A program made the translations under genes and the position numbers. Shown here in pieces: positions 1 to 64,000 of a stretch of 64,000 nucleotides of DNA (position 1 is its first letter; each line of letters begins with the position of its first letter). This stretch comes from Inhella inkyongensis. Lineage in GTDB: Bacteria > Pseudomonadota > Gammaproteobacteria > Burkholderiales > Burkholderiaceae_C. The notes under the pieces were generated by a model that saw nothing but the letters and a program-made list of their open reading frames with translations, had not been told where the DNA came from and did not search any database. The stretch covers positions 868,001-932,000 of the forward strand of contig NZ_CP040709.1 in the NCBI RefSeq assembly GCF_005952805.1. The letters are read 5' to 3'.

Positions 1-407
1 TAAGCCCCCAGCGGCAGGCGGCTCGGCAGACTGCCCCAGAGCCGCGGCTGCACCTGCGTGATGTTCAGGCGCACGCTGCCCTCGCGGTCCGGGTAAGCGG
101 TGCTGCGAGCACTCACCGTCACCACATTGCTCGGCTGGGGCACCAGAGCCGGCGCGGTGTAGCGGCCCTGGGCGTCGATGGTGCCCACCAGCGCATTGCC
201 GCCCGGCAGGCCATTGACCCGCCACTCCACGCTGCTGGGCGAGAGCGGCACGTAGGCGGTGAGCTGGCGCTGGCTGCCCACGGGCAGGCTGCCGTCGCTG
301 TAGACGGTGATGGTTTGCGCTTGGGCGGTGCTGAGCAGGATCAGGCTCAGTCCCAATCCCCCCAAGCTCAGAACGGGCGGGCGGGGGCAGCAGAGGGGCA
401 GTGGCAT
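1..407 (-). CDS. Exported protein with Ig-like N-terminal region, probably DUF1800 family (3' part outside window)
   Basis: The reading frame is open from an ATG at 407 to the window edge, giving 135 codons of an incomplete gene. The first ~32 residues form a signal peptide ending in AQAQT. The following segment (TVYSDGSLPVGSQRQLTAYV...) resembles the Ig-like region that precedes the catalytic-looking body of DUF1800 proteins in Roseateles relatives; that match is from memory, and the DUF1800 domain itself lies outside the window. The gene is divergent from cobA. It could be any cell-surface protein with Ig-like repeats. Confidence 0.6.
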   Translation of the reverse strand, partial: MPLPLCCPRPPVLSLGGLGLSLILLSTAQAQTITVYSDGSLPVGSQRQLTAYVPLSPSSVEWRVNGLPGGNALVGTIDAQGRYTAPALVPQPSNVVTVSARSTAYPDREGSVRLNITQVQPRLWGSLPSRLPLGA

Positions 408-671
408 CGTGAACTCCTGGGAGTAGCGGGCAATGCGCCTGGAACAGCAACCACCGTGCCAGGTCTGCCTAGCGGCAGGTCTCATCGTCTTGACGGCCCA
501 TCGGCATCCGATCGGCGAAAAAACGCGACACGGCTCGCGCGCAGCGCCCGCCAGGCAGTGACCCAAATGGGCGCCTGGCGACAGAACTGGGCGCCCTGGC
601 CGGGCTTGACGCAGTTCAAGGAAGCCCGACGGGGGGCTGGACAAGATGCCGGCATCCCTGTGGAGCTGCCT

Positions 672-1508
672 GTGAGCGATCTGCGCGAACCCCTGCAATT
701 TCTGAAGGCTCCGGCACCAGCGCCCGCGTTCGCCCCTGGCCATGTCACCCTGATGGGCGCCGGCCCCGGCGACCCCGATCTTCTGACCGTGAAGGCCGCG
801 CGCATCCTGGCGCAGGCCAAGCTGGTGCTCTACGACCAATTGGTGGACATGGCCATCCTGAACCTGTTGCCGGCCGACGCGGATCGGGTGTTCGTGGGCA
901 AGGCGGCGGGCCGCCATTCACTCAAGCAGGACGCCATCATCGAGTTGATGCTGCAGCTCGCCTTGGCGGGGCGTTCCCTGGTGCGGCTCAAAGGCGGCGA
1001 CCCCTACATCTTTGGGCGCGGTGGCGAAGAGGCCCAGGCCTTGGTGCAGGCCGGCGTGCCCTTCGAGGTGATCCCGGGCATCAGCGCGGCCCAGGCCGCA
1101 GGTGCGCTGGCGGGCATGCCGCTGACGCACCGTGACCATGCGCAGACCTTGATCTGGACCACCGGCCATTTGCGCGAGGACGGCCAGGGCGAACCCAGTG
1201 TGGATCTGGACTGGGATCTGCTGGCCCGACCGCGTCAGACCGTGGCCATCTACATGGGCCTGGGCGCCTTGCCGGTGATCAGTCGCGAACTGATCGCCCA
1301 GGGACGCAGCCCGGACACCCCGGCTGCGCTGATCGAGCGCGCCAGCCGACCGGAAATGCGCACCGTGGTGGGCACCTTGCAGAGCCTGCCGTCATTGGCG
1401 CTGACCGAAGGGGTGAAATCCCCGGCGCTGATCCTCATCGGGGACGTGGTGATGCTGCACCATGCCTTGGCCACTCCTGTCAGCGCCGGGGCGGGTGTCT
1501 CGCGGTAG
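672..1508 (+). CDS. cobA: Uroporphyrinogen-III C-methyltransferase
   Basis: SUMT makes two SAM-dependent methylations of uroporphyrinogen III to give precorrin-2, the branch point to sirohaem and cobalamin. The SAM-binding start GAGPGDPDLLTVKA, the YDQLV segment, the GGDPYIFGRGGEE loop and the PGISAA motif are all present, and the length (278 aa) is normal for a stand-alone enzyme. I chose GTG 672 because GGAG lies 6 nt upstream (662-665). In-frame ATG 567 would add 35 residues that do not look conserved. There is no fused CysG dehydrogenase/ferrochelatase domain, so those steps must be encoded elsewhere. Confidence 0.88.
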   Translation: MSDLREPLQFLKAPAPAPAFAPGHVTLMGAGPGDPDLLTVKAARILAQAKLVLYDQLVDMAILNLLPADADRVFVGKAAGRHSLKQDAIIELMLQLALAGRSLVRLKGGDPYIFGRGGEEAQALVQAGVPFEVIPGISAAQAAGALAGMPLTHRDHAQTLIWTTGHLREDGQGEPSVDLDWDLLARPRQTVAIYMGLGALPVISRELIAQGRSPDTPAALIERASRPEMRTVVGTLQSLPSLALTEGVKSPALILIGDVVMLHHALATPVSAGAGVSR

Positions 1509-1613
1509 CGCCTGACGGGACGCGGGGGCGCGCCAGCCAGCGCTTGTGAAGACCCCCTTGGCAAGCGGGAGCAGAGTCCGCAGCATGCCGGCATCGTGTT
1601 GCGAAGACCTGCC

Positions 1614-2381
1614 ATGACCCGACTCTGGATGCCCGCCTTGCTGCTGAGCTACGCCCTGCTGCTGCTCATGGGCCCACAGCTCATGCCCCTGATCCAAAAA
1701 GCCGTGGCCGCGAGCGGCGCGCCTGCCACGCCCCACGCCCATCCCTTTGTGGACACGCGCGCCTGGCTGGGCCTGCCCAATGCGGCCGACACCCTGAGCA
1801 ATCTGCCCTTCGCGGTGCTGGGGGGCTGGCTCCTGCTGCGCCTGCGCCGGGTGTTGTTGAGCCGGGTGCAACACCGATGCCTCAGCGTGCTGGCCTGGGG
1901 CTTGTTGCTCACGGCCCTGGGCTCCGGCCTCTATCACTGGGCGCCCACGGCGCAGACCTTGGTGGCCGATCGCCTGGGCATGGCGGTGCTGTTCGCCGGC
2001 GTGCTGGGCCTGGCGGTGACGGAGCGTGGCCTCAGCGCCGCCGCACCGCAGGTGCTGGCCCTGATGTTGCCCCTGGGGGCGCTGGCGGCCGCCTTGCCGC
2101 TCTGGGGCAATGTGCTGCCCTGGGCCTTGGTTCAGTACGGCGGCGTGTTGGCCCTGGTGGGGCTGGCTCTGCGCCAGCTGCAGCCTGGGGCCTTGGGCGT
2201 GCGCTGGGCCTGGGTACTGGCCGGCTATGGACTGGCCAAGTTGTGCGAGAACCAGGACGCCGCGATCTTTGCGCTGAGCGGCGAATGGATCAGCGGCCAC
2301 ACGCTCAAGCACCTGGCCGCTGCGGCGGCCGTGGTGCCGGTGCTGTGGCCGCTGCGCGGCAGGGGGGTCAGGGCGTCTTGA
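1614..2381 (+). CDS. Membrane protein of the alkaline-ceramidase/CREST hydrolase superfamily
   Basis: This 255-residue protein has about seven hydrophobic segments. It carries the scattered polar motifs of the CREST superfamily of putative membrane metal hydrolases: a Ser-Asn-Leu-Pro near residue 60, GSGLYHWAP, a DRLGMAV segment and a late SGHTLKH. These residues would place Ser, His and Asp inside the membrane to bind zinc. The substrate is unknown. ATG 1614 is preferred over GTG 1596 because it starts directly before the first hydrophobic helix. The last 14 nt overlap the convergent M16 gene. Confidence 0.7.
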   Translation: MTRLWMPALLLSYALLLLMGPQLMPLIQKAVAASGAPATPHAHPFVDTRAWLGLPNAADTLSNLPFAVLGGWLLLRLRRVLLSRVQHRCLSVLAWGLLLTALGSGLYHWAPTAQTLVADRLGMAVLFAGVLGLAVTERGLSAAAPQVLALMLPLGALAAALPLWGNVLPWALVQYGGVLALVGLALRQLQPGALGVRWAWVLAGYGLAKLCENQDAAIFALSGEWISGHTLKHLAAAAAVVPVLWPLRGRGVRAS

Positions 2382-3777
2382 ACTCGCCGTAGGCCTTGAG
2401 CTGCTCGGCGATCTGGGCCTTGTCGCCCACCACCACCCAGCTCTGGTCCTCGGGGGCGAAGTACTTCTTGGCCACGGCCTGGATTTGTGCGGGCGACACC
2501 TGCTGGACCTTGGGCACGTACTGGCCCAGGAACTCCGGCGGCAAACCCACCAGCCAGTTGTTGGCCAGGGTCTGGGCCACGGCCGCCTGCATCTGGGTGG
2601 CCAGCAGGTAGGAGCCGGCAATGAAGCGCTTGTTCATCGCCATCTCGTCCGCCCCCACGGCTTCTTGACCTAAGCGACGGTATTCCTTGACGTACTCCTC
2701 CATCGAGGCGCCGGTGACGGCGTTGCGCACATCGGCGCCGCCGCGGATGGCGCCGCCGTCGCGGAAGGAGCGCGCGCCGGCCGAGGCGCCATAGGTGTAG
2801 CCCTTCTCCTCGCGCAGATTCATGTTGATGCGGCTGGAGAAGCTGCCGCCCAGGATGGTGCTGGCCAGGCGCAAGGCGACCTGGTCATCGGCGCTGGCGG
2901 CCTGGCCGGGGCGGCCCAGGCGCAGGGTGGCCTGCACGCTGCCCGGGCGCTCCAGCAGGATGTGCTGGGGCTTGGCCTGGGTCGGCGCGGCGGCCAGTTC
3001 AGGCAGGGCGCTGCCCTGGTTCTTCCAGTCGCCAAAGTGCGCCTGGGCCAGCTTCAAGGCCTGGTCCGCGCTGAGGCGGCCGGTGATGACCAGCAGGGCG
3101 CGGTCGGGGCGGAAGCGCTTGGCGTGCTCGCTGCGCAGCCACTCGGGGGTGACGGCCTGGATGCTGGCCTCGGTCTCTTGCGTGCGGCCATAGGGGTGGT
3201 CGCCATAGATGGCCTCATTCAGCGCCTTCTCGGCGCGGAAGCCCGGCTGGGCGCTGGCCACTTTCAGGGCCTGCAGCGCGTTGGCCTGGGCCAGCTTGAC
3301 CTCGCCCTCGGGGAAGGCAGGCTGGCGGGCCACCTCGGCCAGCAGGGCCGTCATGGCCGGGGCGTGGGCGCTGAGGGCGTTGGCATACACGGTGATGCCG
3401 TCGTTGCTGGCTCCCGCGCCGACCGAGCCGCCCATGCCCTGGGCGGCCTCGGCGATGGCCTTGGAGTCGCGCTGGGCCGTGCCTTCATTCATCAGCCCGG
3501 CGAGCAGCTTGGCCGCGCCGGGGTGGCTGGCGGGGTCGGCGCCGTGGCCGGCGCCGCGCAGGGCCAGCACGAAGTCCACGCGCGGCAGGCCCTTGCGGGG
3601 CAGCACCCAGACCTGCAGGCCGTTGGCCAGGGTCTTCTTGGTGATCTGCGGGGCGGGGATGGCCTTGTCCTGACCCAGCGGGGGCAGATCGGGCGGCATC
3701 TTCATGGCTTCGGCGGCCTGGGCTTGAAAGCTCAAGCCGATGGCCAAGGCGAGCAGGGTCTTGTTCAGGGTGTTCAT
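2368..3777 (-). CDS. Exported M16 family peptidase, non-catalytic subunit
   Basis: 469 residues with a signal peptide (cleavage near AQAAEA). The inverted zinc motif HxxEH of M16 peptidases is replaced here by HPGAAKLLAGLMNEG, so the subunit cannot bind the catalytic zinc in the usual way. The C-terminal half keeps the Arg-Tyr substrate-binding pair (NLREEKGYTYGA). This pattern is known from heterodimeric M16 enzymes in which one chain supplies zinc and the other supplies R/Y. The catalytic partner is encoded 16 nt upstream on the same strand, so the two probably form a periplasmic heterodimer that degrades oligopeptides. Confidence 0.85.
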   Translation of the reverse strand: MNTLNKTLLALAIGLSFQAQAAEAMKMPPDLPPLGQDKAIPAPQITKKTLANGLQVWVLPRKGLPRVDFVLALRGAGHGADPASHPGAAKLLAGLMNEGTAQRDSKAIAEAAQGMGGSVGAGASNDGITVYANALSAHAPAMTALLAEVARQPAFPEGEVKLAQANALQALKVASAQPGFRAEKALNEAIYGDHPYGRTQETEASIQAVTPEWLRSEHAKRFRPDRALLVITGRLSADQALKLAQAHFGDWKNQGSALPELAAAPTQAKPQHILLERPGSVQATLRLGRPGQAASADDQVALRLASTILGGSFSSRINMNLREEKGYTYGASAGARSFRDGGAIRGGADVRNAVTGASMEEYVKEYRRLGQEAVGADEMAMNKRFIAGSYLLATQMQAAVAQTLANNWLVGLPPEFLGQYVPKVQQVSPAQIQAVAKKYFAPEDQSWVVVGDKAQIAEQLKAYGEFKTP

Positions 3778-3793
3778 GGCGGTTTCCCTTGGC

Positions 3794-5185
3794 TTATTGC
3801 TGGGCTTGAGAAGCGGCGGCCGCCGGTGCGGCCAGCATCGCGGCGGGCTTGCGGTCGATGACCGAGCGATTGGCCACCGTCAGGTAGGTGCGGGCCACGC
3901 GTTGCACGTCCTCACTCTTGACGGCCTGAATCCAGCCCGGGATCTGGTTGACCACCTTGGCGTCGCCCCACAGGGTTTGCAGGCGAGCCAGCATGTCGGC
4001 GCGGCCCAGGAAGTTCTCCAGGCCGTTGTACCAATTGGCCAGCAGCTGGGTCTTCACGCGGGTCAGGGTGGCGTCGTCCACGCCGTCCTTGACGACCTTG
4101 GCAATCTCCTCATCCATGCCGGCCAGCAGGGCATCGGCGGTGGTGCCCGGCTTGTAGAGCGCGAACACGGTGAACAGGCTGGGGCCGTCGTATTCCCAGA
4201 TGCCGGTCAGGCCGTAGAGCGAGTTCATGTTGAGCGCCAGCTCCTTGCCTTTCACGAGGCCGAGGTAGAAGCGCGAGGCGTCGCCGCCGGCCAGCAGTTC
4301 GCCCAGCACGGCGAAGGGGGCCTGGTCTTTGGAGCCGCGATCCGGCAGCTTCCAGGCGGCCGCGACGGCGGGCACCTGGGCCAGTTTGTCGCTCTGCACC
4401 AGGCGGCGCTCGGCGGTGTTCAGGCCTTCGCGGAAGTCGCTGGGCGCCGGCGTGGGGCGGGCGGCGATCTTGCTGAAGTACTTCTCGGCCAGGCGGAAGC
4501 CCTGCTCGGGGGTGACATCGCCGGCAATCGACAGCACGGCGTTGTTGGGGCCGTAGTAGTCGCGGTGGAAGGCCTTCACGTCTTCCAGATTGGCGTTCTC
4601 CAGGTCGACGAAGCTGCCGTAGCCGTCGTGATTGTTTTCCCACTTGTCGAAGGCCAGGCCGCCGATGTCGATCCACATGAAGCCGCCGTAGGGCTGGTTC
4701 TGCACATTGACGCGAATCTCTTCCTTCACCACGTCCTGCTGGTTCTTCAGCGTGGCGGGGTTGAAGTCCAGGGTGGTCATGCGGTCGGCTTCCAGCCACA
4801 GCATGGTTTCCAGGGCCGAGACCGGGGCGGTCTCGACATAGTTGGTGAAGTCCGGGCGGGTGGAACCGTTGTTGTGGCCGCCACCGCCGGTGATGACCTT
4901 GTCAAACACGCCCTTGGGAGCCTTGGGCGTGCCCTGGAACATCAGGTGCTCGAACAGGTGTGCAAAGCCGGTGCGGTTCTTGGGCTCAAGGCGCATGCCG
5001 ACCTTGTAGATGACGCTCAAGCCCACCGTGGGCGAGCTGGGGTCGGGGCTGACCAGCACGGTCAGGCCATTGGCCAGCTTCTTGCTGTGCACGGGCACAT
5101 CCCAGCGTTCGACGGTGGGTGCGGAGTGCGCGGCGGCAGCCAGGGCCAGGCCGCTGAGCAGCAGGGCAAAGGGTTTGGTTTTCAT
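3794..5185 (-). CDS. Exported M16 family zinc peptidase, catalytic subunit
   Basis: 463 residues with a signal peptide (LAAAAHSAP). The zinc site HLFEH is at residues 76-80 and the third ligand is in KEEIRVN about 76 residues later (E155/E156), as expected for M16. The C-terminal half lacks a clear R/Y pair, which complements the downstream subunit. It lies 9 nt after the prolyl oligopeptidase gene and 16 nt before the non-catalytic M16 gene, so the three are probably one operon for periplasmic peptide breakdown. A C-terminal Ala/Gln-rich tail is probably disordered. Confidence 0.9.
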   Translation of the reverse strand: MKTKPFALLLSGLALAAAAHSAPTVERWDVPVHSKKLANGLTVLVSPDPSSPTVGLSVIYKVGMRLEPKNRTGFAHLFEHLMFQGTPKAPKGVFDKVITGGGGHNNGSTRPDFTNYVETAPVSALETMLWLEADRMTTLDFNPATLKNQQDVVKEEIRVNVQNQPYGGFMWIDIGGLAFDKWENNHDGYGSFVDLENANLEDVKAFHRDYYGPNNAVLSIAGDVTPEQGFRLAEKYFSKIAARPTPAPSDFREGLNTAERRLVQSDKLAQVPAVAAAWKLPDRGSKDQAPFAVLGELLAGGDASRFYLGLVKGKELALNMNSLYGLTGIWEYDGPSLFTVFALYKPGTTADALLAGMDEEIAKVVKDGVDDATLTRVKTQLLANWYNGLENFLGRADMLARLQTLWGDAKVVNQIPGWIQAVKSEDVQRVARTYLTVANRSVIDRKPAAMLAAPAAAASQAQQ

Positions 5186-5194
5186 GGGTCGTCC

Positions 5195-7321
5195 TCAGTT
5201 CAGGGTCATGCCGAAACGGTGGGCAAAGAAGGCCAGCATGTCGGCGCGTTCTTCGATGATCTTGGCGGTGGGCTTGCCGGCGCCGTGGCCGGCATTGGTG
5301 TCGATGCGGATCAGCTTGGGGGCCTCACCGGTCTGCGCGGCCTGCAGCGCGGCGGCGTACTTGAAGCTGTGTGCCGGCACCACGCGGTCATCGTGGTCGC
5401 CGGTGGTGATCATCACGGCGGGGTAGTTCACGCCGCTCTTGATGTTGTGCAGCGGCGAGTAGGCGCGCAGGGCCTGGAACTGCTCGGGATGGTCGCTGGA
5501 GCCGTAGTCCGACACCCAGGCCCAGCCGATGGTGAACTTGTGGAAACGCAGCATGTCCATCACGCCCACGGCCGGCACGGCCGCGCCGAAGAGTTCGGGC
5601 CGCTGGTTGATGACGGCGCCCACCAGCAGGCCGCCGTTTGAACCCCCGTTCACGGCCAGTTTGTCGGGCCGGGTGTAGCCGGTCTTGATCAGCCACTCGG
5701 CGCTGGCGATGAAGTCATCGAAGACGTTCTGCTTTTTGAGCTGCGTGCCGGCTTCGTGCCAGGCCGCGCCGTATTCGCCGCCGCCGCGGATGCTGGCCAG
5801 CACCCACACCCCGCCCATCTGCATCCAGGTGGCGGCGCTGACGTTGTAGCTGGGGATCTGCGGCACATTGAAGCCGCCATAACCATAGAGCACCGTGGGG
5901 TTGCTGCCGTCCAGCTTCAGGCCCTTCTTGTGGGCGATGAAGATGGGCACGCGGGTGCCGTCCTTGCTGGTGACGAACTCGCGCTTGACCTCGAACTGGT
6001 CGGCGTCGAAGGCGGTTTGCGGGCGCTTGAACAGGCTGGGCTTGAGTGTGCGCAGGTCCAGCGCATAGATCTCGGTGGGGCGATTCAGGCTGGTGTAGCT
6101 GAAGAAGGTTTCACGGTCGCTCAAGGCCCCGTCAAAGCCGCTGGCCGTGCCCACCCCGGGCAGCGGGAATTCCTGCAGCGCGCGGCCGTCCAGCGCGTGC
6201 ACGCGCACCTGGCTGGCGGCGTCCTTCAAATAGCTGAGCACCAGCTTGGCCCCCACGGCCGAGGCGCCGCGCAGGGCGTCAGGGCCCTCGGCCACCAGGG
6301 TCTTCCAATGCGCGGGTGCCGGGCGGCTGGGGTCGATGGCGACCAGGCGGCCGCGCGGGGCGTCCTTGTTGGTGCGCACGATCCAGCTCTGCCCCACGCG
6401 CTCGACCGGGCTGTACTCGGCGTCAAAGTCCAAGGTGATGGGTTTGGCTTGGCCGCCTGCATAGCGGCCCTTGACCAGATCCAGCACCATCAGGCCGTTC
6501 TTGTTGCCGCCCTTCCAGACCACGATGGCCACACTTTGGCCGTCGTCACTCACCACCGGGCGGAAGCCCCATTGCTTCTCCTGCGGGTTGTGCAGGACCA
6601 GCTGGTCTTCGTCCTGCGGGGTGCCCAAGCGGTGGTAGTAGAGCTTCTGGAACACATTGGCGCCGGTGAGCTTTTCGCCTTCCTTGGGCGCGTCGTAGCG
6701 CGAGTAGAAGAAGCCCTTGCCGTCCGGGGTCCAGACGGCGCTGGAGAACTTCACCCACTCAATCTGGTCGGGCAGGTCTTGGCCTGTTTGCAGATCGCGC
6801 ACGCGCCAGCTCTGCCAGTCCGAACCCGCCTTGGACACGCCATAGGCCATCAGCCGGCCTTTGGGCGAGGGCGCGAAATCATTCAGGGCCACCGTGCCGT
6901 CGCTGGAGAGCTGGTTGGGGTCCAGCGCCACCTGGGGCTGATCCTTCAGGCGTCTGGCGGTGTACAGCACGGCCTGGGGCTGCAGGCCGTTGTTGTGGCG
7001 CCAGAAGTAGGCGCCGCCGGACTTCTTGGGCAGGCCGAACTTCTCGAAGTTGTAGAGCTTGGTGTAGAGCTCACGCGTGGGCAGGCGCTGTGGCATGGCG
7101 GCCAGAAAGCGATCGGTGACCGCGTTCTGTGCCTTCACCCAATCCTTGGTCTCGGCGGCGTTGTCGTCCTCCAGCCAGCGGTAGGGGTCGGCCACGGTCT
7201 GGCCGTGGTAGCTGTCACTGTGCTCCACCGTGCGCGTGGCGGGATAGCTCAAACCCTGGGCCAGGGCGGCGCCGGCGCTCGTCAACAGGGACAAGGCCAG
7301 GCAAAAGGTGTTCAGACGCAT
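5195..7321 (-). CDS. Exported prolyl oligopeptidase (S9 family serine peptidase)
   Basis: A 708-residue enzyme with a signal peptide ending ALAQG, an N-terminal seven-bladed propeller (about residues 80-430) and a C-terminal alpha/beta-hydrolase domain. The nucleophile is Ser561 in GGSNGG, the acid is the Asp in DHDDRVVP near 645, and the base is His679 in NAGHGAG. The family cleaves short peptides after proline. The length is typical. It is the first gene of the peptidase operon with the two M16 genes, which suggests a shared role in using extracellular or periplasmic peptides. Confidence 0.93.
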   Translation of the reverse strand: MRLNTFCLALSLLTSAGAALAQGLSYPATRTVEHSDSYHGQTVADPYRWLEDDNAAETKDWVKAQNAVTDRFLAAMPQRLPTRELYTKLYNFEKFGLPKKSGGAYFWRHNNGLQPQAVLYTARRLKDQPQVALDPNQLSSDGTVALNDFAPSPKGRLMAYGVSKAGSDWQSWRVRDLQTGQDLPDQIEWVKFSSAVWTPDGKGFFYSRYDAPKEGEKLTGANVFQKLYYHRLGTPQDEDQLVLHNPQEKQWGFRPVVSDDGQSVAIVVWKGGNKNGLMVLDLVKGRYAGGQAKPITLDFDAEYSPVERVGQSWIVRTNKDAPRGRLVAIDPSRPAPAHWKTLVAEGPDALRGASAVGAKLVLSYLKDAASQVRVHALDGRALQEFPLPGVGTASGFDGALSDRETFFSYTSLNRPTEIYALDLRTLKPSLFKRPQTAFDADQFEVKREFVTSKDGTRVPIFIAHKKGLKLDGSNPTVLYGYGGFNVPQIPSYNVSAATWMQMGGVWVLASIRGGGEYGAAWHEAGTQLKKQNVFDDFIASAEWLIKTGYTRPDKLAVNGGSNGGLLVGAVINQRPELFGAAVPAVGVMDMLRFHKFTIGWAWVSDYGSSDHPEQFQALRAYSPLHNIKSGVNYPAVMITTGDHDDRVVPAHSFKYAAALQAAQTGEAPKLIRIDTNAGHGAGKPTAKIIEERADMLAFFAHRFGMTLN

Positions 7322-7411
7322 GAAGTCAAAGCCGAGGGCAAGAGTGGGCCAAAACGGGGTCGCGCATTGTGGCGGGGGGGCACCCGCGTGCGGAAAGACA
7401 CCCAGGGTGAA

Positions 7412-8080
7412 TCAGTAGAGCGTCTGGCGCTGGCGTTCCGCCAACGCGGCGTCGTAATCGGCCCCGTCAAAACCCTGGCTGAGCGCGGCCAGCACCGCGC
7501 CGGTGGAGGGCAGTTGTTGGCGCGGAATCTGGGTGGCCGCATCCCACAGCCCACTTCGCGTGGCGGCGCGGGCGCATTGGAAGAAGACCTTGCTGACGGC
7601 GATCACCAGCACGGCGCGCGGCAGCTTGTCGCCGCCCATTGCGAAGCGCTGACACAGATCGGGATGGGCGCTGATGCGGGCGCGACCCTGCACGCGGATG
7701 GCCTCACCCACACCGGGAATCAAGAACAGCAGGCCGATGCGCGGATCCGCCACCAGATTGCGCAAGCTGTCTATGCGGTTGTTGCCGCGTCGATCCGGCA
7801 GCAGCAAGGTGCGGCCGCCGTCCACCACCTCGACCAACTTGGCGGCCCCGCGGTCGCCACGCGGAGACAGGTCCAGTCCATCGGTCAGTCCGTTGTGCGT
7901 GGCCAGCACGCACCAGGGGGCCGCCTCGATGAAGGGCCGGTAAAGCGGGTGGACGTGGTCGCACTCCTTGTCCAAGGTGGCCGCAGCTTGAGGACGGCGC
8001 GGTTCGGGATAGATGGCGCGCAGCGCCTCCAGAGAGCACAGATCGTGCTGGGTGTCTTGCCAGGGACTCATGGTGGGCAT
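7412..8080 (-). CDS. Pyridoxamine 5'-phosphate oxidase-like FMN-binding protein
   Basis: 222 residues with the split-barrel flavin-binding fold expected of the MSMEG_1061-type PPOX family: FIEAAPWCVLATHN, DLSPRGD, LPDRRGNNRIDSLRN and IGLLFLIPG. These proteins usually bind FMN or F420, and their substrate is generally unknown. The frame extends upstream to 8131, but a rho-independent terminator lies at 8093-8119, so translation must start after it, at ATG 8080 or ATG 8071. A cysteine-containing tail follows the barrel. Confidence 0.8.
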   Translation of the reverse strand: MPTMSPWQDTQHDLCSLEALRAIYPEPRRPQAAATLDKECDHVHPLYRPFIEAAPWCVLATHNGLTDGLDLSPRGDRGAAKLVEVVDGGRTLLLPDRRGNNRIDSLRNLVADPRIGLLFLIPGVGEAIRVQGRARISAHPDLCQRFAMGGDKLPRAVLVIAVSKVFFQCARAATRSGLWDAATQIPRQQLPSTGAVLAALSQGFDGADYDAALAERQRQTLY

Positions 8081-8092
8081 TGTGAACAGCCC

Positions 8093-8119
8093 AAGAAAAA
8101 GCCCCGCAGAGGCGGGGCT
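8093..8119 (-). terminator. Rho-independent terminator after the outer-membrane protein gene
   Basis: An 8-bp perfect stem (8100-8107 with 8112-8119) with a 4-nt loop is followed on the minus strand by TTTTTC. It lies 32 nt past the stop of the outer-membrane protein gene and just before the PPOX gene, separating the two units. Confidence 0.88.
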
Positions 8120-8150
8120 ACTTCGGTTCAAAGGGGCGAGCCCGTTTGAC

Positions 8151-8669
8151 TTAGAAGCTGTAGGTCATGCCCAGGTTGAACTGGGTGATCTTGAAGGTGT
8201 AGCCGTCAATCTTGTTTTTGCCCAGGTTGACGAACTCGCCGCGCACGCCGAAGTGCTTGTTGATGTGGAACTCGCCGCCCAGGCCGATCAGGGCCTTGCT
8301 CTTGTGTTCCGAATACGTCGTCGAGCCTTCGCGCACATCCAGCGAGTTGCGGGCGAACCCCACGCGGCCAAACAGCGTGAAGCTGTCCGCCACCTTGGCA
8401 CCGGCGATCACGCTGGCGCTGATGGAGTGGGCGCCGCAGTCATCGGCCACGCAATCAAAGGTGCCCATGCGACGGAAGGTGCCTTCAAAGGCCACGTTCT
8501 CGTTCAGGCGGTAGCCGCCGAAGAAGCCCACGCCGGTCTTGCTCACCGAGTCACCAGACACCTCGAACTTGGTGCGGCTGATGTCGCCACCCACATACCA
8601 GCCGTTATCGGCGGCCATGGCGGTAGAGCCCAGCAGGGCCAGAGCGATGGCGCTCAGAGTCGTTTTCAT
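8151..8669 (-). CDS. Small outer-membrane beta-barrel protein
   Basis: 172 residues: a signal peptide cleaved after AMAADN, then alternating beta-strand sequence (WYVGGDISRTKFEV, VGFFGGYRLNENVAF) ending in TYSF with the C-terminal aromatic residue recognised by the BAM machinery. This fits the eight-stranded OmpA-transmembrane/OmpW-like barrel class. There is no peptidoglycan-binding OmpA domain. The two cysteines (CVADDC) could form a loop disulfide. ATG 8669 is chosen because it begins a canonical signal peptide. A strong terminator follows, so it is monocistronic. Confidence 0.85.
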   Translation of the reverse strand: MKTTLSAIALALLGSTAMAADNGWYVGGDISRTKFEVSGDSVSKTGVGFFGGYRLNENVAFEGTFRRMGTFDCVADDCGAHSISASVIAGAKVADSFTLFGRVGFARNSLDVREGSTTYSEHKSKALIGLGGEFHINKHFGVRGEFVNLGKNKIDGYTFKITQFNLGMTYSF

Positions 8670-8841
8670 GATCAATCGTCTTTCTTGTTGATTAGGGTTC
8701 ACCCTCCCTTTTGAGGGCGGCGGGATGCTAACGACGTCATCGCGTTCTTCCTGCGCCGCAACCTGATTCGTTGGTAAAAAACCTCAATTTGGCGGCCAAC
8801 TGGCCCCCTGTCAGAGTGGCGCCCGGCCGGCCAAGGCTGAA

Positions 8842-10095
8842 TCAGTGAGGGCGTCTTGCCTGCTCGTGTTCTTTGTCACCGGCCGAGAGCCAGAGTGCTG
8901 CAGCGCAGGCCGCGCCCAGCACGCTGGCCACGCCAAAGAACAGCATCATGGGCTCATAGCCGGCCGGATTCTGGGGGCCGGCGGCTGCGCGGTCGTTGAG
9001 CCAGCCCGCCACCAGATTGGCGCCGCTGATGCCGGCGTTCTGCGCCACCCACATCAGGCCGATGGCGGTGCCGAAGCGCTCTGGGCCGACGAGTTTGCTG
9101 GTCAGCGGCCACATCACCGCCGGCACCAAGGAGTAGCTGATGCCGATCAGCACCGTGGAGATCCACAGACTCCAATGTGTCAGGGCCAACACCGCCAGAG
9201 CCAGCGGCAGCAGCAGCGCTCCAAAAGCCAGGAAGGGGGCGTAGCGGCGCAGGCGGTCGCACAGCCAGCCGAAGGCCGGGGTGGCGAACACGGCGGCCAG
9301 ATAGACATAGCCATTCATGGCGCCGGCGGCGGCCAGGTCCAGGCCGTGCACGTGCTGGAAATACTTGATCGAGAAAGTGCTGCGGAAGGCCAGGATGACC
9401 GAATACCAAAGGACGCACAGGGCCAGCAGATACCAGTAAGCGCGGCCGAAGTGCAGCAGGTCGCGCCACTCAAAGCGTTCGGCGCTCGGGGCCGGGGCGC
9501 CCGGCGCCGGATGGCGGCGCGCAATGCCGGCGTAGACCAGAGCGGCGGCAAAGGCGGTGGCGGCACTGGCTGCGGCAATCATCAATGGCGGCTGCCAATT
9601 CTGGTAAGCCGAGGCGAACCAGGTCGGCGACATGTCGGCCGAGAACGAGCCCAGGCGCCCGATGGCCAGGGTCAGGCCCATGGCGAAGGCCACCTGGGCG
9701 CCAGCGAAGTACTGCGCCACGGCGGCCATGGTGGCGATGCCAAAGGTCTCGGCGCCGATGCCGAACAGCAGCCGGCCTGCGGCCATGACTTCAAAGCTGG
9801 GGCTGAAGGCGGTGAGCAGTGCACCGAGCAGGCAGACGCCGGCGGTTAGCACCGTCATCCGCGCGGCACCAAAGCGGTCCACCAGGATGCCGCCCACCAG
9901 GATCAGCACCACATTGGGCAGGCTGTAGATGGCGTTGAGCAGGCCGACCTGGGTGTCGCTGAAGCCGCGCTGCTGCTGCAGCAGATCGGCCACCGGGCCG
10001 ATCGAGTCGTAGACGTAGTAATTGCCGAACTGGGCAGCGGCCACCAGGGCGCAGACCAGCCAAGCGATGGTGGTGTTGGAACGGGTCGAGGTCAC
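8842..10095 (-). CDS. MFS transporter
   Basis: 417 residues with 12 predicted membrane helices. It has the MFS loop 2-3 signature in degenerate form (GGILVDRFGAARMTV), a second copy in the C-terminal half (FGWLCDRLRRYAPFLA), and a central cytoplasmic loop rich in Ala/Pro. Known relatives move nitrate, sugars or organic anions; the substrate cannot be read here. I chose GTG 10095 because GGGAG (10105-10109) sits 9 nt upstream. The longer frame to 10551 runs antisense into the PhoX gene and is spurious. It is 77 nt downstream of the PhoX gene on the same strand, so co-transcription is possible. Confidence 0.85.
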   Translation of the reverse strand: MTSTRSNTTIAWLVCALVAAAQFGNYYVYDSIGPVADLLQQQRGFSDTQVGLLNAIYSLPNVVLILVGGILVDRFGAARMTVLTAGVCLLGALLTAFSPSFEVMAAGRLLFGIGAETFGIATMAAVAQYFAGAQVAFAMGLTLAIGRLGSFSADMSPTWFASAYQNWQPPLMIAAASAATAFAAALVYAGIARRHPAPGAPAPSAERFEWRDLLHFGRAYWYLLALCVLWYSVILAFRSTFSIKYFQHVHGLDLAAAGAMNGYVYLAAVFATPAFGWLCDRLRRYAPFLAFGALLLPLALAVLALTHWSLWISTVLIGISYSLVPAVMWPLTSKLVGPERFGTAIGLMWVAQNAGISGANLVAGWLNDRAAAGPQNPAGYEPMMLFFGVASVLGAACAAALWLSAGDKEHEQARRPH

Positions 10096-10172
10096 GAATT
10101 GAAGCTCCCAAATCTCGCAGCGCGCCCGGGGCGCGAACCGGGCGCATTGTGGGTCTTGGGTTGAACGCCGGA

Positions 10173-12155
10173 TCAGGTGCCGATCAGTCCGCCGTCCTGC
10201 TTGCGAATCACCACCGTGGCCGAGCGCGGGCGGCCGCCGGCCGGGCTGGGCCAGCTGGAAAAGGCCATGGGGTGGGCGGGATCGCTGAGGTCGCCCGGGG
10301 TCTCGCCAGGGTGCTGGATGTTGACGAACATCGTGCGCCCGTCGGGCGTGATGTCGCAGCCGGTGATCTCGGCGCCCACCGGGCCAACCAGGAAGCGCCG
10401 CACCTCGCCGGTGCCGGGGTCGGCGGCCAGCATCATGTTGTTGCCCAGCTTCACCAGTTCTTTGGGACCCAGGGCGCCCGCGCTCGGGTCCTTCTTCAGG
10501 AACTCGACGCCCGGTCCCATGTCGGCGCTGCTCATGTCGGTCTGGATCCACAGCACGCCGCGTGCGTCAGCAAACAGACCATCGGGACAGGCAAAGGCAT
10601 CGCCCTTCATCTGGCCGCGGGCCTCGGTACGCTCGGCCTGGGGGTCGCCGGCCAGCACGAAGTGCGACCAGCTGAAGCGTTCTGCATGGAAGTCACCTTC
10701 TTCCTTCCAGCGGATGATGTGGCCGCCCACATTGTTGGCGCGCGGGTTGGCGGCATCCACGCCCGGACGCCCCGGGGCGCCGCGCTGGCTGTTGTTGGTC
10801 AGCGTGCAATAGACGTGGCCCTGCGGGTCAACGGCAATCCACTCGGGTCGGTCCATCTTGGTGGCGCCCAGCAGATCACTGGCCTGGCGGGTCTTGATCA
10901 GAACCTCACCCTGGTCGGCAAAGCCGTTGGCCGCGGTCAGCGGGCCTTGGCCATGCACCAGCGGCAGCCAGCGGCCGCGGCCGTCGGCGTCAAAGCGTGC
11001 CACGTAGAGGGTGCCGTGGTCCAGCAACTCGGCATTGGCCTTGGGGCCGCCGGGCTGCATGGCGTCGCGGCTGACGAATTTGTAGATGTACTCGAAGCGG
11101 GCGTCCTCGCCCGAATACACCACGGCGCGACCATCCTTGCAAAGCGCCACGGTGGCACCTTCGTGCGCGGCACGTCCCATGGCCGTGCGCTTGACGGGGG
11201 CGGCCTGCGGGTCGCTGGGGTCGAGCTCGACGATCCAGCCAAAGCGATGCGGCTCGTTGGGGTGGGCGGCGGCGTCGAAGCGTTCGTCGTGCTCAACCCA
11301 GCGGTAGCCCCATTGCTCGCCGGCGCGCAGGCCCCAGCGCTGCTCATGGGCATTCGGCCGGTTGGGGCCGCGGAAGTAGCCGATGAAGTTCTCTTCACCG
11401 GACAGAAAGCTGCCCCAGGGCGTGCGGCTGGCGGCGCAGTTGCTCAGGGTGCCCAGCACGCGGCGTCCGCTGGGGTCGTGGGCGGTGCGCATCAATGGGT
11501 GTCCGGCCGCCGGGCCGTTCACCTGGCAGGGTGTGTTGGCCGTGACGCGGCGGGCGAAGCGCGAGGGACGCACCACGGCCCACTGACTCTCTGCGTTTTG
11601 CTCGATTTCGATCACGGAGAAGCCATGCGCGGCTTGGCTCTTGGCCACCTTCTCTGGCGTCCAGTCCTTGCCGCCATCGCTGAACAGCAGGCCATGGTCG
11701 GCGTACTCGTGGTTCATGCACAGCAGGCCACGGCGTGAGCCATCGAGCGGGAAGTAGGCCATGCCATCGTGGTGCATGCCCATCTGCACGGCTTGGTCGG
11801 CGGCGCTGTTGCTGGCGTCGGGCTTGAAGGCCGGTTGCGCGCCAGCCACGCCGATGGGGTCACCCCAGGGGGCGATGACCTGGGTCAGATAGCCCTCGGG
11901 CACGCGCACCGCATCGACTTCGCCCAAGGCAACACTTTTGAAGCCCAGCAAGGGGGCACGAACGCCGGTGCTCGCGCAGCCGCTCAGCAGCGCCGTGAGG
12001 GCGCCACCTTGCACCGCCAAGGGACTGAGCAGACCCGCCACCGCGCTGGCCAGGCCGCCGCGCAGCAGCTGCCGGCGCGCGGTGGGGCTCACCGAATGAA
12101 TGTCGGTGTTGTCCGAGCCATTGCTGGCCTCCATCGTGCTGAAGTCTTTGGCCAT
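10173..12155 (-). CDS. PhoX-like phosphatase (DUF839 family)
   Basis: 660 residues. A twin-arginine-like leader (ARRQLLRGGL) precedes a hydrophobic stretch, then SGCAST, followed by the DUF839/PhoX beta-propeller: MHHDGMAYFPL, LLCMNHEY, WGSFLSGEENF, DARGVLWIQTD and NIQHPGE are the family's metal/substrate motifs. PhoX enzymes are Tat-exported, calcium/iron-dependent phosphatases releasing phosphate from organic esters. ATG 12155 is preferred to an in-frame TTG at 12173. No Pho box was identified upstream. Confidence 0.88.
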   Translation of the reverse strand: MAKDFSTMEASNGSDNTDIHSVSPTARRQLLRGGLASAVAGLLSPLAVQGGALTALLSGCASTGVRAPLLGFKSVALGEVDAVRVPEGYLTQVIAPWGDPIGVAGAQPAFKPDASNSAADQAVQMGMHHDGMAYFPLDGSRRGLLCMNHEYADHGLLFSDGGKDWTPEKVAKSQAAHGFSVIEIEQNAESQWAVVRPSRFARRVTANTPCQVNGPAAGHPLMRTAHDPSGRRVLGTLSNCAASRTPWGSFLSGEENFIGYFRGPNRPNAHEQRWGLRAGEQWGYRWVEHDERFDAAAHPNEPHRFGWIVELDPSDPQAAPVKRTAMGRAAHEGATVALCKDGRAVVYSGEDARFEYIYKFVSRDAMQPGGPKANAELLDHGTLYVARFDADGRGRWLPLVHGQGPLTAANGFADQGEVLIKTRQASDLLGATKMDRPEWIAVDPQGHVYCTLTNNSQRGAPGRPGVDAANPRANNVGGHIIRWKEEGDFHAERFSWSHFVLAGDPQAERTEARGQMKGDAFACPDGLFADARGVLWIQTDMSSADMGPGVEFLKKDPSAGALGPKELVKLGNNMMLAADPGTGEVRRFLVGPVGAEITGCDITPDGRTMFVNIQHPGETPGDLSDPAHPMAFSSWPSPAGGRPRSATVVIRKQDGGLIGT

Positions 12156-12260
12156 GGGGTGATGGGTCGACAAAAAAAGGGCGGATCTTGGGGCTTGGCT
12201 GTGAAGAGAGTGTGACAGCCGCGACGTGGCCTCGCTTCGTGTGAACAGGCCCTAGTGCTC

Positions 12261-13427
12261 TTAGCGCCCCCAGCGCAACAGCTTCCCGCTGTCCGTCAGC
12301 ACCCACACCGCCCCATCGGCCGCGATGTCCACATCGCGCACCCGCTCCCCCGTGAACACCGTGCTGCGCGCCGTCACCTGGTTGCCGTTCAACTCCAGCC
12401 GCCACAGCGCCTGGCCGGCCAGGGCACCCATCAGCAGGTGGCCGCGCCACTCGGGGAACATGGCGCCCTCGTAAAACACCAGATTGCTGGGCGCGATCGA
12501 GGTCGGTACCCAGTAGCTCAGCGGTTCCTCGTAGAGCGGCGCATGCACGCCGCCGCCGATGCGGCAGGCCTCACCCACCGGATCGCCGTAGTTGCAGCCA
12601 TAGCTTTTGAGCGGCCAGCCGTAGTTGCGTCCGGCGCGCGCGATGTTGACTTCATCGCCACCCTGCGGGCCGTGCTCGCTGACCCAGAGCTCGCCCGTCC
12701 CCGGGCGCAGGGCCGCACCCTGCGGATTGCGGTGGCCGATGCTCCACAAGCCTGGGGCGCCGCCGGCAAACACGGGGTTGCCTGTGGGCAGGCTGCCGTC
12801 GCGCTGGATGCGCACGACCTTGCCCAGATGGCTGGCCACATCCTGCGCCGGGCTGCCCTGTTGGCGCTCGCCCAGGGTGATGAAGAGGGTCTTGTCGCGG
12901 CCAAACACCAGACGCGAGCCAAAGTGGCCGCTGCCTGTGATCTTGGGCGCCTGGCGGAACAGCACGGTGGCGGCGCCCAGGCGGTCGTTCTCCAGCCGGG
13001 CCCGGGCCACCGCCGTGCCACTCAGGCTGCCCTGGGCCTCGCTATAGCTCCAGTACACATAGGGCTGGCCGGCGTTGAAGTCGGGGTCCACCGCCACATC
13101 CAGCAGGCCGCCCTGGCCAGCGGATTGCACGGCGGGCAGACCGCTGAGTTCGCTGCGGGTGCGCGCGTCGGCACTGAGGAGCCACAGCCGTCCGCCCCGT
13201 TCGGTCAGCAGCCAGCGCCCATCGGGTAAGCGGGCCAGGGCCCAGGGGGATTGCAGATCACTGCGCAGGGTGCTGAGTTGGGCTGGGTCAGGGGCTGGAG
13301 CCGGAGCGGGGGCCGGCGCCGGAGCGGGGGCCGGCGCCGGGGGAGGAGGTGCGGCGGCATCGCCACCGCCCCCGCAGGCGCTCAGAAGCAAGAGACCGAT
13401 CGACAGGGGCAGTGCAGGCTTGTTCAT
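12261..13427 (-). CDS. PQQ-dependent aldose sugar dehydrogenase-like lipoprotein
   Basis: 388 residues. It has a lipoprotein signal (LLLLSACGGGG, Cys18), then a Pro/Ala linker containing an 18-nt tandem duplication (near 13305-13340), then the six-bladed propeller of the glucose/sorbosone dehydrogenase family: SPWALARLPDGRWLLTERGG, GGLLDVAVDPDF, GHRNPQG, SEHGPQGGDEVN and NYGWP. Relatives oxidise aldoses in the periplasm with PQQ. A PQQ synthesis operon is not in the window. Confidence 0.88.
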   Translation of the reverse strand: MNKPALPLSIGLLLLSACGGGGDAAAPPPPAPAPAPAPAPAPAPAPDPAQLSTLRSDLQSPWALARLPDGRWLLTERGGRLWLLSADARTRSELSGLPAVQSAGQGGLLDVAVDPDFNAGQPYVYWSYSEAQGSLSGTAVARARLENDRLGAATVLFRQAPKITGSGHFGSRLVFGRDKTLFITLGERQQGSPAQDVASHLGKVVRIQRDGSLPTGNPVFAGGAPGLWSIGHRNPQGAALRPGTGELWVSEHGPQGGDEVNIARAGRNYGWPLKSYGCNYGDPVGEACRIGGGVHAPLYEEPLSYWVPTSIAPSNLVFYEGAMFPEWRGHLLMGALAGQALWRLELNGNQVTARSTVFTGERVRDVDIAADGAVWVLTDSGKLLRWGR

Positions 13428-13536
13428 CGCCCCACTCTAGAAGGGGCGGGTCGCGGCATGGGTAAGCAATTACTGCGCGGCGCTCTCCCGTCAATCGGCG
13501 CGTGCTGCGCTGGATCGTGCTGTCGCAAAGACCGAT

Positions 13537-14241
13537 TTAGGTCGTCATCAATTGCGACAAATGCGCCTCGGGGTCGCCGGCAAAGAGGCGCGCGGCCCAG
13601 TCCTGTTCGCGCTGCTGCACCGTCCCCAGGAACTCAGAGGCCCCTTGCATGCCGCGAAAGGTGTCGAAGCCGCATTCCAAAAAGCGCTGCAGATCGGCCA
13701 GGCCGGCGGCGCTGGCCGGGCCGCGCATCATGCGCAGGGCGTGGCGCAGCAGGGGTTTGCGGGTGTAGAGGTCCAGGGCCTGGCCCACGCCCAGGGTCAG
13801 ATCGATCTGGCGGGCGCGCGCCTCGGGCTGGCCGCAGGCCTGCCAGGCCTGCACATAGTGGGCTGCGGTGCTGGCGTCAAAGTGGCGCGCCATCTGGGTG
13901 TCCAGGGCTTCCGAGAGCGCATGCAGGCGCGCCAGCTGCAGCACGGTGCCCACCACCTCGGCCGGGAACAGGCGCACCAGCGGCCGCACGATGCGTTTGA
14001 ACTGGGCGTCGCGGCGGCTGAAGTCGGTGGGTCCGTACAGCTCATCCAGAAAGAAACAGGCGGCGCCGGCATAGCGCGGGTGCGCCAGCAGATCGGCGTA
14101 GCCCAGCCGAAAGCGCTGCTGCTGGAATTGCTTCAGGGCCAGCACCCGCTGCTTCAGTGCAGCGTCGGCCTCGCGCAGCGCGCGCTCGGCCTCCACGCGC
14201 GCCAGGCAGTCCAGGATCTCTTCGCCTTCCTTGCCCACCAT
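13537..14241 (-). CDS. Conserved hypothetical protein with FFLEELY-type motif
   Basis: 234 residues, cytoplasmic and mostly alpha-helical, with no signal peptide. It contains CFFLDELYGPTDFSRRDAQF near residue 63, the variant that names the FFLEELY-motif family. No function is known for this family. It is 14 nt downstream of the periplasmic solute-binding protein gene on the same strand, so the two may be co-expressed. Confidence 0.75.
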   Translation of the reverse strand: MVGKEGEEILDCLARVEAERALREADAALKQRVLALKQFQQQRFRLGYADLLAHPRYAGAACFFLDELYGPTDFSRRDAQFKRIVRPLVRLFPAEVVGTVLQLARLHALSEALDTQMARHFDASTAAHYVQAWQACGQPEARARQIDLTLGVGQALDLYTRKPLLRHALRMMRGPASAAGLADLQRFLECGFDTFRGMQGASEFLGTVQQREQDWAARLFAGDPEAHLSQLMTT

Positions 14242-14255
14242 CGAAACGAATCCTC

Positions 14256-15035
14256 TTACTTGAACTGTTCAACCAGGCGGCGGTAGTCGGCGGACTCTCG
14301 AACCTGGGCAATCGTGGACCAGATCAGCTGGGCCTGATCCGGCCGCCTGGCGTAATAGGCCTTGGAGAAGACCAGGAAGTAGGGCTTCTCCACCAAGGGG
14401 GGCTGCACCCGCTCGATCGCCGCCGCGAACTCGGGGTTTTGCTGCAATTGGGCGTCGCCTTCCTGGGTCTGCAAGGCCACTGCCACCACCCAGCCGTTCA
14501 GTAGCTTTTGCAGATTGCCGTCGGTCTTGCGGTTGCCCTCATCCACCGTGGCGCCAAGCTGGCGCAACTGGGCGGCCACCGAGAAGCCGGTCTGCGCCCC
14601 CACGGGCCCGTTCACCTTCAGGGCGCGGCCATCCCACTGCACGGCACTGCCTTTGCGGCGAAACAGGCTGTAGCTCTCGGTGAGCAGGCGCTTGTCCAGG
14701 TCTGGCTGGGCGCCCAACATGGGGTAGGTCACGCCATCGGCCGCACGCTCGGCGCTGTAGCTGGCCTTATAGGCCGCATCGACCTGGCCGCTGACCAGCT
14801 CGAGCAGGCAGCGCTTCCAGGGCTTGGGTTCAATTCGAAACAGTCCGTTGACGCGCAATTCGACGCGCCGCATCAGCAGCACGGCCAGGCCGGGGCGGTC
14901 ATTGAAGTGCCAGGGGTAGGACTCGTCGTCGCCGGTGCAGACTCGCAGCTCCAGGGGCTCGGTGTTCTCGGCCGCACCCAGTGGCAGGGCGGTGGCAAAC
15001 AGCAGGGCGGCACACAGGCGGCTGGCGACGTTCAT
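14256..15035 (-). CDS. Periplasmic solute-binding protein (SBP family 3-like)
   Basis: 259 residues with a signal peptide (ATALPLGAAEN). The mature part has the two-lobed layout of amino-acid-type binding proteins (ELRVCTGDDESYPWHF at the first strand, ISGQVDAAYK-like segment, VGAQTGFSV hinge). No ABC permease or ATPase is adjacent. In this lineage many such stand-alone proteins act as sensors or have unknown ligands. It is divergent from the LAS peptidase gene. Confidence 0.75.
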   Translation of the reverse strand: MNVASRLCAALLFATALPLGAAENTEPLELRVCTGDDESYPWHFNDRPGLAVLLMRRVELRVNGLFRIEPKPWKRCLLELVSGQVDAAYKASYSAERAADGVTYPMLGAQPDLDKRLLTESYSLFRRKGSAVQWDGRALKVNGPVGAQTGFSVAAQLRQLGATVDEGNRKTDGNLQKLLNGWVVAVALQTQEGDAQLQQNPEFAAAIERVQPPLVEKPYFLVFSKAYYARRPDQAQLIWSTIAQVRESADYRRLVEQFK

Positions 15036-15113
15036 GGCGACTCCCCTTGGTCATGGGCCGGATCATCGCTGAAGGCTACAGTGCCGCCCCTTCTCGATGC
15101 CTTGGGAACCGCC

Positions 15114-16580
15114 GTGCGCTTGCTGCCCTGTCTTTCGCTCGTCTTGTTTTGCCTGCCCGCCGCCGCCAACGATGGCCGCAACCGCTACGAGCAGGGCCTG
15201 GCCGCCGAGCTGGTGCACTGGCACGCCCCCGTCTCGGCCCAGGGCGGCTACCGTGTGCTGGCCGAAGACATGGCGGGTGGCGCCGATGGTGATCCGGCCT
15301 ATCGCTGGGTCAACCGTCACGCGCTGGCGCTGACGCGATGGGCCAGCCATCGCACCGTGCAGCAGCTCGGCTTGGCGCCCTTGCCCTATCCGGTGTTTGA
15401 TTTGGCCTCGGAGAACGCCGACACGCCGCTGCAGATCACCGACCAGGGTGCGCGCGGCCGGCACCCGGGGGGCTCGCACGACGGTGGATACAACCTCGAC
15501 CTGGGCTATTACATGACCAGCGAGCAGGGCAAGCTGGAGCGCCCCGATTACGCCGCCTGCACCGAGCACCATCGCCCCAAGGCCGATGGCGGGTGGGAGG
15601 ACGCCCATCAGTGCACCGGCCCGGCCGACCGCCTGGATACGCCGCGCCAGACCCTCTTCCTGCTGGAGTTGCTGCGCGTGCATCGCGAGCGCTTTGGTTC
15701 GCAGCTGATCGAGGCCATCGGCATCGACGCCCAGGTGCGCGCGGCGGTGCTGGCCCAGGCGCGAGCTTGGGGCTTGCGCCGGCAACACGGCAGCAGCGCC
15801 GCGGCGGTGGCCGAGCTGGACCGCCTGTTCGCCTCCAGTCCCTACGAGGGCTGGGCCACCTCGCACCACCACCACATCCATCTGCGTCTGCGTCCGTTGG
15901 ATCCCAGCGGGCCGCATCGCGAGGCCCTGCGCGCGTTGCTGGAGCAGGACCGCGACCTCGAAGCCCGCCTGCTGGCCGCGCCGGACGCCGAGGCCGGCGG
16001 CGCCCAGGCCGGCTGTGCCTTGCTCACCGAGCTGAGTTCCTATGCGCTGAACCGCACCGTCAGCCTGCGCCTGCACGGCGCGGCCTGCAAGCTGCAGAGC
16101 GGCTCGCTGCGCTTTCGCTGGGCCGGTGGCGACTGGCAAGCCCCACGCGACCCCTTGCAGCCGCGTTTCCACGCCCTGCCAGCGGCGGCCGGCGCCAGCT
16201 CCTCGACTGCGCTGGCCGAGGCCGCTTTCACCCTCGCTGACGGCCGAATCGTGCAGCTGCGTCGCAACGTGGCCTTGCCGGCGCAACCCGGCTGGCTGCG
16301 CGTGCGGGCCGAGCCGCGCGACTTCGTGGCCCAGGTTCAGCCGGACGGCGAGGCGCGGCTGCTGCGGGTGGACTTTCCGCCCGCGCACCGCGTGTTGATC
16401 GACAAGCTCGAATTGGTGCTGCGCCGCGCGGGTTCGGCCACGCTGGAGCGCCTGCCCATCCATCCGGCCCAGCCGCAGTTGCGCCTGCCCGAGGGGGAGG
16501 GGCAGGCGCGCATCGAGTTGCTCGAAGTGGAGGTCGGCCTGTCGCGCCGGATTCGCTGGCGTCTGCCCGTGGGTTTCTGA
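15114..16580 (+). CDS. Exported LAS-type zinc metallopeptidase (MepA-like) with C-terminal beta-rich region
   Basis: 488 residues. Signal peptide ends AAAND. The zinc site of LAS (M15/M74) peptidases can be read: SHDGGYNLD gives H122 and D129, and SHHHHIHLRL gives the His cluster at 251-256. MepA enzymes cut meso-DAP cross-links in murein, so a cell-wall substrate is likely. About 200 extra residues follow the peptidase domain; they look beta-rich and may bind substrate. GTG 15114 has GGGA 7 nt upstream and begins the signal peptide; an in-frame GTG 15081 is possible. Confidence 0.78.
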   Translation: MRLLPCLSLVLFCLPAAANDGRNRYEQGLAAELVHWHAPVSAQGGYRVLAEDMAGGADGDPAYRWVNRHALALTRWASHRTVQQLGLAPLPYPVFDLASENADTPLQITDQGARGRHPGGSHDGGYNLDLGYYMTSEQGKLERPDYAACTEHHRPKADGGWEDAHQCTGPADRLDTPRQTLFLLELLRVHRERFGSQLIEAIGIDAQVRAAVLAQARAWGLRRQHGSSAAAVAELDRLFASSPYEGWATSHHHHIHLRLRPLDPSGPHREALRALLEQDRDLEARLLAAPDAEAGGAQAGCALLTELSSYALNRTVSLRLHGAACKLQSGSLRFRWAGGDWQAPRDPLQPRFHALPAAAGASSSTALAEAAFTLADGRIVQLRRNVALPAQPGWLRVRAEPRDFVAQVQPDGEARLLRVDFPPAHRVLIDKLELVLRRAGSATLERLPIHPAQPQLRLPEGEGQARIELLEVEVGLSRRIRWRLPVGF

Positions 16581-16646
16581 TTCCCTGTCATCGCGCTTCA
16601 ACACGCGGCCGCTAGGCTGCCGCCCTTTTCAAGACCTGTTCGAGTC

Positions 16647-17264
16647 ATGTGGACCGTCCTGCGCTGCGCTGCGCTCCTCACCTTTCTAGGCCTATCGACC
16701 GCCCACGCTCAGTCGGAGGCACCGTCCCCCCTGAGCGACGCTGAGCGGGTGCGCCGCGATGCCAGCAAGGTATTCAGCTTCATCAAGCAGCAGGCCGCGA
16801 AGCGTGTCGAGCCCACGCGAGTCGCCGAGCCGCGCACGGCCAGCGCGCCGGCTGAGGCGCCGGTGCAGCGCAAGACATTGAAGGCGGGCGTGTCGCAACA
16901 GCTCCGCTTGGCGGCCGACGAGGCCGAGGGCCTTGAGGCGCCAGCCGCGGCAGCGGAGCTGAGCGGTGGCTTGGCCACGGCCCCGCAGGCTTTGGCCATC
17001 GAGGCGGAGGCCGCCGAGCCGCGCTTGATTGAGTTCGTGCAGCCCGAGCTCTCACCCGCCTTGCAGGCCAGCCTGGGCGGCCGTGCGCCGCGCGTGGTGC
17101 TGACGCTGCTGATCCAGCCCAGCGGCAAGGTGGAGTTGGCGCGCGCCGAGGGCGGTGTGCCGCGCCGCATTGCCCAGGTGGCCGAGCGGGCTGCGCAGCA
17201 ATGGCGTTTCGAGCCCGGCTCGGGACAACGCGAGGTTCAGGTTGAAGTGCTGTTCCAGCTGTGA
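16647..17264 (+). CDS. Exported protein with TonB C-terminal-like domain
   Basis: 205 residues. The N-terminus is a cleavable signal peptide (STAHAQSE) rather than a TonB membrane anchor. The middle is Ala/Glu-rich and low complexity. The end (EFVQPELSPALQ, RVVLTLLIQPSGKVELARA, AAQQWRFEPG, EVQVEVLFQL) fits the beta-alpha-beta fold of the TonB C-terminal domain. Without a transmembrane anchor it is unlikely to transduce energy and may be a periplasmic structural or cell-wall-contacting protein. Confidence 0.7.
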   Translation: MWTVLRCAALLTFLGLSTAHAQSEAPSPLSDAERVRRDASKVFSFIKQQAAKRVEPTRVAEPRTASAPAEAPVQRKTLKAGVSQQLRLAADEAEGLEAPAAAAELSGGLATAPQALAIEAEAAEPRLIEFVQPELSPALQASLGGRAPRVVLTLLIQPSGKVELARAEGGVPRRIAQVAERAAQQWRFEPGSGQREVQVEVLFQL

Positions 17265-17267
17265 TGC

Positions 17268-17672
17268 TCAGTCCAACTCAGCGCGTGCGGCCGGCTCAAA
17301 ACAGGTGATCTCGAAGGAGTTGCCGTCCGGGTCGTTGAAGTAAAAGGACAGCGACTCCCCGTGGTCGGAGAGCTTGGGCATGCGGCCCAGCAAGGCGCCC
17401 AAGTGGCGCCGCCAGGCGCTGAAGCCCGCGGCGTCCACCCGCAGCGCCACCGTGGACAGTCGGCCCGCGCCGGGGCGTTCAAACAGGGCCAGATGCAGCA
17501 CACCGGCCGGGTCGCTGAGTGTCAGCGGGCCGCCGGGCGCTTCGGCCCAGTGGGCCAGCTCTTGCACGATCTGCAGGCCCAGGGCCTGGGCATACCAGGC
17601 GGTGGCGGCGGCGCGGTTCTGCACATGCACGTGCAGGTGGTCGATGGCTTGGAAGCGGGGCAGGGCGGTCAT
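17268..17672 (-). CDS. VOC (glyoxalase/bleomycin-resistance) family protein
   Basis: 134 residues with one paired beta-alpha-beta-beta-beta VOC module duplicated: IDHLHVHVQNRAAATAWYAQALGL and YFNDPDGNSFEIT. Possible metal ligands are the His residues of the first strand and the Glu of SFEIT. These small dimeric proteins include lyases, dioxygenases and antibiotic-binding proteins, and sequence alone does not show which. It ends 4 nt from the convergent TonB-like gene. Confidence 0.82.
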   Translation of the reverse strand: MTALPRFQAIDHLHVHVQNRAAATAWYAQALGLQIVQELAHWAEAPGGPLTLSDPAGVLHLALFERPGAGRLSTVALRVDAAGFSAWRRHLGALLGRMPKLSDHGESLSFYFNDPDGNSFEITCFEPAARAELD

Positions 17673-17724
17673 TCAGCGGTCCAGATGGCAAAAGGGACCG
17701 CGACGATGCAAGTTCAAGTGCGCT

Positions 17725-18384
17725 TCAAGTCAAGCCTGTTGCCACTGTCAGTAGGCGATAGCCATAGTCGCGGTCGACCTGGGCGACAAGATCGGCATGG
17801 CGCTGCAGCGGCCGCACATGCAGGCCGTAGTCGGCCAATTCGGCGGGGATGCGGCGGACGGCCTCGGCGGCGTCCATCCCGCGCTTGCCTTGGTTGGCCT
17901 GGGCGCGCAGTTGGGCCAGCTCCGCATCGTCACCATCGAGGAAGAGACTGAGCGTGAGGTGCGGGCGCAGCGCGGCCGCGAGCGCATGGATGCCTTCGAT
18001 GACGATCAGCTCTGCCGGCTCGATGCGGCGCGCTTCATCGAGCTGCCGGCCGAGGCGATTGCAGTAGGGGCGTACGTCCACGCCCAAGCCTTGGCGCAGC
18101 TGCGCCACCGTTTGCGCCAGCCCCGCTTCGTCCAGACTGCGCGGGTCGTAGCCGCTGAGCCCCAGGGCTTGGCGCTGTGGGCGCGGCAGCAAAAAGGAAT
18201 CGGTGGAAAAGCCGTCTGCGTGCCAGCCGCGCTGGCGCAGCGCCTCGATCAAGCCGGCGGCCAAGGTGGTCTTGCCGGTGTCGGCCCAGCCGCACAGGGC
18301 CAGCACTTGGGGGCCTGAAGTGCGGGGTGCCGGCAAGGCACGGATCAGGTGATCGATCAGGCCCTGTGTATTTTGCGGATTCAT
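17725..18384 (-). CDS. P-loop kinase of the uridine kinase/phosphoribulokinase type
   Basis: 219 residues. The Walker A motif is GWADTGKTTLA. It is followed by the DGFSTDSFLLP segment, which matches the substrate-binding Asp region of uridine-kinase-like NMP kinases, and by ELIVIEGIHAL as a Walker B-like strand. It is shorter and more divergent than true Udk, and the phosphorylated metabolite is unknown. Confidence 0.72.
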   Translation of the reverse strand: MNPQNTQGLIDHLIRALPAPRTSGPQVLALCGWADTGKTTLAAGLIEALRQRGWHADGFSTDSFLLPRPQRQALGLSGYDPRSLDEAGLAQTVAQLRQGLGVDVRPYCNRLGRQLDEARRIEPAELIVIEGIHALAAALRPHLTLSLFLDGDDAELAQLRAQANQGKRGMDAAEAVRRIPAELADYGLHVRPLQRHADLVAQVDRDYGYRLLTVATGLT

Positions 18385-18516
18385 CTCAGCATGCGCGTGC
18401 CAAAAGGGGCGCGCATTCTGGACTTTGAACCTACCGGCGGCATTGCGAGGATTTGCAACGCAGCCATGCGCCCGAAGTGCCCGCCATGCCGACCCCGGTT
18501 ATTTGCGGATAGGTTC

Positions 18517-18804
18517 TTAGGCCTGACGCTCGCGCAGCGCCCGCAGTTCATCGGCCATCATGCGCTGACGCAGGCCCTGGCCTTGAAGGCTGAGCAGGGT
18601 CACCAGCCCATGAATGGCCAGTCCCAGGCCCCAGCCCCAAAGCGGGAAGGGGGCGTGGAAGTCGCCGCCTCGCAGCACACTCAGCAGCGCCAGGCCGCCA
18701 TTCACGGCCAGGAAGACGGTCAGGTGGGTCAGGAAGCCCAGCTTCATCTCGACGCGCTTCTTGGCCAGGGCTTGCAGTTCGTCAGGGTTCAGCTCAGTGT
18801 TCAT
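18517..18804 (-). CDS. Small 2TM-domain membrane protein
   Basis: 95 residues: a charged N-terminus with RVEMKLGFLTHL, two hydrophobic helices (about residues 23-43 and 56-73) and a basic tail. This is the layout of the bacterial 2TM domain family, elsewhere found fused to LytTR/histidine-kinase proteins or standing alone. The function is unknown. Confidence 0.75.
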   Translation of the reverse strand: MNTELNPDELQALAKKRVEMKLGFLTHLTVFLAVNGGLALLSVLRGGDFHAPFPLWGWGLGLAIHGLVTLLSLQGQGLRQRMMADELRALRERQA

Positions 18805-18897
18805 GGTGCGATCTCGGTTGCGATGGCGGCACTGTGCAAGTCCAAGCCTGCGCCGCCCACCCTGGGGCGACGAATCGCCACCCGCCGCGCTGAACGG

Positions 18898-19698
18898 TCA
18901 GAGCAGGGCGCGAGTGGTCGCCGTGGCGCTCGCGCCGGCACCGGCCTCGGCCTGCAGGGCCAGCAGACCGTCAAAGATCAAGCTGTCGATCAGCTCGTGC
19001 TCGATGTCCAGCGCCGGTGCCACTTTCCAGCCGGCGCCGCCGGTCATGAAGGTCAGCGGGGCCAACCCGGTGCGTTGCAGCAGGTGACGGTGCATGCGCT
19101 CGATGGCGCCGGTGATGGCGAAGTTGCCGCCGCTGGTCAGCGCGTCCGAGGTGTTGGTGGGGAACTCGCGCACTTCGCCGGTGGGCACGCGCAGACCGGC
19201 CGTGCCGGCCTCCAGCGCGCGCAGCATGATGCCGTGGCCGGGCAGGATCAAGCCACCCAGGAAGTTGCCATCGCTGTCCAGGGCATCCACCGTCACCGCA
19301 GTGCCCACCATCACCACCAGGGCCGGCCGCTGCAGCCCCCGGCGCAGCACATGGCTGCGCGCACCGGCCAGGGCCACCCAGCGGTCGGCACCCAGGCGGG
19401 TGGGGTGGTCATAGCCATTGCGCACGCCGGCCGCCTGCAGCGAGGGCACGACCCAGCGTGGCGTCAGATCCCAGCACTCCAATTGCTCTTCCACGCGCCG
19501 CCGTACCGCGTCGCCGGCCACATTGGTGCCCAGCAGCTGCGAGGGTGGCGGCAGGCCCGCCCATTCGCGTTCGGCCAGGTTGTCGATGTGTTCGAGGAAG
19601 ACGGCGCCATGCCGCAGCAGCGTGGCCCCGGGCAGGGCGTGTTCGAACAGCGCCCACTTGAGGCGGGTGTTGCCGATGTCGATGGCAAGAAAACTCAT
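18898..19698 (-). CDS. coaX: Type III pantothenate kinase
   Basis: CoaX phosphorylates pantothenate, the first step of coenzyme A synthesis, and uses monovalent cations. The 266-residue protein starts [16 protein letters not shown] (phosphate-1 motif DxGNT), has [10 protein letters not shown] (substrate loop) and [13 protein letters not shown] (phosphate-2 motif), and FMTGGAGWK near the end. ATG 19698 puts the catalytic Asp at residue 7 as usual. The birA gene often found upstream is not here; a divergent chemoreceptor gene is. Confidence 0.94.
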
Positions 19699-19784
19699 AG
19701 AGGCGTGAAGAATGCGGCCGGGCGCGAGCCTATCAGTCCTGGGCCCCCGTATATTCGCGCGCACGATCCGGGAGGAAAGACCCC

Positions 19785-21320
19785 ATGACGACGCGCGCAG
19801 AACTGTCTTTGGTCAATCGCATGTGGCTGCCGGTGGCAGTCATCGTGGCCGTGCTGTTTGTGATGGCCCTGGCCACGGTGAGCCGCACGGTGCGGCTGAT
19901 CGATGAATCCAAGGTGCAGCAGGCGGCGCAGATCGACCGCCTGGAAGGGGCCATGACCTGGCATGAGCTGGCCACGCGCCATGCCGACCTGAGTCAGTTG
20001 GTGTTGCAGGGCGGCAGTGCTCAGGCCGCGCGTCTGGATCAGACCGCGCAGCGCTTGACCGAAGTGGCTCAGCGCCTGGGTGAAGCGGGGCAGGCCATCC
20101 AAGGCCCGCAGCAGGCCTATCTGGCCGCCGCCGAGGCGGCGCGCAAAGGGGCGGACGCCGCCGCCTGGCCGGCCCAGGCCGGCGCGCAAGCCGAGGCCCT
20201 GCAGAAAGCACTGGAAGATTTTGTGACGGCGCAAAAGGCCGAGGCCCGGGCGCTGCAGGATCAAATCAGTGCTGCGCGCATGAAGACGGTGTGGGCGGTG
20301 GTGGCCCTGGTGCCGCTGATCGCCATCTTCCTGAGCCTGTCCACGCTTTATTTGGTTCGCAAGATCATTCGCCCGGTCAAGACGCTCATCAATCTGGCCG
20401 AGCACATTGCCGAGGGCGATCTGAGCCGCGAGGTGCGGGTAGACCGCGGCGATGAGCTGGGCAAGCTGCAGCACGCCATTGAGGAGATGCGCCAAGAGCT
20501 GGCCGAGATGGTGACGCAGGCGCGCGAGGGCGCTGACAGCGTGCGCACCGCGTCGAGCGAGATCGCCAACGGCAATATGGACCTGAGTCAGCGCACCGAG
20601 CAGGCCGCCGCCCATGTGCAGCAGACCAGCCATGCCATCAACGAATTGGGCAGCGCCGTGCGCCAGACGGCGCAGAGTGCAGCCACCGCCAACGAACTGG
20701 CGCAAGGGGCAGCCGGCGTGGCCCAGCGCGGCGGCGCCGTGGTGGGCCAGGTGGTGGCCACGATGGACGAGATCAGCGCCAGCTCGCGCAAGATCGCCGA
20801 CATCATTGGCGTCATCGACGGCATCGCCTTCCAGACCAACATCCTGGCGCTCAACGCCGCCGTGGAAGCCGCGCGTGCCGGTGAGCAAGGGCGCGGCTTT
20901 GCCGTGGTGGCCAGCGAGGTGCGATCGCTGGCCGGCCGCTCGGCCGACGCCGCCAAAGAGATCAAGACCCTCATCAGCGCCAGCGTGGAGCGCGTGGAGC
21001 ACGGCAGTCGCCAGGTGCAGGACGCCGGCGCCACCATGCAGGACATCGTGGCCAGCGTCGGCCGCGTCAGCGATGTGATCGGCGAGATCTCCGCTTCCAG
21101 CGCCGAGCAGAGCCAGCACCTGGGCGATGTGGCGGCCTCGATGACCGATCTGGATCAGATGTCCCAGTCCAACGCCGCCCTGGTGGAGCAAGGCGCCGCG
21201 GCGGCCGAGAGTCTGAAGGATCAGGCGGCCAAGCTGGCGGCCTTGGTCAGCAAGTACAAGGTGGCGGGGGAGGGGCTTGGCAATTACGCGCTCCAGCGTT
21301 CACCCCGTTTGACGGCATGA
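19785..21320 (+). CDS. Methyl-accepting chemotaxis protein
   Basis: 511 residues. TM1 spans 14-33, a helical periplasmic domain of about 130 residues follows (four-helix-bundle size), then TM2 at 168-190, HAMP at 191-243, and the signalling domain to about 495. The conserved hairpin tip ([21 protein letters not shown]) that contacts CheA/CheW is intact. A strong GGAGGAAAG Shine-Dalgarno (19771-19779) precedes the ATG. There is no C-terminal pentapeptide for CheR docking. The ligand is unknown. Confidence 0.95.
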
Positions 21321-21433
21321 AGCCGCATGGCCTTGGCCAAAGGCGATGACATCAAATCCCAAGGCCGAATGACTTTCGGGTCCAGTGACCAACTGGACAT
21401 AGAGTGCCGCCGCTTGTTTTTTTAAGGGAAGAA

Positions 21434-22315
21434 GTGAAGAACATTGCCTTTGCACTGGCGTTTGCCATGCTGCTGCCCACCTACCTGCCTTCCGGCCGTG
21501 CCCACGCGACGTCCATCGAGGACCCCAAGACCGTGGCCCTATTGGGATATGCCGGCGACCGCTTCCAGCTGGTTCGGAAGCGCGAGGCGGTCGGCTCCAA
21601 CCAGAGCCCCTATGTGCGCAAGGAGGTCAAGCTCAAGGGACCCGAGCTGAGTCGCCTGGTGTTGGCGGGCCTGGACAAGGCTGCCGAGGTGGCATTTCCG
21701 GCCGCGCAACGCGTTCAGCTGGAGTGGCAGCCCGATGAGGCCTTGTTGAGTCAACTGGACTCGGTGCGCGGGAGCCGCCGCGAGGCCATGATGGAGGCCG
21801 CCGTATTGGCACATTTGCGGGCCTTGCCGCAGCGCCAGGAGTGGGATCAGATCATCGTCGTCCTGCCCAAATTCCAGTTCAGCGATGCCAAGGGATTGGG
21901 AGGTCAATTGATGGGCATGGGGGTGTATGTCCAGCCACTTGAGAAGTCACAGCTCGATGTCAACGGTCTAAGCCTGGACCCTCTACCGAGCGACTCCAGT
22001 GACGATCCGGCCGCCATCAACCCCGCCACCGGCGAGCGTGTGACGGCGTTCCGCTACACCGCGCCCTATTTCTTTTTTCAGACCCTGACCTTGGATGCCA
22101 AGTCGCTGATGGTCTTGAAGCGTGTGGTTAGGCTGGATAACCTGAAGTACGCCAACCCCGATGATCAGCACCGGGGCAGTCAGGCAGATTTGAGTTCTGA
22201 CTTGTTGGCCAAGGCCATGGGCCGGTTGGTTGAGCGATCGGCCATGCGCACGGTAGGCGGAGACGTCACGGTCGGTCCGGTTAAGCCTGTGGCGCCGGCT
22301 CCTAAGCAGCCCTGA
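21434..22315 (+). CDS. Exported protein of unknown function
   Basis: 293 residues. GTG 21434 is chosen because AAGGGAA lies just upstream and the start gives a signal peptide ending AHATS. The mature protein shows alternating alpha/beta sequence (VALLGYAGDRFQLV, WDQIIVVLPKFQFSDAKG, YFFFQTLTLDAKSLMVL) without a motif I recognise. A Pro/Ala tail ends the protein. The gene stands between a chemoreceptor and a DUF885 gene. Confidence 0.75.
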   Translation: MKNIAFALAFAMLLPTYLPSGRAHATSIEDPKTVALLGYAGDRFQLVRKREAVGSNQSPYVRKEVKLKGPELSRLVLAGLDKAAEVAFPAAQRVQLEWQPDEALLSQLDSVRGSRREAMMEAAVLAHLRALPQRQEWDQIIVVLPKFQFSDAKGLGGQLMGMGVYVQPLEKSQLDVNGLSLDPLPSDSSDDPAAINPATGERVTAFRYTAPYFFFQTLTLDAKSLMVLKRVVRLDNLKYANPDDQHRGSQADLSSDLLAKAMGRLVERSAMRTVGGDVTVGPVKPVAPAPKQP

Positions 22316-22405
22316 TCTGCGGATCCGAGGTTGGCAGGAAGAGGTCCGGATTCTTCCGTCGGCCGCAACTAGTATGCGGGCCCGTATGGTTCTGAACGCT
22401 CCTGC

Positions 22406-24229
22406 ATGCGCCTCCTTCCTCTGCTACTGACACTGGCCCTCGGCCCTGTTGCGGGACTCCCAGCCGGGGCTGCTACCTCTAACCAAGGCTTGGCTTGTTC
22501 GGCGCCCTGTTCGGCCAGAGCGGTGCTGGCCGAACTGGCCGAGCGCTACTTTCAGCAGGGCCTGGAACTCAACCCGCAGACTGGCAGCCAGCTGCTGGGT
22601 GAGGCACGCTTTGAAGGGCGCCTGGGCCTGAGCCTGCGCCCCGAGCACCGTGCGCGTGACACGGCGCTGCAGCAAGGCCTGCTGCGTGAACTGCAGCGCA
22701 TAGACCCGCGCGCGCTCCAGCCCGAGGAGCGCATCACCCATCAGTTGCTGCGCCAAGAAGCGCGCGACCGGTTGGCCCTGCTCGCCTTCCCCGAGCACCT
22801 GCTGCCCATCAACCAGTACGGCGGTCTGCCCGTGCAACTGGCCGAGTGGGCCAGCGGCCAGTCCTTGCAACCCTTCGGCACTGCTGCGCATTACCGCGGC
22901 TACCTGGCCCGGCTGCGCCATCTGCCGGCTTGGGTGGACCAGGCCATCGCCAACCTGCGCGAGGGCCAGCGCCGCGGCATCGTCGTCAACCGTGCCTTGC
23001 TGGAGCGCGGCCTCAAGAACCTGCGCGAGCTGGCGCAGACGGACTTTGATCAGCACCCCTACAGCGCGCCACTGCGGCGCTGGCCCGCAGGCATCGGCGT
23101 CGAAGACCAGCAGGCACTGACCTCCGAATACCGCCACGCACTGGGCGAAGAGATCCAGCCCGCGCTGCGCCGCCTGGTGCAATTCCTGGACACCGAGCAC
23201 CTGCCCCACACCCGCCAGACCGCGGGCCTCGGAGCCCTGCCCGGCGGCAAGGCCTGGTATGCCGAACGGGTGCGCCAGCACACCACCACGGCGCTCACCC
23301 CCGATCAGGTGCACCGCCTGGGCCTGCAGGAAGTGGCGCGTCTGCACCAGCGCGTGGATGCCCTGCGCCAGCGAGTGGGCTACGCGGGCGATGTCACCGC
23401 CTTCCTGGCTGACCGCCAGTGGCGCGATGACCTGCAGCCCTTCCGCAGCGAAGCCGAGATCCTGGACGCCTACCGCGCGCTGAACGCCCGCATCGCCGCC
23501 GGCCTGCCCGCGCTGTTCGAGCGTTTCCCCAAGGCCGCGCTGGCCATCCAGGCAGAGCCCGAGATCAGCCGCGCCACGGCCTCGGACCATTACGAGCCGC
23601 CCGCCATGGACGGTTCGCGGCCCGGTATCTACTACGCGGTGATCCAGGACCCGCGCGAGTACGAGCGCCAGTGGATGGTCTCGCTGTTGCTGCACGAGGC
23701 CCAGCCCGGCCACCACTTCCAGATGGCCAGCCAGCAGGAGCTGGACCTGCCGCAGTTCCGCAAGCACCTGTGGTTCACCGCCTATGGCGAAGGCTGGGCG
23801 CTCTACACCGAGACCCTGGGCTATGCGCTGGGCCTCTATCAGGACGACCCCGTGGCCGAACTGGGTCATCTGAAGATGGCCCTGCACCGCGCCATCCGCC
23901 TGGTGGTGGACACCGGCCTGCACCACCTAGGCTGGAGCCGCGAGCAGACCATTGACTACATCCGCCGCACCGAGGGCGCCAAGGAAGACGACGCCCGCCG
24001 CGCCACCGAGCGCTACATGGCCGACCCCGGCCAGGCCCTCGGCTATATGGTGGGCGCCTTGAAGATCCAGGCGCTGCGCGAACGGGCCGAGAAAGCTTTG
24101 GGCGCACGATTCAGCCTACCGGCCTTCCACACCCAGGTGCTGCGCCTGGGCTGCGTGCCGCTGGATGTGCTGGAGCGGGAGATCGGGCGTTGGATCAAGG
24201 ACCAGGCCGGGCCGAAACCTCGTAGCTGA
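22406..24229 (+). CDS. Exported DUF885 family protein, probable metallohydrolase
   Basis: 607 residues with a signal peptide (PAGAATSN). The second half carries the family hallmarks: LLLHEAQPGHHFQM (a zinc-type HExxxGHH motif near residue 430), FTAYGEGWALYTE, and GYMVGALKIQALRERAE. DUF885 proteins resemble M2/M3-like gluzincin peptidases by structure prediction, but their substrates are mostly undefined. The last 35 nt overlap the convergent metallophosphoesterase gene. Confidence 0.88.
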   Translation: MRLLPLLLTLALGPVAGLPAGAATSNQGLACSAPCSARAVLAELAERYFQQGLELNPQTGSQLLGEARFEGRLGLSLRPEHRARDTALQQGLLRELQRIDPRALQPEERITHQLLRQEARDRLALLAFPEHLLPINQYGGLPVQLAEWASGQSLQPFGTAAHYRGYLARLRHLPAWVDQAIANLREGQRRGIVVNRALLERGLKNLRELAQTDFDQHPYSAPLRRWPAGIGVEDQQALTSEYRHALGEEIQPALRRLVQFLDTEHLPHTRQTAGLGALPGGKAWYAERVRQHTTTALTPDQVHRLGLQEVARLHQRVDALRQRVGYAGDVTAFLADRQWRDDLQPFRSEAEILDAYRALNARIAAGLPALFERFPKAALAIQAEPEISRATASDHYEPPAMDGSRPGIYYAVIQDPREYERQWMVSLLLHEAQPGHHFQMASQQELDLPQFRKHLWFTAYGEGWALYTETLGYALGLYQDDPVAELGHLKMALHRAIRLVVDTGLHHLGWSREQTIDYIRRTEGAKEDDARRATERYMADPGQALGYMVGALKIQALRERAEKALGARFSLPAFHTQVLRLGCVPLDVLEREIGRWIKDQAGPKPRS

Positions 24230-25718
24230 ACTCGCGCGGCTCCGGCGCCGGCTGGTCGGGCAGCCAGCTGCGCCGGTATGCCACCCGCACTTTCTCGGGC
24301 CCGACCTGCACGTTCAGCCAGCCTGAGTTGGGCAGTAACTCGCCGCTGCGGTAGTGCTCGCGGAAGTAGAAGGCCTGGTTGGGGTCGGCGGGTTCGGGCA
24401 CGGTCTGGTAGACCACGCCATCGAGTTCCTGGCGCGCGAACACATGGTCGTGGCCCTGGAAGAAGATGGTCACCCCAGTCTTGACCATCAGCGCATGGAT
24501 GGGCAGCGGCCAGCCCGGACGGCGCTGCGCAAACTCGTCGCGGCCCTGGCGGTTGCGCCCACCCCATTCAAACTGGGTGGCCATCTCCACCCCGCCGCGT
24601 CCGGTGCCCAGCACATGGTGGGCGAACACGAATTTGTAGCGCGCGCGGCTGCCCTCCAGGGTCTGGCGCAGCCAGTGGTACTGGGCGTCGCCCAGGCTGT
24701 TGTCCCACAGATCACGCCCGCCCTTGCCGCCCTTGTCCCGGCTGCCCAGCGCGTTGTCCGCCGGGCCGCGGCTGTGCCAATACGGGTCCAGCACCACGAA
24801 GAGCGCATCGCCCCAGGTCCAGGCGTAGTAATTGCGCAGCAGGCCGATATGGGGCACGGGCTCGGCATTGCCGCTGTAGAAGCCATCCGGTGCAGGCTGG
24901 GGGTAGAGGCGGTTGCGCGCGGTCTGCGCCCACACGGCCACGTTGTCCGGCCCGCCGTCCAGGTTCGCGCCCGCCGCCTGCTCGTGGTTGCCGTTCACCA
25001 GAAAGAGCGGCGCCGTGCGCCCGATCAGCGACAGAAACGGCCGCTGCAGCAGATAGCGCCCGCTGACGCTGTCGCGCGTCCACTCCTTCAAGGTGTCCAC
25101 GCTGAAGTCGTCGCCCAGGGTCAGGTAGAAGTCCGGCTGCGCTTGGGCGGCGGCGCGCAGGGTCTGCGCGTAGAGCCGGGGGTCGAACTGATGACCGCGC
25201 TCGGGGTGCGAGTCGCCCTGCAGCGCAAAGCTGAAGGCTTGGCCCGGTGCACGCTGGGTGTGAAAGGTCTGCGCCTCCAGCGTCTGCCAGGCAGCGTCGC
25301 CCGTGCGGCGTTGTTGCAGCTCGTAGCCGTGGCGTGCATCGGGGCTCAGGCCGCTGAGCTCGAACTCCAGCGGCTCGCCGGCCCGCAGGCTCAGGTTCGG
25401 GCCGGTCGTCCAGGTCTCGCGGGGGCGGTCGGCGCGGCCCCAGCGCAGGCGCAGCTCGCGCGCGCTGGCGGCCAGCAGGTTCAGCGTCACGCTGCGCGCC
25501 GTGGGGCGGCCCAGCAGTACCGACAGCTCTTGCTGCGGCGCCAGCTCGGCGGGCAGGGTCCAGGCCCCGCCTCGTCCGCCCTTGCCGCCTTGGCCCCCAC
25601 CTTGGCCCCCGCCTTGCCCGTTGCGACGCGGTGCCGCCTCGTCCTGGGCCTGCGGTGCCAGGGCCACGCCCAACAAGGTCAGGGCGAGGGCTAGACCTCG
25701 AGCTGTCATTCGTTTCAT
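24195..25718 (-). CDS. Exported metallophosphoesterase, paralogue 1 (type A, last gene of operon)
   Basis: 507 residues with a signal peptide (APQAQDE) and a Gly/Lys-rich linker (residues 33-51). A beta-sandwich-like N-terminal domain (about 60-155, as in purple-acid/PhoD-type phosphatases) precedes a calcineurin-like domain. Metal ligands are GDSH 168-171, GDD 202-204, GNHE 243-246, AHH 366-368 and GHDH 422-425. Type A is defined here by SHPER, GDDFSVDT and HHVLGTGRGG, shared with paralogue 4. ATG 25718 overlaps the previous stop by 4 nt (ATGA), which indicates translational coupling. It has no lipobox, unlike paralogues 3 and 4. Confidence 0.9.
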   Translation of the reverse strand: MKRMTARGLALALTLLGVALAPQAQDEAAPRRNGQGGGQGGGQGGKGGRGGAWTLPAELAPQQELSVLLGRPTARSVTLNLLAASARELRLRWGRADRPRETWTTGPNLSLRAGEPLEFELSGLSPDARHGYELQQRRTGDAAWQTLEAQTFHTQRAPGQAFSFALQGDSHPERGHQFDPRLYAQTLRAAAQAQPDFYLTLGDDFSVDTLKEWTRDSVSGRYLLQRPFLSLIGRTAPLFLVNGNHEQAAGANLDGGPDNVAVWAQTARNRLYPQPAPDGFYSGNAEPVPHIGLLRNYYAWTWGDALFVVLDPYWHSRGPADNALGSRDKGGKGGRDLWDNSLGDAQYHWLRQTLEGSRARYKFVFAHHVLGTGRGGVEMATQFEWGGRNRQGRDEFAQRRPGWPLPIHALMVKTGVTIFFQGHDHVFARQELDGVVYQTVPEPADPNQAFYFREHYRSGELLPNSGWLNVQVGPEKVRVAYRRSWLPDQPAPEPREFSYEVSARPGP

Positions 25719-27169
25719 GGCCGGCGCTCCGGAGTGCTTAGGGTTTCACGGTGCAGCAGGCGCGGGGCCCCCGGGCTGCCGGTGCCCAGATAGTCCAGGT
25801 CCAGGCCGTCGGGCCGCACGCTCACGCGCAGCAGGCCGCCGCTGTTGCGCAGCAGGCCTTCGGTGTAGCCGTAGTCGGCGGGGTCCGGCCCGCCCTCGCC
25901 ATGGCCGGGCTGGGGCACGGTCTGGTAGACGATGCCATCGCGGCGCTGCAGCGCGTACAGATGGTCATGCCCTTTGAACACCGCCGTCACGCCGGTGCGC
26001 ACAAACAGCGGATGCAGGGCCTCGGGCCAACCGGGGCGTTGCTGGGCCAGTCCGGGGCTGCCGTCGGCATTCAGCCCGCCCCATTCGCCAAAGCCGGCGG
26101 CCTCCACGCCGCCGCGGCCCTGGCGGTCGCGCCCGCCGATCAGCTGGTGCACGAAGACGAATTTGTGCCGGGCGCGGCTGCCCTCCAGGGTCTGGCGCAG
26201 CCAGCGGTATTGCGCCTCGCCCAGGCTGAGCTGCCAGCGCTCTTCGGCCCGCCGGCCGCGCCCGCCGCCCGGGGCCTGCGGCGGTGCATGCCAGTAGGGG
26301 TTGAGCACCACAAAGAGCGCATCGCCCCAGGTCCAGGCGTAGTGGTCGCGCAGCGGCGCGCCGGTCAAGGGGTCGGGCTGGGCGATGCCGCTGTAGAAGC
26401 CATCGGGCTCCGGGTTGGGGAAGTAGTGCTGGCGGCGTTGGTGCGCCCACAGGCCCAGGCTGTCGGCGCCTTGCTTGAGCAGCTTGCGGTCCTCGCCATC
26501 GTGGTTGCCCAGCACCAGAAAGAGCGGCAGGCCCAGCTGGCTGAAGGCCTGGCGCTGGGCCAGGTATTGCTGCTCTGCCGCCGCGCGGTCGCTGTGCTTG
26601 TCCACCATGAAGGTGTCGCCCAGGTCGATGTGGAAGTCGGGGCCCAGGGCCCGCACGGCGGCCAGGCTGCGCTGGTACTGGGCGGCATCGGTGTTTTGGT
26701 CCAGGTGCGAGTCGGCGCTGATCGTGAACGCAAAGGCCTGCCCGGCCGGCCGCGCGGTGTGCCACTGGGCCGTGGCCAGGGTCTGCCCGCCGCGGCGCAG
26801 CTCCACGCGGTAGCGCTGATTGGGCTTCAGCCCGCTCAGCGTCAGTGGCTTCACTTCGCCGGCGGCCAGCGCCAGAGCCACTCCTTCCGCTCGCAGCGGG
26901 GCCTCGCCCTCGGCGCGCCACAGTTGCAGGCCGCTGAGGGCTTCGCGGGCGAACAGGCTGAGCAGCACCCGGTCCGGCCCCGGGCGGCCGAGCACCAGGT
27001 CCAGGGCCGGCGCGGCGCCCAGGCTCACCATCTGATGGGCCGGGCCCTCGCGCGGGCGGCCACGCGGCTCCTCGGCGCCCTCCACAGGGCGCCCCTGTGC
27101 CCAAGCGGCCCAGGCCAGGCTGCTGCCCAGCACCAGCCCCCACAGGGCCATCGCACGGCGGTTCGGCAT
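25715..27169 (-). CDS. Exported metallophosphoesterase, paralogue 2 (type B)
   Basis: 484 residues, Sec signal ending WAAWAQG, no lipobox. It has the same two-domain architecture as its neighbours. Metal motifs are SADSHLD, LGDTFMVDKHSD, GNHDGED, VHQ and GHDH. Type B is defined by DSHLDxNxD and GDTFMxxKHSD, shared with paralogue 3, and the His-His pair of type A is His-Gln here. ATG 27169 shares one nucleotide with the preceding stop (TGATG); a GTG at 27172 is an alternative. Coupled translation is expected. Confidence 0.88.
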   Translation of the reverse strand: MPNRRAMALWGLVLGSSLAWAAWAQGRPVEGAEEPRGRPREGPAHQMVSLGAAPALDLVLGRPGPDRVLLSLFAREALSGLQLWRAEGEAPLRAEGVALALAAGEVKPLTLSGLKPNQRYRVELRRGGQTLATAQWHTARPAGQAFAFTISADSHLDQNTDAAQYQRSLAAVRALGPDFHIDLGDTFMVDKHSDRAAAEQQYLAQRQAFSQLGLPLFLVLGNHDGEDRKLLKQGADSLGLWAHQRRQHYFPNPEPDGFYSGIAQPDPLTGAPLRDHYAWTWGDALFVVLNPYWHAPPQAPGGGRGRRAEERWQLSLGEAQYRWLRQTLEGSRARHKFVFVHQLIGGRDRQGRGGVEAAGFGEWGGLNADGSPGLAQQRPGWPEALHPLFVRTGVTAVFKGHDHLYALQRRDGIVYQTVPQPGHGEGGPDPADYGYTEGLLRNSGGLLRVSVRPDGLDLDYLGTGSPGAPRLLHRETLSTPERRP

Positions 27170-28716
27170 CACGGTCGGCTCCAGCTCGCATCCACCTGCG
27201 CATTGCGCCGCGTGGCGGTTTCCTGGGCGGGCAGCCAGGCGCGCACATAGTCGCAGCGCAACCCGTCCGGGCCCACGCTGATGCGCAGATGCCCCGAGCT
27301 GCTTTGGATGCTGCCGCTACTGTAGTGATAGTCCCGCGCCAGGCTGGCGCCGCTGCTGGTGTTGCGCGCGCTGGGCTGCGGCACGGCCTGGTAGACGATG
27401 CCGTCCAGCTCCTGTTGCGCATACAGATGGTCGTGCCCATGGAACACGGCCGTGACCCCATGCTGCTTGAGCAGGGCATGAATGGGCAGACCCCAACCCG
27501 GGCGGCGGGCGGCAAAGCCCTCGCTGCCGTCGGCGTTCTTGCCGCCCCATTCGAAGAAGGGCGCGGCCTCCACCCCGCCGCGCATCTGGCCGTCCAGGCC
27601 GCCCACCAGGTTGTGCAGGAAGACCAGCTTGTAGCGCGCGCTGCTGCCGGCCAGGGTGTCGGCCAGCCAGCGGTACTGGCGCTCGCCCAGGCTCAGGTTC
27701 CAGCCGTCCTTGCTGGCCTGCTGGGCGCTGTTCCAGAACGGATCCAGCACGATGAAGAGGGCGTCGCCCCATTGCCAGCTGTACCAGGCGGCGCGCTCGC
27801 CCACGAAGGGGTCGGGCAGGGTGTCGCCGCGGTAGAAGATGCCGGGGCTGGGGTTGGCGAAATAGCGCTGGCGCGCCTGGGTGGCCCAGACGGCCAGATT
27901 GCTGGCGCTGCCGTCGTTCAGCCAGCCCAGTTCGCCCTCGTGGTTGCCATTGGCCAGGAACAGCGGCACCGAGGCCGAGATCGCCCCGAAATTGCCGCGC
28001 TCGTAGGCGTAGCGGCGGTTCACCGTGGCGGGGTCGGGGGCCATCTGCACCAGGGCCTCCAGCGGGTCGCTGTGCTTCTCGGTCATGAAGGTATCGCCCA
28101 GGTCGATGTGGAAGTCCGGGGCGTCGGCCGCCACATTGGCCAGGGTGCGGCGGTAGAGCTCGAGGTCAGAGTTCTCGTCCAGATGGGAGTCGGCCTGCAG
28201 CGTGAAGCTGAAGCGGCTGCCTGGCGGCCGCGCGGTCTGGAAGCTGGCGCTGCTGCCGGCCACTTCGCTGCCCCCGGCCTGGGCCTGGTAGAGCAGGCGG
28301 TAGCGGTAGCGCTGGTTGGCGCGCAAGTCCCCCAGCAGCAGGCGCAGCGGCTGGCCGGCCAGCAGGGCCTGGGCCGGGCTGATGCGCTCGGGCTCGCTGC
28401 CGCCCTCGGCCGCATAGGCCACACGCACCCAGCCGCTCTGGCTGGCCGACAGCAGGTTCAGCACCACCGTGCTGGTGGTGGGGGCGCCCAGCAGCAGGCT
28501 GCCGCTGAAACCCTCGCTCGGGGCAGGTGCAGGTGCAGGTGCAGGTGCAGGTGCGGGAGCTGGCGCTGGTGCGGGTGCGGGTGCCGGTGCGGGTGCTGGC
28601 GCAGGACTGGGCGCCGGCGCCGATCCCCCACCCCCGCCGCAGGCCAGCAGGGTGAGCAAAGACGTGGCCGCGCCCAGGGCGCGCAGGGTGGTGTGCAAAG
28701 GCTGGGGCTGTTTCAT
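27169..28716 (-). CDS. Metallophosphoesterase lipoprotein, paralogue 3 (type B)
   Basis: 515 residues. Lipobox LLTLLAC followed by GGGGG, then a 20-dipeptide Ala-Pro linker encoded by hexanucleotide repeats. The N-terminal beta domain and phosphoesterase domain follow, with ADSHLDENSD, LGDTFMTEKHSD, GNHEGE, FLHN and GHDH. It would be a membrane-anchored periplasmic or surface enzyme. It overlaps paralogue 4 by 4 nt (ATGA). Substrates of this family range from phosphomonoesters to nucleotides and phosphodiesters, and the sequence does not decide. Confidence 0.9.
   Translation of the reverse strand: MKQPQPLHTTLRALGAATSLLTLLACGGGGGSAPAPSPAPAPAPAPAPAPAPAPAPAPAPAPAPAPSEGFSGSLLLGAPTTSTVVLNLLSASQSGWVRVAYAAEGGSEPERISPAQALLAGQPLRLLLGDLRANQRYRYRLLYQAQAGGSEVAGSSASFQTARPPGSRFSFTLQADSHLDENSDLELYRRTLANVAADAPDFHIDLGDTFMTEKHSDPLEALVQMAPDPATVNRRYAYERGNFGAISASVPLFLANGNHEGELGWLNDGSASNLAVWATQARQRYFANPSPGIFYRGDTLPDPFVGERAAWYSWQWGDALFIVLDPFWNSAQQASKDGWNLSLGERQYRWLADTLAGSSARYKLVFLHNLVGGLDGQMRGGVEAAPFFEWGGKNADGSEGFAARRPGWGLPIHALLKQHGVTAVFHGHDHLYAQQELDGIVYQAVPQPSARNTSSGASLARDYHYSSGSIQSSSGHLRISVGPDGLRCDYVRAWLPAQETATRRNAQVDASWSRP
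28520..28615 (+). repeat. Hexanucleotide (GGTGCN) microsatellite in paralogue 3
   Basis: Runs of GGTGCA, GGTGCG and similar hexamers encode the Ala-Pro linker on the minus strand. Copy changes would alter linker length without breaking the frame. Confidence 0.85.
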
Positions 28717-30404
28717 GGCAGGGTGTAGCTGTAGACGGTGGAACCATGGACACGGCCCGGCGCTTCGTCGCGCTGCAGCAGGCTGCGCACGTACTCCACC
28801 CGCACGCCCTCGGGGGCCACCTGCACCCGCGTGTAGCCGCTGTTGGGGAATTTGTCGCCGCTCTGGAAGGCGTCGGCATTCCAGAGCGTGTAGTTGGGAT
28901 CGGCGGGTTCCGACAGGGTCTGGTAGGTCACCCCGTCCAGCTGCTGGCGCACCCAGATGTGGTCATGGCCCTGGAAGAAGATGGTCACGCCGGTGCGCGC
29001 CATCAGGCGGTGCAGGGGCTCGGTCCAGCTCGGGCGCTTGAGCGCAAAGTCGAACTGCCCATTGGCGCTCTCGCCGCCCCATTCCCACAGCTTGGCCAGC
29101 TCCACCCCGCCACGGCCCGTGCCCATCACATGGTGGGCAAACACGAATTTGTAGCGCGCGCGGCTGCCCTCCAGCGTGCGCTTGAGCCACTGGAACTGCG
29201 CATCGCCATGGGTCACATCCCACATGCTGGCGCGCTTGTCCACGCCGCCGAATACGTTGTCCACGGCCACGGGCGAATGCCAGTAGGGGTCGATCACCAC
29301 GAACAGCGCGTCGCCCCAGGTCCAGGAAAAGTAGTTGCGCAGCAACCCGATGTGCGGCACCGGCGTGGGGTTGCCGCCGTAGAAGCTGTCGGGGGCCGGT
29401 TGGGCGTAGAGGCTGTTGCGCGCGTTCTGCGCCCACACCGCCACGTTGTTGGGCGTGCCGTCCAGCAGATAAGCCGCCGCCTGCTCGTGGTTGCCGTTCA
29501 CCAGAAAGAGCGGCGCCTGCTGGCCGATCAGGCCCAGGTAGGGGCGCTGCAGGGTGTAGCGCTCCAGCACCTTGGCCTGGTTGATGGTGGCGGGGTCCAG
29601 CGTGTCCACGCTGAAGTCGTCGCCCATCAGGATGTAGAAGTCCGGCTGGTCGGCCGCGGCCGTGGACAGGGTGCGGCGGTACAGATCGGGGTCGAACTGG
29701 GTCTTGAGCCGCTCGGGGTGCGAGTCACCCTGCAGCGCAAAGCTGAAGCGGCTGCCCGGCGGCCGCGCCGTCATGAAGCTGGTTTCGTTGCCCGGCGCGG
29801 CGGCCGCCCCGCCGCTGGGCTGGAAGTGCAGGCGGTAGTAGTGGCGCGTGTTCGGCGCCAGGCCCTGCAGCGCAATCTCCAGCGGCTGCCCTGCCACCAG
29901 GGCCTGCGCGGGCGTTTGCGCATCCAGCGCGCCCGAGCGCGTGCCATAGGCCAGCCACACCGTGCCCCCCTGGTCCGGCGCGTAGACATTGGCCTTGATG
30001 CCGGTGTCGGTGGGCGAGCCCAGCACCACCGTGCCACGGAAGCTGCTGGTGCCCGGGGCCGGGGCCGGTGAAGGCGCGGGCGCGGGAGAAGGCGCCGGAG
30101 CGGGTGCAGGTGCAGGTGCGGGAGTAGGTGCAGGTGCAGGTGCAGGTGCTGGTGCTGGTGCAGGTGCAGGTGCAGGTGCAGGTGCGGGTGCGGGTGCGGG
30201 TGCGGGTGCGGGTGCGGGTGCGGGTGCGGGTGCGGGTGCGGGTGCGGGCGCCGGGCTGCTGCCCGAGCCGCCGCCACAAGCGCCCAGCACCAGCAGGGCC
30301 GAGGCCAGGGCCGCCCAGGCGGGCCGCCGTGCGCGGACTGGGCTTGGGGTGTTGGCGCGCAGGGGCAGCGGAGGGCGAGGCGGTGTGGGCAAAGGCAGGG
30401 GCAT
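28713..30404 (-). CDS. Metallophosphoesterase lipoprotein, paralogue 4 (type A, first gene of operon)
   Basis: 563 residues. The N-terminus is a long Pro/Arg-rich stretch, then a hydrophobic segment and lipobox VLGACGGGSG, then about 45 Ala-Pro dipeptides from a hexanucleotide tract. Phosphoesterase motifs are QGDSHPERLK, MGDDFSVDTLD, GNHEQAA, AHHVMGTGRGG and GHDH. ATG 30404 is chosen for its GGAAG Shine-Dalgarno and because the frame upstream crosses the promoter. A perfect 16-bp palindrome (30481-30496) lies 77 nt upstream and is predicted to be the operator of the two-component system at 37.1-39.3 kb. Confidence 0.9.
   Translation of the reverse strand: MPLPLPTPPRPPLPLRANTPSPVRARRPAWAALASALLVLGACGGGSGSSPAPAPAPAPAPAPAPAPAPAPAPAPAPAPAPAPAPAPAPAPAPTPAPAPAPAPAPSPAPAPSPAPAPGTSSFRGTVVLGSPTDTGIKANVYAPDQGGTVWLAYGTRSGALDAQTPAQALVAGQPLEIALQGLAPNTRHYYRLHFQPSGGAAAAPGNETSFMTARPPGSRFSFALQGDSHPERLKTQFDPDLYRRTLSTAAADQPDFYILMGDDFSVDTLDPATINQAKVLERYTLQRPYLGLIGQQAPLFLVNGNHEQAAAYLLDGTPNNVAVWAQNARNSLYAQPAPDSFYGGNPTPVPHIGLLRNYFSWTWGDALFVVIDPYWHSPVAVDNVFGGVDKRASMWDVTHGDAQFQWLKRTLEGSRARYKFVFAHHVMGTGRGGVELAKLWEWGGESANGQFDFALKRPSWTEPLHRLMARTGVTIFFQGHDHIWVRQQLDGVTYQTLSEPADPNYTLWNADAFQSGDKFPNSGYTRVQVAPEGVRVEYVRSLLQRDEAPGRVHGSTVYSYTLP
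30100..30250 (+). repeat. Hexanucleotide (GGTGCA/GGTGCG) microsatellite in paralogue 4
   Basis: Long runs of GGTGCA then GGTGCG, including about nine to ten uninterrupted GGTGCG units, encode the Ala-Pro linker behind the lipid-anchored Cys. Homogeneous runs suggest recent slippage. Confidence 0.88.
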
Positions 30405-30480
30405 GGGCAGGCTTCCAAGGCAGCGCCCGGACTCGGGCAGCGCATGGCCGCCGATGCTAGGAAGCCGCGCCGCGCGCCCG

Positions 30481-30496
30481 ATGACAGCCCTGTCAT
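30481..30496. promoter_or_regulatory. Predicted response-regulator operator, site A (phosphatase operon)
   Basis: ATGACAGCCCTGTCAT is a perfect inverted repeat with a 4-nt centre. It recurs at 30584, 37091 and 39327, always 65-77 nt before a start codon. The binding protein is inferred to be the OmpR-type regulator at 38562-39254. Confidence 0.65.
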
Positions 30497-30583
30497 GCAG
30501 GGCGGCTCCTCCGCCCCAATCACCCCCCAATCACCCCTCAATCTCTCTTCAACCGCCCATCCAGCCCCCATCCAGCGCCCGAA

Positions 30584-30599
30584 ATGACAGCGCCGTCAT
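30584..30599. promoter_or_regulatory. Predicted response-regulator operator, site B (small exported protein)
   Basis: ATGACAGCGCCGTCAT, 65 nt upstream of the ATG at 30664. It could also act as a second, distal site for the divergent phosphatase operon (180 nt from its start). Confidence 0.62.
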
Positions 30600-30663
30600 G
30601 CACGCCGGCGCTCACCGCGCTGCAATCGCCGTGCACGACCCTTCCTCAAGCTCAGGAGTTCCC

Positions 30664-30972
30664 ATGTCCCGATCCAACGCTGTTCTGATCCCCCGCCCCC
30701 GTCTGCCCGCCCTGGCGGCTGTGGCCCTTGCGCTGAGCCTGGCCACCCTGGGCGGCCCGGCCCTGGCCAAGAGCCCCAAGCCCGAAGTGGCCGCCGCCAA
30801 GCAGCAACTGGAGGCCGACAAGGCCCGCCTGCGCGCCGACAAGGCCGCCGGCAACAAAGCCGCCGTGGCCGCCGACCGCGCGGCGATTCAGCGCGACAAG
30901 GCGCAGCTGCAAGCGGCCAAGGGGGCGGCGAAGGGAGACAAGGCCGGCAAGCGGGGGGAAGGCGCGCCCTGA
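30664..30972 (+). CDS. Small exported Lys/Ala-rich protein
   Basis: 102 residues. A signal peptide (cleavage at PALAKS) is followed by a ~65-residue highly charged Lys/Ala/Asp segment with heptad-like spacing (ADKARLRADKAAG, ADRAAIQRDKAQLQAAKG), probably a single long helix or coiled coil. AGGAG lies 5 nt upstream of the ATG. It is divergent from the phosphatase operon and has its own copy of the shared palindrome (site B). No function is known. It could be a periplasmic spacer or a polyanion-binding protein. Confidence 0.8.
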   Translation: MSRSNAVLIPRPRLPALAAVALALSLATLGGPALAKSPKPEVAAAKQQLEADKARLRADKAAGNKAAVAADRAAIQRDKAQLQAAKGAAKGDKAGKRGEGAP

Positions 30973-31092
30973 GGGGGGAGGGCCGCCTTTCCTGTGGGCT
31001 TCGGCAGGCGCATCCGAGACCGTGTGGGGAGCGGCTGCTTCGCAGCGGGTGCGATCCCCCGACTTGCAAGACTCAACAGCGAAAAGCTGCCG

Positions 31093-31131
31093 TTCAACGT
31101 TGAAGCTGAGACCTGAGCGGCGGCTCAGGTC
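31093..31131. repeat. Palindrome plus hairpin in intergenic segment 30973-31197
   Basis: TTCAACGTTGAA (31093-31104) is a perfect 12-bp palindrome. GACCTGAGC (31110-31118) pairs with GCTCAGGTC (31123-31131) around a GGCG loop. A third hairpin, GGGACGG/CCGTCCC, lies at 31160-31178. The segment holds no gene that I can support. Confidence 0.6.
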
Positions 31132-31197
31132 AGCGGGCATGGCCCATTGCAGGCAAAGGGGGACGGGGCTACCGTCCCACCCTGCGCTGACCCTCTG

Positions 31198-31284
31198 CTA
31201 CTTCTTCGGCGGGTTGTTGCCACGCCTTCCACCTGAAGGCTTGTTGGGGTTCTTGCTGGGGGCGTTTTCGAGCTTCGATGTCAT
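31198..31284 (-). CDS. Putative 28-residue basic small protein
   Basis: ATG at 31284, TAG at 31198. The predicted peptide is MTSKLENAPSKNPNK followed by PSGGRRGNNPPKK: hydrophilic, Pro/Asn/Lys-rich, with no signal peptide. A GGAGAGAG Shine-Dalgarno lies 2-3 nt before the ATG, which is better than many confirmed genes here. It lies 95 nt downstream of the XRE-type gene on the same strand and may be co-transcribed. The amino-acid composition would suit nucleic-acid binding, but this is inference only. Confidence 0.5.
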   Translation of the reverse strand: MTSKLENAPSKNPNKPSGGRRGNNPPKK

Positions 31285-31378
31285 ATCTCTCTCCGGCCCC
31301 GGTATGTATGGACGAGCTTATCCGGCCGGGGCACCCCGGAGCAGCTCAGGAAATTCGTTGAGACGTCGCCGCGGCCAG

Positions 31379-32689
31379 CTAGCCTGGGGCAGTCGTCAAG
31401 CGGCGCTTCAGTTCATCGCTCGAGGTCGCGACGCTGGCCTCGCGCCAAGGTGCTGGCCGGAGTGCTCCATCCGGCATCTCTTCAACCAGGTCGAGGCGAT
31501 ACCACGGCCCCCACTGAAAATCTTGCCCGCGGGCTTGCGAGAGGCGCAACGGCACATTGAGGTGAAGGCAGATGCAGCGCTCATGCGCCTGAAATTCCCA
31601 GCAGTCGACCGGCCACTCATCAAACAGCGGCTTGAGTTCCACTGCGGCGGCTGCGATGAGCCAATTGAGCACGACGTCATGGGACGAGCCTTCGACCTGA
31701 AAACTCTGGAACGTGCGGTCATGCATGTCAGCCAGGTTGCCGTCGACGAGAAAGAGGTGCGTCCACGTCTTGTTCTGCCCGAACTTCTCAACCTTCAGCC
31801 GGAGCCGGCGGACGTCCGCCGGGCGGCGCAGCCCATCGAAGTCGGTCACGAAGTTGAAGGTCCGATAGGCCCATCGCCGCAGCGAGTCGTCCAAGAAAAA
31901 TCGGTCTCGCCAACTTGGGTTGACCCACTGGAGCCCGGTCGACGAGGCGACACAACGCATGAAGCTTGTGCTCAGACGTAGCGCGGCGTGGTATGGATGC
32001 TGGATCTCCACGAACAGCTTAGGCAGCGCCTCGCGCAGCGTGACGCTGCCATCGCTCTGGTGGAAGCGCGCATGCTTCTCGGCGAACTGGTGGACATGCC
32101 AGCTGACCTCGTCCGTGCCGTACACAACCTTCGCAGTGGATGTGCTGCGGCTGGAGCTGATGAGCCAGTGCCCGCGGTGCGTGACCGGCTTGCTCACGTC
32201 TTCCACTGACCATCCAACCAGCTGGGCGAGCGCCATCAGTTCGTCAGCTCGGCCATTGAACCGAGCCGACTCAATCTGATGCGCCAGGTCGATGGCCACG
32301 TCGCGCGGATGTGCACCGCCATCTCGAGCCACCTCAGCCGCCAGCGCCGGGTTGGTGTTGCCAGCAATCTGCTCAGCAATATGGCGCTCCAGTCGGTCGA
32401 TAAAGAGGTCACCCTCGTCCACAGGTGCCTCGCCCTGCAGAACTGCGACGGTCGTTCCCAGCACCGCAGCCAGGGCGCTTGCCATCGCTTGACTGGTCCT
32501 GCCCGTGCGCTCGATGCGCTGGTAGTGCTTGACCGGGTCTTTTGTGGCATGAGTACCCATGTGCTCGTGCACCATAGCGATGAGCCGAACTTGGGTGAGC
32601 GACTTTTCCTCGCGGATCGAGCGCAGCCGGTCCGGGTCGATGCGGAATGTTGGCCGGCCGGCTGACCTGTGGTCTTTAGTTGCTGACAT
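31379..32689 (-). CDS. XRE-type HTH protein with large C-terminal region of unknown function
   Basis: 436 residues. The N-terminal ~75 residues look like a helix-turn-helix of the XRE class (DPDRLRSIREEKSLTQVRLI, KHYQRIERTGRTSQAMASALA). The following ~350 residues match nothing I recognise; they are rich in Trp, His and Phe (WSVEDVSK, WHVHQFAEKHARFH, RRWAYRTFNFVTDFDG, CICLHLNVPL). Codon use is visibly less GC3-biased than in neighbours, with many ATT, AAG, TCA-type codons, and it stands alone between regulon members, so acquisition by transfer is likely. A palindrome at 32717-32730 may be its own operator. Confidence 0.78.
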   Translation of the reverse strand: MSATKDHRSAGRPTFRIDPDRLRSIREEKSLTQVRLIAMVHEHMGTHATKDPVKHYQRIERTGRTSQAMASALAAVLGTTVAVLQGEAPVDEGDLFIDRLERHIAEQIAGNTNPALAAEVARDGGAHPRDVAIDLAHQIESARFNGRADELMALAQLVGWSVEDVSKPVTHRGHWLISSSRSTSTAKVVYGTDEVSWHVHQFAEKHARFHQSDGSVTLREALPKLFVEIQHPYHAALRLSTSFMRCVASSTGLQWVNPSWRDRFFLDDSLRRWAYRTFNFVTDFDGLRRPADVRRLRLKVEKFGQNKTWTHLFLVDGNLADMHDRTFQSFQVEGSSHDVVLNWLIAAAAVELKPLFDEWPVDCWEFQAHERCICLHLNVPLRLSQARGQDFQWGPWYRLDLVEEMPDGALRPAPWREASVATSSDELKRRLTTAPG

Positions 32690-32716
32690 GGCCGAATGAT
32701 CTGCCGGCGGTTAAAT

Positions 32717-32730
32717 GCTGTCCAGACAGC
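32717..32730. promoter_or_regulatory. Palindrome upstream of the XRE-type gene, candidate autoregulatory operator
   Basis: GCTGTC-CA-GACAGC, 28 nt upstream of the start codon. It is nested inside a wider ATGCTG...CAGCAT pair (32715-32743), next to a TATAAG box on the minus strand (32730-32735). Confidence 0.45.
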
Positions 32731-32983
32731 TTATAGGCAGCATAAATGCGACGTTCTGAGGTCAAAGGCCCATGCCCTCGGAGAACTGGAGCACCCAGCG
32801 GCTAGAGGTAGAGGCCCGCGCCGTAGCCGGTGAACTGGAGCGCGCGCATGAGCTCAAGGCGCTGGATATCGCCATCATCGAGCTGGTCAACAAAATGCCT
32901 CGAAGCGGCCGCCATTTCGCCCCGCCCAACTCCACCCAGCCCTCGAGCACCATCACACTCTCCGCCTTCCGAAGCCTTTGCTC

Positions 32984-33387
32984 ATGCCCGCCGCCCTCTC
33001 CCCTCTCCCCGAGCTGCTGCGCTCCTTGGAGCCCGAGTTGCACCCAGGGGTCTACGTCTACTGCGTGGCGCCGGCGGGGGCTGATCTTGCGGGGCTGACG
33101 CCGATCGCCACCGTGGCGGAGCGCGAGGGGTTGACCCTGGTGCTGCCGGAGGCGCAGGCCCTGCAGGCCGGCTTGCAGGTGCTGTTCCGCGCGGCCTGGA
33201 TCACCCTGAGCGTGCATTCGGATTTGCAGGCCATCGGCCTGACCGCGGCGTTCTCGGCCGCCTTGGGGCGGGCATCAGCTGCAATGTCATCGCCGGCGCC
33301 TTCCACGACCACCTGCTGGTCCCCGTAGAGCAGGCCGATGCCGCGCTGGCGGCGCTGCGGGCGCTGCAGCAGGGCGCGAGCGTTTAG
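32984..33387 (+). pseudogene. ACT-domain protein gene with a frameshift
   Basis: The 5' part encodes MPAALSPLPELLRSLEPEL...VYVYCVAPAGADL...PIATVAEREGLTLVLPE and runs to SALGRA near 33270. The rest of the domain, GISCNVIAGAFHDHLLVPVEQADAALAALRALQQGASV and a TAG at 33385, is in another frame. The total length of 404 nt is one short of a multiple of three, so a single lost base explains it. Joined, the product is a ~134-residue ACT_3-type amino-acid-binding protein. It is either a recent pseudogene or an assembly error in the GGGGCGGGC run. Confidence 0.8.
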
Positions 33388-33414
33388 CCCGGCCCGCGCG
33401 GCGCCCGGGCTGCT

Positions 33415-34764
33415 TCAGGGCCGATCGAACAGGGCCGTGGTCTTCTCGGCCTCTGCCGCCCCGGCTGCATCCAGCGGCGCGGCGTACAGGAAGGGGCCCT
33501 TGGGGTCGCGCGGGTCGTGGGGGGCGCGGTCGCGCAGGGCTTGCAGGGCGCGGCCTTGTTCGGGGCTAAGGCTCTGGCCCACGGCGGCAAAGGCCTGGGC
33601 GTAGAGGAATGCCAGTTCGCCATCGCGCTCGCCATAGCGGCGCGAGAGGCGCAGCACTTCGGCGGGGTCGGCGGCCTCGCCCGCCAGCAGGCGGCGCAGT
33701 TCGCTGGCGATGCGGCGGCGCAGGCCCACGATGTCTTGCAGCGCGGCTCGCTGCTGCTCGGGCAGGGCCTCGATGCGGGCGCGCTGGGCCGGCTGCAGCA
33801 GGGCGAGGAACTCGGCGCCGGCGTCGCCCGTGAGCGCGGTGCTGATGGCGTAGTCCTGCTTGCCCAGGGCCGGCGCGGTCTTCAGGCCAAAGCCGCCGAA
33901 GTACATGGCGTGGCGCTCGGGGCAGAAATAGGTGTCGGCCTCCAGGCTGCCGCCCTGCCAGGCAAAGAGTTCGCTGGCATGGGTCATCAGGGCGACGTCG
34001 AGGTCGTGCGGCAGGCTGCGGCGCTCGGGCGGCTCGGTCACGTCGCCGGCGGCAGGCCAGCTGCGCGAGTCGCCGAACTTCAGGCGCGCGAACTGCTCGC
34101 GCTGTTCGGCACTCAGGCTGCGGATGACCCGGGCCATGGCCTGGGCCCGGGCCCAGGCGATGCGGCCGTCCAGCTCGTAGAGCGCGGCCGAATGGGCCAG
34201 CACGGCGGTGCGGTTCAGCGGCGCGCGGGCGGCCGGGCCGCTGCGCTCCAGGTTCTGGCGAAAGGCCTTGATCAGAGGAAGGCGCAGCAACGCGAAGCGG
34301 CGCACATCGGCCTGCTGCGCGCGGCCGGCCTCGATGAGCAGGGCGCGCTGCGCGGGGGTCAGGATGGCCAGGGTGGCGAAGGCGATGCGGGTCAGGAAGG
34401 CGGGGCTGTGGCCGCCCTGCACGGCGTCGATGTCGCGCAGGTACTGAAAGCCGAAGTAGTCGGACACCTTGCCCGGGGGCAGGAAGGTGTCGGCGGCGAA
34501 GTCGCCGCTCAGAAAGGCCAGCCCGCTGAAGGCGATGGTGTGGAGCTGGGCGCGGTCCGAGGTGGCCTGCTCCAGCGAGTAGCGCTGGGCAGGGGGGCGG
34601 CCTTCTTTGCCGGGCCGGCCTTCGCGTCCTTCTCTGCCCTCGCGGCCTTCTCGGCCCTCACGCCCGCGCGGCGGGCGCGGCTCGTTCGGGGGCGGCGGGG
34701 TCTGGGCCAGGGCCGGCGTGGCCAGCAGGGGCAAGGCGGTCAGCAGGGTGCGGCGCGGGATCAT
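33415..34764 (-). CDS. Exported protein of unknown function (YHYH operon, third gene)
   Basis: 449 residues. The leader (RRTLLTALPLLATPALAQT) is Tat- or Sec-like, followed by a repeated Arg-Glu-Gly linker (residues ~33-55). The body is long, helical and rich in Arg, Gln and Ala, with two roughly similar halves: each has a FxxDTF/ADTYF-CPERHAMYFGGFG-type segment (FAADTFLPPGKVSDYFGF and LEADTYFCPERHAMYFGGF) followed by LTPAQRALLIEAGR or LQPAQRARIEALPE. That internal duplication is visible by eye. No enzyme motif was recognised. The ATG overlaps the previous stop (ATGA). Confidence 0.75.
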   Translation of the reverse strand: MIPRRTLLTALPLLATPALAQTPPPPNEPRPPRGREGREGREGREGREGRPGKEGRPPAQRYSLEQATSDRAQLHTIAFSGLAFLSGDFAADTFLPPGKVSDYFGFQYLRDIDAVQGGHSPAFLTRIAFATLAILTPAQRALLIEAGRAQQADVRRFALLRLPLIKAFRQNLERSGPAARAPLNRTAVLAHSAALYELDGRIAWARAQAMARVIRSLSAEQREQFARLKFGDSRSWPAAGDVTEPPERRSLPHDLDVALMTHASELFAWQGGSLEADTYFCPERHAMYFGGFGLKTAPALGKQDYAISTALTGDAGAEFLALLQPAQRARIEALPEQQRAALQDIVGLRRRIASELRRLLAGEAADPAEVLRLSRRYGERDGELAFLYAQAFAAVGQSLSPEQGRALQALRDRAPHDPRDPKGPFLYAAPLDAAGAAEAEKTTALFDRP

Positions 34765-35375
34765 GGGGTGGCCTGGGTGGAGGGGTTCGGCGGCGCCAGT
34801 GTCACCGCCGGCGGCGGGGCAAAGGCGATGGACTGGGGCGCGGCGGGGTGTTTCAGCGTTTGCTGCTGGGGCTGGTAGCTCACCACCACCAGCTGCGGCA
34901 GCAGGGGCGGCAGCTGCAGTTGCAGACCGGCCACCGGGCGCGGGGCCAGGGCCTGGGCGCGCACCTCCAGGCTTTCGTCCTCGTGCGCGTGTTCGCCCAG
35001 CACCTGCTGCATGGCGGCGCGGCGCAGCAGGGCCTGCACCTGTTCCACGCGGGGCCATTGCCACTGCTGCAGCGCCAGGGCCGTGGGCCCGAGCTGCAGG
35101 CGCAGGCCCTGCTCGATGCGCTGCTGCACGGGCCGCAGCGCGGCCTGCAGCTGCGCGGCGTCCAGGGTGGAGAGGGCCAGCACCGTTTCGGCCTCGGGGC
35201 GCTGGGGCGCCAGCGCCCGCTGCAGCAGGGCGGGGTAGTCCAGGCGAAGGCTCAGGCTGAGGTGGCGCGACTCGCGCAGCACCAGGGTCAGGCGGTCGTC
35301 CTGCAGTTCATGGGCGCCGGCCAGGGGCGGCAGCAGCGTCAGCATCAGGGCGGCGAGTAGGCGGCGGGTCTGCAT
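34761..35375 (-). CDS. Exported protein of unknown function (YHYH operon, second gene)
   Basis: 204 residues, signal peptide ending LAGAHELQ. The mature start (HELQDDRLTLVLRESRHLSLSLRLDY) resembles the exported N-terminal domain that precedes the membrane part in HupE/UreJ-2-type proteins, but there are no membrane helices here. The tail is Pro/Gln-rich. It lies 7 nt after the PEBP-YHYH gene and overlaps the next gene by 4 nt, so all three are expressed together. Confidence 0.72.
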   Translation of the reverse strand: MQTRRLLAALMLTLLPPLAGAHELQDDRLTLVLRESRHLSLSLRLDYPALLQRALAPQRPEAETVLALSTLDAAQLQAALRPVQQRIEQGLRLQLGPTALALQQWQWPRVEQVQALLRRAAMQQVLGEHAHEDESLEVRAQALAPRPVAGLQLQLPPLLPQLVVVSYQPQQQTLKHPAAPQSIAFAPPPAVTLAPPNPSTQATP

Positions 35376-35382
35376 GGCGGGC

Positions 35383-37020
35383 TCAGCGGCAGTAGCTGAT
35401 GTCGGGCTGGGTGCTGGCGCCGGCGCTGATTTGGAACTGGAAGGCCCAGCAGGCGGATTTGCCGCGGTGGGCGGGCTGCGCCAGCGTGGCTTCCAGCTCG
35501 CTGCCGGCCAGGCGGCGGTAGCGGATCTGGTAGCTGCCGGGGGCGTTCGCGTAGCTGTCGCTGCCGTTCTCGGTGGTGCTGAAGCTGCGCGCGCTGGTGA
35601 AGCGCAAGACCTGCGCGCCGTCGGCGCTGTCGGTGCTCAGGCTCATGGCGGACACGGCAAAGGGCGTGACCGGGGGCTGGCGCATGGGGCTGAATTTGGC
35701 GCTCTGCCCGGCCAGATCGGGGCTGGGCACGCCGCGGAAGCAGGACAGCACATAGGGCGACTGGTCGGTGACGTGATAGCTGTAGCCGGCCGGGCCATTG
35801 CTGACCGCGCGGGTGTTGCCGCCGCACAGGCCGTCGCGCTCGGCCAGGCTGCCGTCGGCGTTGTTGGGGCCGAAGATGGCGTAGCCGTCGAGTGCCCATC
35901 CCAGGGGGTGGGTGTCCCAATAGCTGGCGGGCTTGGTGGCCATCAGGCAGTTGGGGGCGGCGTGGTAGTGGTAGTCGTCGCCCCGGCCGGCGTGGCCGTT
36001 GCACACATCCAGCTCGCCCAGCACCTTGGTGTCGCCGTTCTGGCAGCCGCCCTGCTTGCAGGGGTTGAAGATGGGCACGCCGTTGACGGCCACGCCGATG
36101 GGGCCATCCACGGCGCTGACCGGGCTGGCGGCGGGCGTGGGGTTGAGCGGAATGCGCCAGGCGTTCTGGCCCCAGAAGTTCTGCGCCGTGGGCACCTGCA
36201 AGTTGGTGGCGGTGATGCCGTCCATCATGGGGTGCGGGGCCAGGCCGTCGGAGCCGATGTAGGCGTAGCTGGCGTCGCAGCCGGCGCTGGCGCGCCCGCC
36301 GCCCCCGGCCTGCAGCGAGCCGCGCACCAGGGTGCAGGCCGCGCTGTTGCCGCTGGAGCCGGCGCTGCGGCTGTAGCTCAGATTGAGCTGGGCGCGGCCC
36401 AGCACCAAGCCGGCCATTGCGGCTTCCAGCTGGGTGCCGTTGACCGTGCCGGCCGGCAGGCTGGGAGCGGCCGACAACGCATAGAGGCTGAAGGTGTAGG
36501 TCTTGGCGCCCGGGCCCTGCGAGCAGGGGGGCTGGTAGGCCACGGTGGGGCCGTCGCTGCCCACGCCCAGGGTGCCCGCCCCCCAGGCGTCGCGGGCCAG
36601 CGCCGTGCGGCTGGCGGGCAGGTGGTAGAGCACCCAGTTGTATTTGGTGCTGCCGTCACCCGGCAGGGTGCTCATCAGCAGCGCGAATTCTTTGGTGCCG
36701 GCGGGCGCATTGGCCCAGGCCAAGGGCGGGCTGGAGCCCGGGCCATCGCAGCTGTACTCGGCGGGCATGGCACTGCCCTCGGCACCCAGGGGGCTGCTGA
36801 GGGTGAAGCCGCTGGGGGATGGGGCCGGGGCCGGTGCTGGCGCTGGAGCTGGAGCTGGAGCTGGAGCTGGAGCTGGAGCTGGAGCTGGAGCTGGAGCTGG
36901 AGCTGGAGCTGGAGCTGGAGCCAGCGCCGACGTGGAGCCCCCGCCGCCACAGGCCATCAGACTGGCGCTCAGGCCCAGGGCCAGGGCGCGCTGCAAGGGA
37001 TGAGAAGGACTGGATGACAT
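35383..37020 (-). CDS. Lipoprotein with PEBP-like and YHYH domains (YHYH operon, first gene)
   Basis: 545 residues. The lipobox is SASLMACGGGG, followed by an Ala-Pro linker from 12 perfect hexamers. Domain 1 (about 75-235) matches the YbhB/Raf-kinase-inhibitor PEBP fold (FTLSSPLGAEGSAMPAEYSCDG, PPLAWANAPAGTKEFALLM, NWVLYHLPA, YTFSLYAL). Domain 2 (about 255-470) is YHYH: IGVAVNGVPIFNP, GRGDDYHYHAAPNC, GWALDGYAIFGP, YHVTDQSPYVLSCFRG. YHYH proteins are surface proteins of unknown, possibly metal-dependent function. ATG 37020 has GGAG 6 nt upstream, and site C of the shared palindrome is 71 nt upstream. Confidence 0.85.
   Translation of the reverse strand: MSSSPSHPLQRALALGLSASLMACGGGGSTSALAPAPAPAPAPAPAPAPAPAPAPAPAPAPAPAPAPSPSGFTLSSPLGAEGSAMPAEYSCDGPGSSPPLAWANAPAGTKEFALLMSTLPGDGSTKYNWVLYHLPASRTALARDAWGAGTLGVGSDGPTVAYQPPCSQGPGAKTYTFSLYALSAAPSLPAGTVNGTQLEAAMAGLVLGRAQLNLSYSRSAGSSGNSAACTLVRGSLQAGGGGRASAGCDASYAYIGSDGLAPHPMMDGITATNLQVPTAQNFWGQNAWRIPLNPTPAASPVSAVDGPIGVAVNGVPIFNPCKQGGCQNGDTKVLGELDVCNGHAGRGDDYHYHAAPNCLMATKPASYWDTHPLGWALDGYAIFGPNNADGSLAERDGLCGGNTRAVSNGPAGYSYHVTDQSPYVLSCFRGVPSPDLAGQSAKFSPMRQPPVTPFAVSAMSLSTDSADGAQVLRFTSARSFSTTENGSDSYANAPGSYQIRYRRLAGSELEATLAQPAHRGKSACWAFQFQISAGASTQPDISYCR
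36845..36916 (+). repeat. 12 perfect copies of GGAGCT in the YHYH lipoprotein gene
   Basis: 72 nt of uninterrupted hexamer, read as Ala-Pro on the coding strand. Perfect homogeneity implies active slippage. Copy number changes linker length, not frame. Confidence 0.92.
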
Positions 37021-37090
37021 GGGGCACTCCGCAGGGCCATCGCAAGGGGATGGCGATGTCGGAATGCTAGGAATCGGCCCCGCCGCGCCC

Positions 37091-37106
37091 ATGACATCTT
37101 CGTCAT
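37091..37106. promoter_or_regulatory. Predicted response-regulator operator, site C (YHYH operon)
   Basis: ATGACATCTTCGTCAT, 71 nt upstream of the lipoprotein start. It has the same arms as sites A, B and D with a different centre. It lies inside the 109-nt gap between the YHYH gene and the end of the histidine kinase gene. Confidence 0.62.
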
Positions 37107-37129
37107 GCCGGCGGCGCGTCGGATCGCGC

Positions 37130-38539
37130 TCAGCGCGGACTGGCCAGGGGCAACCAGAGCCGCAGCGCGAGCTCGTCGTCCGGGCTCGCCTCCAGACTCA
37201 GATCGCCGCCGTGGGCCCGGGCGATTTCGCGCGCCAGGCTCAGGCCCAGGCCGCTGCCCTCGACCTGCCGGCCATGGGCGGGGTCGGCGCGGTAGAAGCG
37301 CTCGAACAGGCGCTCGCGCACGGCCGCATTCAGCGGCGCGCAGTCGTTGCGCAGGTGGACGGCCACGCCCTCGCCTTCGCGCGCCGCGTGCAGCGCGATC
37401 CAACCCTCGGGCCGACCATGGCGCAGCGCATTGCCCATCAGGTTATTGAGCAGCTGGCGCAGCAGCAGGGCATCGGCCTGCAACTGCAGGCCGGCTTCGA
37501 TGTCCACGCGCAATTGCTGACGGGCCACCATGCGCGCGTCGTCCGCCAGCTGCGCCAGCTCGGCACTCAGGTCCACACGCTCGGGGCTGAGTGCCAGGCG
37601 GCCGGCATCGGCCTGCGAGAGCAGCAGCAGCTTGCGCGTGATGCCGGTCAGGCGCGCCACCTCGTCCAGCAGCCGGGCCCATTCGGCCTGGGCCTCGCGA
37701 TCGACTTCGAGCGTCATCGCCTGCTCGATGCGGCCCTGCAGGATGGCCAGCGGCGTGCGCAGCTCGTGCGCGGCATCGGCCGAAAAACGCGAGGCCTGGT
37801 GGAAGCTGGCCTCCAGGCGCGCCAGCATCAGGTTGTAGCTGTCGATCAGTTCACGGAACTCGCGGTCCGCGCCGGCCGTGGGCAGGCGCTGGTCCAGCGC
37901 GCGCGGGGTCAGCGCCCGCATGGCATCGCGCAGGCGGTTCAACGGGCGCAGCGCATAGCCGCTGAGCAGCCAGGCGCTCAGCACCGTGAGCGCCAGGGCC
38001 GGCAGCAGCACCCAGCACAGGGCCTGCAGCAGGGCCTCGGAGAGTTCGGACTGCAGCGCGTCCAGATCGGCCGCCAGCACGGCCTGACCGGCCGGGCTGC
38101 TGACGCGGGCGGCGCGCCAATCGCCGCCCTTCCAGCGCAACTCGGCCAGCTCGCAGCGGCCGCGCGGGTCGGGGCCGGCCGCGGCCGGGCCGCGTCGGGG
38201 CTCGGGCCGCCAGGCCCAGGCCTCGGGGTTCAGGTCCGGGGTCCATTGCGGCGACTGCAGGCGCAGCTGGCCAGCCGGGGCCAGGGCCTGCAGCAGCAAT
38301 TGGCGATCGGTTTCCAGATGCAGCTTGAGCGCGATGTCGGCCAGCAGCCGGGGCAGCGAGGGGCCGCCCTCGCCGGGCGCGGCCACGCGCCGGGCCTCCA
38401 TGCACAGGCGTTCGTCCAGGCGCTGGCCCTCGGCGCGCATCAGCAGCGCGCCGCCACTGGCCAGCAGGGCCGCCACCACCAGGCCCAGCACCAGGGTGGT
38501 GGCCAGCAGCAGGCGTTGCCGGTAGGAGAGTCGCGCCAC
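37130..38539 (-). CDS. Two-component sensor histidine kinase
   Basis: 469 residues. TM1 is 11-34, a periplasmic loop of ~135 residues follows, TM2 is about 171-194, then HAMP, a HisKA dimerisation helix with the phospho-accepting His258 in DAAHELRTPLA, and a HATPase domain (NNLMGNALRHG; FERFYRADP; GSGLGLSLARE). The periplasmic loop is Pro/Arg-rich and matches no named sensor. The start is a GTG inside a CAGT repeat tract and has no Shine-Dalgarno at normal distance, so expression probably depends on re-initiation after the response regulator. Its targets are inferred to be the palindrome-bearing operons. Confidence 0.9.
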   Translation of the reverse strand: MARLSYRQRLLLATTLVLGLVVAALLASGGALLMRAEGQRLDERLCMEARRVAAPGEGGPSLPRLLADIALKLHLETDRQLLLQALAPAGQLRLQSPQWTPDLNPEAWAWRPEPRRGPAAAGPDPRGRCELAELRWKGGDWRAARVSSPAGQAVLAADLDALQSELSEALLQALCWVLLPALALTVLSAWLLSGYALRPLNRLRDAMRALTPRALDQRLPTAGADREFRELIDSYNLMLARLEASFHQASRFSADAAHELRTPLAILQGRIEQAMTLEVDREAQAEWARLLDEVARLTGITRKLLLLSQADAGRLALSPERVDLSAELAQLADDARMVARQQLRVDIEAGLQLQADALLLRQLLNNLMGNALRHGRPEGWIALHAAREGEGVAVHLRNDCAPLNAAVRERLFERFYRADPAHGRQVEGSGLGLSLAREIARAHGGDLSLEASPDDELALRLWLPLASPR

Positions 38540-38566
38540 AGTCAGTCAGTCAGTCAGTCAGTCAGT
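38539..38566. repeat. Seven copies of CAGT between response regulator and kinase genes
   Basis: The tract contains the TGA stop of the regulator (38562-38564) and ends on the first base of the kinase GTG. Copy number sets the stop-to-start distance, now 22 nt. Confidence 0.92.
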
Positions 38567-39254
38567 CCGCCGGCTGGCGCAGGCGGTAGCCAGTGCCGCG
38601 CACGGCCTCGATCCAGCTCGGGGCCTCGGGGTCGCCGCCCAGGGCCTCGGCCAGCTTGGCGCGCAGGCGCTTGACGCAGACATCCACCACATTGGTGGCG
38701 GGGTCGAAGTCATAGCCCCAGACCTGCTCGAGGATCTGGGCACGGGTGAACACCTGGCCGGCCGAGCGCATCAGGTATTCGAGCAGGCTGTACTCGCGCG
38801 TCGTCAGCTCCACCTGGCGGCCGCGCACGGCCAGGGTGCGGGCGATGCGGTCCAGGGTCAGCGGGCCCAGCTGCAGCAGGGCCTGGCGCTCGCCGCGCAC
38901 GCGGCGCAGCAGGGCTTCCAGGCGGGCGGCCAGCTCCTCCACATAGAAGGGCTTGGCCAGGTAGTCGTCGGCGCCCTGGCTCAGGCCGCTGAGGCGGTCG
39001 CCCAGCTCGTTGCGAGCGGTGAGCAGCAGCACGGGGATCTGCACGCCCTGGGCGCGCAGGGCCTTGAGCACCTCCATGCCGTCCAGGCCGGGCAGCATCA
39101 GGTCCAGCACGATGGCGTCGAAGCGCGGCTGCAGGGCCAGGGCCAGGCCCTCGCGCCCATCGGGGCAGTGCGTCAGCGTGAAACCGCGTGCGCCCAGACC
39201 GGCCGTGACGATGTCGGCGATCTGGGCTTCGTCTTCAATCAGCAGGATGCGCAT
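38562..39254 (-). CDS. OmpR/PhoB-family response regulator
   Basis: 230 residues. The receiver has the acidic pair E7/D8, the phospho-acceptor Asp51 in VLDLMLPG, Thr in LLTARN and Lys in AKPF. The C-terminal winged helix has LTTREYSLLEYLM, VFTRAQILEQVWGYDFDPATNVVDVCVKRLR and GTGYRLR. It is first in the operon with the kinase. Its own promoter region holds site D of the shared palindrome, which suggests autoregulation and control of the phosphatase, small-protein and YHYH units. Confidence 0.94.
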   Translation of the reverse strand: MRILLIEDEAQIADIVTAGLGARGFTLTHCPDGREGLALALQPRFDAIVLDLMLPGLDGMEVLKALRAQGVQIPVLLLTARNELGDRLSGLSQGADDYLAKPFYVEELAARLEALLRRVRGERQALLQLGPLTLDRIARTLAVRGRQVELTTREYSLLEYLMRSAGQVFTRAQILEQVWGYDFDPATNVVDVCVKRLRAKLAEALGGDPEAPSWIEAVRGTGYRLRQPAD

Positions 39255-39326
39255 GGCAGCGGCAGTGTGGCAGCCCGGGCCGGGCGGAAGCAGTTCCCAT
39301 TGGAACCGCAGCCGCCCCGGCGCCGG

Positions 39327-39342
39327 GTGACAAGGCTGTCAT
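39327..39342. promoter_or_regulatory. Predicted response-regulator operator, site D (two-component operon)
   Basis: GTGACAAGGCTGTCAT, 73 nt upstream of the response regulator start. Five of six left-arm bases and all right-arm bases match site A. It lies in the 104-nt gap to the end of dctM. Confidence 0.6.
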
Positions 39343-39358
39343 GCAGCGGCGCGGCCGC

Positions 39359-40645
39359 TCAGGCCACCATCCCCAGCGCCCGCGGCAGCGCCAGGCTCAT
39401 CGCCGGCCAGTAGGTCACGCCGACCAGGAAGACCAGCATGGTGAGCAGCCAGGGCCAGGTGGCGATGGTGAGCTCGGTGATGCCCATCTTGGTGATGCCC
39501 GAGGCCACGTAGAGGTTCAGCCCCACCGGCGGGTGGCACATGCCCACTTCCATGTTCACCACCATGATGATGCCGAAGTGCACCGGGTCGATGCCCAGCT
39601 TCATCGCGATGGGGAAGAGGATGGGCGCCAGGATCAGCACGATGGAGCTGGGTTCCATGAAGTTACCGGCGATCAGCAGCAGCACGTTGGCAATCATCAG
39701 GAAGCCGATCACCCCGACGCCGGTGCCGATCATGGCGTCGGCCATGGCCTGCGGGATGTTCTCGTGCGTCATCAGGAAGGAGAACAGCACCGCGTTGGTG
39801 ATGATGTAGAGCAGCATCGCGCTCATGTTGGCGCTGGACAGCAGCACGCGCGGCACGTCCTTCAGGCCCAGGTCGCCATAGATGAAGACGGCGGTGATGA
39901 AGGCCCAGACCGCGCTCATGGCGGCGGCCTCGGTGGGCGTGAAGATGCCGCTGTAGATGCCGCCCATCACGATGACGATGAGCAGCAGGCCCCAGAAGGA
40001 CTCGCGCAGGGCCTTGAGGCGTTCTGCCCAGCTGGCCTTGGGTTGGCGCGGGTAGTTGAACTTGCGGGCCCGATACCAGGTGGTCAGGCCCAGCATGAAG
40101 GCCAGCACCAGGCCCGGCACCACGCCGGCCATGAAGAGGGCGCCGACCGAGGTGTTGGTGGAGACCGAGTACATCACCATCACGATGGAGGGCGGGATCA
40201 GGATGCCCAAGGCGCCCGAGGTGGTGATGACGCCGGCGCCGAAGCGCTTGGGAAAGCCGGCCTTGACCATGGCCGGCAGCAGAATGGAGCCGATGGCCAC
40301 CACGGTGGCCGGGCTGGAACCCGACACCGCCGCGAACAGCGCGCAGGCCAGCACCCCGCCCAGACCCAGGCCGCCATGCCAATGCCCGACCATGGAGGTG
40401 GCGAAGCGGATCATCCGTTTGGCCACCCCGCCGTGCGTGAGGAAGTTGCCGGCCAGGATGAAGAAGGGGATCGCTATGATCTCGAACTTCTCGATGCCGG
40501 TGAACAGCTTGAGGGCGACCGATTCGATCGGTACCTCGGTCAGGAAGAACAGGAAGCTCAGGACGGTCAGGCCCAGCGAGATGCTGATGGGCATGCCGGT
40601 CAGCATCAGCACGACCAGCAGGCCAAAGATGATGGCGGTGTTCAT
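39359..40645 (-). CDS. dctM: TRAP transporter large permease (DctM)
   Basis: 428 residues, about 12 hydrophobic helices, the sodium-coupled translocation subunit of a tripartite ATP-independent periplasmic transporter. Typical stretches are MLTGMPISISLGLT, FFILAGNFLTHGGVAKRMIRF, GSSPATVVAIGSILLPAM, GVITTSGALGILIPPSIVM and NMEVGMCHPPVGLNLYV. Its ATG shares one base with the stop of dctQ (TGATG). The transported compound is probably a C4-dicarboxylate, judging from the DctP sequence and the adjacent DctS/DctR-like regulators. Confidence 0.95.
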   Translation of the reverse strand: MNTAIIFGLLVVLMLTGMPISISLGLTVLSFLFFLTEVPIESVALKLFTGIEKFEIIAIPFFILAGNFLTHGGVAKRMIRFATSMVGHWHGGLGLGGVLACALFAAVSGSSPATVVAIGSILLPAMVKAGFPKRFGAGVITTSGALGILIPPSIVMVMYSVSTNTSVGALFMAGVVPGLVLAFMLGLTTWYRARKFNYPRQPKASWAERLKALRESFWGLLLIVIVMGGIYSGIFTPTEAAAMSAVWAFITAVFIYGDLGLKDVPRVLLSSANMSAMLLYIITNAVLFSFLMTHENIPQAMADAMIGTGVGVIGFLMIANVLLLIAGNFMEPSSIVLILAPILFPIAMKLGIDPVHFGIIMVVNMEVGMCHPPVGLNLYVASGITKMGITELTIATWPWLLTMLVFLVGVTYWPAMSLALPRALGMVA

Positions 40646-41337
40646 CAGCGCTTCTCCTCGGGTGCTTGGGCGAGGTCATCGACCTTGGGGTGCAGGTTGT
40701 CGTCCATGCGGAAGATCTGGTCGAGCTGGCCGGGCTGGGCCGGGTCCTCGCTGTCGTCCAGGCCATCAACGTGGCCGTGGTCGTGGTGCGGCAGGTCGCC
40801 GGTGCGCAGGAAGGCCACCGTCACCTGCAGGAAGCGGAAGCACATCAGCGACGAGCCCAGCGGGATCGCTGAGTAGACGATCCAGGTCGGCCACTCCAGG
40901 TCGGGCGTGGTGGGGCCTTCGAACATGCCCTCGATGCCAAGCCCTGCGGCCTTGTAGAAGGCGTAGTGGGCACCGTTCTCCCACACAAAGGTGGCGCCCA
41001 GGGTGGCGACGATGCCGGTGAACAGCGCGCCGGCCAGCAGGCCCAGCACCACGAATTTGTTGCGCAGCGTGGGGTTCAGGCGGTTGATCAGCACGTCCAC
41101 GCCGACATGGATGCCGGTGCGCACGCCGTAGGCCGCGCCGAACTTGGCCATCCACACGAACATGATGATGCAGAGCTCCTGCGCCCAGCCGAAGTTCAGG
41201 GCCAGCAGCCAGTCCTGCACGCCGGGTATCGCCAGGCCCGACAGATAGCGGTGCAGCACCGCCGCGAAGATGATCAGCGTGGCCGCGCCGATCAGGAAGG
41301 CGATCAGGCCTTCCTCCAGATGGTCCAGGATGCGCAT
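40645..41337 (-). CDS. dctQ: TRAP transporter small permease (DctQ)
   Basis: 230 residues with four membrane helices (near 14-34, 52-70, 92-114 and 150-170) and the family's short conserved segments (FAAVLHRYL, WAQELCIIMFVWMAKFGAAYGVRTGIHVGVDVL). The hydrophilic C-terminal tail of ~55 residues, rich in Asp and His (HHDHGHVDGLDDSEDP), is longer than usual and could bind metal. It is translated just ahead of dctM and is separated from dctP by 143 nt of hairpins. Confidence 0.92.
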   Translation of the reverse strand: MRILDHLEEGLIAFLIGAATLIIFAAVLHRYLSGLAIPGVQDWLLALNFGWAQELCIIMFVWMAKFGAAYGVRTGIHVGVDVLINRLNPTLRNKFVVLGLLAGALFTGIVATLGATFVWENGAHYAFYKAAGLGIEGMFEGPTTPDLEWPTWIVYSAIPLGSSLMCFRFLQVTVAFLRTGDLPHHDHGHVDGLDDSEDPAQPGQLDQIFRMDDNLHPKVDDLAQAPEEKR

Positions 41338-41360
41338 TCGACCCTCTCAATTTGGATGGA

Positions 41361-41451
41361 GCCCCCGCTCGGGGGCAGGTCGCGTCGGCGACCTGGCGGC
41401 GGGCTGCCGCTTAGCGGGCCCCGCCGGATCCGGGTTCCCCGGTCCGGCGGG
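41361..41451. repeat. Three strong hairpins between dctP and dctQ
   Basis: Perfect stems: GCCCCCG/CGGGGGC (41361-41376), AGGTCGC/GCGACCT (41377-41394) and CCCGCCGGA/TCCGGCGGG (41420-41451). No U-tract follows. Their position after dctP suggests mRNA stabilisation or partial attenuation, which would give more binding protein than permease. Confidence 0.7.
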
Positions 41452-41480
41452 TCAACCCGGTGGGCGCCAGGCGCCCGGGG

Positions 41481-42491
41481 TCAAAGTTTCGAAGGATCGA
41501 AGCCGGTCTCTTTGTAAACGGCGTTGATCACGTCCTGCCCGATGCGCGAGGCCATCTCGGCATGCACCTTGGTCATGGCCTTCTTGAGCGCCAGGCGCTC
41601 GGCCGGGCTCATGGCGTAGACCTGGCTCTTGCCGCTGGCCTTCACCTTCTCCAGCGCCGCCTCGTTCTCTTCCTTGGCGATCTTGTTGGCGTACTCGGTG
41701 CTTTCCTTCATGGCCTGTTCCAGCTTGCCGCGCACATCGGCGGGCAGGCCGTCCCAGAACTTCTTGTTGCTGATGACCGCATAGCCCAGGTAACCGTGGT
41801 CGCTGACCGAGACGTGCTTTTGCACCTCGTGCATCTTTTGCGTGAAGAGGTTGCTGTGCGGGTTTTCGGTGCCGTCCACCACGCCGGTCTGCAGGGCCTG
41901 GTAGACCTCGCTGAAGGCCATCTGCTGCGGCAGTACGCCGATGGCGCGCATCTGCGCTTCCAGCACTTTGCTGCTTTGAATGCGCATCTTCACGCCCTTG
42001 AAGTCGTCGACGTTTTTCAACGGCTTGTTGGCGCTGAAGGACTTGAAGCCGTTGTCCCAGAAGGCCAGGCCCTTGACGCCGCGGCCTTCCAGTTTGCTGA
42101 GCAGCATCTGGCCCACCGGGCCCTGAGTCACCTTGTGCAGCTCGGCGTAGTTATCAAAGATGAAGGGCAGGTCGAAGACCTCGAACTCCTTGGCGCCCAG
42201 GGGACCGAATTTGGCGAGCGAGGGCGCCAGCATCTGCACGGCGCCGAGTTGCAGCGCCTCCATCTCTTCCTTGTCCTTGTAGAGCGTGCTATTGGCATAG
42301 ACCTCGACCTTGACCTTGCCACCGGTCAGTTCCGCGGCGCGCTTGGCAAAGAAGTCGGCCGCCTTGCCCTTGGGTGTGTCATTGGCCACCACATGGCTGA
42401 ACTTGATGACGATCGGGGCCTGGGCCAGGGCGCTGCCACCCGCCAGCAGGGCGGCGCTCAGGATCAGCAGTCGGCGGGTCGTTGCAAGCAT
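41481..42491 (-). CDS. dctP: TRAP transporter substrate-binding protein (DctP)
   Basis: 336 residues with signal peptide (GGSALAQAP). The mature protein has the DctP signatures IKFSHVVANDTPKGKAADFF, GGKVKVEVYANSTLYKDKEEMEAL and GVKMRIQSSKVLEAQ (the Arg that clamps the carboxylate is in MRIQ), then QTGVVDGTENPHSN. This is closest in pattern to C4-dicarboxylate (malate/succinate/fumarate) binding proteins. ATG 42491 begins the signal peptide; the frame upstream is not coding. It is first gene of the dctPQM unit, divergent from the sensor kinase gene. Confidence 0.95.
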   Translation of the reverse strand: MLATTRRLLILSAALLAGGSALAQAPIVIKFSHVVANDTPKGKAADFFAKRAAELTGGKVKVEVYANSTLYKDKEEMEALQLGAVQMLAPSLAKFGPLGAKEFEVFDLPFIFDNYAELHKVTQGPVGQMLLSKLEGRGVKGLAFWDNGFKSFSANKPLKNVDDFKGVKMRIQSSKVLEAQMRAIGVLPQQMAFSEVYQALQTGVVDGTENPHSNLFTQKMHEVQKHVSVSDHGYLGYAVISNKKFWDGLPADVRGKLEQAMKESTEYANKIAKEENEAALEKVKASGKSQVYAMSPAERLALKKAMTKVHAEMASRIGQDVINAVYKETGFDPSKL

Positions 42492-42554
42492 GGGGTGCTC
42501 CACAGGATGAAAGGATGGCGGCGATTGTGGGAAGCGGCGACTGCGCTGGGTAGT

Positions 42555-42568
42555 TGTGGGTTTCCACA
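42555..42568. promoter_or_regulatory. Palindrome in the dctP-kinase divergent promoter, candidate DctR operator
   Basis: TGTGG-GTTT-CCACA is a perfect inverted repeat. A half-site, TTGTGGG, recurs about 30 nt away near 42525. It lies 64 nt upstream of dctP and 52 nt upstream of the kinase start, so it could serve both. Confidence 0.5.
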
Positions 42569-42619
42569 TTTCGGCGGGCGGGGCAGGTCCGGAGCCGGTC
42601 CGCTGCGTAGAGTGGCGCC

Positions 42620-44479
42620 ATGCATCCCGCCTTGCCCTTGCCGCGCCGCAGCACCCTGCTGTGGTTGTCGCCGCTGGTTTTGGCCTGCCTGTTCGCGGCG
42701 GCAGTGATGGGCTGGGCGGTGTGGGACGAGCGGCGCGAGCGCGAGACCGAGCGCCAGACCTTGATCACCGACACGCTGAGTGCGGTCAATGGCCTGCGGG
42801 CACAACTGGCCCAAGAGCAGCAGGCCCTGGCCGCCTTGGCCAGGACCCTGGCCGAGCGCCCCACGGCCTTGCTGCAGGCGCAGCCCGAAGTGGAGCAGGG
42901 ACTGCGCTCGATCTGGAGTGGCCTGGTGTGGCTGGACGCCGAGCACCGGGTGCGCGCCGAGGTGGTGGCGCCGGCCCGCAGCAACGAGGGCCGCAGCCTG
43001 CATCTGCAGCAGAGCGTGGGTGCACCGGAGGTGCAGGGCCGCTTGGTGCTGCGCTACAGCCCGGCGCTGTTGCTGCGCCAGGCGGTGCCCTGGTGGTTGA
43101 CGCGGCGTTATGACGTGCAGCTGATCGATGCCGATGAACAGGCCATAGCGGCACTTAGCCATGCGCCAGGGGGACTGCGGGCCGAGCATCGACCGAGCTA
43201 CCGGGTGGCGCTTGACGACAGTCAGCCCGAGGCGCAGTTGGAGTTGATCGTGCGCGAACCGGCGCCGTCCGGGTTGCGGCCTCTGGTGGGCGTGCTGATT
43301 GCCGGCTTTCTGCCGCTGAGCGCGTTGGCCAGTTGGGGCTTGCGGCGGCAGCTGCGCCGCACCGCCCAGGCCGAGGCGCGCTGGAAGGGCGAGGCGGCCT
43401 GGCGCGCGGCGGTGGAGGACAGCGCCTTGGTGGGCCTGCGTGCGCGTGATGGACAAGGGCGCCTGCTGTCAGTGAACCGCACCTTTTGCGAGATCGTCGG
43501 TTGGCCGGCGGAAGAGCTGCTGGGGCGAGCGCCGCCCATGCCCTATTGGCCGCTGGACGCGCTCGACGAGGTCAAGCAGCGCAGCGACCGCAATCTGGCG
43601 GGCCGCGCCCCGCGCGAGGGCTATGAGGCGCGCTGGCGCCATCGCAGTGGCCGGGAAATCGACGTGCTGGTGTTCGAGACTCCGCTGGTGGATGCCGGTG
43701 GGCAGCAGATTGGCTGGCTGGGCACCATCCTTGACATCACCGAGCGCAAGCGCCTGGCCGAGCGCGAGCAGCGCCAGCTGGAGGCGCTGGCCCAGACCGC
43801 CCGCCTGACCATGTTGGGCGAGGTGGCCTCGACCCTGGCGCATGAGTTGAACCAGCCGCTGACCGCCATCGCCAGCTACAACACCGGGGTGATGAATTCT
43901 TTGCAGCGACTCGGGGTCCAGGATCCCCCGGTGTTGGCGGCCTTGCAGCGTCTGGGTGAGCAGGCCGCGCAGGCCGGTCGGGTGGTGCAGCGCATCCGCC
44001 ATTTCCTGACGCGGCACGAGCCGCAGATTGAAGCCTGTGCGCTGAACCCAGTGCTGCAAGCAGCCTTAGGGCTGCTGGCCAAGGAGCTGACGCAGCGTGA
44101 GGTGCAGGTGGAACTGGCGCTGGCCGCCGACCTGCCGGCCGTGCGCGCCGATGCGGTGCTGGTCGAGCAGGTCGCCATCAACCTGCTGCGCAATGCGGCG
44201 GATGCACTGCGTGAGCAGACCGGGCCACGGCGCATCGTTCTGAGCAGTGCGATGGGGGCGGGTTGCGTCTGGGTCTCGGTGTGCGACAACGGCCTCGGCC
44301 TGCAGGGGCGCAGCGCTGAGACCCTGTTTGCGCCCTTCTACAGCACCAAGGCCGAGGGCATGGGCATGGGCCTGGCCATTTGCCGCTCCATCGTCGAGGC
44401 GCATCAAGGCGTGTTGAGCGCCGAGCCGGCGCCGGAGGGTGGCGCGTGTTTCCGCTTCAATCTTCCGGTGATGTCATGA
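42620..44479 (+). CDS. PAS-containing sensor histidine kinase for the dct system (DctS/DctB-like)
   Basis: 619 residues. TM1 14-35, periplasmic sensor 36-220, TM2 221-240, PAS domain about 262-378 (ALVGLRARDGQGRLLSVN, WLGTILDITERKR), phospho-accepting His408 in the dct/fix-type motif LAHELNQPLTAI, then HATPase (NLLRNAADAL; DNGLGL; GMGMGLAICRSI). This matches the DctS kinase of Rhodobacter capsulatus in layout, which regulates dctPQM. The stop overlaps the response-regulator ATG by 4 nt. Confidence 0.93.
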   Translation: MHPALPLPRRSTLLWLSPLVLACLFAAAVMGWAVWDERRERETERQTLITDTLSAVNGLRAQLAQEQQALAALARTLAERPTALLQAQPEVEQGLRSIWSGLVWLDAEHRVRAEVVAPARSNEGRSLHLQQSVGAPEVQGRLVLRYSPALLLRQAVPWWLTRRYDVQLIDADEQAIAALSHAPGGLRAEHRPSYRVALDDSQPEAQLELIVREPAPSGLRPLVGVLIAGFLPLSALASWGLRRQLRRTAQAEARWKGEAAWRAAVEDSALVGLRARDGQGRLLSVNRTFCEIVGWPAEELLGRAPPMPYWPLDALDEVKQRSDRNLAGRAPREGYEARWRHRSGREIDVLVFETPLVDAGGQQIGWLGTILDITERKRLAEREQRQLEALAQTARLTMLGEVASTLAHELNQPLTAIASYNTGVMNSLQRLGVQDPPVLAALQRLGEQAAQAGRVVQRIRHFLTRHEPQIEACALNPVLQAALGLLAKELTQREVQVELALAADLPAVRADAVLVEQVAINLLRNAADALREQTGPRRIVLSSAMGAGCVWVSVCDNGLGLQGRSAETLFAPFYSTKAEGMGMGLAICRSIVEAHQGVLSAEPAPEGGACFRFNLPVMS

Positions 44480-45102
44480 GTGAACCCGCGGTCTTCTTGG
44501 TGGATGACGAGGCCGCCGTGCGCGATGCCTTGGCCTTCCTGTTGGGATCGCGGGGGCTGCGTGTGCACAGTTTTGCCAGCGGCCCTGAGTTCTTGGCGCA
44601 CTTGAATTCCTTGGCCAAAGCACCGGCCGGGGTGTTCTTGCTCGATGTGCGCATGGAGCCCATGAATGGGCTGCGCCTGCACGACGAGCTGTTGGCCCGC
44701 AAGCTGCACAACCCCGTGCTGTTCCTGAGTGGCCATGGCGACATCCCGATGGTGGTGGAGGCTCTGAAGAAGGGCGCCTTCGACTTCCTGGAAAAGCCCT
44801 ATGGGGACAACCGCCTGGTGGACCGCATCGAGCAGGCCTTGGCGGTGGCCGAGGCCATGCACCAGCAGGGCGCGCAGGCGGCTGAGCGCGCGGCCCGCCT
44901 GGCCAGCCTGACCGAACGCGAGCACGAGGTGTTGCTGCGCGTGGCGATGGGCAAGCTCAACAAGGTGGTGGCGGATGAGCTCTGCATCGCCGTGCGGACC
45001 GTGGAGGTGCACCGGGCGCGCGGCCTGGCCAAGCTGGGTCTGCGCTCGGCGGCCGAGCTGGCTAGCTGGCTGGTCGCTGCAAATGAGCTGCCACGGCGCT
45101 GA
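44476..45102 (+). CDS. LuxR/FixJ-type response regulator for the dct system (DctR-like)
   Basis: 208 residues. Receiver with D10/D11, phospho-Asp57 (FLLDVRMEP), then SGHGDIPM and EKPY, which are typical of the FixJ/DctR group. The C-terminal LuxR helix-turn-helix is LTEREHEVLLRVAMGKLNKVVADEL...RTVEVHRARGLAKLG. It is coupled to the kinase by ATGA and probably activates dctPQM in response to external dicarboxylate. The last 41 nt overlap the convergent hydrolase gene. Confidence 0.92.
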   Translation: MSEPAVFLVDDEAAVRDALAFLLGSRGLRVHSFASGPEFLAHLNSLAKAPAGVFLLDVRMEPMNGLRLHDELLARKLHNPVLFLSGHGDIPMVVEALKKGAFDFLEKPYGDNRLVDRIEQALAVAEAMHQQGAQAAERAARLASLTEREHEVLLRVAMGKLNKVVADELCIAVRTVEVHRARGLAKLGLRSAAELASWLVAANELPRR

Positions 45103-45967
45103 GCACCTCGATGTGATCCAGCACGCGGCGATGGCCTTGACCCTGCGTCAGCTGCAGGCGGCTGCCCGGTAGCTGCGCCTGCAGGCCCTGGCTGTAATGC
45201 CAGGGGGCGGTGCGGTCGTCGCGGTCGTGCACCAACAGGATGGGCTGGCGCAGACGCGGGGCCAGCCAGCTGGCCTCGAACTCGCTCATCCGCACCCCCA
45301 GGCGCCGTTCGATGCGCTGCTGCATGCGCTCGGCCAGGCCTTCGCCCACGCCCATGGCGGCGCCGAACCAACTCAGAAATTGGCGTGGCGGCGGTGCCAG
45401 CGCAATCAGGGCCGCAGCCTGGGCCGGCAGCCCGCGCGCCAAGGCGTGCGCCGTGGCCAGGCCGCCCAGGGAATGGGCCACCACGCCCTGCCAGGGCCCG
45501 AAGCGCGCGCTCACGGTAAACAGCGCCCGCACCCATTGGCCCAGATTGCTGCGCCAGGCGCTGGAGCGACCGTGGGCGGGCAGGTCCACCAGGATGGGCT
45601 CCAGCCCCTGTGCCGCCAGGGCCTCGGCCTGCCTGAGCATTTGGCTGGCATCGCCCGCCCAGCCATGCACCAGCAGCACCCGCGGGGCCTGGGGCCGTGT
45701 GTCCAGGCGCCGCCAGACGGCCAGGCTGCCCCCCTCAAAGGGCAGTCTTTCGACCTGCCAGCCTGCCGGCAGGGCACGGGCCCGCGCCGGCCACTTGGTG
45801 GGCAGCGGGGTGAAGAACAGGCCCATGGCCATGCGGGTGCTGAAGGAAGGCGCCCAGCGGTCCAGGCTGCGCAGAAGGCCGGCCAGCGCGCGCGCGGGCG
45901 GCGCGGTGAAAAACATGGCGGCGGGGTTGTGGCCCAGGGCCGGAGGCTTGAGCGGACGGGTGTGCAT
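45062..45967 (-). CDS. Alpha/beta hydrolase
   Basis: 301 residues. The oxyanion-hole segment is LVHGWAGDAS, the nucleophile elbow AHSLGG, the acid VHDRDDRTAP and the base GQGHRRVLDH. The first ~65 residues precede the core and include a hydrophobic patch (FFTAPPARALAGLL). ATG 45967 is chosen because AGGAG lies 5 nt upstream. The palindrome TCGCACGGTCGTGCGA is 13 nt before the start and also occurs before the adjacent TetR gene, so the hydrolase is very probably repressed by that regulator. Natural substrate unknown; esters are likely. Confidence 0.9.
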   Translation of the reverse strand: MHTRPLKPPALGHNPAAMFFTAPPARALAGLLRSLDRWAPSFSTRMAMGLFFTPLPTKWPARARALPAGWQVERLPFEGGSLAVWRRLDTRPQAPRVLLVHGWAGDASQMLRQAEALAAQGLEPILVDLPAHGRSSAWRSNLGQWVRALFTVSARFGPWQGVVAHSLGGLATAHALARGLPAQAAALIALAPPPRQFLSWFGAAMGVGEGLAERMQQRIERRLGVRMSEFEASWLAPRLRQPILLVHDRDDRTAPWHYSQGLQAQLPGSRLQLTQGQGHRRVLDHIEVLSAVAAHLQRPAS

Positions 45968-45979
45968 GTGGTCTCCTGT

Positions 45980-45995
45980 TCGCACGGTCGTGCGA
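45980..45995. promoter_or_regulatory. Predicted TetR operator upstream of the hydrolase
   Basis: TCGCACG-GT-CGTGCGA, perfect 7-bp arms. Its 14-nt core GCACGGTCGTGCGA is identical to the site in front of the TetR gene at 46657-46670. Confidence 0.75.
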
Positions 45996-46034
45996 TTTGA
46001 GGGCGCGCGAGCGCCGGGGGGTGGACGTTGGGGT

Positions 46035-46643
46035 TTAAGGCTGGGGCAGGCTGGCCTGAATCAGGCGGTCCCAAGCGCGCAGGGCGCGGGTGGTGGCGCT
46101 GCTGTCGCGCAGGAAACGGGCGTCGCGCTGCAGCCCGGTGACCAGGGCATCAATCTCGAACACCAGTTGCATCGGGTCGAGGTCGGCACGCAGCTCGCCG
46201 GTTTCCTGAGCCTGTTGCACGGTGCGGCGCAGGGCGGCGCGCCAACGCATCACGCCCTCGAGCAGTTGCACGCGCACCGGGCCTTCGCGGTCGTCGTATT
46301 CAAAGGCACCGGCGCAATAGAGGCAGCCCTGCGCCGGATCGGGATCGCCGGCGCGGCGCAGCCAGAGCTGAAGCACCGAGTTCAGGCGCGCCAGGCCGCG
46401 CGGCTCGCGCATGGCGGGGGTGAAGACGGCTTGCAGGAAGCGGCGGTCGTACTCCTGGATCACGGCCACCTGCAGGGCCTCGCGCGAACCCACGCGCGAG
46501 AACACCCCGCTCTTGGATAAGCTCAGGCGCTTGGCCAACTCGCCCATGCTCAGGCTCTCCAGGCCTTCGGCCAGGGCCATCTGCAGCGCGGTGTCCACGA
46601 TGGCCTGCAGCGTCAGCTCGCTGCGCTCGGTTTTGGCTTCCAT
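46035..46643 (-). CDS. TetR/AcrR-family transcriptional regulator
   Basis: 202 residues. The N-terminal HTH runs through QAIVDTALQMALAEGLESLSMGELAKRLSLSKSGVFSRVGSREAL, and the C-terminal ligand domain contains CLYCAGAFEYDD, typical of the subgroup with a Cys-rich first helix pair. It is upstream of and co-oriented with the alpha/beta hydrolase gene, with both preceded by the same palindrome. It is probably an autorepressor that releases in the presence of a small hydrophobic or ester ligand. Confidence 0.92.
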   Translation of the reverse strand: MEAKTERSELTLQAIVDTALQMALAEGLESLSMGELAKRLSLSKSGVFSRVGSREALQVAVIQEYDRRFLQAVFTPAMREPRGLARLNSVLQLWLRRAGDPDPAQGCLYCAGAFEYDDREGPVRVQLLEGVMRWRAALRRTVQQAQETGELRADLDPMQLVFEIDALVTGLQRDARFLRDSSATTRALRAWDRLIQASLPQP

Positions 46644-46654
46644 GGATTTCAGAA

Positions 46655-46670
46655 TAGCACGGTCGTGCGA
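46655..46670. promoter_or_regulatory. Predicted TetR operator upstream of its own gene
   Basis: TAGCACGGTCGTGCGA, 12 nt before the TetR start codon. The core matches the hydrolase-side operator, which supports autoregulation. Confidence 0.75.
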
Positions 46671-46812
46671 AATTTGCGCGGGCCGGGAAAACTAGGCGTA
46701 TGTCTCCAAATCCAGTGCATTTGCGCCACGGCTGCGGGTTTCAACCGAGGAGACGCACTCAATGGGACGGCAAGATCCGCCCGTCCCGAATTGACTGTTT
46801 CCAAACGTACCC

Positions 46813-47415
46813 ATGCCGACTGCTGTTTTGCGCCCCTTGCTCGCCCTCGCAGCCCTGGCCGTCTCGGGCACTTTGCCCGCCGCCGTACAGGCCCAGGAGG
46901 CGGTGCGGATTGAGTCCGCCACCTTCGAGCCTCATGTGCTGATGGTGGGTCACAAGCTGCGCTTGAATGGCGCCGGCCTGAATGGCAGCAATAAGGGCAA
47001 TGCAGCCGGCCTGTATTTGGTGAAGTGGGCCCGCAGTACGGCCGAGGCGCTGGAAGCCCCCGGGCCGCGGCGCCTGCAGATCCGTTTCATCGAGCCGCAG
47101 GAAGGTAAAGCCTTCGGTGCGGCACTCTCGGGGGCGCTGCGCGCCAACGTGCCGGCGCAAGAACTGCCGGACTGCCTGCCCGGGCTGTTGCGCCTGGGCG
47201 AATTGCTGGCCACCCGCAAGACCCTGGCAGCGGGCGACGACCTGAACCTGGACTTCATTCCCGGGCAGGGCACTTTTGTGGACGTGAAAGGCCAGCGCAT
47301 CGGCCAGATCGATTCCAAGCCCTTCTACGGCTGCCTGCTGCGCGCCTACCTGGGCGACAAGCCCATGGATGGGTCGCTCAAGACCGCGCTGCTGGCGGCG
47401 GGCAAGACCAAGTAA
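46813..47415 (+). CDS. Exported chalcone-isomerase-like protein
   Basis: 200 residues. Signal peptide ends AAVQAQEA. The mature protein fits the bacterial chalcone-isomerase-like (Chalcone_3) family: LRLNGAGLNGSNKGNAAGLYLVKW, RRLQIRFIEP, LNLDFIPGQGTFVDVKGQRIG and FYGCLLRAYLGDKPMDGSLK. Bacterial members are generally fatty-acid-binding rather than flavonoid enzymes. The gene is monocistronic and faces the Tat/lipobox protein. Confidence 0.88.
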   Translation: MPTAVLRPLLALAALAVSGTLPAAVQAQEAVRIESATFEPHVLMVGHKLRLNGAGLNGSNKGNAAGLYLVKWARSTAEALEAPGPRRLQIRFIEPQEGKAFGAALSGALRANVPAQELPDCLPGLLRLGELLATRKTLAAGDDLNLDFIPGQGTFVDVKGQRIGQIDSKPFYGCLLRAYLGDKPMDGSLKTALLAAGKTK

Positions 47416-47420
47416 GCCCC

Positions 47421-47443
47421 AGGCCGCTGCCGCGCAGCGGCCT
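47421..47443. terminator. Hairpin between convergent genes
   Basis: AGGCCGCTGC and GCAGCGGCCT form a perfect 10-bp stem around CGC, between the stops of the chalcone-isomerase-like gene and the next minus-strand gene. There is no U-tract on either strand, so termination is inferred only from position. Confidence 0.4.
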
Positions 47444-48460
47444 CAGAACTGCATCGGCCCGATGTACTCGGTGCCGTAGGCCAGGGCGGTCATGAACATG
47501 GAGCGGGGCAGCGAGTTCTTCACCACGCCGCCGTGGTACCAGTTCATCCACAGGGCCCGCACGCCGAGGTCGCGCACCGGCGGCATCTCGGCCGGGTTGT
47601 TGGGGATGCCGCCCAGTGCCAGGGGTTTGCTGCGAAACACCATGCCGGTGCGCTCGAAAACCAGGCGACCATCAAGCCAGGCGCGCAGCTCGCCGTCGGC
47701 CACATAGCCGGGTGCGGCGTCCATCACGGTATTGAGCTTGAGCTCGGTCTCGATGCAGTACCACTGGTTGGCGTAGAGGATGCCGCCCAGGCCGCCCCGC
47801 TGTCCCCACATGGTCTTGTCGGCGTTGTCGCCTGAGTAGTTGTGGCTGGCGGGTTGTTTCACCCCAAAGTCGAACAGATGGAAGCCCGGACGGATGCCGC
47901 CGTCGTTGGGGCCATTGGTGTCGGAGTCGCTGTCTTGCCAGGCCAGGCGCATCTGCCAGCCGCCGCCCCCACCCGACGAGCCGGTGGTGCCACCATAGGT
48001 GCTGGTGTGATCGGGCATGAGGCCGAACTTGCCACCCCAGTCCTCCCACTCGGGGCCTTTCTGACCGGCTTCCTTGTAGACCTGCAGGCGGTCCTTGGAG
48101 TTGCGCACATAGCGATCCCCCTCAGGGGTGCCGAGGCGGAAGTAGTAGCGCACGAAGATGCGCGGCAGGCGGCCGAACAGGGGTTCGGGCATGAAGATGG
48201 AGGCGTTGGCCGCGCCGGTGCCGGAGTAGCCGACCACCTCGCCGTCCTGGCTGACCTGTTTGGGCATGAACATGCGCAGCGCGCCCATACCGGACACCAG
48301 GGGTTGAAAGCCCTCACCCCGGAAGCTGGAGTCGACCAGGGTGGCCCAGTTGTCGATGTTGGCGGTGACGAATTTGCCCAGATGGCGGTGCGGCAGCTTG
48401 GTGGTGTCGGGCGTGCCGCCCCACAGCGCCGGATCGAACTCGCGCGAGGCGTAGGTGTTG
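47434..48460. repeat. Near-identical 1.03-kb direct repeat, copy 1
   Basis: Matches 49545-50571 at a constant offset of 2111 nt. I counted about a dozen substitutions and no gaps. Identity starts just outside the stop codon and stops abruptly at GTAGGTGTTG. Confidence 0.9.
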
Positions 48461-49440
48461 ATGGTGCCGCTGCCCGGGGCGGCGACATAGTCTTCAAGAC
48501 GGCCGCCATCCGGATAGCGCTGCGCGCCGATGATGCCGCGCGCCTGCAGTATGTTGACATCCAGGCCCCCGGCTGATTGGGCCACGCCTTGTTGAACCGG
48601 ATCGCGGTTGAGGGGTGGATCGGCCAGCATCACGGCAATGGTGCTGGCGCTGCCGCCGCTGTGTTGCACCACGGTGAGCGCCAGGGTGGCGGACTGGACG
48701 GCCTTGGTGGGCGGTGCGAACTCGATGAAGGCCGGCATCGGGAGTTCGGCCAGGGTGGCCTGTGGCAGGCCGGAGATGACCGGCGCGGTCAGGGTACAGG
48801 CCAGCGAAGCTTGGCTGCCATCGGTGTACCGAACCATCAGCGTGGGTATGCGCTCGCCCCCGGCCCATAGGCCCGCCATCTTGCGGGCCACGCCCAATGG
48901 GCGAAGGATGAAGGCGCACCAGCGCCTTTCGGTTTGCACCTTGCGGATCAAGGTGGTCAGGTCCACCTCGTAGCGCTTGACCAGGTCCAGTGGTCCGCTG
49001 TCGGTGACGATGCCGGCCCAGCCCTGATTGCCCCAGCGCACCCCGTTGGCATCCAGCCAGTCCCCACCCGCGCGGTCCCAGGTCCAACCCACATAACGAT
49101 CGACAAACTCGGCCGTCGGCCCAACCAAGGCCCTGCGTTCTGCTCCGCCAGCGATGCGGGCGGGAATGACCGACCACGCCGTGCCTTGAAAAAGCAGGGA
49201 TTGGCGGCTGCGATAGGGGGAGACCTCGCCAGGTAGAGGCAGTGGAGCCGGCGCTGGCGGCGGAACCGGCGTGGGTGCTGGCGCGGGTGCGGGTGACGGA
49301 GAAGGAGCGGGGGCCGGTGCCGGTGCAGGCGGCGGGACAGAAGGTGAAGCGGCGGGTTCGCTGCTTCCACCCCCCCCGCACCCGATCAGGCCCAGCGCGC
49401 CTCCCTGCAGGAGGACTGAACGGCGACTGGGCATGGACAT
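47443..49440 (-). CDS. Exported Tat/lipobox protein of unknown function, copy 1
   Basis: 665 residues. The leader has a twin-arginine-like SRRSVLLQGG and a lipobox-like LGLIGCGGGG, then a Pro/Ala/Ser linker (~30-72). The body is beta-rich, with WGGKFGLMPDHTSTYGG, SGGGGGWQMRLAWQDSDSD, WGQRGGLGGILYANQWYCIE and ELRAWLDGRLVFERTGM, which resembles the concanavalin-like polysaccharide-lyase/glucanase fold; that assignment is weak. ATG 49440 has GGAG 5 nt upstream. The 3' 1.03 kb is almost identical to copy 2, while the 5' half is only moderately similar. Confidence 0.8.
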   Translation of the reverse strand: MSMPSRRSVLLQGGALGLIGCGGGGSSEPAASPSVPPPAPAPAPAPSPSPAPAPAPTPVPPPAPAPLPLPGEVSPYRSRQSLLFQGTAWSVIPARIAGGAERRALVGPTAEFVDRYVGWTWDRAGGDWLDANGVRWGNQGWAGIVTDSGPLDLVKRYEVDLTTLIRKVQTERRWCAFILRPLGVARKMAGLWAGGERIPTLMVRYTDGSQASLACTLTAPVISGLPQATLAELPMPAFIEFAPPTKAVQSATLALTVVQHSGGSASTIAVMLADPPLNRDPVQQGVAQSAGGLDVNILQARGIIGAQRYPDGGRLEDYVAAPGSGTINTYASREFDPALWGGTPDTTKLPHRHLGKFVTANIDNWATLVDSSFRGEGFQPLVSGMGALRMFMPKQVSQDGEVVGYSGTGAANASIFMPEPLFGRLPRIFVRYYFRLGTPEGDRYVRNSKDRLQVYKEAGQKGPEWEDWGGKFGLMPDHTSTYGGTTGSSGGGGGWQMRLAWQDSDSDTNGPNDGGIRPGFHLFDFGVKQPASHNYSGDNADKTMWGQRGGLGGILYANQWYCIETELKLNTVMDAAPGYVADGELRAWLDGRLVFERTGMVFRSKPLALGGIPNNPAEMPPVRDLGVRALWMNWYHGGVVKNSLPRSMFMTALAYGTEYIGPMQF

Positions 49441-49544
49441 GAGAACTCCAGAGGGCTGTCGAGGGCAAGGCAGCCGGGGCGGTGTGAATGGGCGGGATTC
49501 TAAAAAGGCGGAGGCCGGCCGCTGGCAAGCAATTGCGACAGAGG

Positions 49545-50571
49545 GCAGCGGCCTCAGAACTGCATCGGCCCGATGTACTCGGTGCCGTAGGCCAGGGCGG
49601 TCATGAACATGGAGCGGGGCAGCGAGTTCTTCACCACGCCGCCGTGGTACCAGTTCATCCACAGGGCCCGCACGCCGAGGTCGCGCACCGGCGGCATCTC
49701 GGCCGGGTTGTTGGGGATGCCGCCCAGTGCCAGGGGTTTGCTGCGAAACACCATGCCGGTGCGCTCGAAAACCAGGCGACCATCAAGCCAGGCGCGCAGC
49801 TCGCCGTCGGCCACATAGCCGGGGGCGGCGTCCATCACGGTGTTGAGCTTGAGCTCGGTCTCGATGCAGTACCACTGGTTGGCGTAGAGGATGCCGCCGA
49901 GGCCGCCCCGCTGTCCCCACATGGTCTTGTCGGCGTTGTCGCCTGAGTAGTTGTGGCTGGCGGGTTGTTTCACCCCAAAGTCGAACAGATGGAAGCCCGG
50001 ACGGATGCCGCCGTCATTGGGGCCATTGGTGTCGGAGTCGCTGTCCTGCCAGGCCAGGCGCATCTGCCAGCCGCCGCCCCCACCCGACGAGCCGGTGGTG
50101 CCGCCATAGGTGCTGGTGTGATCGGGCATGAGGCCGAACTTGCCACCCCAGTCCTCCCACTCGGGGCCTTTCTGACCGGCTTCCTTGTAGACCTGCAGGC
50201 GGTCCTTGGAGTTGCGCACATAGCGATCCCCCTCAGGGGTGCCGAGGCGGAAGTAGTAGCGCACGAAGATGCGCGGCAGGCGGCCGAACAGGGGTTCGGG
50301 CATGAAGATGGAGGCGTTGGCGGCGCCGGTGCCGGAGTAGCCGACCACCTCGCCGTCCTGGCTGACCTGTTTGGGCATGAACATGCGCAGCGCGCCCATG
50401 CCGGGCACCAGGGGTTGGAAGCCCTCACCCCGGAAGCTGGAGTCGACCAGGGTGGCCCAGTTGTCGATGTTGGCGGTGACGAACTTGCCCAGATGGCGGT
50501 GCGGCAGCTTGGTGGTGTCGGGCGTGCCGCCCCACAGCGCCGGATCGAATTCGCGCGAGGCGTAGGTGTTG
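49545..50571. repeat. Near-identical 1.03-kb direct repeat, copy 2
   Basis: Partner of 47434-48460. It covers the C-terminal ~340 residues of the second paralogue. Confidence 0.9.
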
Positions 50572-51506
50572 GTAAGTCCCGGCACCACGTAGTCCTCCAG
50601 CAGCCCTCCATCCGGATAGCGCTGTGCGCCGATGATGCCGCGCGCCTGCAGGATGTTCTCGTCCGTGCGCCCGGCCGTTTGCGCCACGCCCTGCAATATC
50701 GAATCGCGATTCAGCGGAGGGTCGGCCAGCATCACCTCGATGGCGCTGGCACCGCTGCTGTGCTGGACGATGGTGAGCACGAGCCGGGCGGATAGGACGG
50801 CCTGGGCCGGACGCTCGAACTCGAGGAATGCGGGCAGCGGCAGTTCGCTAAGTGCCGCCTGTGGCAGGCTGGTGATGGCGGGGGCGCTGAGAGTGCAAGC
50901 TAGCCAGGCTTCGCTGCCATCGATGTAGCGCACCCACAGGCTGGGCTGGCGGTCGTCGCCGGAAAACAAGCCACCAATCTTGCGCGCTACGCCCCGGGTG
51001 CGCAGCATCAGCGCGCACCAGCGGTTCTGCTTCTGCACCGCCTGCAACAGGTTGGTGAGATCGGCCTCGTAGCGCTTTACCAGGGTGAGTGGGCCGGTGG
51101 CGGTGACCATCGAGGCCCAGGGCTGTGAGCCCCAGCGCTGGCCCTGGGCATCCAGCCAGTCGCCGCCCATTCGGTCCCAGCGCCAACCGACGTAGCGATC
51201 GACGAACTCGGCATTGGGGCCGGCCTGGGTACGGCGCTCGCGTCCGCCAGGGATGCGGGGTGGGATGAGTGCCCAGGCGGTGCCCTGAAACAGCAGAGGC
51301 TGGGCGCTGCGATAGGGCGCGCGACCGGCTGGCGCGTCCTCAGCGGCCCAAGCGGCGCGGCGCGCCGCGTTCGGCCCGGATGAGCTCGCGCCGGCCAGCT
51401 TCGGTTCGAACGCAGCGGGCGCCGTGGCGTCGCCGCCGCCGCCACAACCCAGCAGGCTCAGGGCGCCGCCCTGGACCAGTAGCGCACGTCGATTGATGGG
51501 GTCCAT
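49554..51506 (-). CDS. Exported Tat/lipobox protein of unknown function, copy 2
   Basis: 650 residues. Leader NRRALLVQGGALSLLGCGGGG as in copy 1, but the linker is Ala/Ser/Arg-rich with no Pro repeats. Residues ~60-310 are homologous but diverged from copy 1 (RYVGWRWDRMGGDWLDA against RYVGWTWDRAGGDWLDA), and residues from about NTYASREFDPALWGG to the end are practically identical. GAGGAAA lies 4 nt before the ATG. It is 23 nt downstream of the double-hydrolase gene and probably co-transcribed with it. Confidence 0.82.
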   Translation of the reverse strand: MDPINRRALLVQGGALSLLGCGGGGDATAPAAFEPKLAGASSSGPNAARRAAWAAEDAPAGRAPYRSAQPLLFQGTAWALIPPRIPGGRERRTQAGPNAEFVDRYVGWRWDRMGGDWLDAQGQRWGSQPWASMVTATGPLTLVKRYEADLTNLLQAVQKQNRWCALMLRTRGVARKIGGLFSGDDRQPSLWVRYIDGSEAWLACTLSAPAITSLPQAALSELPLPAFLEFERPAQAVLSARLVLTIVQHSSGASAIEVMLADPPLNRDSILQGVAQTAGRTDENILQARGIIGAQRYPDGGLLEDYVVPGLTNTYASREFDPALWGGTPDTTKLPHRHLGKFVTANIDNWATLVDSSFRGEGFQPLVPGMGALRMFMPKQVSQDGEVVGYSGTGAANASIFMPEPLFGRLPRIFVRYYFRLGTPEGDRYVRNSKDRLQVYKEAGQKGPEWEDWGGKFGLMPDHTSTYGGTTGSSGGGGGWQMRLAWQDSDSDTNGPNDGGIRPGFHLFDFGVKQPASHNYSGDNADKTMWGQRGGLGGILYANQWYCIETELKLNTVMDAAPGYVADGELRAWLDGRLVFERTGMVFRSKPLALGGIPNNPAEMPPVRDLGVRALWMNWYHGGVVKNSLPRSMFMTALAYGTEYIGPMQF

Positions 51507-51529
51507 ATCGTTTCCTCGGTAATCGAAGC

Positions 51530-53416
51530 TCAAACCTGGGTCAGTACGCCCCAGATCAAGCCGAGGTAGCCCAGGACGGCCACGGTCTTGATCCATTCAC
51601 GCAGCCGACTGCGCAGCAGCTTCATAAGGCCCCAGAGCAGCAGCAGCGGTCCCAGCACCCAGACCGCAGGGGCCAGCGGCGCACCCCAGCGGGTCAGCGG
51701 TGCGTGGCGATCGGCCAACGGTGCGGGGCCCGTCTCCACCTGACCGCCCGCGATGAAGCGGGCAATCAGGGGCCATGCCGCCTCCTCAACGCCGGCGCCA
51801 TGCCCGCCGTGCAGGTGCTTTGACTGCGGCAGGCGCAGCAAGCGGGGGTGCTGATCGCTGAAACCGTGGTGGCCGGCCCCTCCAAGATCCTGGAGTTGGA
51901 GCGCCTCCAGTCCATTGGGAAAAAGGGCCACCACCCAGTCGGCATCGGCCGTCAGGTTGAGCAACTGGCCGATACGGCCCTGATCCAGCCAGTCGTGCCA
52001 GCGTTGATCGCTGCGCAGCACGCTGCCGGCCAGCAGCACGCGCTCGAATCGCACGGCTGGGTAGTCCCGCATGGCCTCTTTAAGCAGATAGCTGCCGTGG
52101 CTGTGGCCCACATAGCTGAAGCGCGCCTGCGGGAATCGCGCCTTGGCCTCGGTGTAGCGGTCCATCAGCCATTCCACCTTTTGTTGCCGGGCGCCGGGCT
52201 GAAGAAAGGACAGCATGGGGAAATAGCCGTAGCTGGAAACTTCCTGAGCGACACAGCGCGCGCCCGGGGGCAGGGCTTGGCACTCCGGAGTCTTTAGCAA
52301 CTCGGCCTGTACGCGATGGGCCACACGCTCGGTCCAGAAGCCCTGATCGCGGATGCCATGGATGACGAAGATCACATGGCGGACGTTTGCGTCCCCTTGC
52401 TGGTGGGGGCGAGCCGGATGGAGATCGCTGGTGGGCGCGTCACCCAGCGCGCGCTGAAAGACTTCGCGGCGCTGGCGGGCCCAGGCTTCGGGAATGCTGT
52501 CGGAGGCCGCCATGTCGATGACATCGCGATGGCCCGAGTTCGGCACCTCCAGATAGACGAAATCATTGAGCGGATCGACGTTGTCGCTGGGCGGCACAAG
52601 ATCGTCTCGGGTGCCCAGCAATTGCACCACCTTCGCCAGACCTTGCTGGTCTGCGGCGGCGAGCTGACTCAACGCCAGCCATTGCAGGCGCAACTGGCTG
52701 AGGAAGGCAGCGCCGCGATGGCCGGCCATCACGATGAAAGGATCAGTCCCGGCCGCCTGCGCCCAGCGCGCCAGCGTGACCCCGGCGCCATAGAGCAGAC
52801 CATGGCCGAGATCCATATGGTGCGAAACCGTCCAGCCCCGGTTGATGCCGGCCATCAGCACGATGCGTCGGGTGGCCAGGGCCCACGGGCGGGCGGCCAG
52901 CAAGGGGGCGCCGCCGGCGGCGCGCAAGGCCGCGTCCAGGCCGGGTTCGGCCAGCGATGGGCCCAGGGCCGAGCCGCCGCGCCCCAGGACATAAAGCTTG
53001 CGTGCAAACAGGCTGCCCAGGCTGTGACCAACGATCACCAGCTCTTCATAGGCCTGGCCCTGGGCATTGCCTTGCAACCAGTGCTTGTCCAACTGACTCA
53101 CCAACTGCGCCAGCACATCGGCTGGCTGCGCGCGCGACGTGCTGCTGAAAGGGAGCTTCGGCACCCAGACATCGCTGGGGGCCGCCTCGCGCAGGCTGCA
53201 GACCAGCGAACGCATGTCCTGCGGCTGACCGGTGAAGGCATGCAGCACCGAGGTCAGTCGCCGCGCCCCCGGCTGGCGTTGCAGACCGTCGCCGAGTGTC
53301 TGCGTGCCCAGACAGTCGGAGGTCGGCGTGGGGTTCGGTTGGTTGGCCCACCACAGGCCGGCCGCCACCAACAAGAGGCCGAGCACCCATGCTGGCCACC
53401 AGCGTCTGATTGACAT
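51530..53416 (-). CDS. Membrane-anchored protein with two alpha/beta-hydrolase domains
   Basis: 628 residues. An N-terminal helix (7-24) acts as signal anchor. Domain 1 has the nucleophile elbow IVGHSLGSLFARK, the acid in GTRDDLVPPSDN and the base in PNSGHRDVID. Domain 2 has IFVIHGIRDQGFW, a second elbow YVGHSHGSYLLKE, and later LGGAGHHGFSD. A second hydrophobic helix pair follows near the C-terminus (WVLGPLLLLWGLM and VLGYLGLIWGVL). Both domains look like lipase/esterase modules with catalytic triads apparently intact. AGGAGG lies 5 nt upstream of ATG 53416. Confidence 0.82.
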   Translation of the reverse strand: MSIRRWWPAWVLGLLLVAAGLWWANQPNPTPTSDCLGTQTLGDGLQRQPGARRLTSVLHAFTGQPQDMRSLVCSLREAAPSDVWVPKLPFSSTSRAQPADVLAQLVSQLDKHWLQGNAQGQAYEELVIVGHSLGSLFARKLYVLGRGGSALGPSLAEPGLDAALRAAGGAPLLAARPWALATRRIVLMAGINRGWTVSHHMDLGHGLLYGAGVTLARWAQAAGTDPFIVMAGHRGAAFLSQLRLQWLALSQLAAADQQGLAKVVQLLGTRDDLVPPSDNVDPLNDFVYLEVPNSGHRDVIDMAASDSIPEAWARQRREVFQRALGDAPTSDLHPARPHQQGDANVRHVIFVIHGIRDQGFWTERVAHRVQAELLKTPECQALPPGARCVAQEVSSYGYFPMLSFLQPGARQQKVEWLMDRYTEAKARFPQARFSYVGHSHGSYLLKEAMRDYPAVRFERVLLAGSVLRSDQRWHDWLDQGRIGQLLNLTADADWVVALFPNGLEALQLQDLGGAGHHGFSDQHPRLLRLPQSKHLHGGHGAGVEEAAWPLIARFIAGGQVETGPAPLADRHAPLTRWGAPLAPAVWVLGPLLLLWGLMKLLRSRLREWIKTVAVLGYLGLIWGVLTQV

Positions 53417-53478
53417 CGCGCCTCCTGGTTTCAAGGAAGCCGCGAGGCTACCAGCGGGACGTGACGGCTTCTACTCAG

Positions 53479-53503
53479 CCCTGCCATGCAAGACATGGCA
53501 GGG
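53479..53503. repeat. Hairpin repeat in intergenic region 53417-53637, unit 1
   Basis: CCCTGCCATG pairs with CATGGCAGGG around CAAGA (10-bp stem). It is followed by GGGCCTTCGAGAGGCGTC. A related hairpin with a shorter stem lies at 53593-53609 with the same flank. Confidence 0.75.
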
Positions 53504-53568
53504 CCTTCGAGAGGCGTCACCCAGGTCGAACTGGATGTTCGGCCCTTCGTGTGGACTCAGCCCAGAAT

Positions 53569-53665
53569 CCTGCTCGGGCCACGCTCAGCCCAGCCATGCA
53601 AGACATGGCAGGGCCTTCGCGAGGCGTCGCAGGGTCCTCAGGACCCTGCTCGGGCCACGCTCAGC
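53569..53665. repeat. Degenerate tandem repeat reaching into the amidohydrolase 3' end
   Basis: CCTGCTCGGGCCACGCTCAG occurs at 53569 and again at 53645, the second within the last codons of the amidohydrolase gene. The GCCATG/CATGGC hairpin (53593-53609) lies between them. Confidence 0.7.
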
Positions 53666-54876
53666 ATGGCCTGCAGCAGCACATTGCAGCCGGCTTCGAG
53701 GTGCTCAGGCTGAGCATCCTCGATTTCGTTGTGGCTGATGCCGTCCTTGCAGGGGATGAAGATCATGCCGGCCGGGGCCAGCCGGGCCATGTAGACGGCG
53801 TCATGCCCGGCGCCGGAGACGGCGGGCATGTTGGAGTAACCCAGCTCGTCGGCGGCCTTTTGCACGGCGGCGATGCAGTCCGGATGGAAGGGCTGAGCCG
53901 GGTAGTTGGAGACCTGCTCGATCTGGATCGGCAGCCCGCTCTCCGCCGAGAGCTTGGCGGCCACGGCGCGGATGTCGGCGTCCATGGCCTCGCACAGCGC
54001 GTCGCTGGCATTGCGCAGGTCGATGCTGAACTTGACGCGGCCGGGGATGACGTTGCGGCTGTTGGGGTGCACCTGCACCATGCCCACAGTTCCCCTGCCG
54101 TGCGGAGGGTGGCGGTGCGCGCAGGCCACCACTTCTTGCATCAGCTTCGTGGCCACCTGCAGGGCATCGCGGCGCAATGCCATGGGCGTGGGGCCGGCAT
54201 GGGCTTCCATGCCGGTGACGGTGCAGTCATACCACCGGATGCCCAGCACCCCGGTGACGACGCCGATGGTCTTGCCGTGGTCCTCCAGCACCGGGCCCTG
54301 CTCGATATGGGTCTCGAAGTAGGCGCCGATCGGGTGCTCGCCCGGCACCTCCGTGCCGATGTAGCCGATGCGCTCCAGCTCACCCTTGACGGTCTTGCCC
54401 CCGGTGTCGGTGGCGGCGTAGGCGTGCTCCAGCGTGAAGGCCTTGGCGAACACGCCCGAGCCCATCATCACGGGCACAAAGCGCGAGCCTTCCTCGTTGG
54501 TCCAGAAGGCCACCTCGATCGGGGCCTCGGTCTCGATGCCGTGGTCGTTGAGCGTGCGCACCACCTCGATGCCGGCCAGCACGCCGTAGTTGCCATCGAA
54601 CTTGCCGCCGGTGGGCTGGGTGTCGATGTGGCTGCCGGTCATGATGGGCGGCAGGCTGTTGTTGCGCCCCGCGCGGCGCATGAAGGCGTTGCCGATCTGG
54701 TCGATGGTGACCGTCATGCCCGCCTCGCGGGCCCAGCGCAGCACCAGGTCGCGGCCTTGCTTGTCCAGGTCGGTGAGGGTCAGGCGGCAGACGCCGCCCT
54801 TGTCGGTGGCGCCGATTCTCGCCAGCTCCATCAGAGAGTCCCACAGGCGTTGGCCGTTGATGCGCAGCTTGTTCAT
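53638..54876 (-). CDS. Zn-dependent M20 amidohydrolase (N-carbamoyl-beta-alanine amidohydrolase type)
   Basis: 412 residues. It hydrolyses N-carbamoyl-beta-alanine (or N-carbamoyl amino acids) to the amino acid, CO2 and ammonia. Metal ligands visible: His83 in TGSHIDT, Asp94 in GKFDGNYG, Glu128/129 in TNEEGSRF, and the late ISHNEIED. The C-terminal lid/dimer domain is present (GMEAHAGPTPM). AAGGAA lies 6 nt upstream of ATG 54876. It is last in the pathway operon, 11 nt after the dihydropyrimidinase. The stereospecific relatives AmaB/HyuC cannot be excluded. Confidence 0.9.
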   Translation of the reverse strand: MNKLRINGQRLWDSLMELARIGATDKGGVCRLTLTDLDKQGRDLVLRWAREAGMTVTIDQIGNAFMRRAGRNNSLPPIMTGSHIDTQPTGGKFDGNYGVLAGIEVVRTLNDHGIETEAPIEVAFWTNEEGSRFVPVMMGSGVFAKAFTLEHAYAATDTGGKTVKGELERIGYIGTEVPGEHPIGAYFETHIEQGPVLEDHGKTIGVVTGVLGIRWYDCTVTGMEAHAGPTPMALRRDALQVATKLMQEVVACAHRHPPHGRGTVGMVQVHPNSRNVIPGRVKFSIDLRNASDALCEAMDADIRAVAAKLSAESGLPIQIEQVSNYPAQPFHPDCIAAVQKAADELGYSNMPAVSGAGHDAVYMARLAPAGMIFIPCKDGISHNEIEDAQPEHLEAGCNVLLQAMLSVARAGS

Positions 54877-54887
54877 CGCAATTCCTT

Positions 54888-57753
<2,866 letters not shown>

Positions 57754-57809
57754 CAGTGCATGTCCTTGCGGTTTGAAAGAGCCCGCCGGGATTTCGGCCC
57801 GGCGGCCGA

Positions 57810-58397
57810 CCTACTTTCTTCGCTTCGCCGAAGAAAGTAGGCAAAGAAGGGCGACCCTGATGCGCAGCCCCAGCCTGCGGCTGGGGTGCCCGCCGCCAGC
57901 GCCAGAGGCGCTGTCCTTCGGCAGACATCAACAGCCCGCATGGGCTGTTGATGTCCGGCCACAGGTGCTCGCGCCTGAGGGCACGGGGCGGAACGCACTC
58001 CGTTCGCTGCGCTCACTGCGTTTGAACGGCCGCCCCGAGCCAGAAGTGGAAGTGCGCTGGCGCGCACGCCCTCAGTCGCTGTGCTTCTCGGCAGCGCATA
58101 GGGGACCCCGGGAAACGGAGCGGCCGGATGAAGTCCGGGCTGTTCGGCTGTTGGCTGTTTGGGGGGCCCCCTATGCCAAGCCGAGCAGCGCAAGGGCTTG
58201 GGGGAGCGCGCGCAGCGCGCCACGTGAACTGACTCGGCGCGGCCGTTCAAGCGTAGCGAGCTTGCGAGCGAAGCGCGTTCCGCGCCGCCCCCAAGGCCTG
58301 AGCAGCGCAGGGAACCCCTGGCGCAGCCAGGGGCGTAGGCATCGGGGGTCGCCTTTCTCTTTCCCCCTTTCTCTTTGGCGAAGCAAAGAGAAAGGGG
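57810..58397. repeat. 590-bp palindromic intergenic element made of two inverted copies
   Basis: The 726-nt gap 57754-58479 contains no gene. The left arm (57810-58116) and the reverse complement of the right arm (58157-58397) align along their length: shared blocks include TTCGCC within the terminal hairpin, GGCGACCC, GGAACGC, TTGAACGGCCGC and GCATAGGGG. Each outer end is itself a hairpin: a 13-bp stem at 57810-57841 and a 14-bp stem at 58364-58397. Internal hairpins such as CCCCAGCC/GGCTGGGG occur too. Similar hairpin-ended repeats are, to my knowledge, frequent in burkholderialean intergenic DNA. No transposase is present. Confidence 0.82.
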
Positions 58398-58479
58398 TCG
58401 GGTGCAGGGGTGAAGCCCCTGCGGGCTGTACCGCGCCATCAAGCCCTCCCTATGACCTGATTGATTTGCAATCAGTTCA

Positions 58480-59790
58480 TCACGAACCACATCCACTGCG
58501 CATCGGGTTATTCGCGTGGGTGGTCCAGTTCGCATACTCCCCGGACACCACCGCACCGGTACGCAGATCCACCTCGCCGGGCGCCACACGACGCATCGTG
58601 ATCGTGTTCGGCACCGGGCAAATCGACACGCACAGATTGCAGCCCACGCACTCGGCCTCGTTGACCTCGAAGTGGCGGCGCCCATCCTTCATCGCGAAGA
58701 TGGCCTGATGCGAGGTGTCCTCGCACACCACATGGCAGCGTCCGCATTGGATGCAGCTGTCCTGGTTGATGACCGCCTTCTCGACGTAGTTGAGATTGAG
58801 TTGGTTCCAGTTCTTCACCGAGGGCACGGCGCGGCCCTTGAAGTCGTCCAGGGTCTTGTAGCCCTGCTCGTCCATGAAGTTGGACAGGCCGTCGCAGAGG
58901 TCCTGCACGATCTTGAAGCCGTAGACCATGGCCGCCGTGCAGACCTGCACCGTGCCACAGCCCATGGCGATGAACTCGGCCGCGTCGCGCCAGGTGGTGA
59001 TGCCGCCAATGCCCGAGATCGGCAGGCCGGCCGTCGTGGCGTCGCGCGCGATCTCGGCCACCATGTTCAGGGCAATGGGCTTGACCGCCGGGCCGCAATA
59101 GCCGCCATGCGAGCCCCAGCCGTCGGTGACCGGGTTCATCACCATGCGTTCCAGATCCACCCCCATCACCGAGTTGATGGTGTTGATCAGGCTCACTGCG
59201 TCCGCGCCGCCCGCTTTGGCCGCCCGCGCGGGGTAGCGCACATCGGTGATGTTGGGCGTGAGCTTGACGATCACCGGCAGTTTGGTGTGCGTCTTGCACC
59301 AGCCGGTGATGCGTTCGATGTACTCGGGCACCTGGCCCACCGCCGAGCCCATGCCGCGCTCGCTCATGCCATGCGGGCAGCCGAAGTTCAGCTCCACCCC
59401 GTCGGCGCCGGTGTCTTCCACCTGCACCAGGATGCGCTTCCAGGCCTGTTCGTCCAAGGGCACCATCAGCGAGACCACCATGGCCCGGTCCGGCCAGGCG
59501 CGCTTGACGCGGCGGATCTCGTCCAGATTGACCTGCAGCGGCCGGTCGCTGATGAGTTCGATGTTGTTCAGGCCCAGCACACGGCGATCCGGCCCCAGCA
59601 GGGTGGAGTAGCGCGGGCCGTTGACGTTGACCACCGGCGGGTCCTCGCCCAGGGTCTTCCAGACCACACCGCCCCAGCCCGCCTCAAAGGCGCGCACGAC
59701 ATTGATCTCCTTGTCCGTGGGCGGCGCGCTGGCCAGCCAGAAGGGGTTGGGGCTTTTGATGCCGAGGAAATTGCTGCTGATGTCCGCCAT
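58480..59790 (-). CDS. preA: NAD-dependent dihydropyrimidine dehydrogenase subunit PreA
   Basis: 436 residues. The FMN barrel that reduces uracil/thymine: PFWLASAPPTDKEIN, GADGVELNFGCPHGMSERGMG (catalytic-loop region), IVKLTPNITD and SLINTINSVMGVDL. Two C-terminal 4Fe-4S clusters have the Cys patterns CIQCGRCHVVC and CVGCNLCVSICPV. It works with PreT, encoded 3 nt upstream, to pass electrons from NAD(P)H. Confidence 0.96.
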   Translation of the reverse strand: MADISSNFLGIKSPNPFWLASAPPTDKEINVVRAFEAGWGGVVWKTLGEDPPVVNVNGPRYSTLLGPDRRVLGLNNIELISDRPLQVNLDEIRRVKRAWPDRAMVVSLMVPLDEQAWKRILVQVEDTGADGVELNFGCPHGMSERGMGSAVGQVPEYIERITGWCKTHTKLPVIVKLTPNITDVRYPARAAKAGGADAVSLINTINSVMGVDLERMVMNPVTDGWGSHGGYCGPAVKPIALNMVAEIARDATTAGLPISGIGGITTWRDAAEFIAMGCGTVQVCTAAMVYGFKIVQDLCDGLSNFMDEQGYKTLDDFKGRAVPSVKNWNQLNLNYVEKAVINQDSCIQCGRCHVVCEDTSHQAIFAMKDGRRHFEVNEAECVGCNLCVSICPVPNTITMRRVAPGEVDLRTGAVVSGEYANWTTHANNPMRSGCGS

Positions 59791-59793
59791 GGC

Positions 59794-61155
59794 TCAAGCT
59801 CCCTGCTTCATGAGGTCGGCGTGGATGGAAAGCGCGGCCTGTTTGCCATGCTCGACGGCTTCGACGGTGAGGTCGCGCCCGCCAAAGCGGCAGTCGCCGC
59901 CGGCCCAGACGCCGGCGCGGCTGGTGCGCCCCATTTCATCGGTCTTGATGCGACCGCCCTGCAGTTCGATGCCGGCCGGAGCCCCTTCGAGTGTTTGACC
60001 CAATGTCTGACCGATGGCGCGCAGCACCATGTCCGCCTGGAGCTCAAACTCTCCGCCGGTCTGCACCAGCTTGCCGCCCTCCAGGGCGGTGCGCGCGAAG
60101 CGCATGCCGGTCACCGCGCCATCGGCACTCAGCAGGGCTGCGGGTGCGGCCCAGTGGCGGATCGTCACCCCGTGCTGCAGGGCCCATTGCTGTTCCACTT
60201 CGGAAGCCGACATCGACTCCGCGCCGCGCCGGTAGACGATGCTGACCTCCTCGGCGCCCAAGAGCTTGCTTTGCACGGCAGCGTCCACGGCCGTCATGCC
60301 GCCGCCAATGACGACGACACGCCGGCCGACTGCCACCGTCTTGGGGTCGTTCTGACGCAGCTCGGCGATGAAGTCCACGGCGTCACGCAGCCCCGTCAGC
60401 GGCGGCTCATTCAGGCCCAGGGCATTCACGCCGCCCAGGCCCAGGCCCAGGAAGACGGCATCAAAGTCGTCCAGCAAGCCGCTGAGCGTGATGTCGCGGC
60501 CGATCTTTTGCCCGCAGCGCAGTTCGATGCCGCCGATGGACAGCAGCCAGTCGAGCTCTTGCTGCGCAAAGCCACCGGCCGTCTTATAGGTCGCCAGGCC
60601 GTATTCATTCAGGCCGCCGCCCTTGGGCCTGGCCTCGAAGATCACCACCTCGTGGCCCTGGCGCGCCAGGCCATGGGCGCAGGCCAGGCCGGCCGGGCCC
60701 GAGCCCACCACGGCCACCTTCTTGCCGGTGGCGGCTGCGCGCGTGAACAGCGCTGCCCCGGGTTTGGCGAAATAGGCGTCGGTGGCAAAGCGCTGCAGCG
60801 CGCCGATCTCCACCGCCTTGTGCTCGGAGGCGTTCTTCACGCAGGCCTGCTCGCACAGCACCTCGGTGGGGCAGACCCGTGCGCACATGCCGCCCAGCGG
60901 GTTGGCTTCCAGGATGGCGCGCGCCGCGCCGCGCACATTGCCCTGGGCGATGCGGGCGATGAAGCTGGGCACATCGATGCCGGTGGGGCAGGCCGTCTGG
61001 CAGGGCGCGTCATAGCAGTAGAGGCAACGCTCGGCCTCGATCTGCGCCTGCTGCGGTGTCAGCGTCGGGTGCGCATCGGCAAAGTTCTGCGCGTAAGCGG
61101 CCTCGGGCAGACGGTGGGCATGCAGGCCGCAGCGCGTCGGGTCGGAAGGGTTCAT
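59794..61155 (-). CDS. preT: NAD-dependent dihydropyrimidine dehydrogenase subunit PreT
   Basis: 453 residues. The N-terminal iron-sulfur region has CLYCYDAPCQTACPTGIDV and GGMCARVCPTEVLCEQAC. The FAD-binding GSGPAGLACAHGLA and NAD-binding VIGGGMTAVDAA sites follow, and the domain ends with GDCRFGG...VEAVEHGKQAA. It accepts electrons from NAD(P)H for PreA. ATG 61155 has GGAG 9 nt upstream. It is the first gene of the catabolic operon, divergent from the RutR-like regulator, with a candidate operator between them. Confidence 0.95.
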   Translation of the reverse strand: MNPSDPTRCGLHAHRLPEAAYAQNFADAHPTLTPQQAQIEAERCLYCYDAPCQTACPTGIDVPSFIARIAQGNVRGAARAILEANPLGGMCARVCPTEVLCEQACVKNASEHKAVEIGALQRFATDAYFAKPGAALFTRAAATGKKVAVVGSGPAGLACAHGLARQGHEVVIFEARPKGGGLNEYGLATYKTAGGFAQQELDWLLSIGGIELRCGQKIGRDITLSGLLDDFDAVFLGLGLGGVNALGLNEPPLTGLRDAVDFIAELRQNDPKTVAVGRRVVVIGGGMTAVDAAVQSKLLGAEEVSIVYRRGAESMSASEVEQQWALQHGVTIRHWAAPAALLSADGAVTGMRFARTALEGGKLVQTGGEFELQADMVLRAIGQTLGQTLEGAPAGIELQGGRIKTDEMGRTSRAGVWAGGDCRFGGRDLTVEAVEHGKQAALSIHADLMKQGA

Positions 61156-61186
61156 CGTCCGGGCTCCGTTCGGGAATGGCCGCATC

Positions 61187-61202
61187 TTTACTGATTGGTA
61201 AA
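61187..61202. promoter_or_regulatory. Candidate RutR-like operator between preT and the TetR gene
   Basis: TTTACTG-AT-TGGTAAA has the spacing of the published RutR consensus TTGACCA-NN-TGGTCAA and keeps 10 of its 14 defined bases. It lies 32 nt before preT and 62 nt before the regulator start. Confidence 0.55.
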
Positions 61203-61263
61203 AATAGCGCGCCCGGACAAACCCGCTCCGGGCTGGCCCTGCAGCGCCGACCACAATGCCGCC

Positions 61264-61908
61264 ATGAGTGCCCTGATGCCCCTTGAGAGACCCGTGCGAG
61301 CGCCGCGCGCTGCGCGCATTGAGAAACTGCAGCTCATCCTGCAGGCCGCCGAGACCCAGTTCGCCCGCTATGGCTTTGAGGGCGTGTCGCTGGAGACCAT
61401 TGCCAGCGAGCTGGGCCTGAGCCGCCAGAACCTGCTCTATTACTACCCGAGCAAAGAGGCGCTGTACGACGCCGTGCTCGACGATGTGTTGGCCTCCTGG
61501 CTGGCGGGCATGAGCCGCATTGGCCAAGCCACCGATCCCGAGCAGGCCATCCGCGATTACGTGGCCGCCAAGCTGCGTTTCAGCCAGGAGCGCCCCAGCG
61601 GTTCGGCGGTGTTCACGCGCGAGGTGATGGCCGGTGCGCCGCGCTATGCCGAACGCCTGCGCGCGCAGGTGTTGCCGGTGCTGCGCGCCGATGTGCAGGC
61701 CTTCGAGCGGTGGGCTGACCATGGTCTGATTCGACGCCTGGACTTCACCCACCTGATGTTTCTGCTGTGGGCCAGCACCCAGGCCTATGCCGATCTGGCG
61801 CCGCAGTTCGCGCTGCTGTTGGGCAAGCCGGCGCTGGAAAGCCAGGACTACAAGGCAGCGCAGGCGCTGATCACTGAGATGCTGCTGACCGCGCTCAAGC
61901 CGATCTGA
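61264..61908 (+). CDS. TetR-family regulator, RutR-like
   Basis: 214 residues. The N-terminal HTH (RIEKLQLILQAAETQFARYGFEGVSLETIASELGLSRQNLLYYYPSKEALYDAVLDDVL) and the C-terminal segments (VFTREVMAGAPRY, LDFTHLMFLLWASTQAYAD) match the RutR type, in which uracil or thymine binds and releases the DNA. It is divergent from preT. It is therefore inferred to repress the pyrimidine catabolic operon until pyrimidines are available. Confidence 0.85.
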   Translation: MSALMPLERPVRAPRAARIEKLQLILQAAETQFARYGFEGVSLETIASELGLSRQNLLYYYPSKEALYDAVLDDVLASWLAGMSRIGQATDPEQAIRDYVAAKLRFSQERPSGSAVFTREVMAGAPRYAERLRAQVLPVLRADVQAFERWADHGLIRRLDFTHLMFLLWASTQAYADLAPQFALLLGKPALESQDYKAAQALITEMLLTALKPI

Positions 61909-61968
61909 AGACGCTGATGACCCTCGCTGCCACGCTTCACAAGTCCAAGGCATAGCGCCGAACAAGCG

Positions 61969-64000
61969 ATGGACGAGTCGTCACCTTCATCGCCCCCGCC
62001 TCCGCACCGTGCGCCCGGTGGGCGTTGGCGTGACCGAGGCCTGTTGCTGCTGACACTCGTCTTTGGCCTGGGTGTCAGCGCCCTGGGCCATGGCTCGATG
62101 CGGGACGCCGAGGCCCTGCGGCAGCAGGAGCGCAGCAGCGCTGCGGCGCGCGAAATCGTGAGTCAGGTGGAGCGTGAGTTGACGCGCACGGTTGAGGCGG
62201 TGCGCAACGCCGGCCTGATGGTGCAAAGCCATGACCAACTGCCGCGCGGCAGTTTTGTGCGCTATGCGCAACAGCTTGCCGTGGCCCTGCCTCCCATCAG
62301 CCTGCTGGAGTGGCAACCGGTGGTGCAGCAGGCCGATCGAGAGACCTTCGAGCGCGAGGCCCGGGCTCAGGGCTTGGCGCACTACCGCATCGTCGAGCCC
62401 GATGCATCGCAGACGCAGTGGTCGCCCGCCCCGGTGCGCGACCACTATGTTCCGGTGCTGTTTGCCTGGCCCGAGGCCGACGCCCCGCTGGGCTACAACC
62501 TGGCCCCCGATGCCATGCGCATGGCGTCCAAGCTGCAATCGGCCCGCCTGGGTCGGCCGGTGGCTTCGGTCAGCTTCCCGCTCATCAAACGCGCCATCCA
62601 GGGGCCGGCCATCAAGGGCTTTGCCATCAGTACCGCGGTCAAGGCGCATGGACCCGACGCGCCCGAAGCGGTGCGGGGCTATTTGGCCGCTGTCATCGAG
62701 CTGCCGGCCCTGCTCCAGGCCGTGGGCGAGCAGGCCCAACGCGCACACATGAATCTATGGGTGTTTGAAGGGGATGAGCCGCGCGGGGCCCTGCTGTATA
62801 CGAACCGGCCGGCGCAGCAGCCGGCCACCACCGGGGCGGCCCTGACGCTTGAGCGGCGTCACACCGTGAACGTGGCGGAGCGCAGTTGGAGCTTGCTGCT
62901 TCAGCCCCAGGATGCCTTTTTGGGCCGGGCGGATCGGCAAGCCCAGGGCCTGCTGGTCTTGGGCCTGTTGGCCACCGCCTTGCTCACTTATGCCCTTTGG
63001 CGCGCACAGCGCGAACGGGCCGCCGCCCATGCCTCGCAGGAGACCATGCGAGGCGAGCGGGAGCGACTGGCCAATGTGTTGGACGGGACCCAGGCCGCCA
63101 CCTGGGAAGCGGACTTGATCCACCGGGTCTACCACGTCAACACGCAGTGGCAGCGCCTGGGCGGGCACGAGCCCGGCAGCTACCGGCCCGGGCCGGACTA
63201 CCACTGGGAGCAGGACTGCCACCCTGAGGACATCCCACGCGTGCGCCAGGCCCTGGAACGGCATTTCAAGGGCGAGGCCGAGCGTTATGAGATCGAGTAC
63301 CGCCATCGCCACCTGACGCGAGGCTGGGTCTGGGCCCAGGCGCGTGGCAGGTTGCTCGCGCGCACTCCCGAAGGCCTGCCTTGGATCATGGCCGGAACCC
63401 TGCTGGATATTGACGCGCGCAAGGCGGCAGAGGCCCGCATCCTGGAGCTCAACAGCACCTTGGAAGCCCGGGTGGCCGAGCGGGGTGCGGAGTTGGAGCG
63501 GGCGCTGGAGGCGCTGCGCGAGTCGCGCGAGGAACTGGCCCATGCCGATACCCGCGCCACCTTGCACACAGTGATGGCCAGCGCCGCGCACGAACTGCAG
63601 ACCCCCTTGGGCAACAGCTTGATCTGCACCCAGAACCTGGTGGATCAGACGCGTGAATTTGAGGGGCGACTGGCCGCTGGCGACTTGCGTCGCAGCGAGC
63701 TGCGCCACTTCGTGGATCAGGTGGGCGACAACGCCAGTCTGGCGGCCCGCAATCTGGCCCGGGCGGCCGAGCTGGTGGATCGGTTCCGCCAAGTGGCCGC
63801 CGATCAGGGCAGCGAGCAGCGCCGGGTGTTCGACTTGGCCACTCTGGTGGAGGAGTTGATCGACACCTTGGCCCCGACCCAGCGCCGCCTGCCGCACCGG
63901 GTGGAGTGCGCGATTGCCCCCGGCATCGCAATGGACAGCTACCCCGGGCCGCTGGGGCAGGTGCTGATCAATCTGATCAACAACGCCAATCTGCATGCAT
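61969..64000 (+). CDS. CHASE/PAS sensor histidine kinase (3' end outside window)
   Basis: The frame is open from ATG 61969 to the edge (677 codons). TM1 is about 24-42 (LLLLTLVFGLGVSALG). A CHASE-type periplasmic sensor follows (about 50-300: LLEWQPVVQQADRETFEREA, YVPVLFAWPEA), then TM2 near 327-345, a PAS domain (about 363-485, WVWAQARGRLLARTPEG), a coiled coil, and a HisKA helix with His541 in AAHELQTPLGN. The HATPase has begun (VLINLINNAN) at the window edge. CHASE domains bind small extracellular ligands. There is no partner regulator in view. Confidence 0.9.
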   Translation, partial: MDESSPSSPPPPHRAPGGRWRDRGLLLLTLVFGLGVSALGHGSMRDAEALRQQERSSAAAREIVSQVERELTRTVEAVRNAGLMVQSHDQLPRGSFVRYAQQLAVALPPISLLEWQPVVQQADRETFEREARAQGLAHYRIVEPDASQTQWSPAPVRDHYVPVLFAWPEADAPLGYNLAPDAMRMASKLQSARLGRPVASVSFPLIKRAIQGPAIKGFAISTAVKAHGPDAPEAVRGYLAAVIELPALLQAVGEQAQRAHMNLWVFEGDEPRGALLYTNRPAQQPATTGAALTLERRHTVNVAERSWSLLLQPQDAFLGRADRQAQGLLVLGLLATALLTYALWRAQRERAAAHASQETMRGERERLANVLDGTQAATWEADLIHRVYHVNTQWQRLGGHEPGSYRPGPDYHWEQDCHPEDIPRVRQALERHFKGEAERYEIEYRHRHLTRGWVWAQARGRLLARTPEGLPWIMAGTLLDIDARKAAEARILELNSTLEARVAERGAELERALEALRESREELAHADTRATLHTVMASAAHELQTPLGNSLICTQNLVDQTREFEGRLAAGDLRRSELRHFVDQVGDNASLAARNLARAAELVDRFRQVAADQGSEQRRVFDLATLVEELIDTLAPTQRRLPHRVECAIAPGIAMDSYPGPLGQVLINLINNANLHA

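Follow-up and report, generated by a model that had tools for sequence, protein, structure and literature searches.

A putative regulon of exported metallophosphoesterases and a PEBP-YHYH lipoprotein in Inhella inkyongensis, probably controlled by a two-component system of CopR/CusR/HprR-sister ancestry

Gene content of the locus

The window (the whole stretch of 64,000 nucleotides analysed here, from the I. inkyongensis genome, designated G000) encodes on its minus strand an OmpR-type response regulator (38562..39254), a sensor histidine kinase (37130..38539) and a putative lipoprotein (35383..37020) with PEBP and YHYH domains and an (AP)n linker. Both domains passed their Pfam gathering cut-offs (PF14240, YHYH, 69.8 bits against 25; PF01161, PEBP, 65.6 bits against 24). 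Two further predicted exported proteins are encoded on the same strand, one without a Pfam match (34761..35375), relatives of which adjoin PEBP-YHYH in many of the 79 loci described below, and one with a marginal LTXXQ match (33415..34764; 25.6 bits against a cut-off of 24.3). Four metallophosphoesterases, also on the minus strand, comprise MPE1 (28713..30404) and MPE2 (27169..28716), each with a lipobox, and MPE3 (25715..27172) and MPE4 (24195..25718), each with a signal-peptide-like N-terminus. All four exceeded the gathering cut-off of Metallophos (PF00149; 26.0–31.8 bits against 21.5) and the DxH, GD, GNH[ED], H and GHDH motifs were found in every paralogue. Among them, PhoD (PF09423) was listed for MPE2 only, at 20.8 bits and under its cut-off of 27, and the purple-acid-phosphatase N-domain match of a relative at L056 was likewise under the Pfam cut-off. 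A small Lys/Ala-rich protein, predicted to be exported, is encoded on the plus strand (30664..30972) and has tblastn relatives in I. gelatinilytica (L050) and at L051.

An earlier note, made from the DNA alone, had listed four metallophosphoesterase-domain genes, PEBP plus YHYH, and an OmpR-type regulator and kinase, and this gene content was borne out; its suggestion that the products are exported or lipid-anchored agrees with the N-termini, which we read by eye.

A rare inverted repeat upstream of four transcription units

The inverted repeat RTGACANNNNYGTCAT, hereafter the box, is present at positions 30481, 30584, 37091 and 39327, exactly where RTGACA-N4-YGTCAT had been reported, with no fifth copy in the whole window; 100 dinucleotide shuffles of the window gave a mean of 0.01 and a maximum of 1. 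The copies stand before the metallophosphoesterase operon (30481..30496, minus strand), the K/A-rich exported protein (30584..30599, plus strand), the PEBP-YHYH operon (37091..37106, minus strand) and the regulator/kinase operon (39327..39342, minus strand), the last being a case of predicted autoregulation. The distances from box edge to start codon are 76 nt (30404), 64 nt (30664), 70 nt (37020) and 72 nt (39254), within one base of counting of the 65–77 nt given previously, and the N4 centres (GCCC, GCGC, TCTT and AAGG) differ as had been claimed.

The genome scan that had been proposed found the motif to be rare, with six distinct sites in 4,084,412 bases, four of them in the 9 kb of this locus, and none genome-wide for the reversed control pattern. 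The fifth site (2181135) lies approximately 3 kb from the CopR-type regulator of the genome, between a metal P-type ATPase-like gene and a small exported-protein gene (by eye); the sixth (2304321) has no TANNNT at 21 nt in either direction. The looser pattern TGACA-N4-TGTCA with one mismatch occurs at 41 places including the four window sites, against 11 for the reversed control.

Promoter geometry

TAGCAT is found 21 nt after the boxes of the metallophosphoesterase operon (30454-30459) and of the PEBP-YHYH operon (37064-37069). At the same distance, TGCAAT follows the box of the K/A-rich protein, as well as the corresponding boxes of I. gelatinilytica and I. proteolytica, and a weak CCAAT-type -10 was seen by eye at 21-22 nt after the box of the regulator/kinase operon. 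With its end 21 nt short of a TAGCAT-type -10 hexamer, the box overlies the -35 region, and the regulator is therefore proposed to be a class II activator. Across 30 boxes, TANNNT stood exactly 21 nt away in 15 of the 60 flanks (2000 shuffles: mean 0.42, maximum 4); at 21-22 nt it was present for only 17 of the 30 boxes. The box combined with 21-nt spacing gave 12 matches in five regulator-bearing genomes, 11 of them in the regulator locus, and 18 in the other 115 genomes.

At target promoters, the distance from box to -10 is 21 nt here versus 33 nt in a CopR-type set consisting of six loci of four genomes, chosen by eye among the matches listed, mostly where two boxes stood close, plus G000's own; the set excludes L047 and L048 (no regulator match showed), includes the near-copies L041 and L042, and, of its regulators, only that of G000 was scored over the TIGR01387 cut-off. 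With the shorter spacing, the 16-bp box of the present locus sits nearer to the target -10 by about one helical turn. By eye, a hexamer likewise follows the box by approximately 22 nt in the promoters of the CopR-type regulator genes themselves.

Co-occurrence of box, regulator and PEBP-YHYH

One scan of species genomes gave 396 relatives of the PEBP-YHYH protein, of which 80 were kept and 79 loci examined. The box was present in 12 of 12 loci with the regulator versus 3 of 67 without it (Fisher p 9e-12), and the association held with eight regulator loci (p 1e-8) after L078 and three Inhella repeats had been dropped (L050, L062 and L099 repeat G005, G002 and G003). The reversed control pattern had 0 sites in the 1.29 Mb of PEBP-YHYH locus sequence, and at L056 no exact box was found in the 466 bases before its regulator.

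In six genomes of the genus, PEBP-YHYH is found where the regulator is and missing where the regulator is missing. Among 120 genomes, the regulator was found in five and PEBP-YHYH in four of these five and in none of the rest; exact sites, 14 in total, lie approximately 11 kb or less from the regulator in each of the five. In regulator-bearing genomes, seven exact sites are found away from the locus: two in G000, three in G003 and two in G005. One lies close to the CopR of G000 itself; among the remaining six, TANNNT at 21 nt was seen at G003:C39:216771 alone. G004, a member of the genus without the regulator, has four distinct sites, two near its two CopR genes over cut-off.

To call the system ‘dedicated’, as the earlier note did, is too strong: 67 of the 79 PEBP-YHYH loci lack such a regulator in the sequence retrieved. 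The regions retrieved for four order-level regulator relatives (61-63% identity) gave no match to MPE or PEBP-YHYH, and those of two of them (L137 and L140) also had no site within two mismatches.

Family placement of regulator and kinase

In the tree, inferred without L010 (no open frame there), the regulator clade (support 100/99) joins CopR/CusR/HprR at 93/92 as their sister, outside the CopR clade itself, and together they are set apart from the 13 other OmpR-type regulators of the genome. One or two positions differ in the recognition-helix segment. The best NCBIfam match of the window regulator, TIGR01387, reached 218.8 bits and its orthologues in G002, G003, G005 and G049 205-216 bits, all under the cut-off of 279.2; the best match of the kinase, TIGR01386, reached 245.5 bits, under the cut-off of 292.55 and over residues 154-463 only. 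The periplasmic part of the kinase has two invariant cysteines, Cys46 and Cys129. Crude counts over residues 41-170 gave one His and one Met in the window kinase, 1-4 His and 0-5 Met in 13 orthologues, 7 His and 6 Met in CusS, and 3 and 5 in G000's own CopS, so that CopS is not separated. The predicted targets include phosphoesterase, PEBP-YHYH, LTXXQ-like and unassigned genes, with no metal efflux or copper-resistance gene among them.

Proposed regulon and alternative explanations

We consider it probable (approximately 0.8) that the locus is a small regulon under a CopR/CusR/HprR-sister two-component system, in which a dimer would bind the box and exert class II activation of genes for exported products with predicted metal sites. 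The kinase would sense a periplasmic signal through the domain with the invariant cysteine pair and phosphorylate the regulator, a dimer of which would occupy the 16-bp inverted repeat ATGACA-N4-TGTCAT and activate its own operon, the metallophosphoesterase and PEBP-YHYH operons and the K/A-rich protein. The products would probably hydrolyse phosphate esters outside the cell or polymers of the envelope. The earlier proposal of a single regulon, probably governed by the local two-component system, is thus favoured by regulator-box co-occurrence, promoter geometry and the matching distribution of regulator and PEBP-YHYH across six genomes of the genus. The motif, taken by the same note to be new, is the known 6-4-6 inverted repeat of CopR, PcoR, CusR and AgrR, and is also found in the E. 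coli cusR-cusC spacer. What is new are the targets (four metallophosphoesterases, the PEBP-YHYH lipoprotein, and LTXXQ-like and K/A-rich proteins predicted to be exported) and the sensor with two invariant cysteines.

A more speculative and rather doubtful extension is that a cassette of exported metallohydrolases has come under a CopR-sister system, which would be kept apart from the CopR of the same cell by promoter geometry (21 versus 33 nt) and not by a novel operator, with a sensor that perhaps reads a periplasmic thiol/disulfide or Cys-metal signal; this reading is given less weight because a similarly placed hexamer, approximately 22 nt from the box, stands in the promoters of the CopR-type regulator genes themselves.

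It is unlikely that the boxes are operators of the canonical CopR-type regulator (G000:C1:2184279-2184947), with the local system a bystander or cross-talker in a metal-response regulon. The identical box type at 2181135, near that regulator, is in keeping with this explanation, but the box tracks the local regulator in all 12 loci, the target spacing is unlike, and three of four regulator-bearing relatives, G003, G005 and G049 (the last 86% complete), keep boxes near the local regulator with no TIGR01387 match over cut-off. Slightly less credible still is that the regulator binds the boxes but represses, the cassette being induced once it leaves: unphosphorylated CusR, in the part of PMC8249747 that concerns it, binds the cusCFBA spacer and is said to repress, and dephosphomimetic AgrR is described in part of PMC7380067 as binding and activating, whereas the box at the -35 position corresponds to the layout reported there for type II activation by AgrR. 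Very improbably, the box belongs to some other factor as a conserved element, or forms an RNA hairpin, and hitch-hikes with the regulator in one gene cluster. Four of the six genomic sites do share one cluster, so that the linkage is partly confounded, but only 3 of the 67 cassette loci with no regulator in reach have a box, the box stands at a fixed distance upstream of a -10-like hexamer, and the regulator's sister family is known to use an operator of this type.

Control by the local CopR-sister system would give the PEBP-YHYH/metallophosphoesterase cassette its first testable regulatory context. A single genome would then use a heavy-metal-type operator in two settings, close to a CopR-type regulator and in a seemingly non-resistance programme, and the difference in target-promoter spacing could help to explain how paralogous regulators with a common operator avoid cross-talk.

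Comparison with known systems

The present system shares with AgrRS, CopRS, PcoRS and CusSR the 16-bp 6-4-6 repeat ATKACANNNNTGTMAT, which is the AgrR footprint in the portion of PMC7380067 that also describes type II activation by AgrR, together with a sister-clade regulator, a box before its own regulator gene and an activator layout. It differs from them in its predicted targets, which lack a metal efflux or copper-resistance gene, in both proteins scoring under the NCBIfam cut-offs, and in target promoters with 21 nt instead of 33 nt; the Cys pair of the window sensor is absent from CusS and HprS. E. coli HprSR is comparable in having a CusR-related regulator, which is described in part of PMC8249747 as acting on the same DNA sequence as CusR with a non-copper input, and the hprR-hiuH spacer has ATTACAAAATTGTAAT; however, the N-terminal stretch of HprS that was compared is devoid of cysteine, and the target genes differ. 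As in other YHYH proteins (PF14240), the domain is over the Pfam cut-off and has the conserved His and Asp; a Zn site and hydrolase activity were predicted for these residues in a phage survey (PMC7824862, in part). Here its fusion partner is PEBP, on a putative lipoprotein, rather than phage tail proteins. Like calcineurin-like metallophosphoesterases (PF00149), all four paralogues carry DxH, GD, GNH[ED], H and GHDH; a point of difference is that the matches to PhoD (in MPE2) and to the purple-acid-phosphatase N-domain (in the L056 relative) fall under the Pfam cut-offs.

Box sites and their probable regulator

The four copies of a 16-bp inverted repeat (RTGACA-N4-YGTCAT) claimed in the earlier note are all present in the window, at 30481, 30584, 37091 and 39327, and the proposed regulon withstood a genome-wide scan, which returned six distinct exact sites in the 4.08 Mb (one contig) of Inhella inkyongensis, four of them in the window. 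With one mismatch allowed, TGACA-N4-TGTCA was found at 41 places, the window's four included, against 11 for the reversed control. One of the two exact sites outside the window lies 3 kb from the genome's only over-cut-off heavy-metal regulator (NCBIfam, 303.4 bits), and is flanked by the gene of a small exported protein and one that, by eye, reads like a metal P-type ATPase. The OmpR-type regulator of the window (38562-39254, reverse strand) is the second best match in the genome to the same family, with 218.3 bits. Separately, four identical TGACATTCCTGTCA palindromes occur at G000:C1:736273, 742023, 1477527 and 1483277 of this genome, in two pairs each spaced 5750 bases, which suggests a duplicated region.

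Among 120 genomes, that of the window plus relatives, the regulator (called at E<=1e-68) was detected in five: I. inkyongensis, I. crocodyli, I. proteolytica, I. gelatinilytica and the relative G049. The predicted co-occurrence with the motif held in all five, with four, one, three, four and two exact sites, respectively, within about 11 kb of the regulator, and seven elsewhere (two in I. inkyongensis, three in I. proteolytica and two in I. gelatinilytica). PEBP-YHYH was found in four of the 120 genomes, every one regulator-bearing, and in G049 a YHYH lipoprotein (PF14240, 88.2 bits) stands behind a box in its place. In two other members of the genus, G001 and G004, neither regulator nor PEBP-YHYH was found, G004 matching the PEBP-YHYH linker only. 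G004 has four distinct box sites, and two of these lie near the two CopR genes of that genome that score over the cut-off; the G004 box at C127:86652 is followed by TACAGT after 21 nt.

That the boxes are operators of a canonical CopR-type regulator, and their link to the window regulator a matter of cross-talk, we consider improbable. Of the four relatives with the regulator, only I. crocodyli has an over-cut-off match to TIGR01387, the heavy-metal regulator family, whereas I. proteolytica, I. gelatinilytica and G049 (86% complete) have none and have kept their boxes; a canonical CopR is therefore unnecessary to explain them.

A second sample was picked by the PEBP-YHYH protein alone (79 loci, from several phyla by record title). 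The regulator (52-71% identical) is encoded in 12 of these, all 12 with a box, and a box was found in 3 of the 67 loci without it (L052, L107 and L128), some of the 67 being short contigs beyond whose ends the regulator may sit. The regulator-bearing loci thus hold 23 of the 26 sites, and the reversed-control pattern gave no site in the 1,293,351 bases of PEBP-YHYH loci. In L052 a perfect box with TAGCAT precedes PEBP-YHYH, with no regulator in the locus; in L053 and L055 the genes for regulator, kinase, MPE1, MPE2 and PEBP-YHYH are consecutive on the same strand, with a single box before the regulator.

Promoter geometry

The distance from box to a following TANNNT was compared with 2000 shuffles in 15 loci (30 boxes, 60 flanks). 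For 14 boxes (15 of the 60 flanks) TANNNT, most commonly TAGCAT, begins exactly 21 nt past the box, and for three further boxes it begins at 22 nt. The shuffles averaged 0.42 at 21 nt, and no distance exceeded 5 in any of them. In Inhella, promoters of the K/A-rich protein and regulator genes carry, by eye, TGCAAT or CCAAT 21-22 nt past the box. CopR-type target promoters have TANNNT at 33 nt in 8 flanks (six loci, L041-L046, 10 boxes), and CopR-type regulator genes themselves are preceded, by eye, by a weaker hexamer (CAAAAT, GACAAT) about 22 nt past the box, so the 21-22 nt spacing is not unique to the window system. Spacings of 21 and 33 nt with the same box might insulate the two systems from each other.

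The composite of box (up to two mismatches), 20-22 nt and TANNNT was counted 27 times across 18 loci with the regulator (385,802 bases) and twice in the 67 regulator-less ones (1,058,753 bases), preceding PEBP-YHYH in L052 and a 34761-family gene in L110. Across whole genomes, a composite pattern matches 12 times in the five that bear the regulator, 11 times at this locus (both matches in I. inkyongensis lie at the window locus), and 18 times in the 115 genomes without the regulator, spread over 17 genomes.

Proteins of the cassette

The DxH/GD/GNH/H/GHDH motifs are intact in all four metallophosphoesterase paralogues. Across 55 homologues of the YHYH domain, 11 Cys/His positions never vary, H124, H132, H134 and H197 (domain numbering) among them, and four more are nearly invariant; a phage survey reports a predicted Zn site for this domain (PMC7824862). 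Its predicted structure in the window protein (35386-36363) is confident (pLDDT 90) and gave no significant Foldseek match in the PDB. The PEBP-YHYH protein of L053 (8861-11446), which that of L055 resembles by eye, has DUF4214 and fn3 domains in place of the (AP)n linker of Inhella. Many loci have a 34761-family gene alongside PEBP-YHYH, and the three members scanned had no over-cut-off Pfam match. Between the K/A-rich protein gene and the PEBP-YHYH operon, an ORF of 436 aa (31379-32689) whose N-terminus is HTH-like had no tblastn match among those listed in Inhella loci L037-L039 and is possibly an insertion. Small proteins at L105:7521-7844 and L039:7537-7968, alike by eye and near box-like sites, had no Pfam match.

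Scope of the proposed regulon and comparison with known systems

Around more distant relatives of the regulator the neighbouring genes differ, with an LTXXQ-like lipoprotein in L138 and, by eye, TolC-like and tail-collar-like genes in L139. Two of these relatives have ATTACA-N4-TGTCAT boxes with the 21-nt spacing, and for two no site within two mismatches was found in the stretches scanned. The window system is a predicted, conserved local regulon that does not invariably come with the cassette.

In all 14 kinase orthologues compared (window 37130-38539 and 13 others), two periplasmic cysteines lie at matching places between the membrane segments, the first in R-x-C-x-E-x-x-R and the second ahead of a conserved Trp; the L073 kinase has one extra Cys further upstream. 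No such pair was found at matching places after the likely start in the kinases (stop-to-stop frames) of the order-level regulator relatives L137-L139, and the pair therefore seems to accompany the cassette. It may form a disulfide or ligate a metal. In contrast to this invariant pair, CusS and HprS have no Cys in the stretch compared, and the CopS of I. inkyongensis has one, within the first membrane segment.

The motif and its way of working are already known. AgrR is described (PMC7380067) as having a 16-bp box, ATKACANNNNTGTMAT (6-4-6), as footprinting positions -63 to -32 of its own control region and as a type II activator; the same source has CopR and PcoR binding an inverted repeat within 16 bp; ATGACAATTTTGTCAT is present in the cusR-cusC spacer of E. 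coli. When 35 regulators were placed in a tree, those of the window system (14) formed a single clade (support 100/99), which the CopR/CusR/HprR clade (8 rows, 100/98) joins at 93/92, to the exclusion of 13 further OmpR-type regulators from I. inkyongensis. The helix segment reads TN-[VIL]-[VI]-D-[VA]-C-[VI]-[KQR]-R-[LI]-R in the window system, whereas the CopR-type rows have TN-[VITA]-[VI]-[DE]-V-A-[VI]-[RK]-R-L-R. The window system falls below the NCBIfam membership cut-offs, and we file it, as a prediction from sequence, as a sister system to the CopR/CusR/HprR family.
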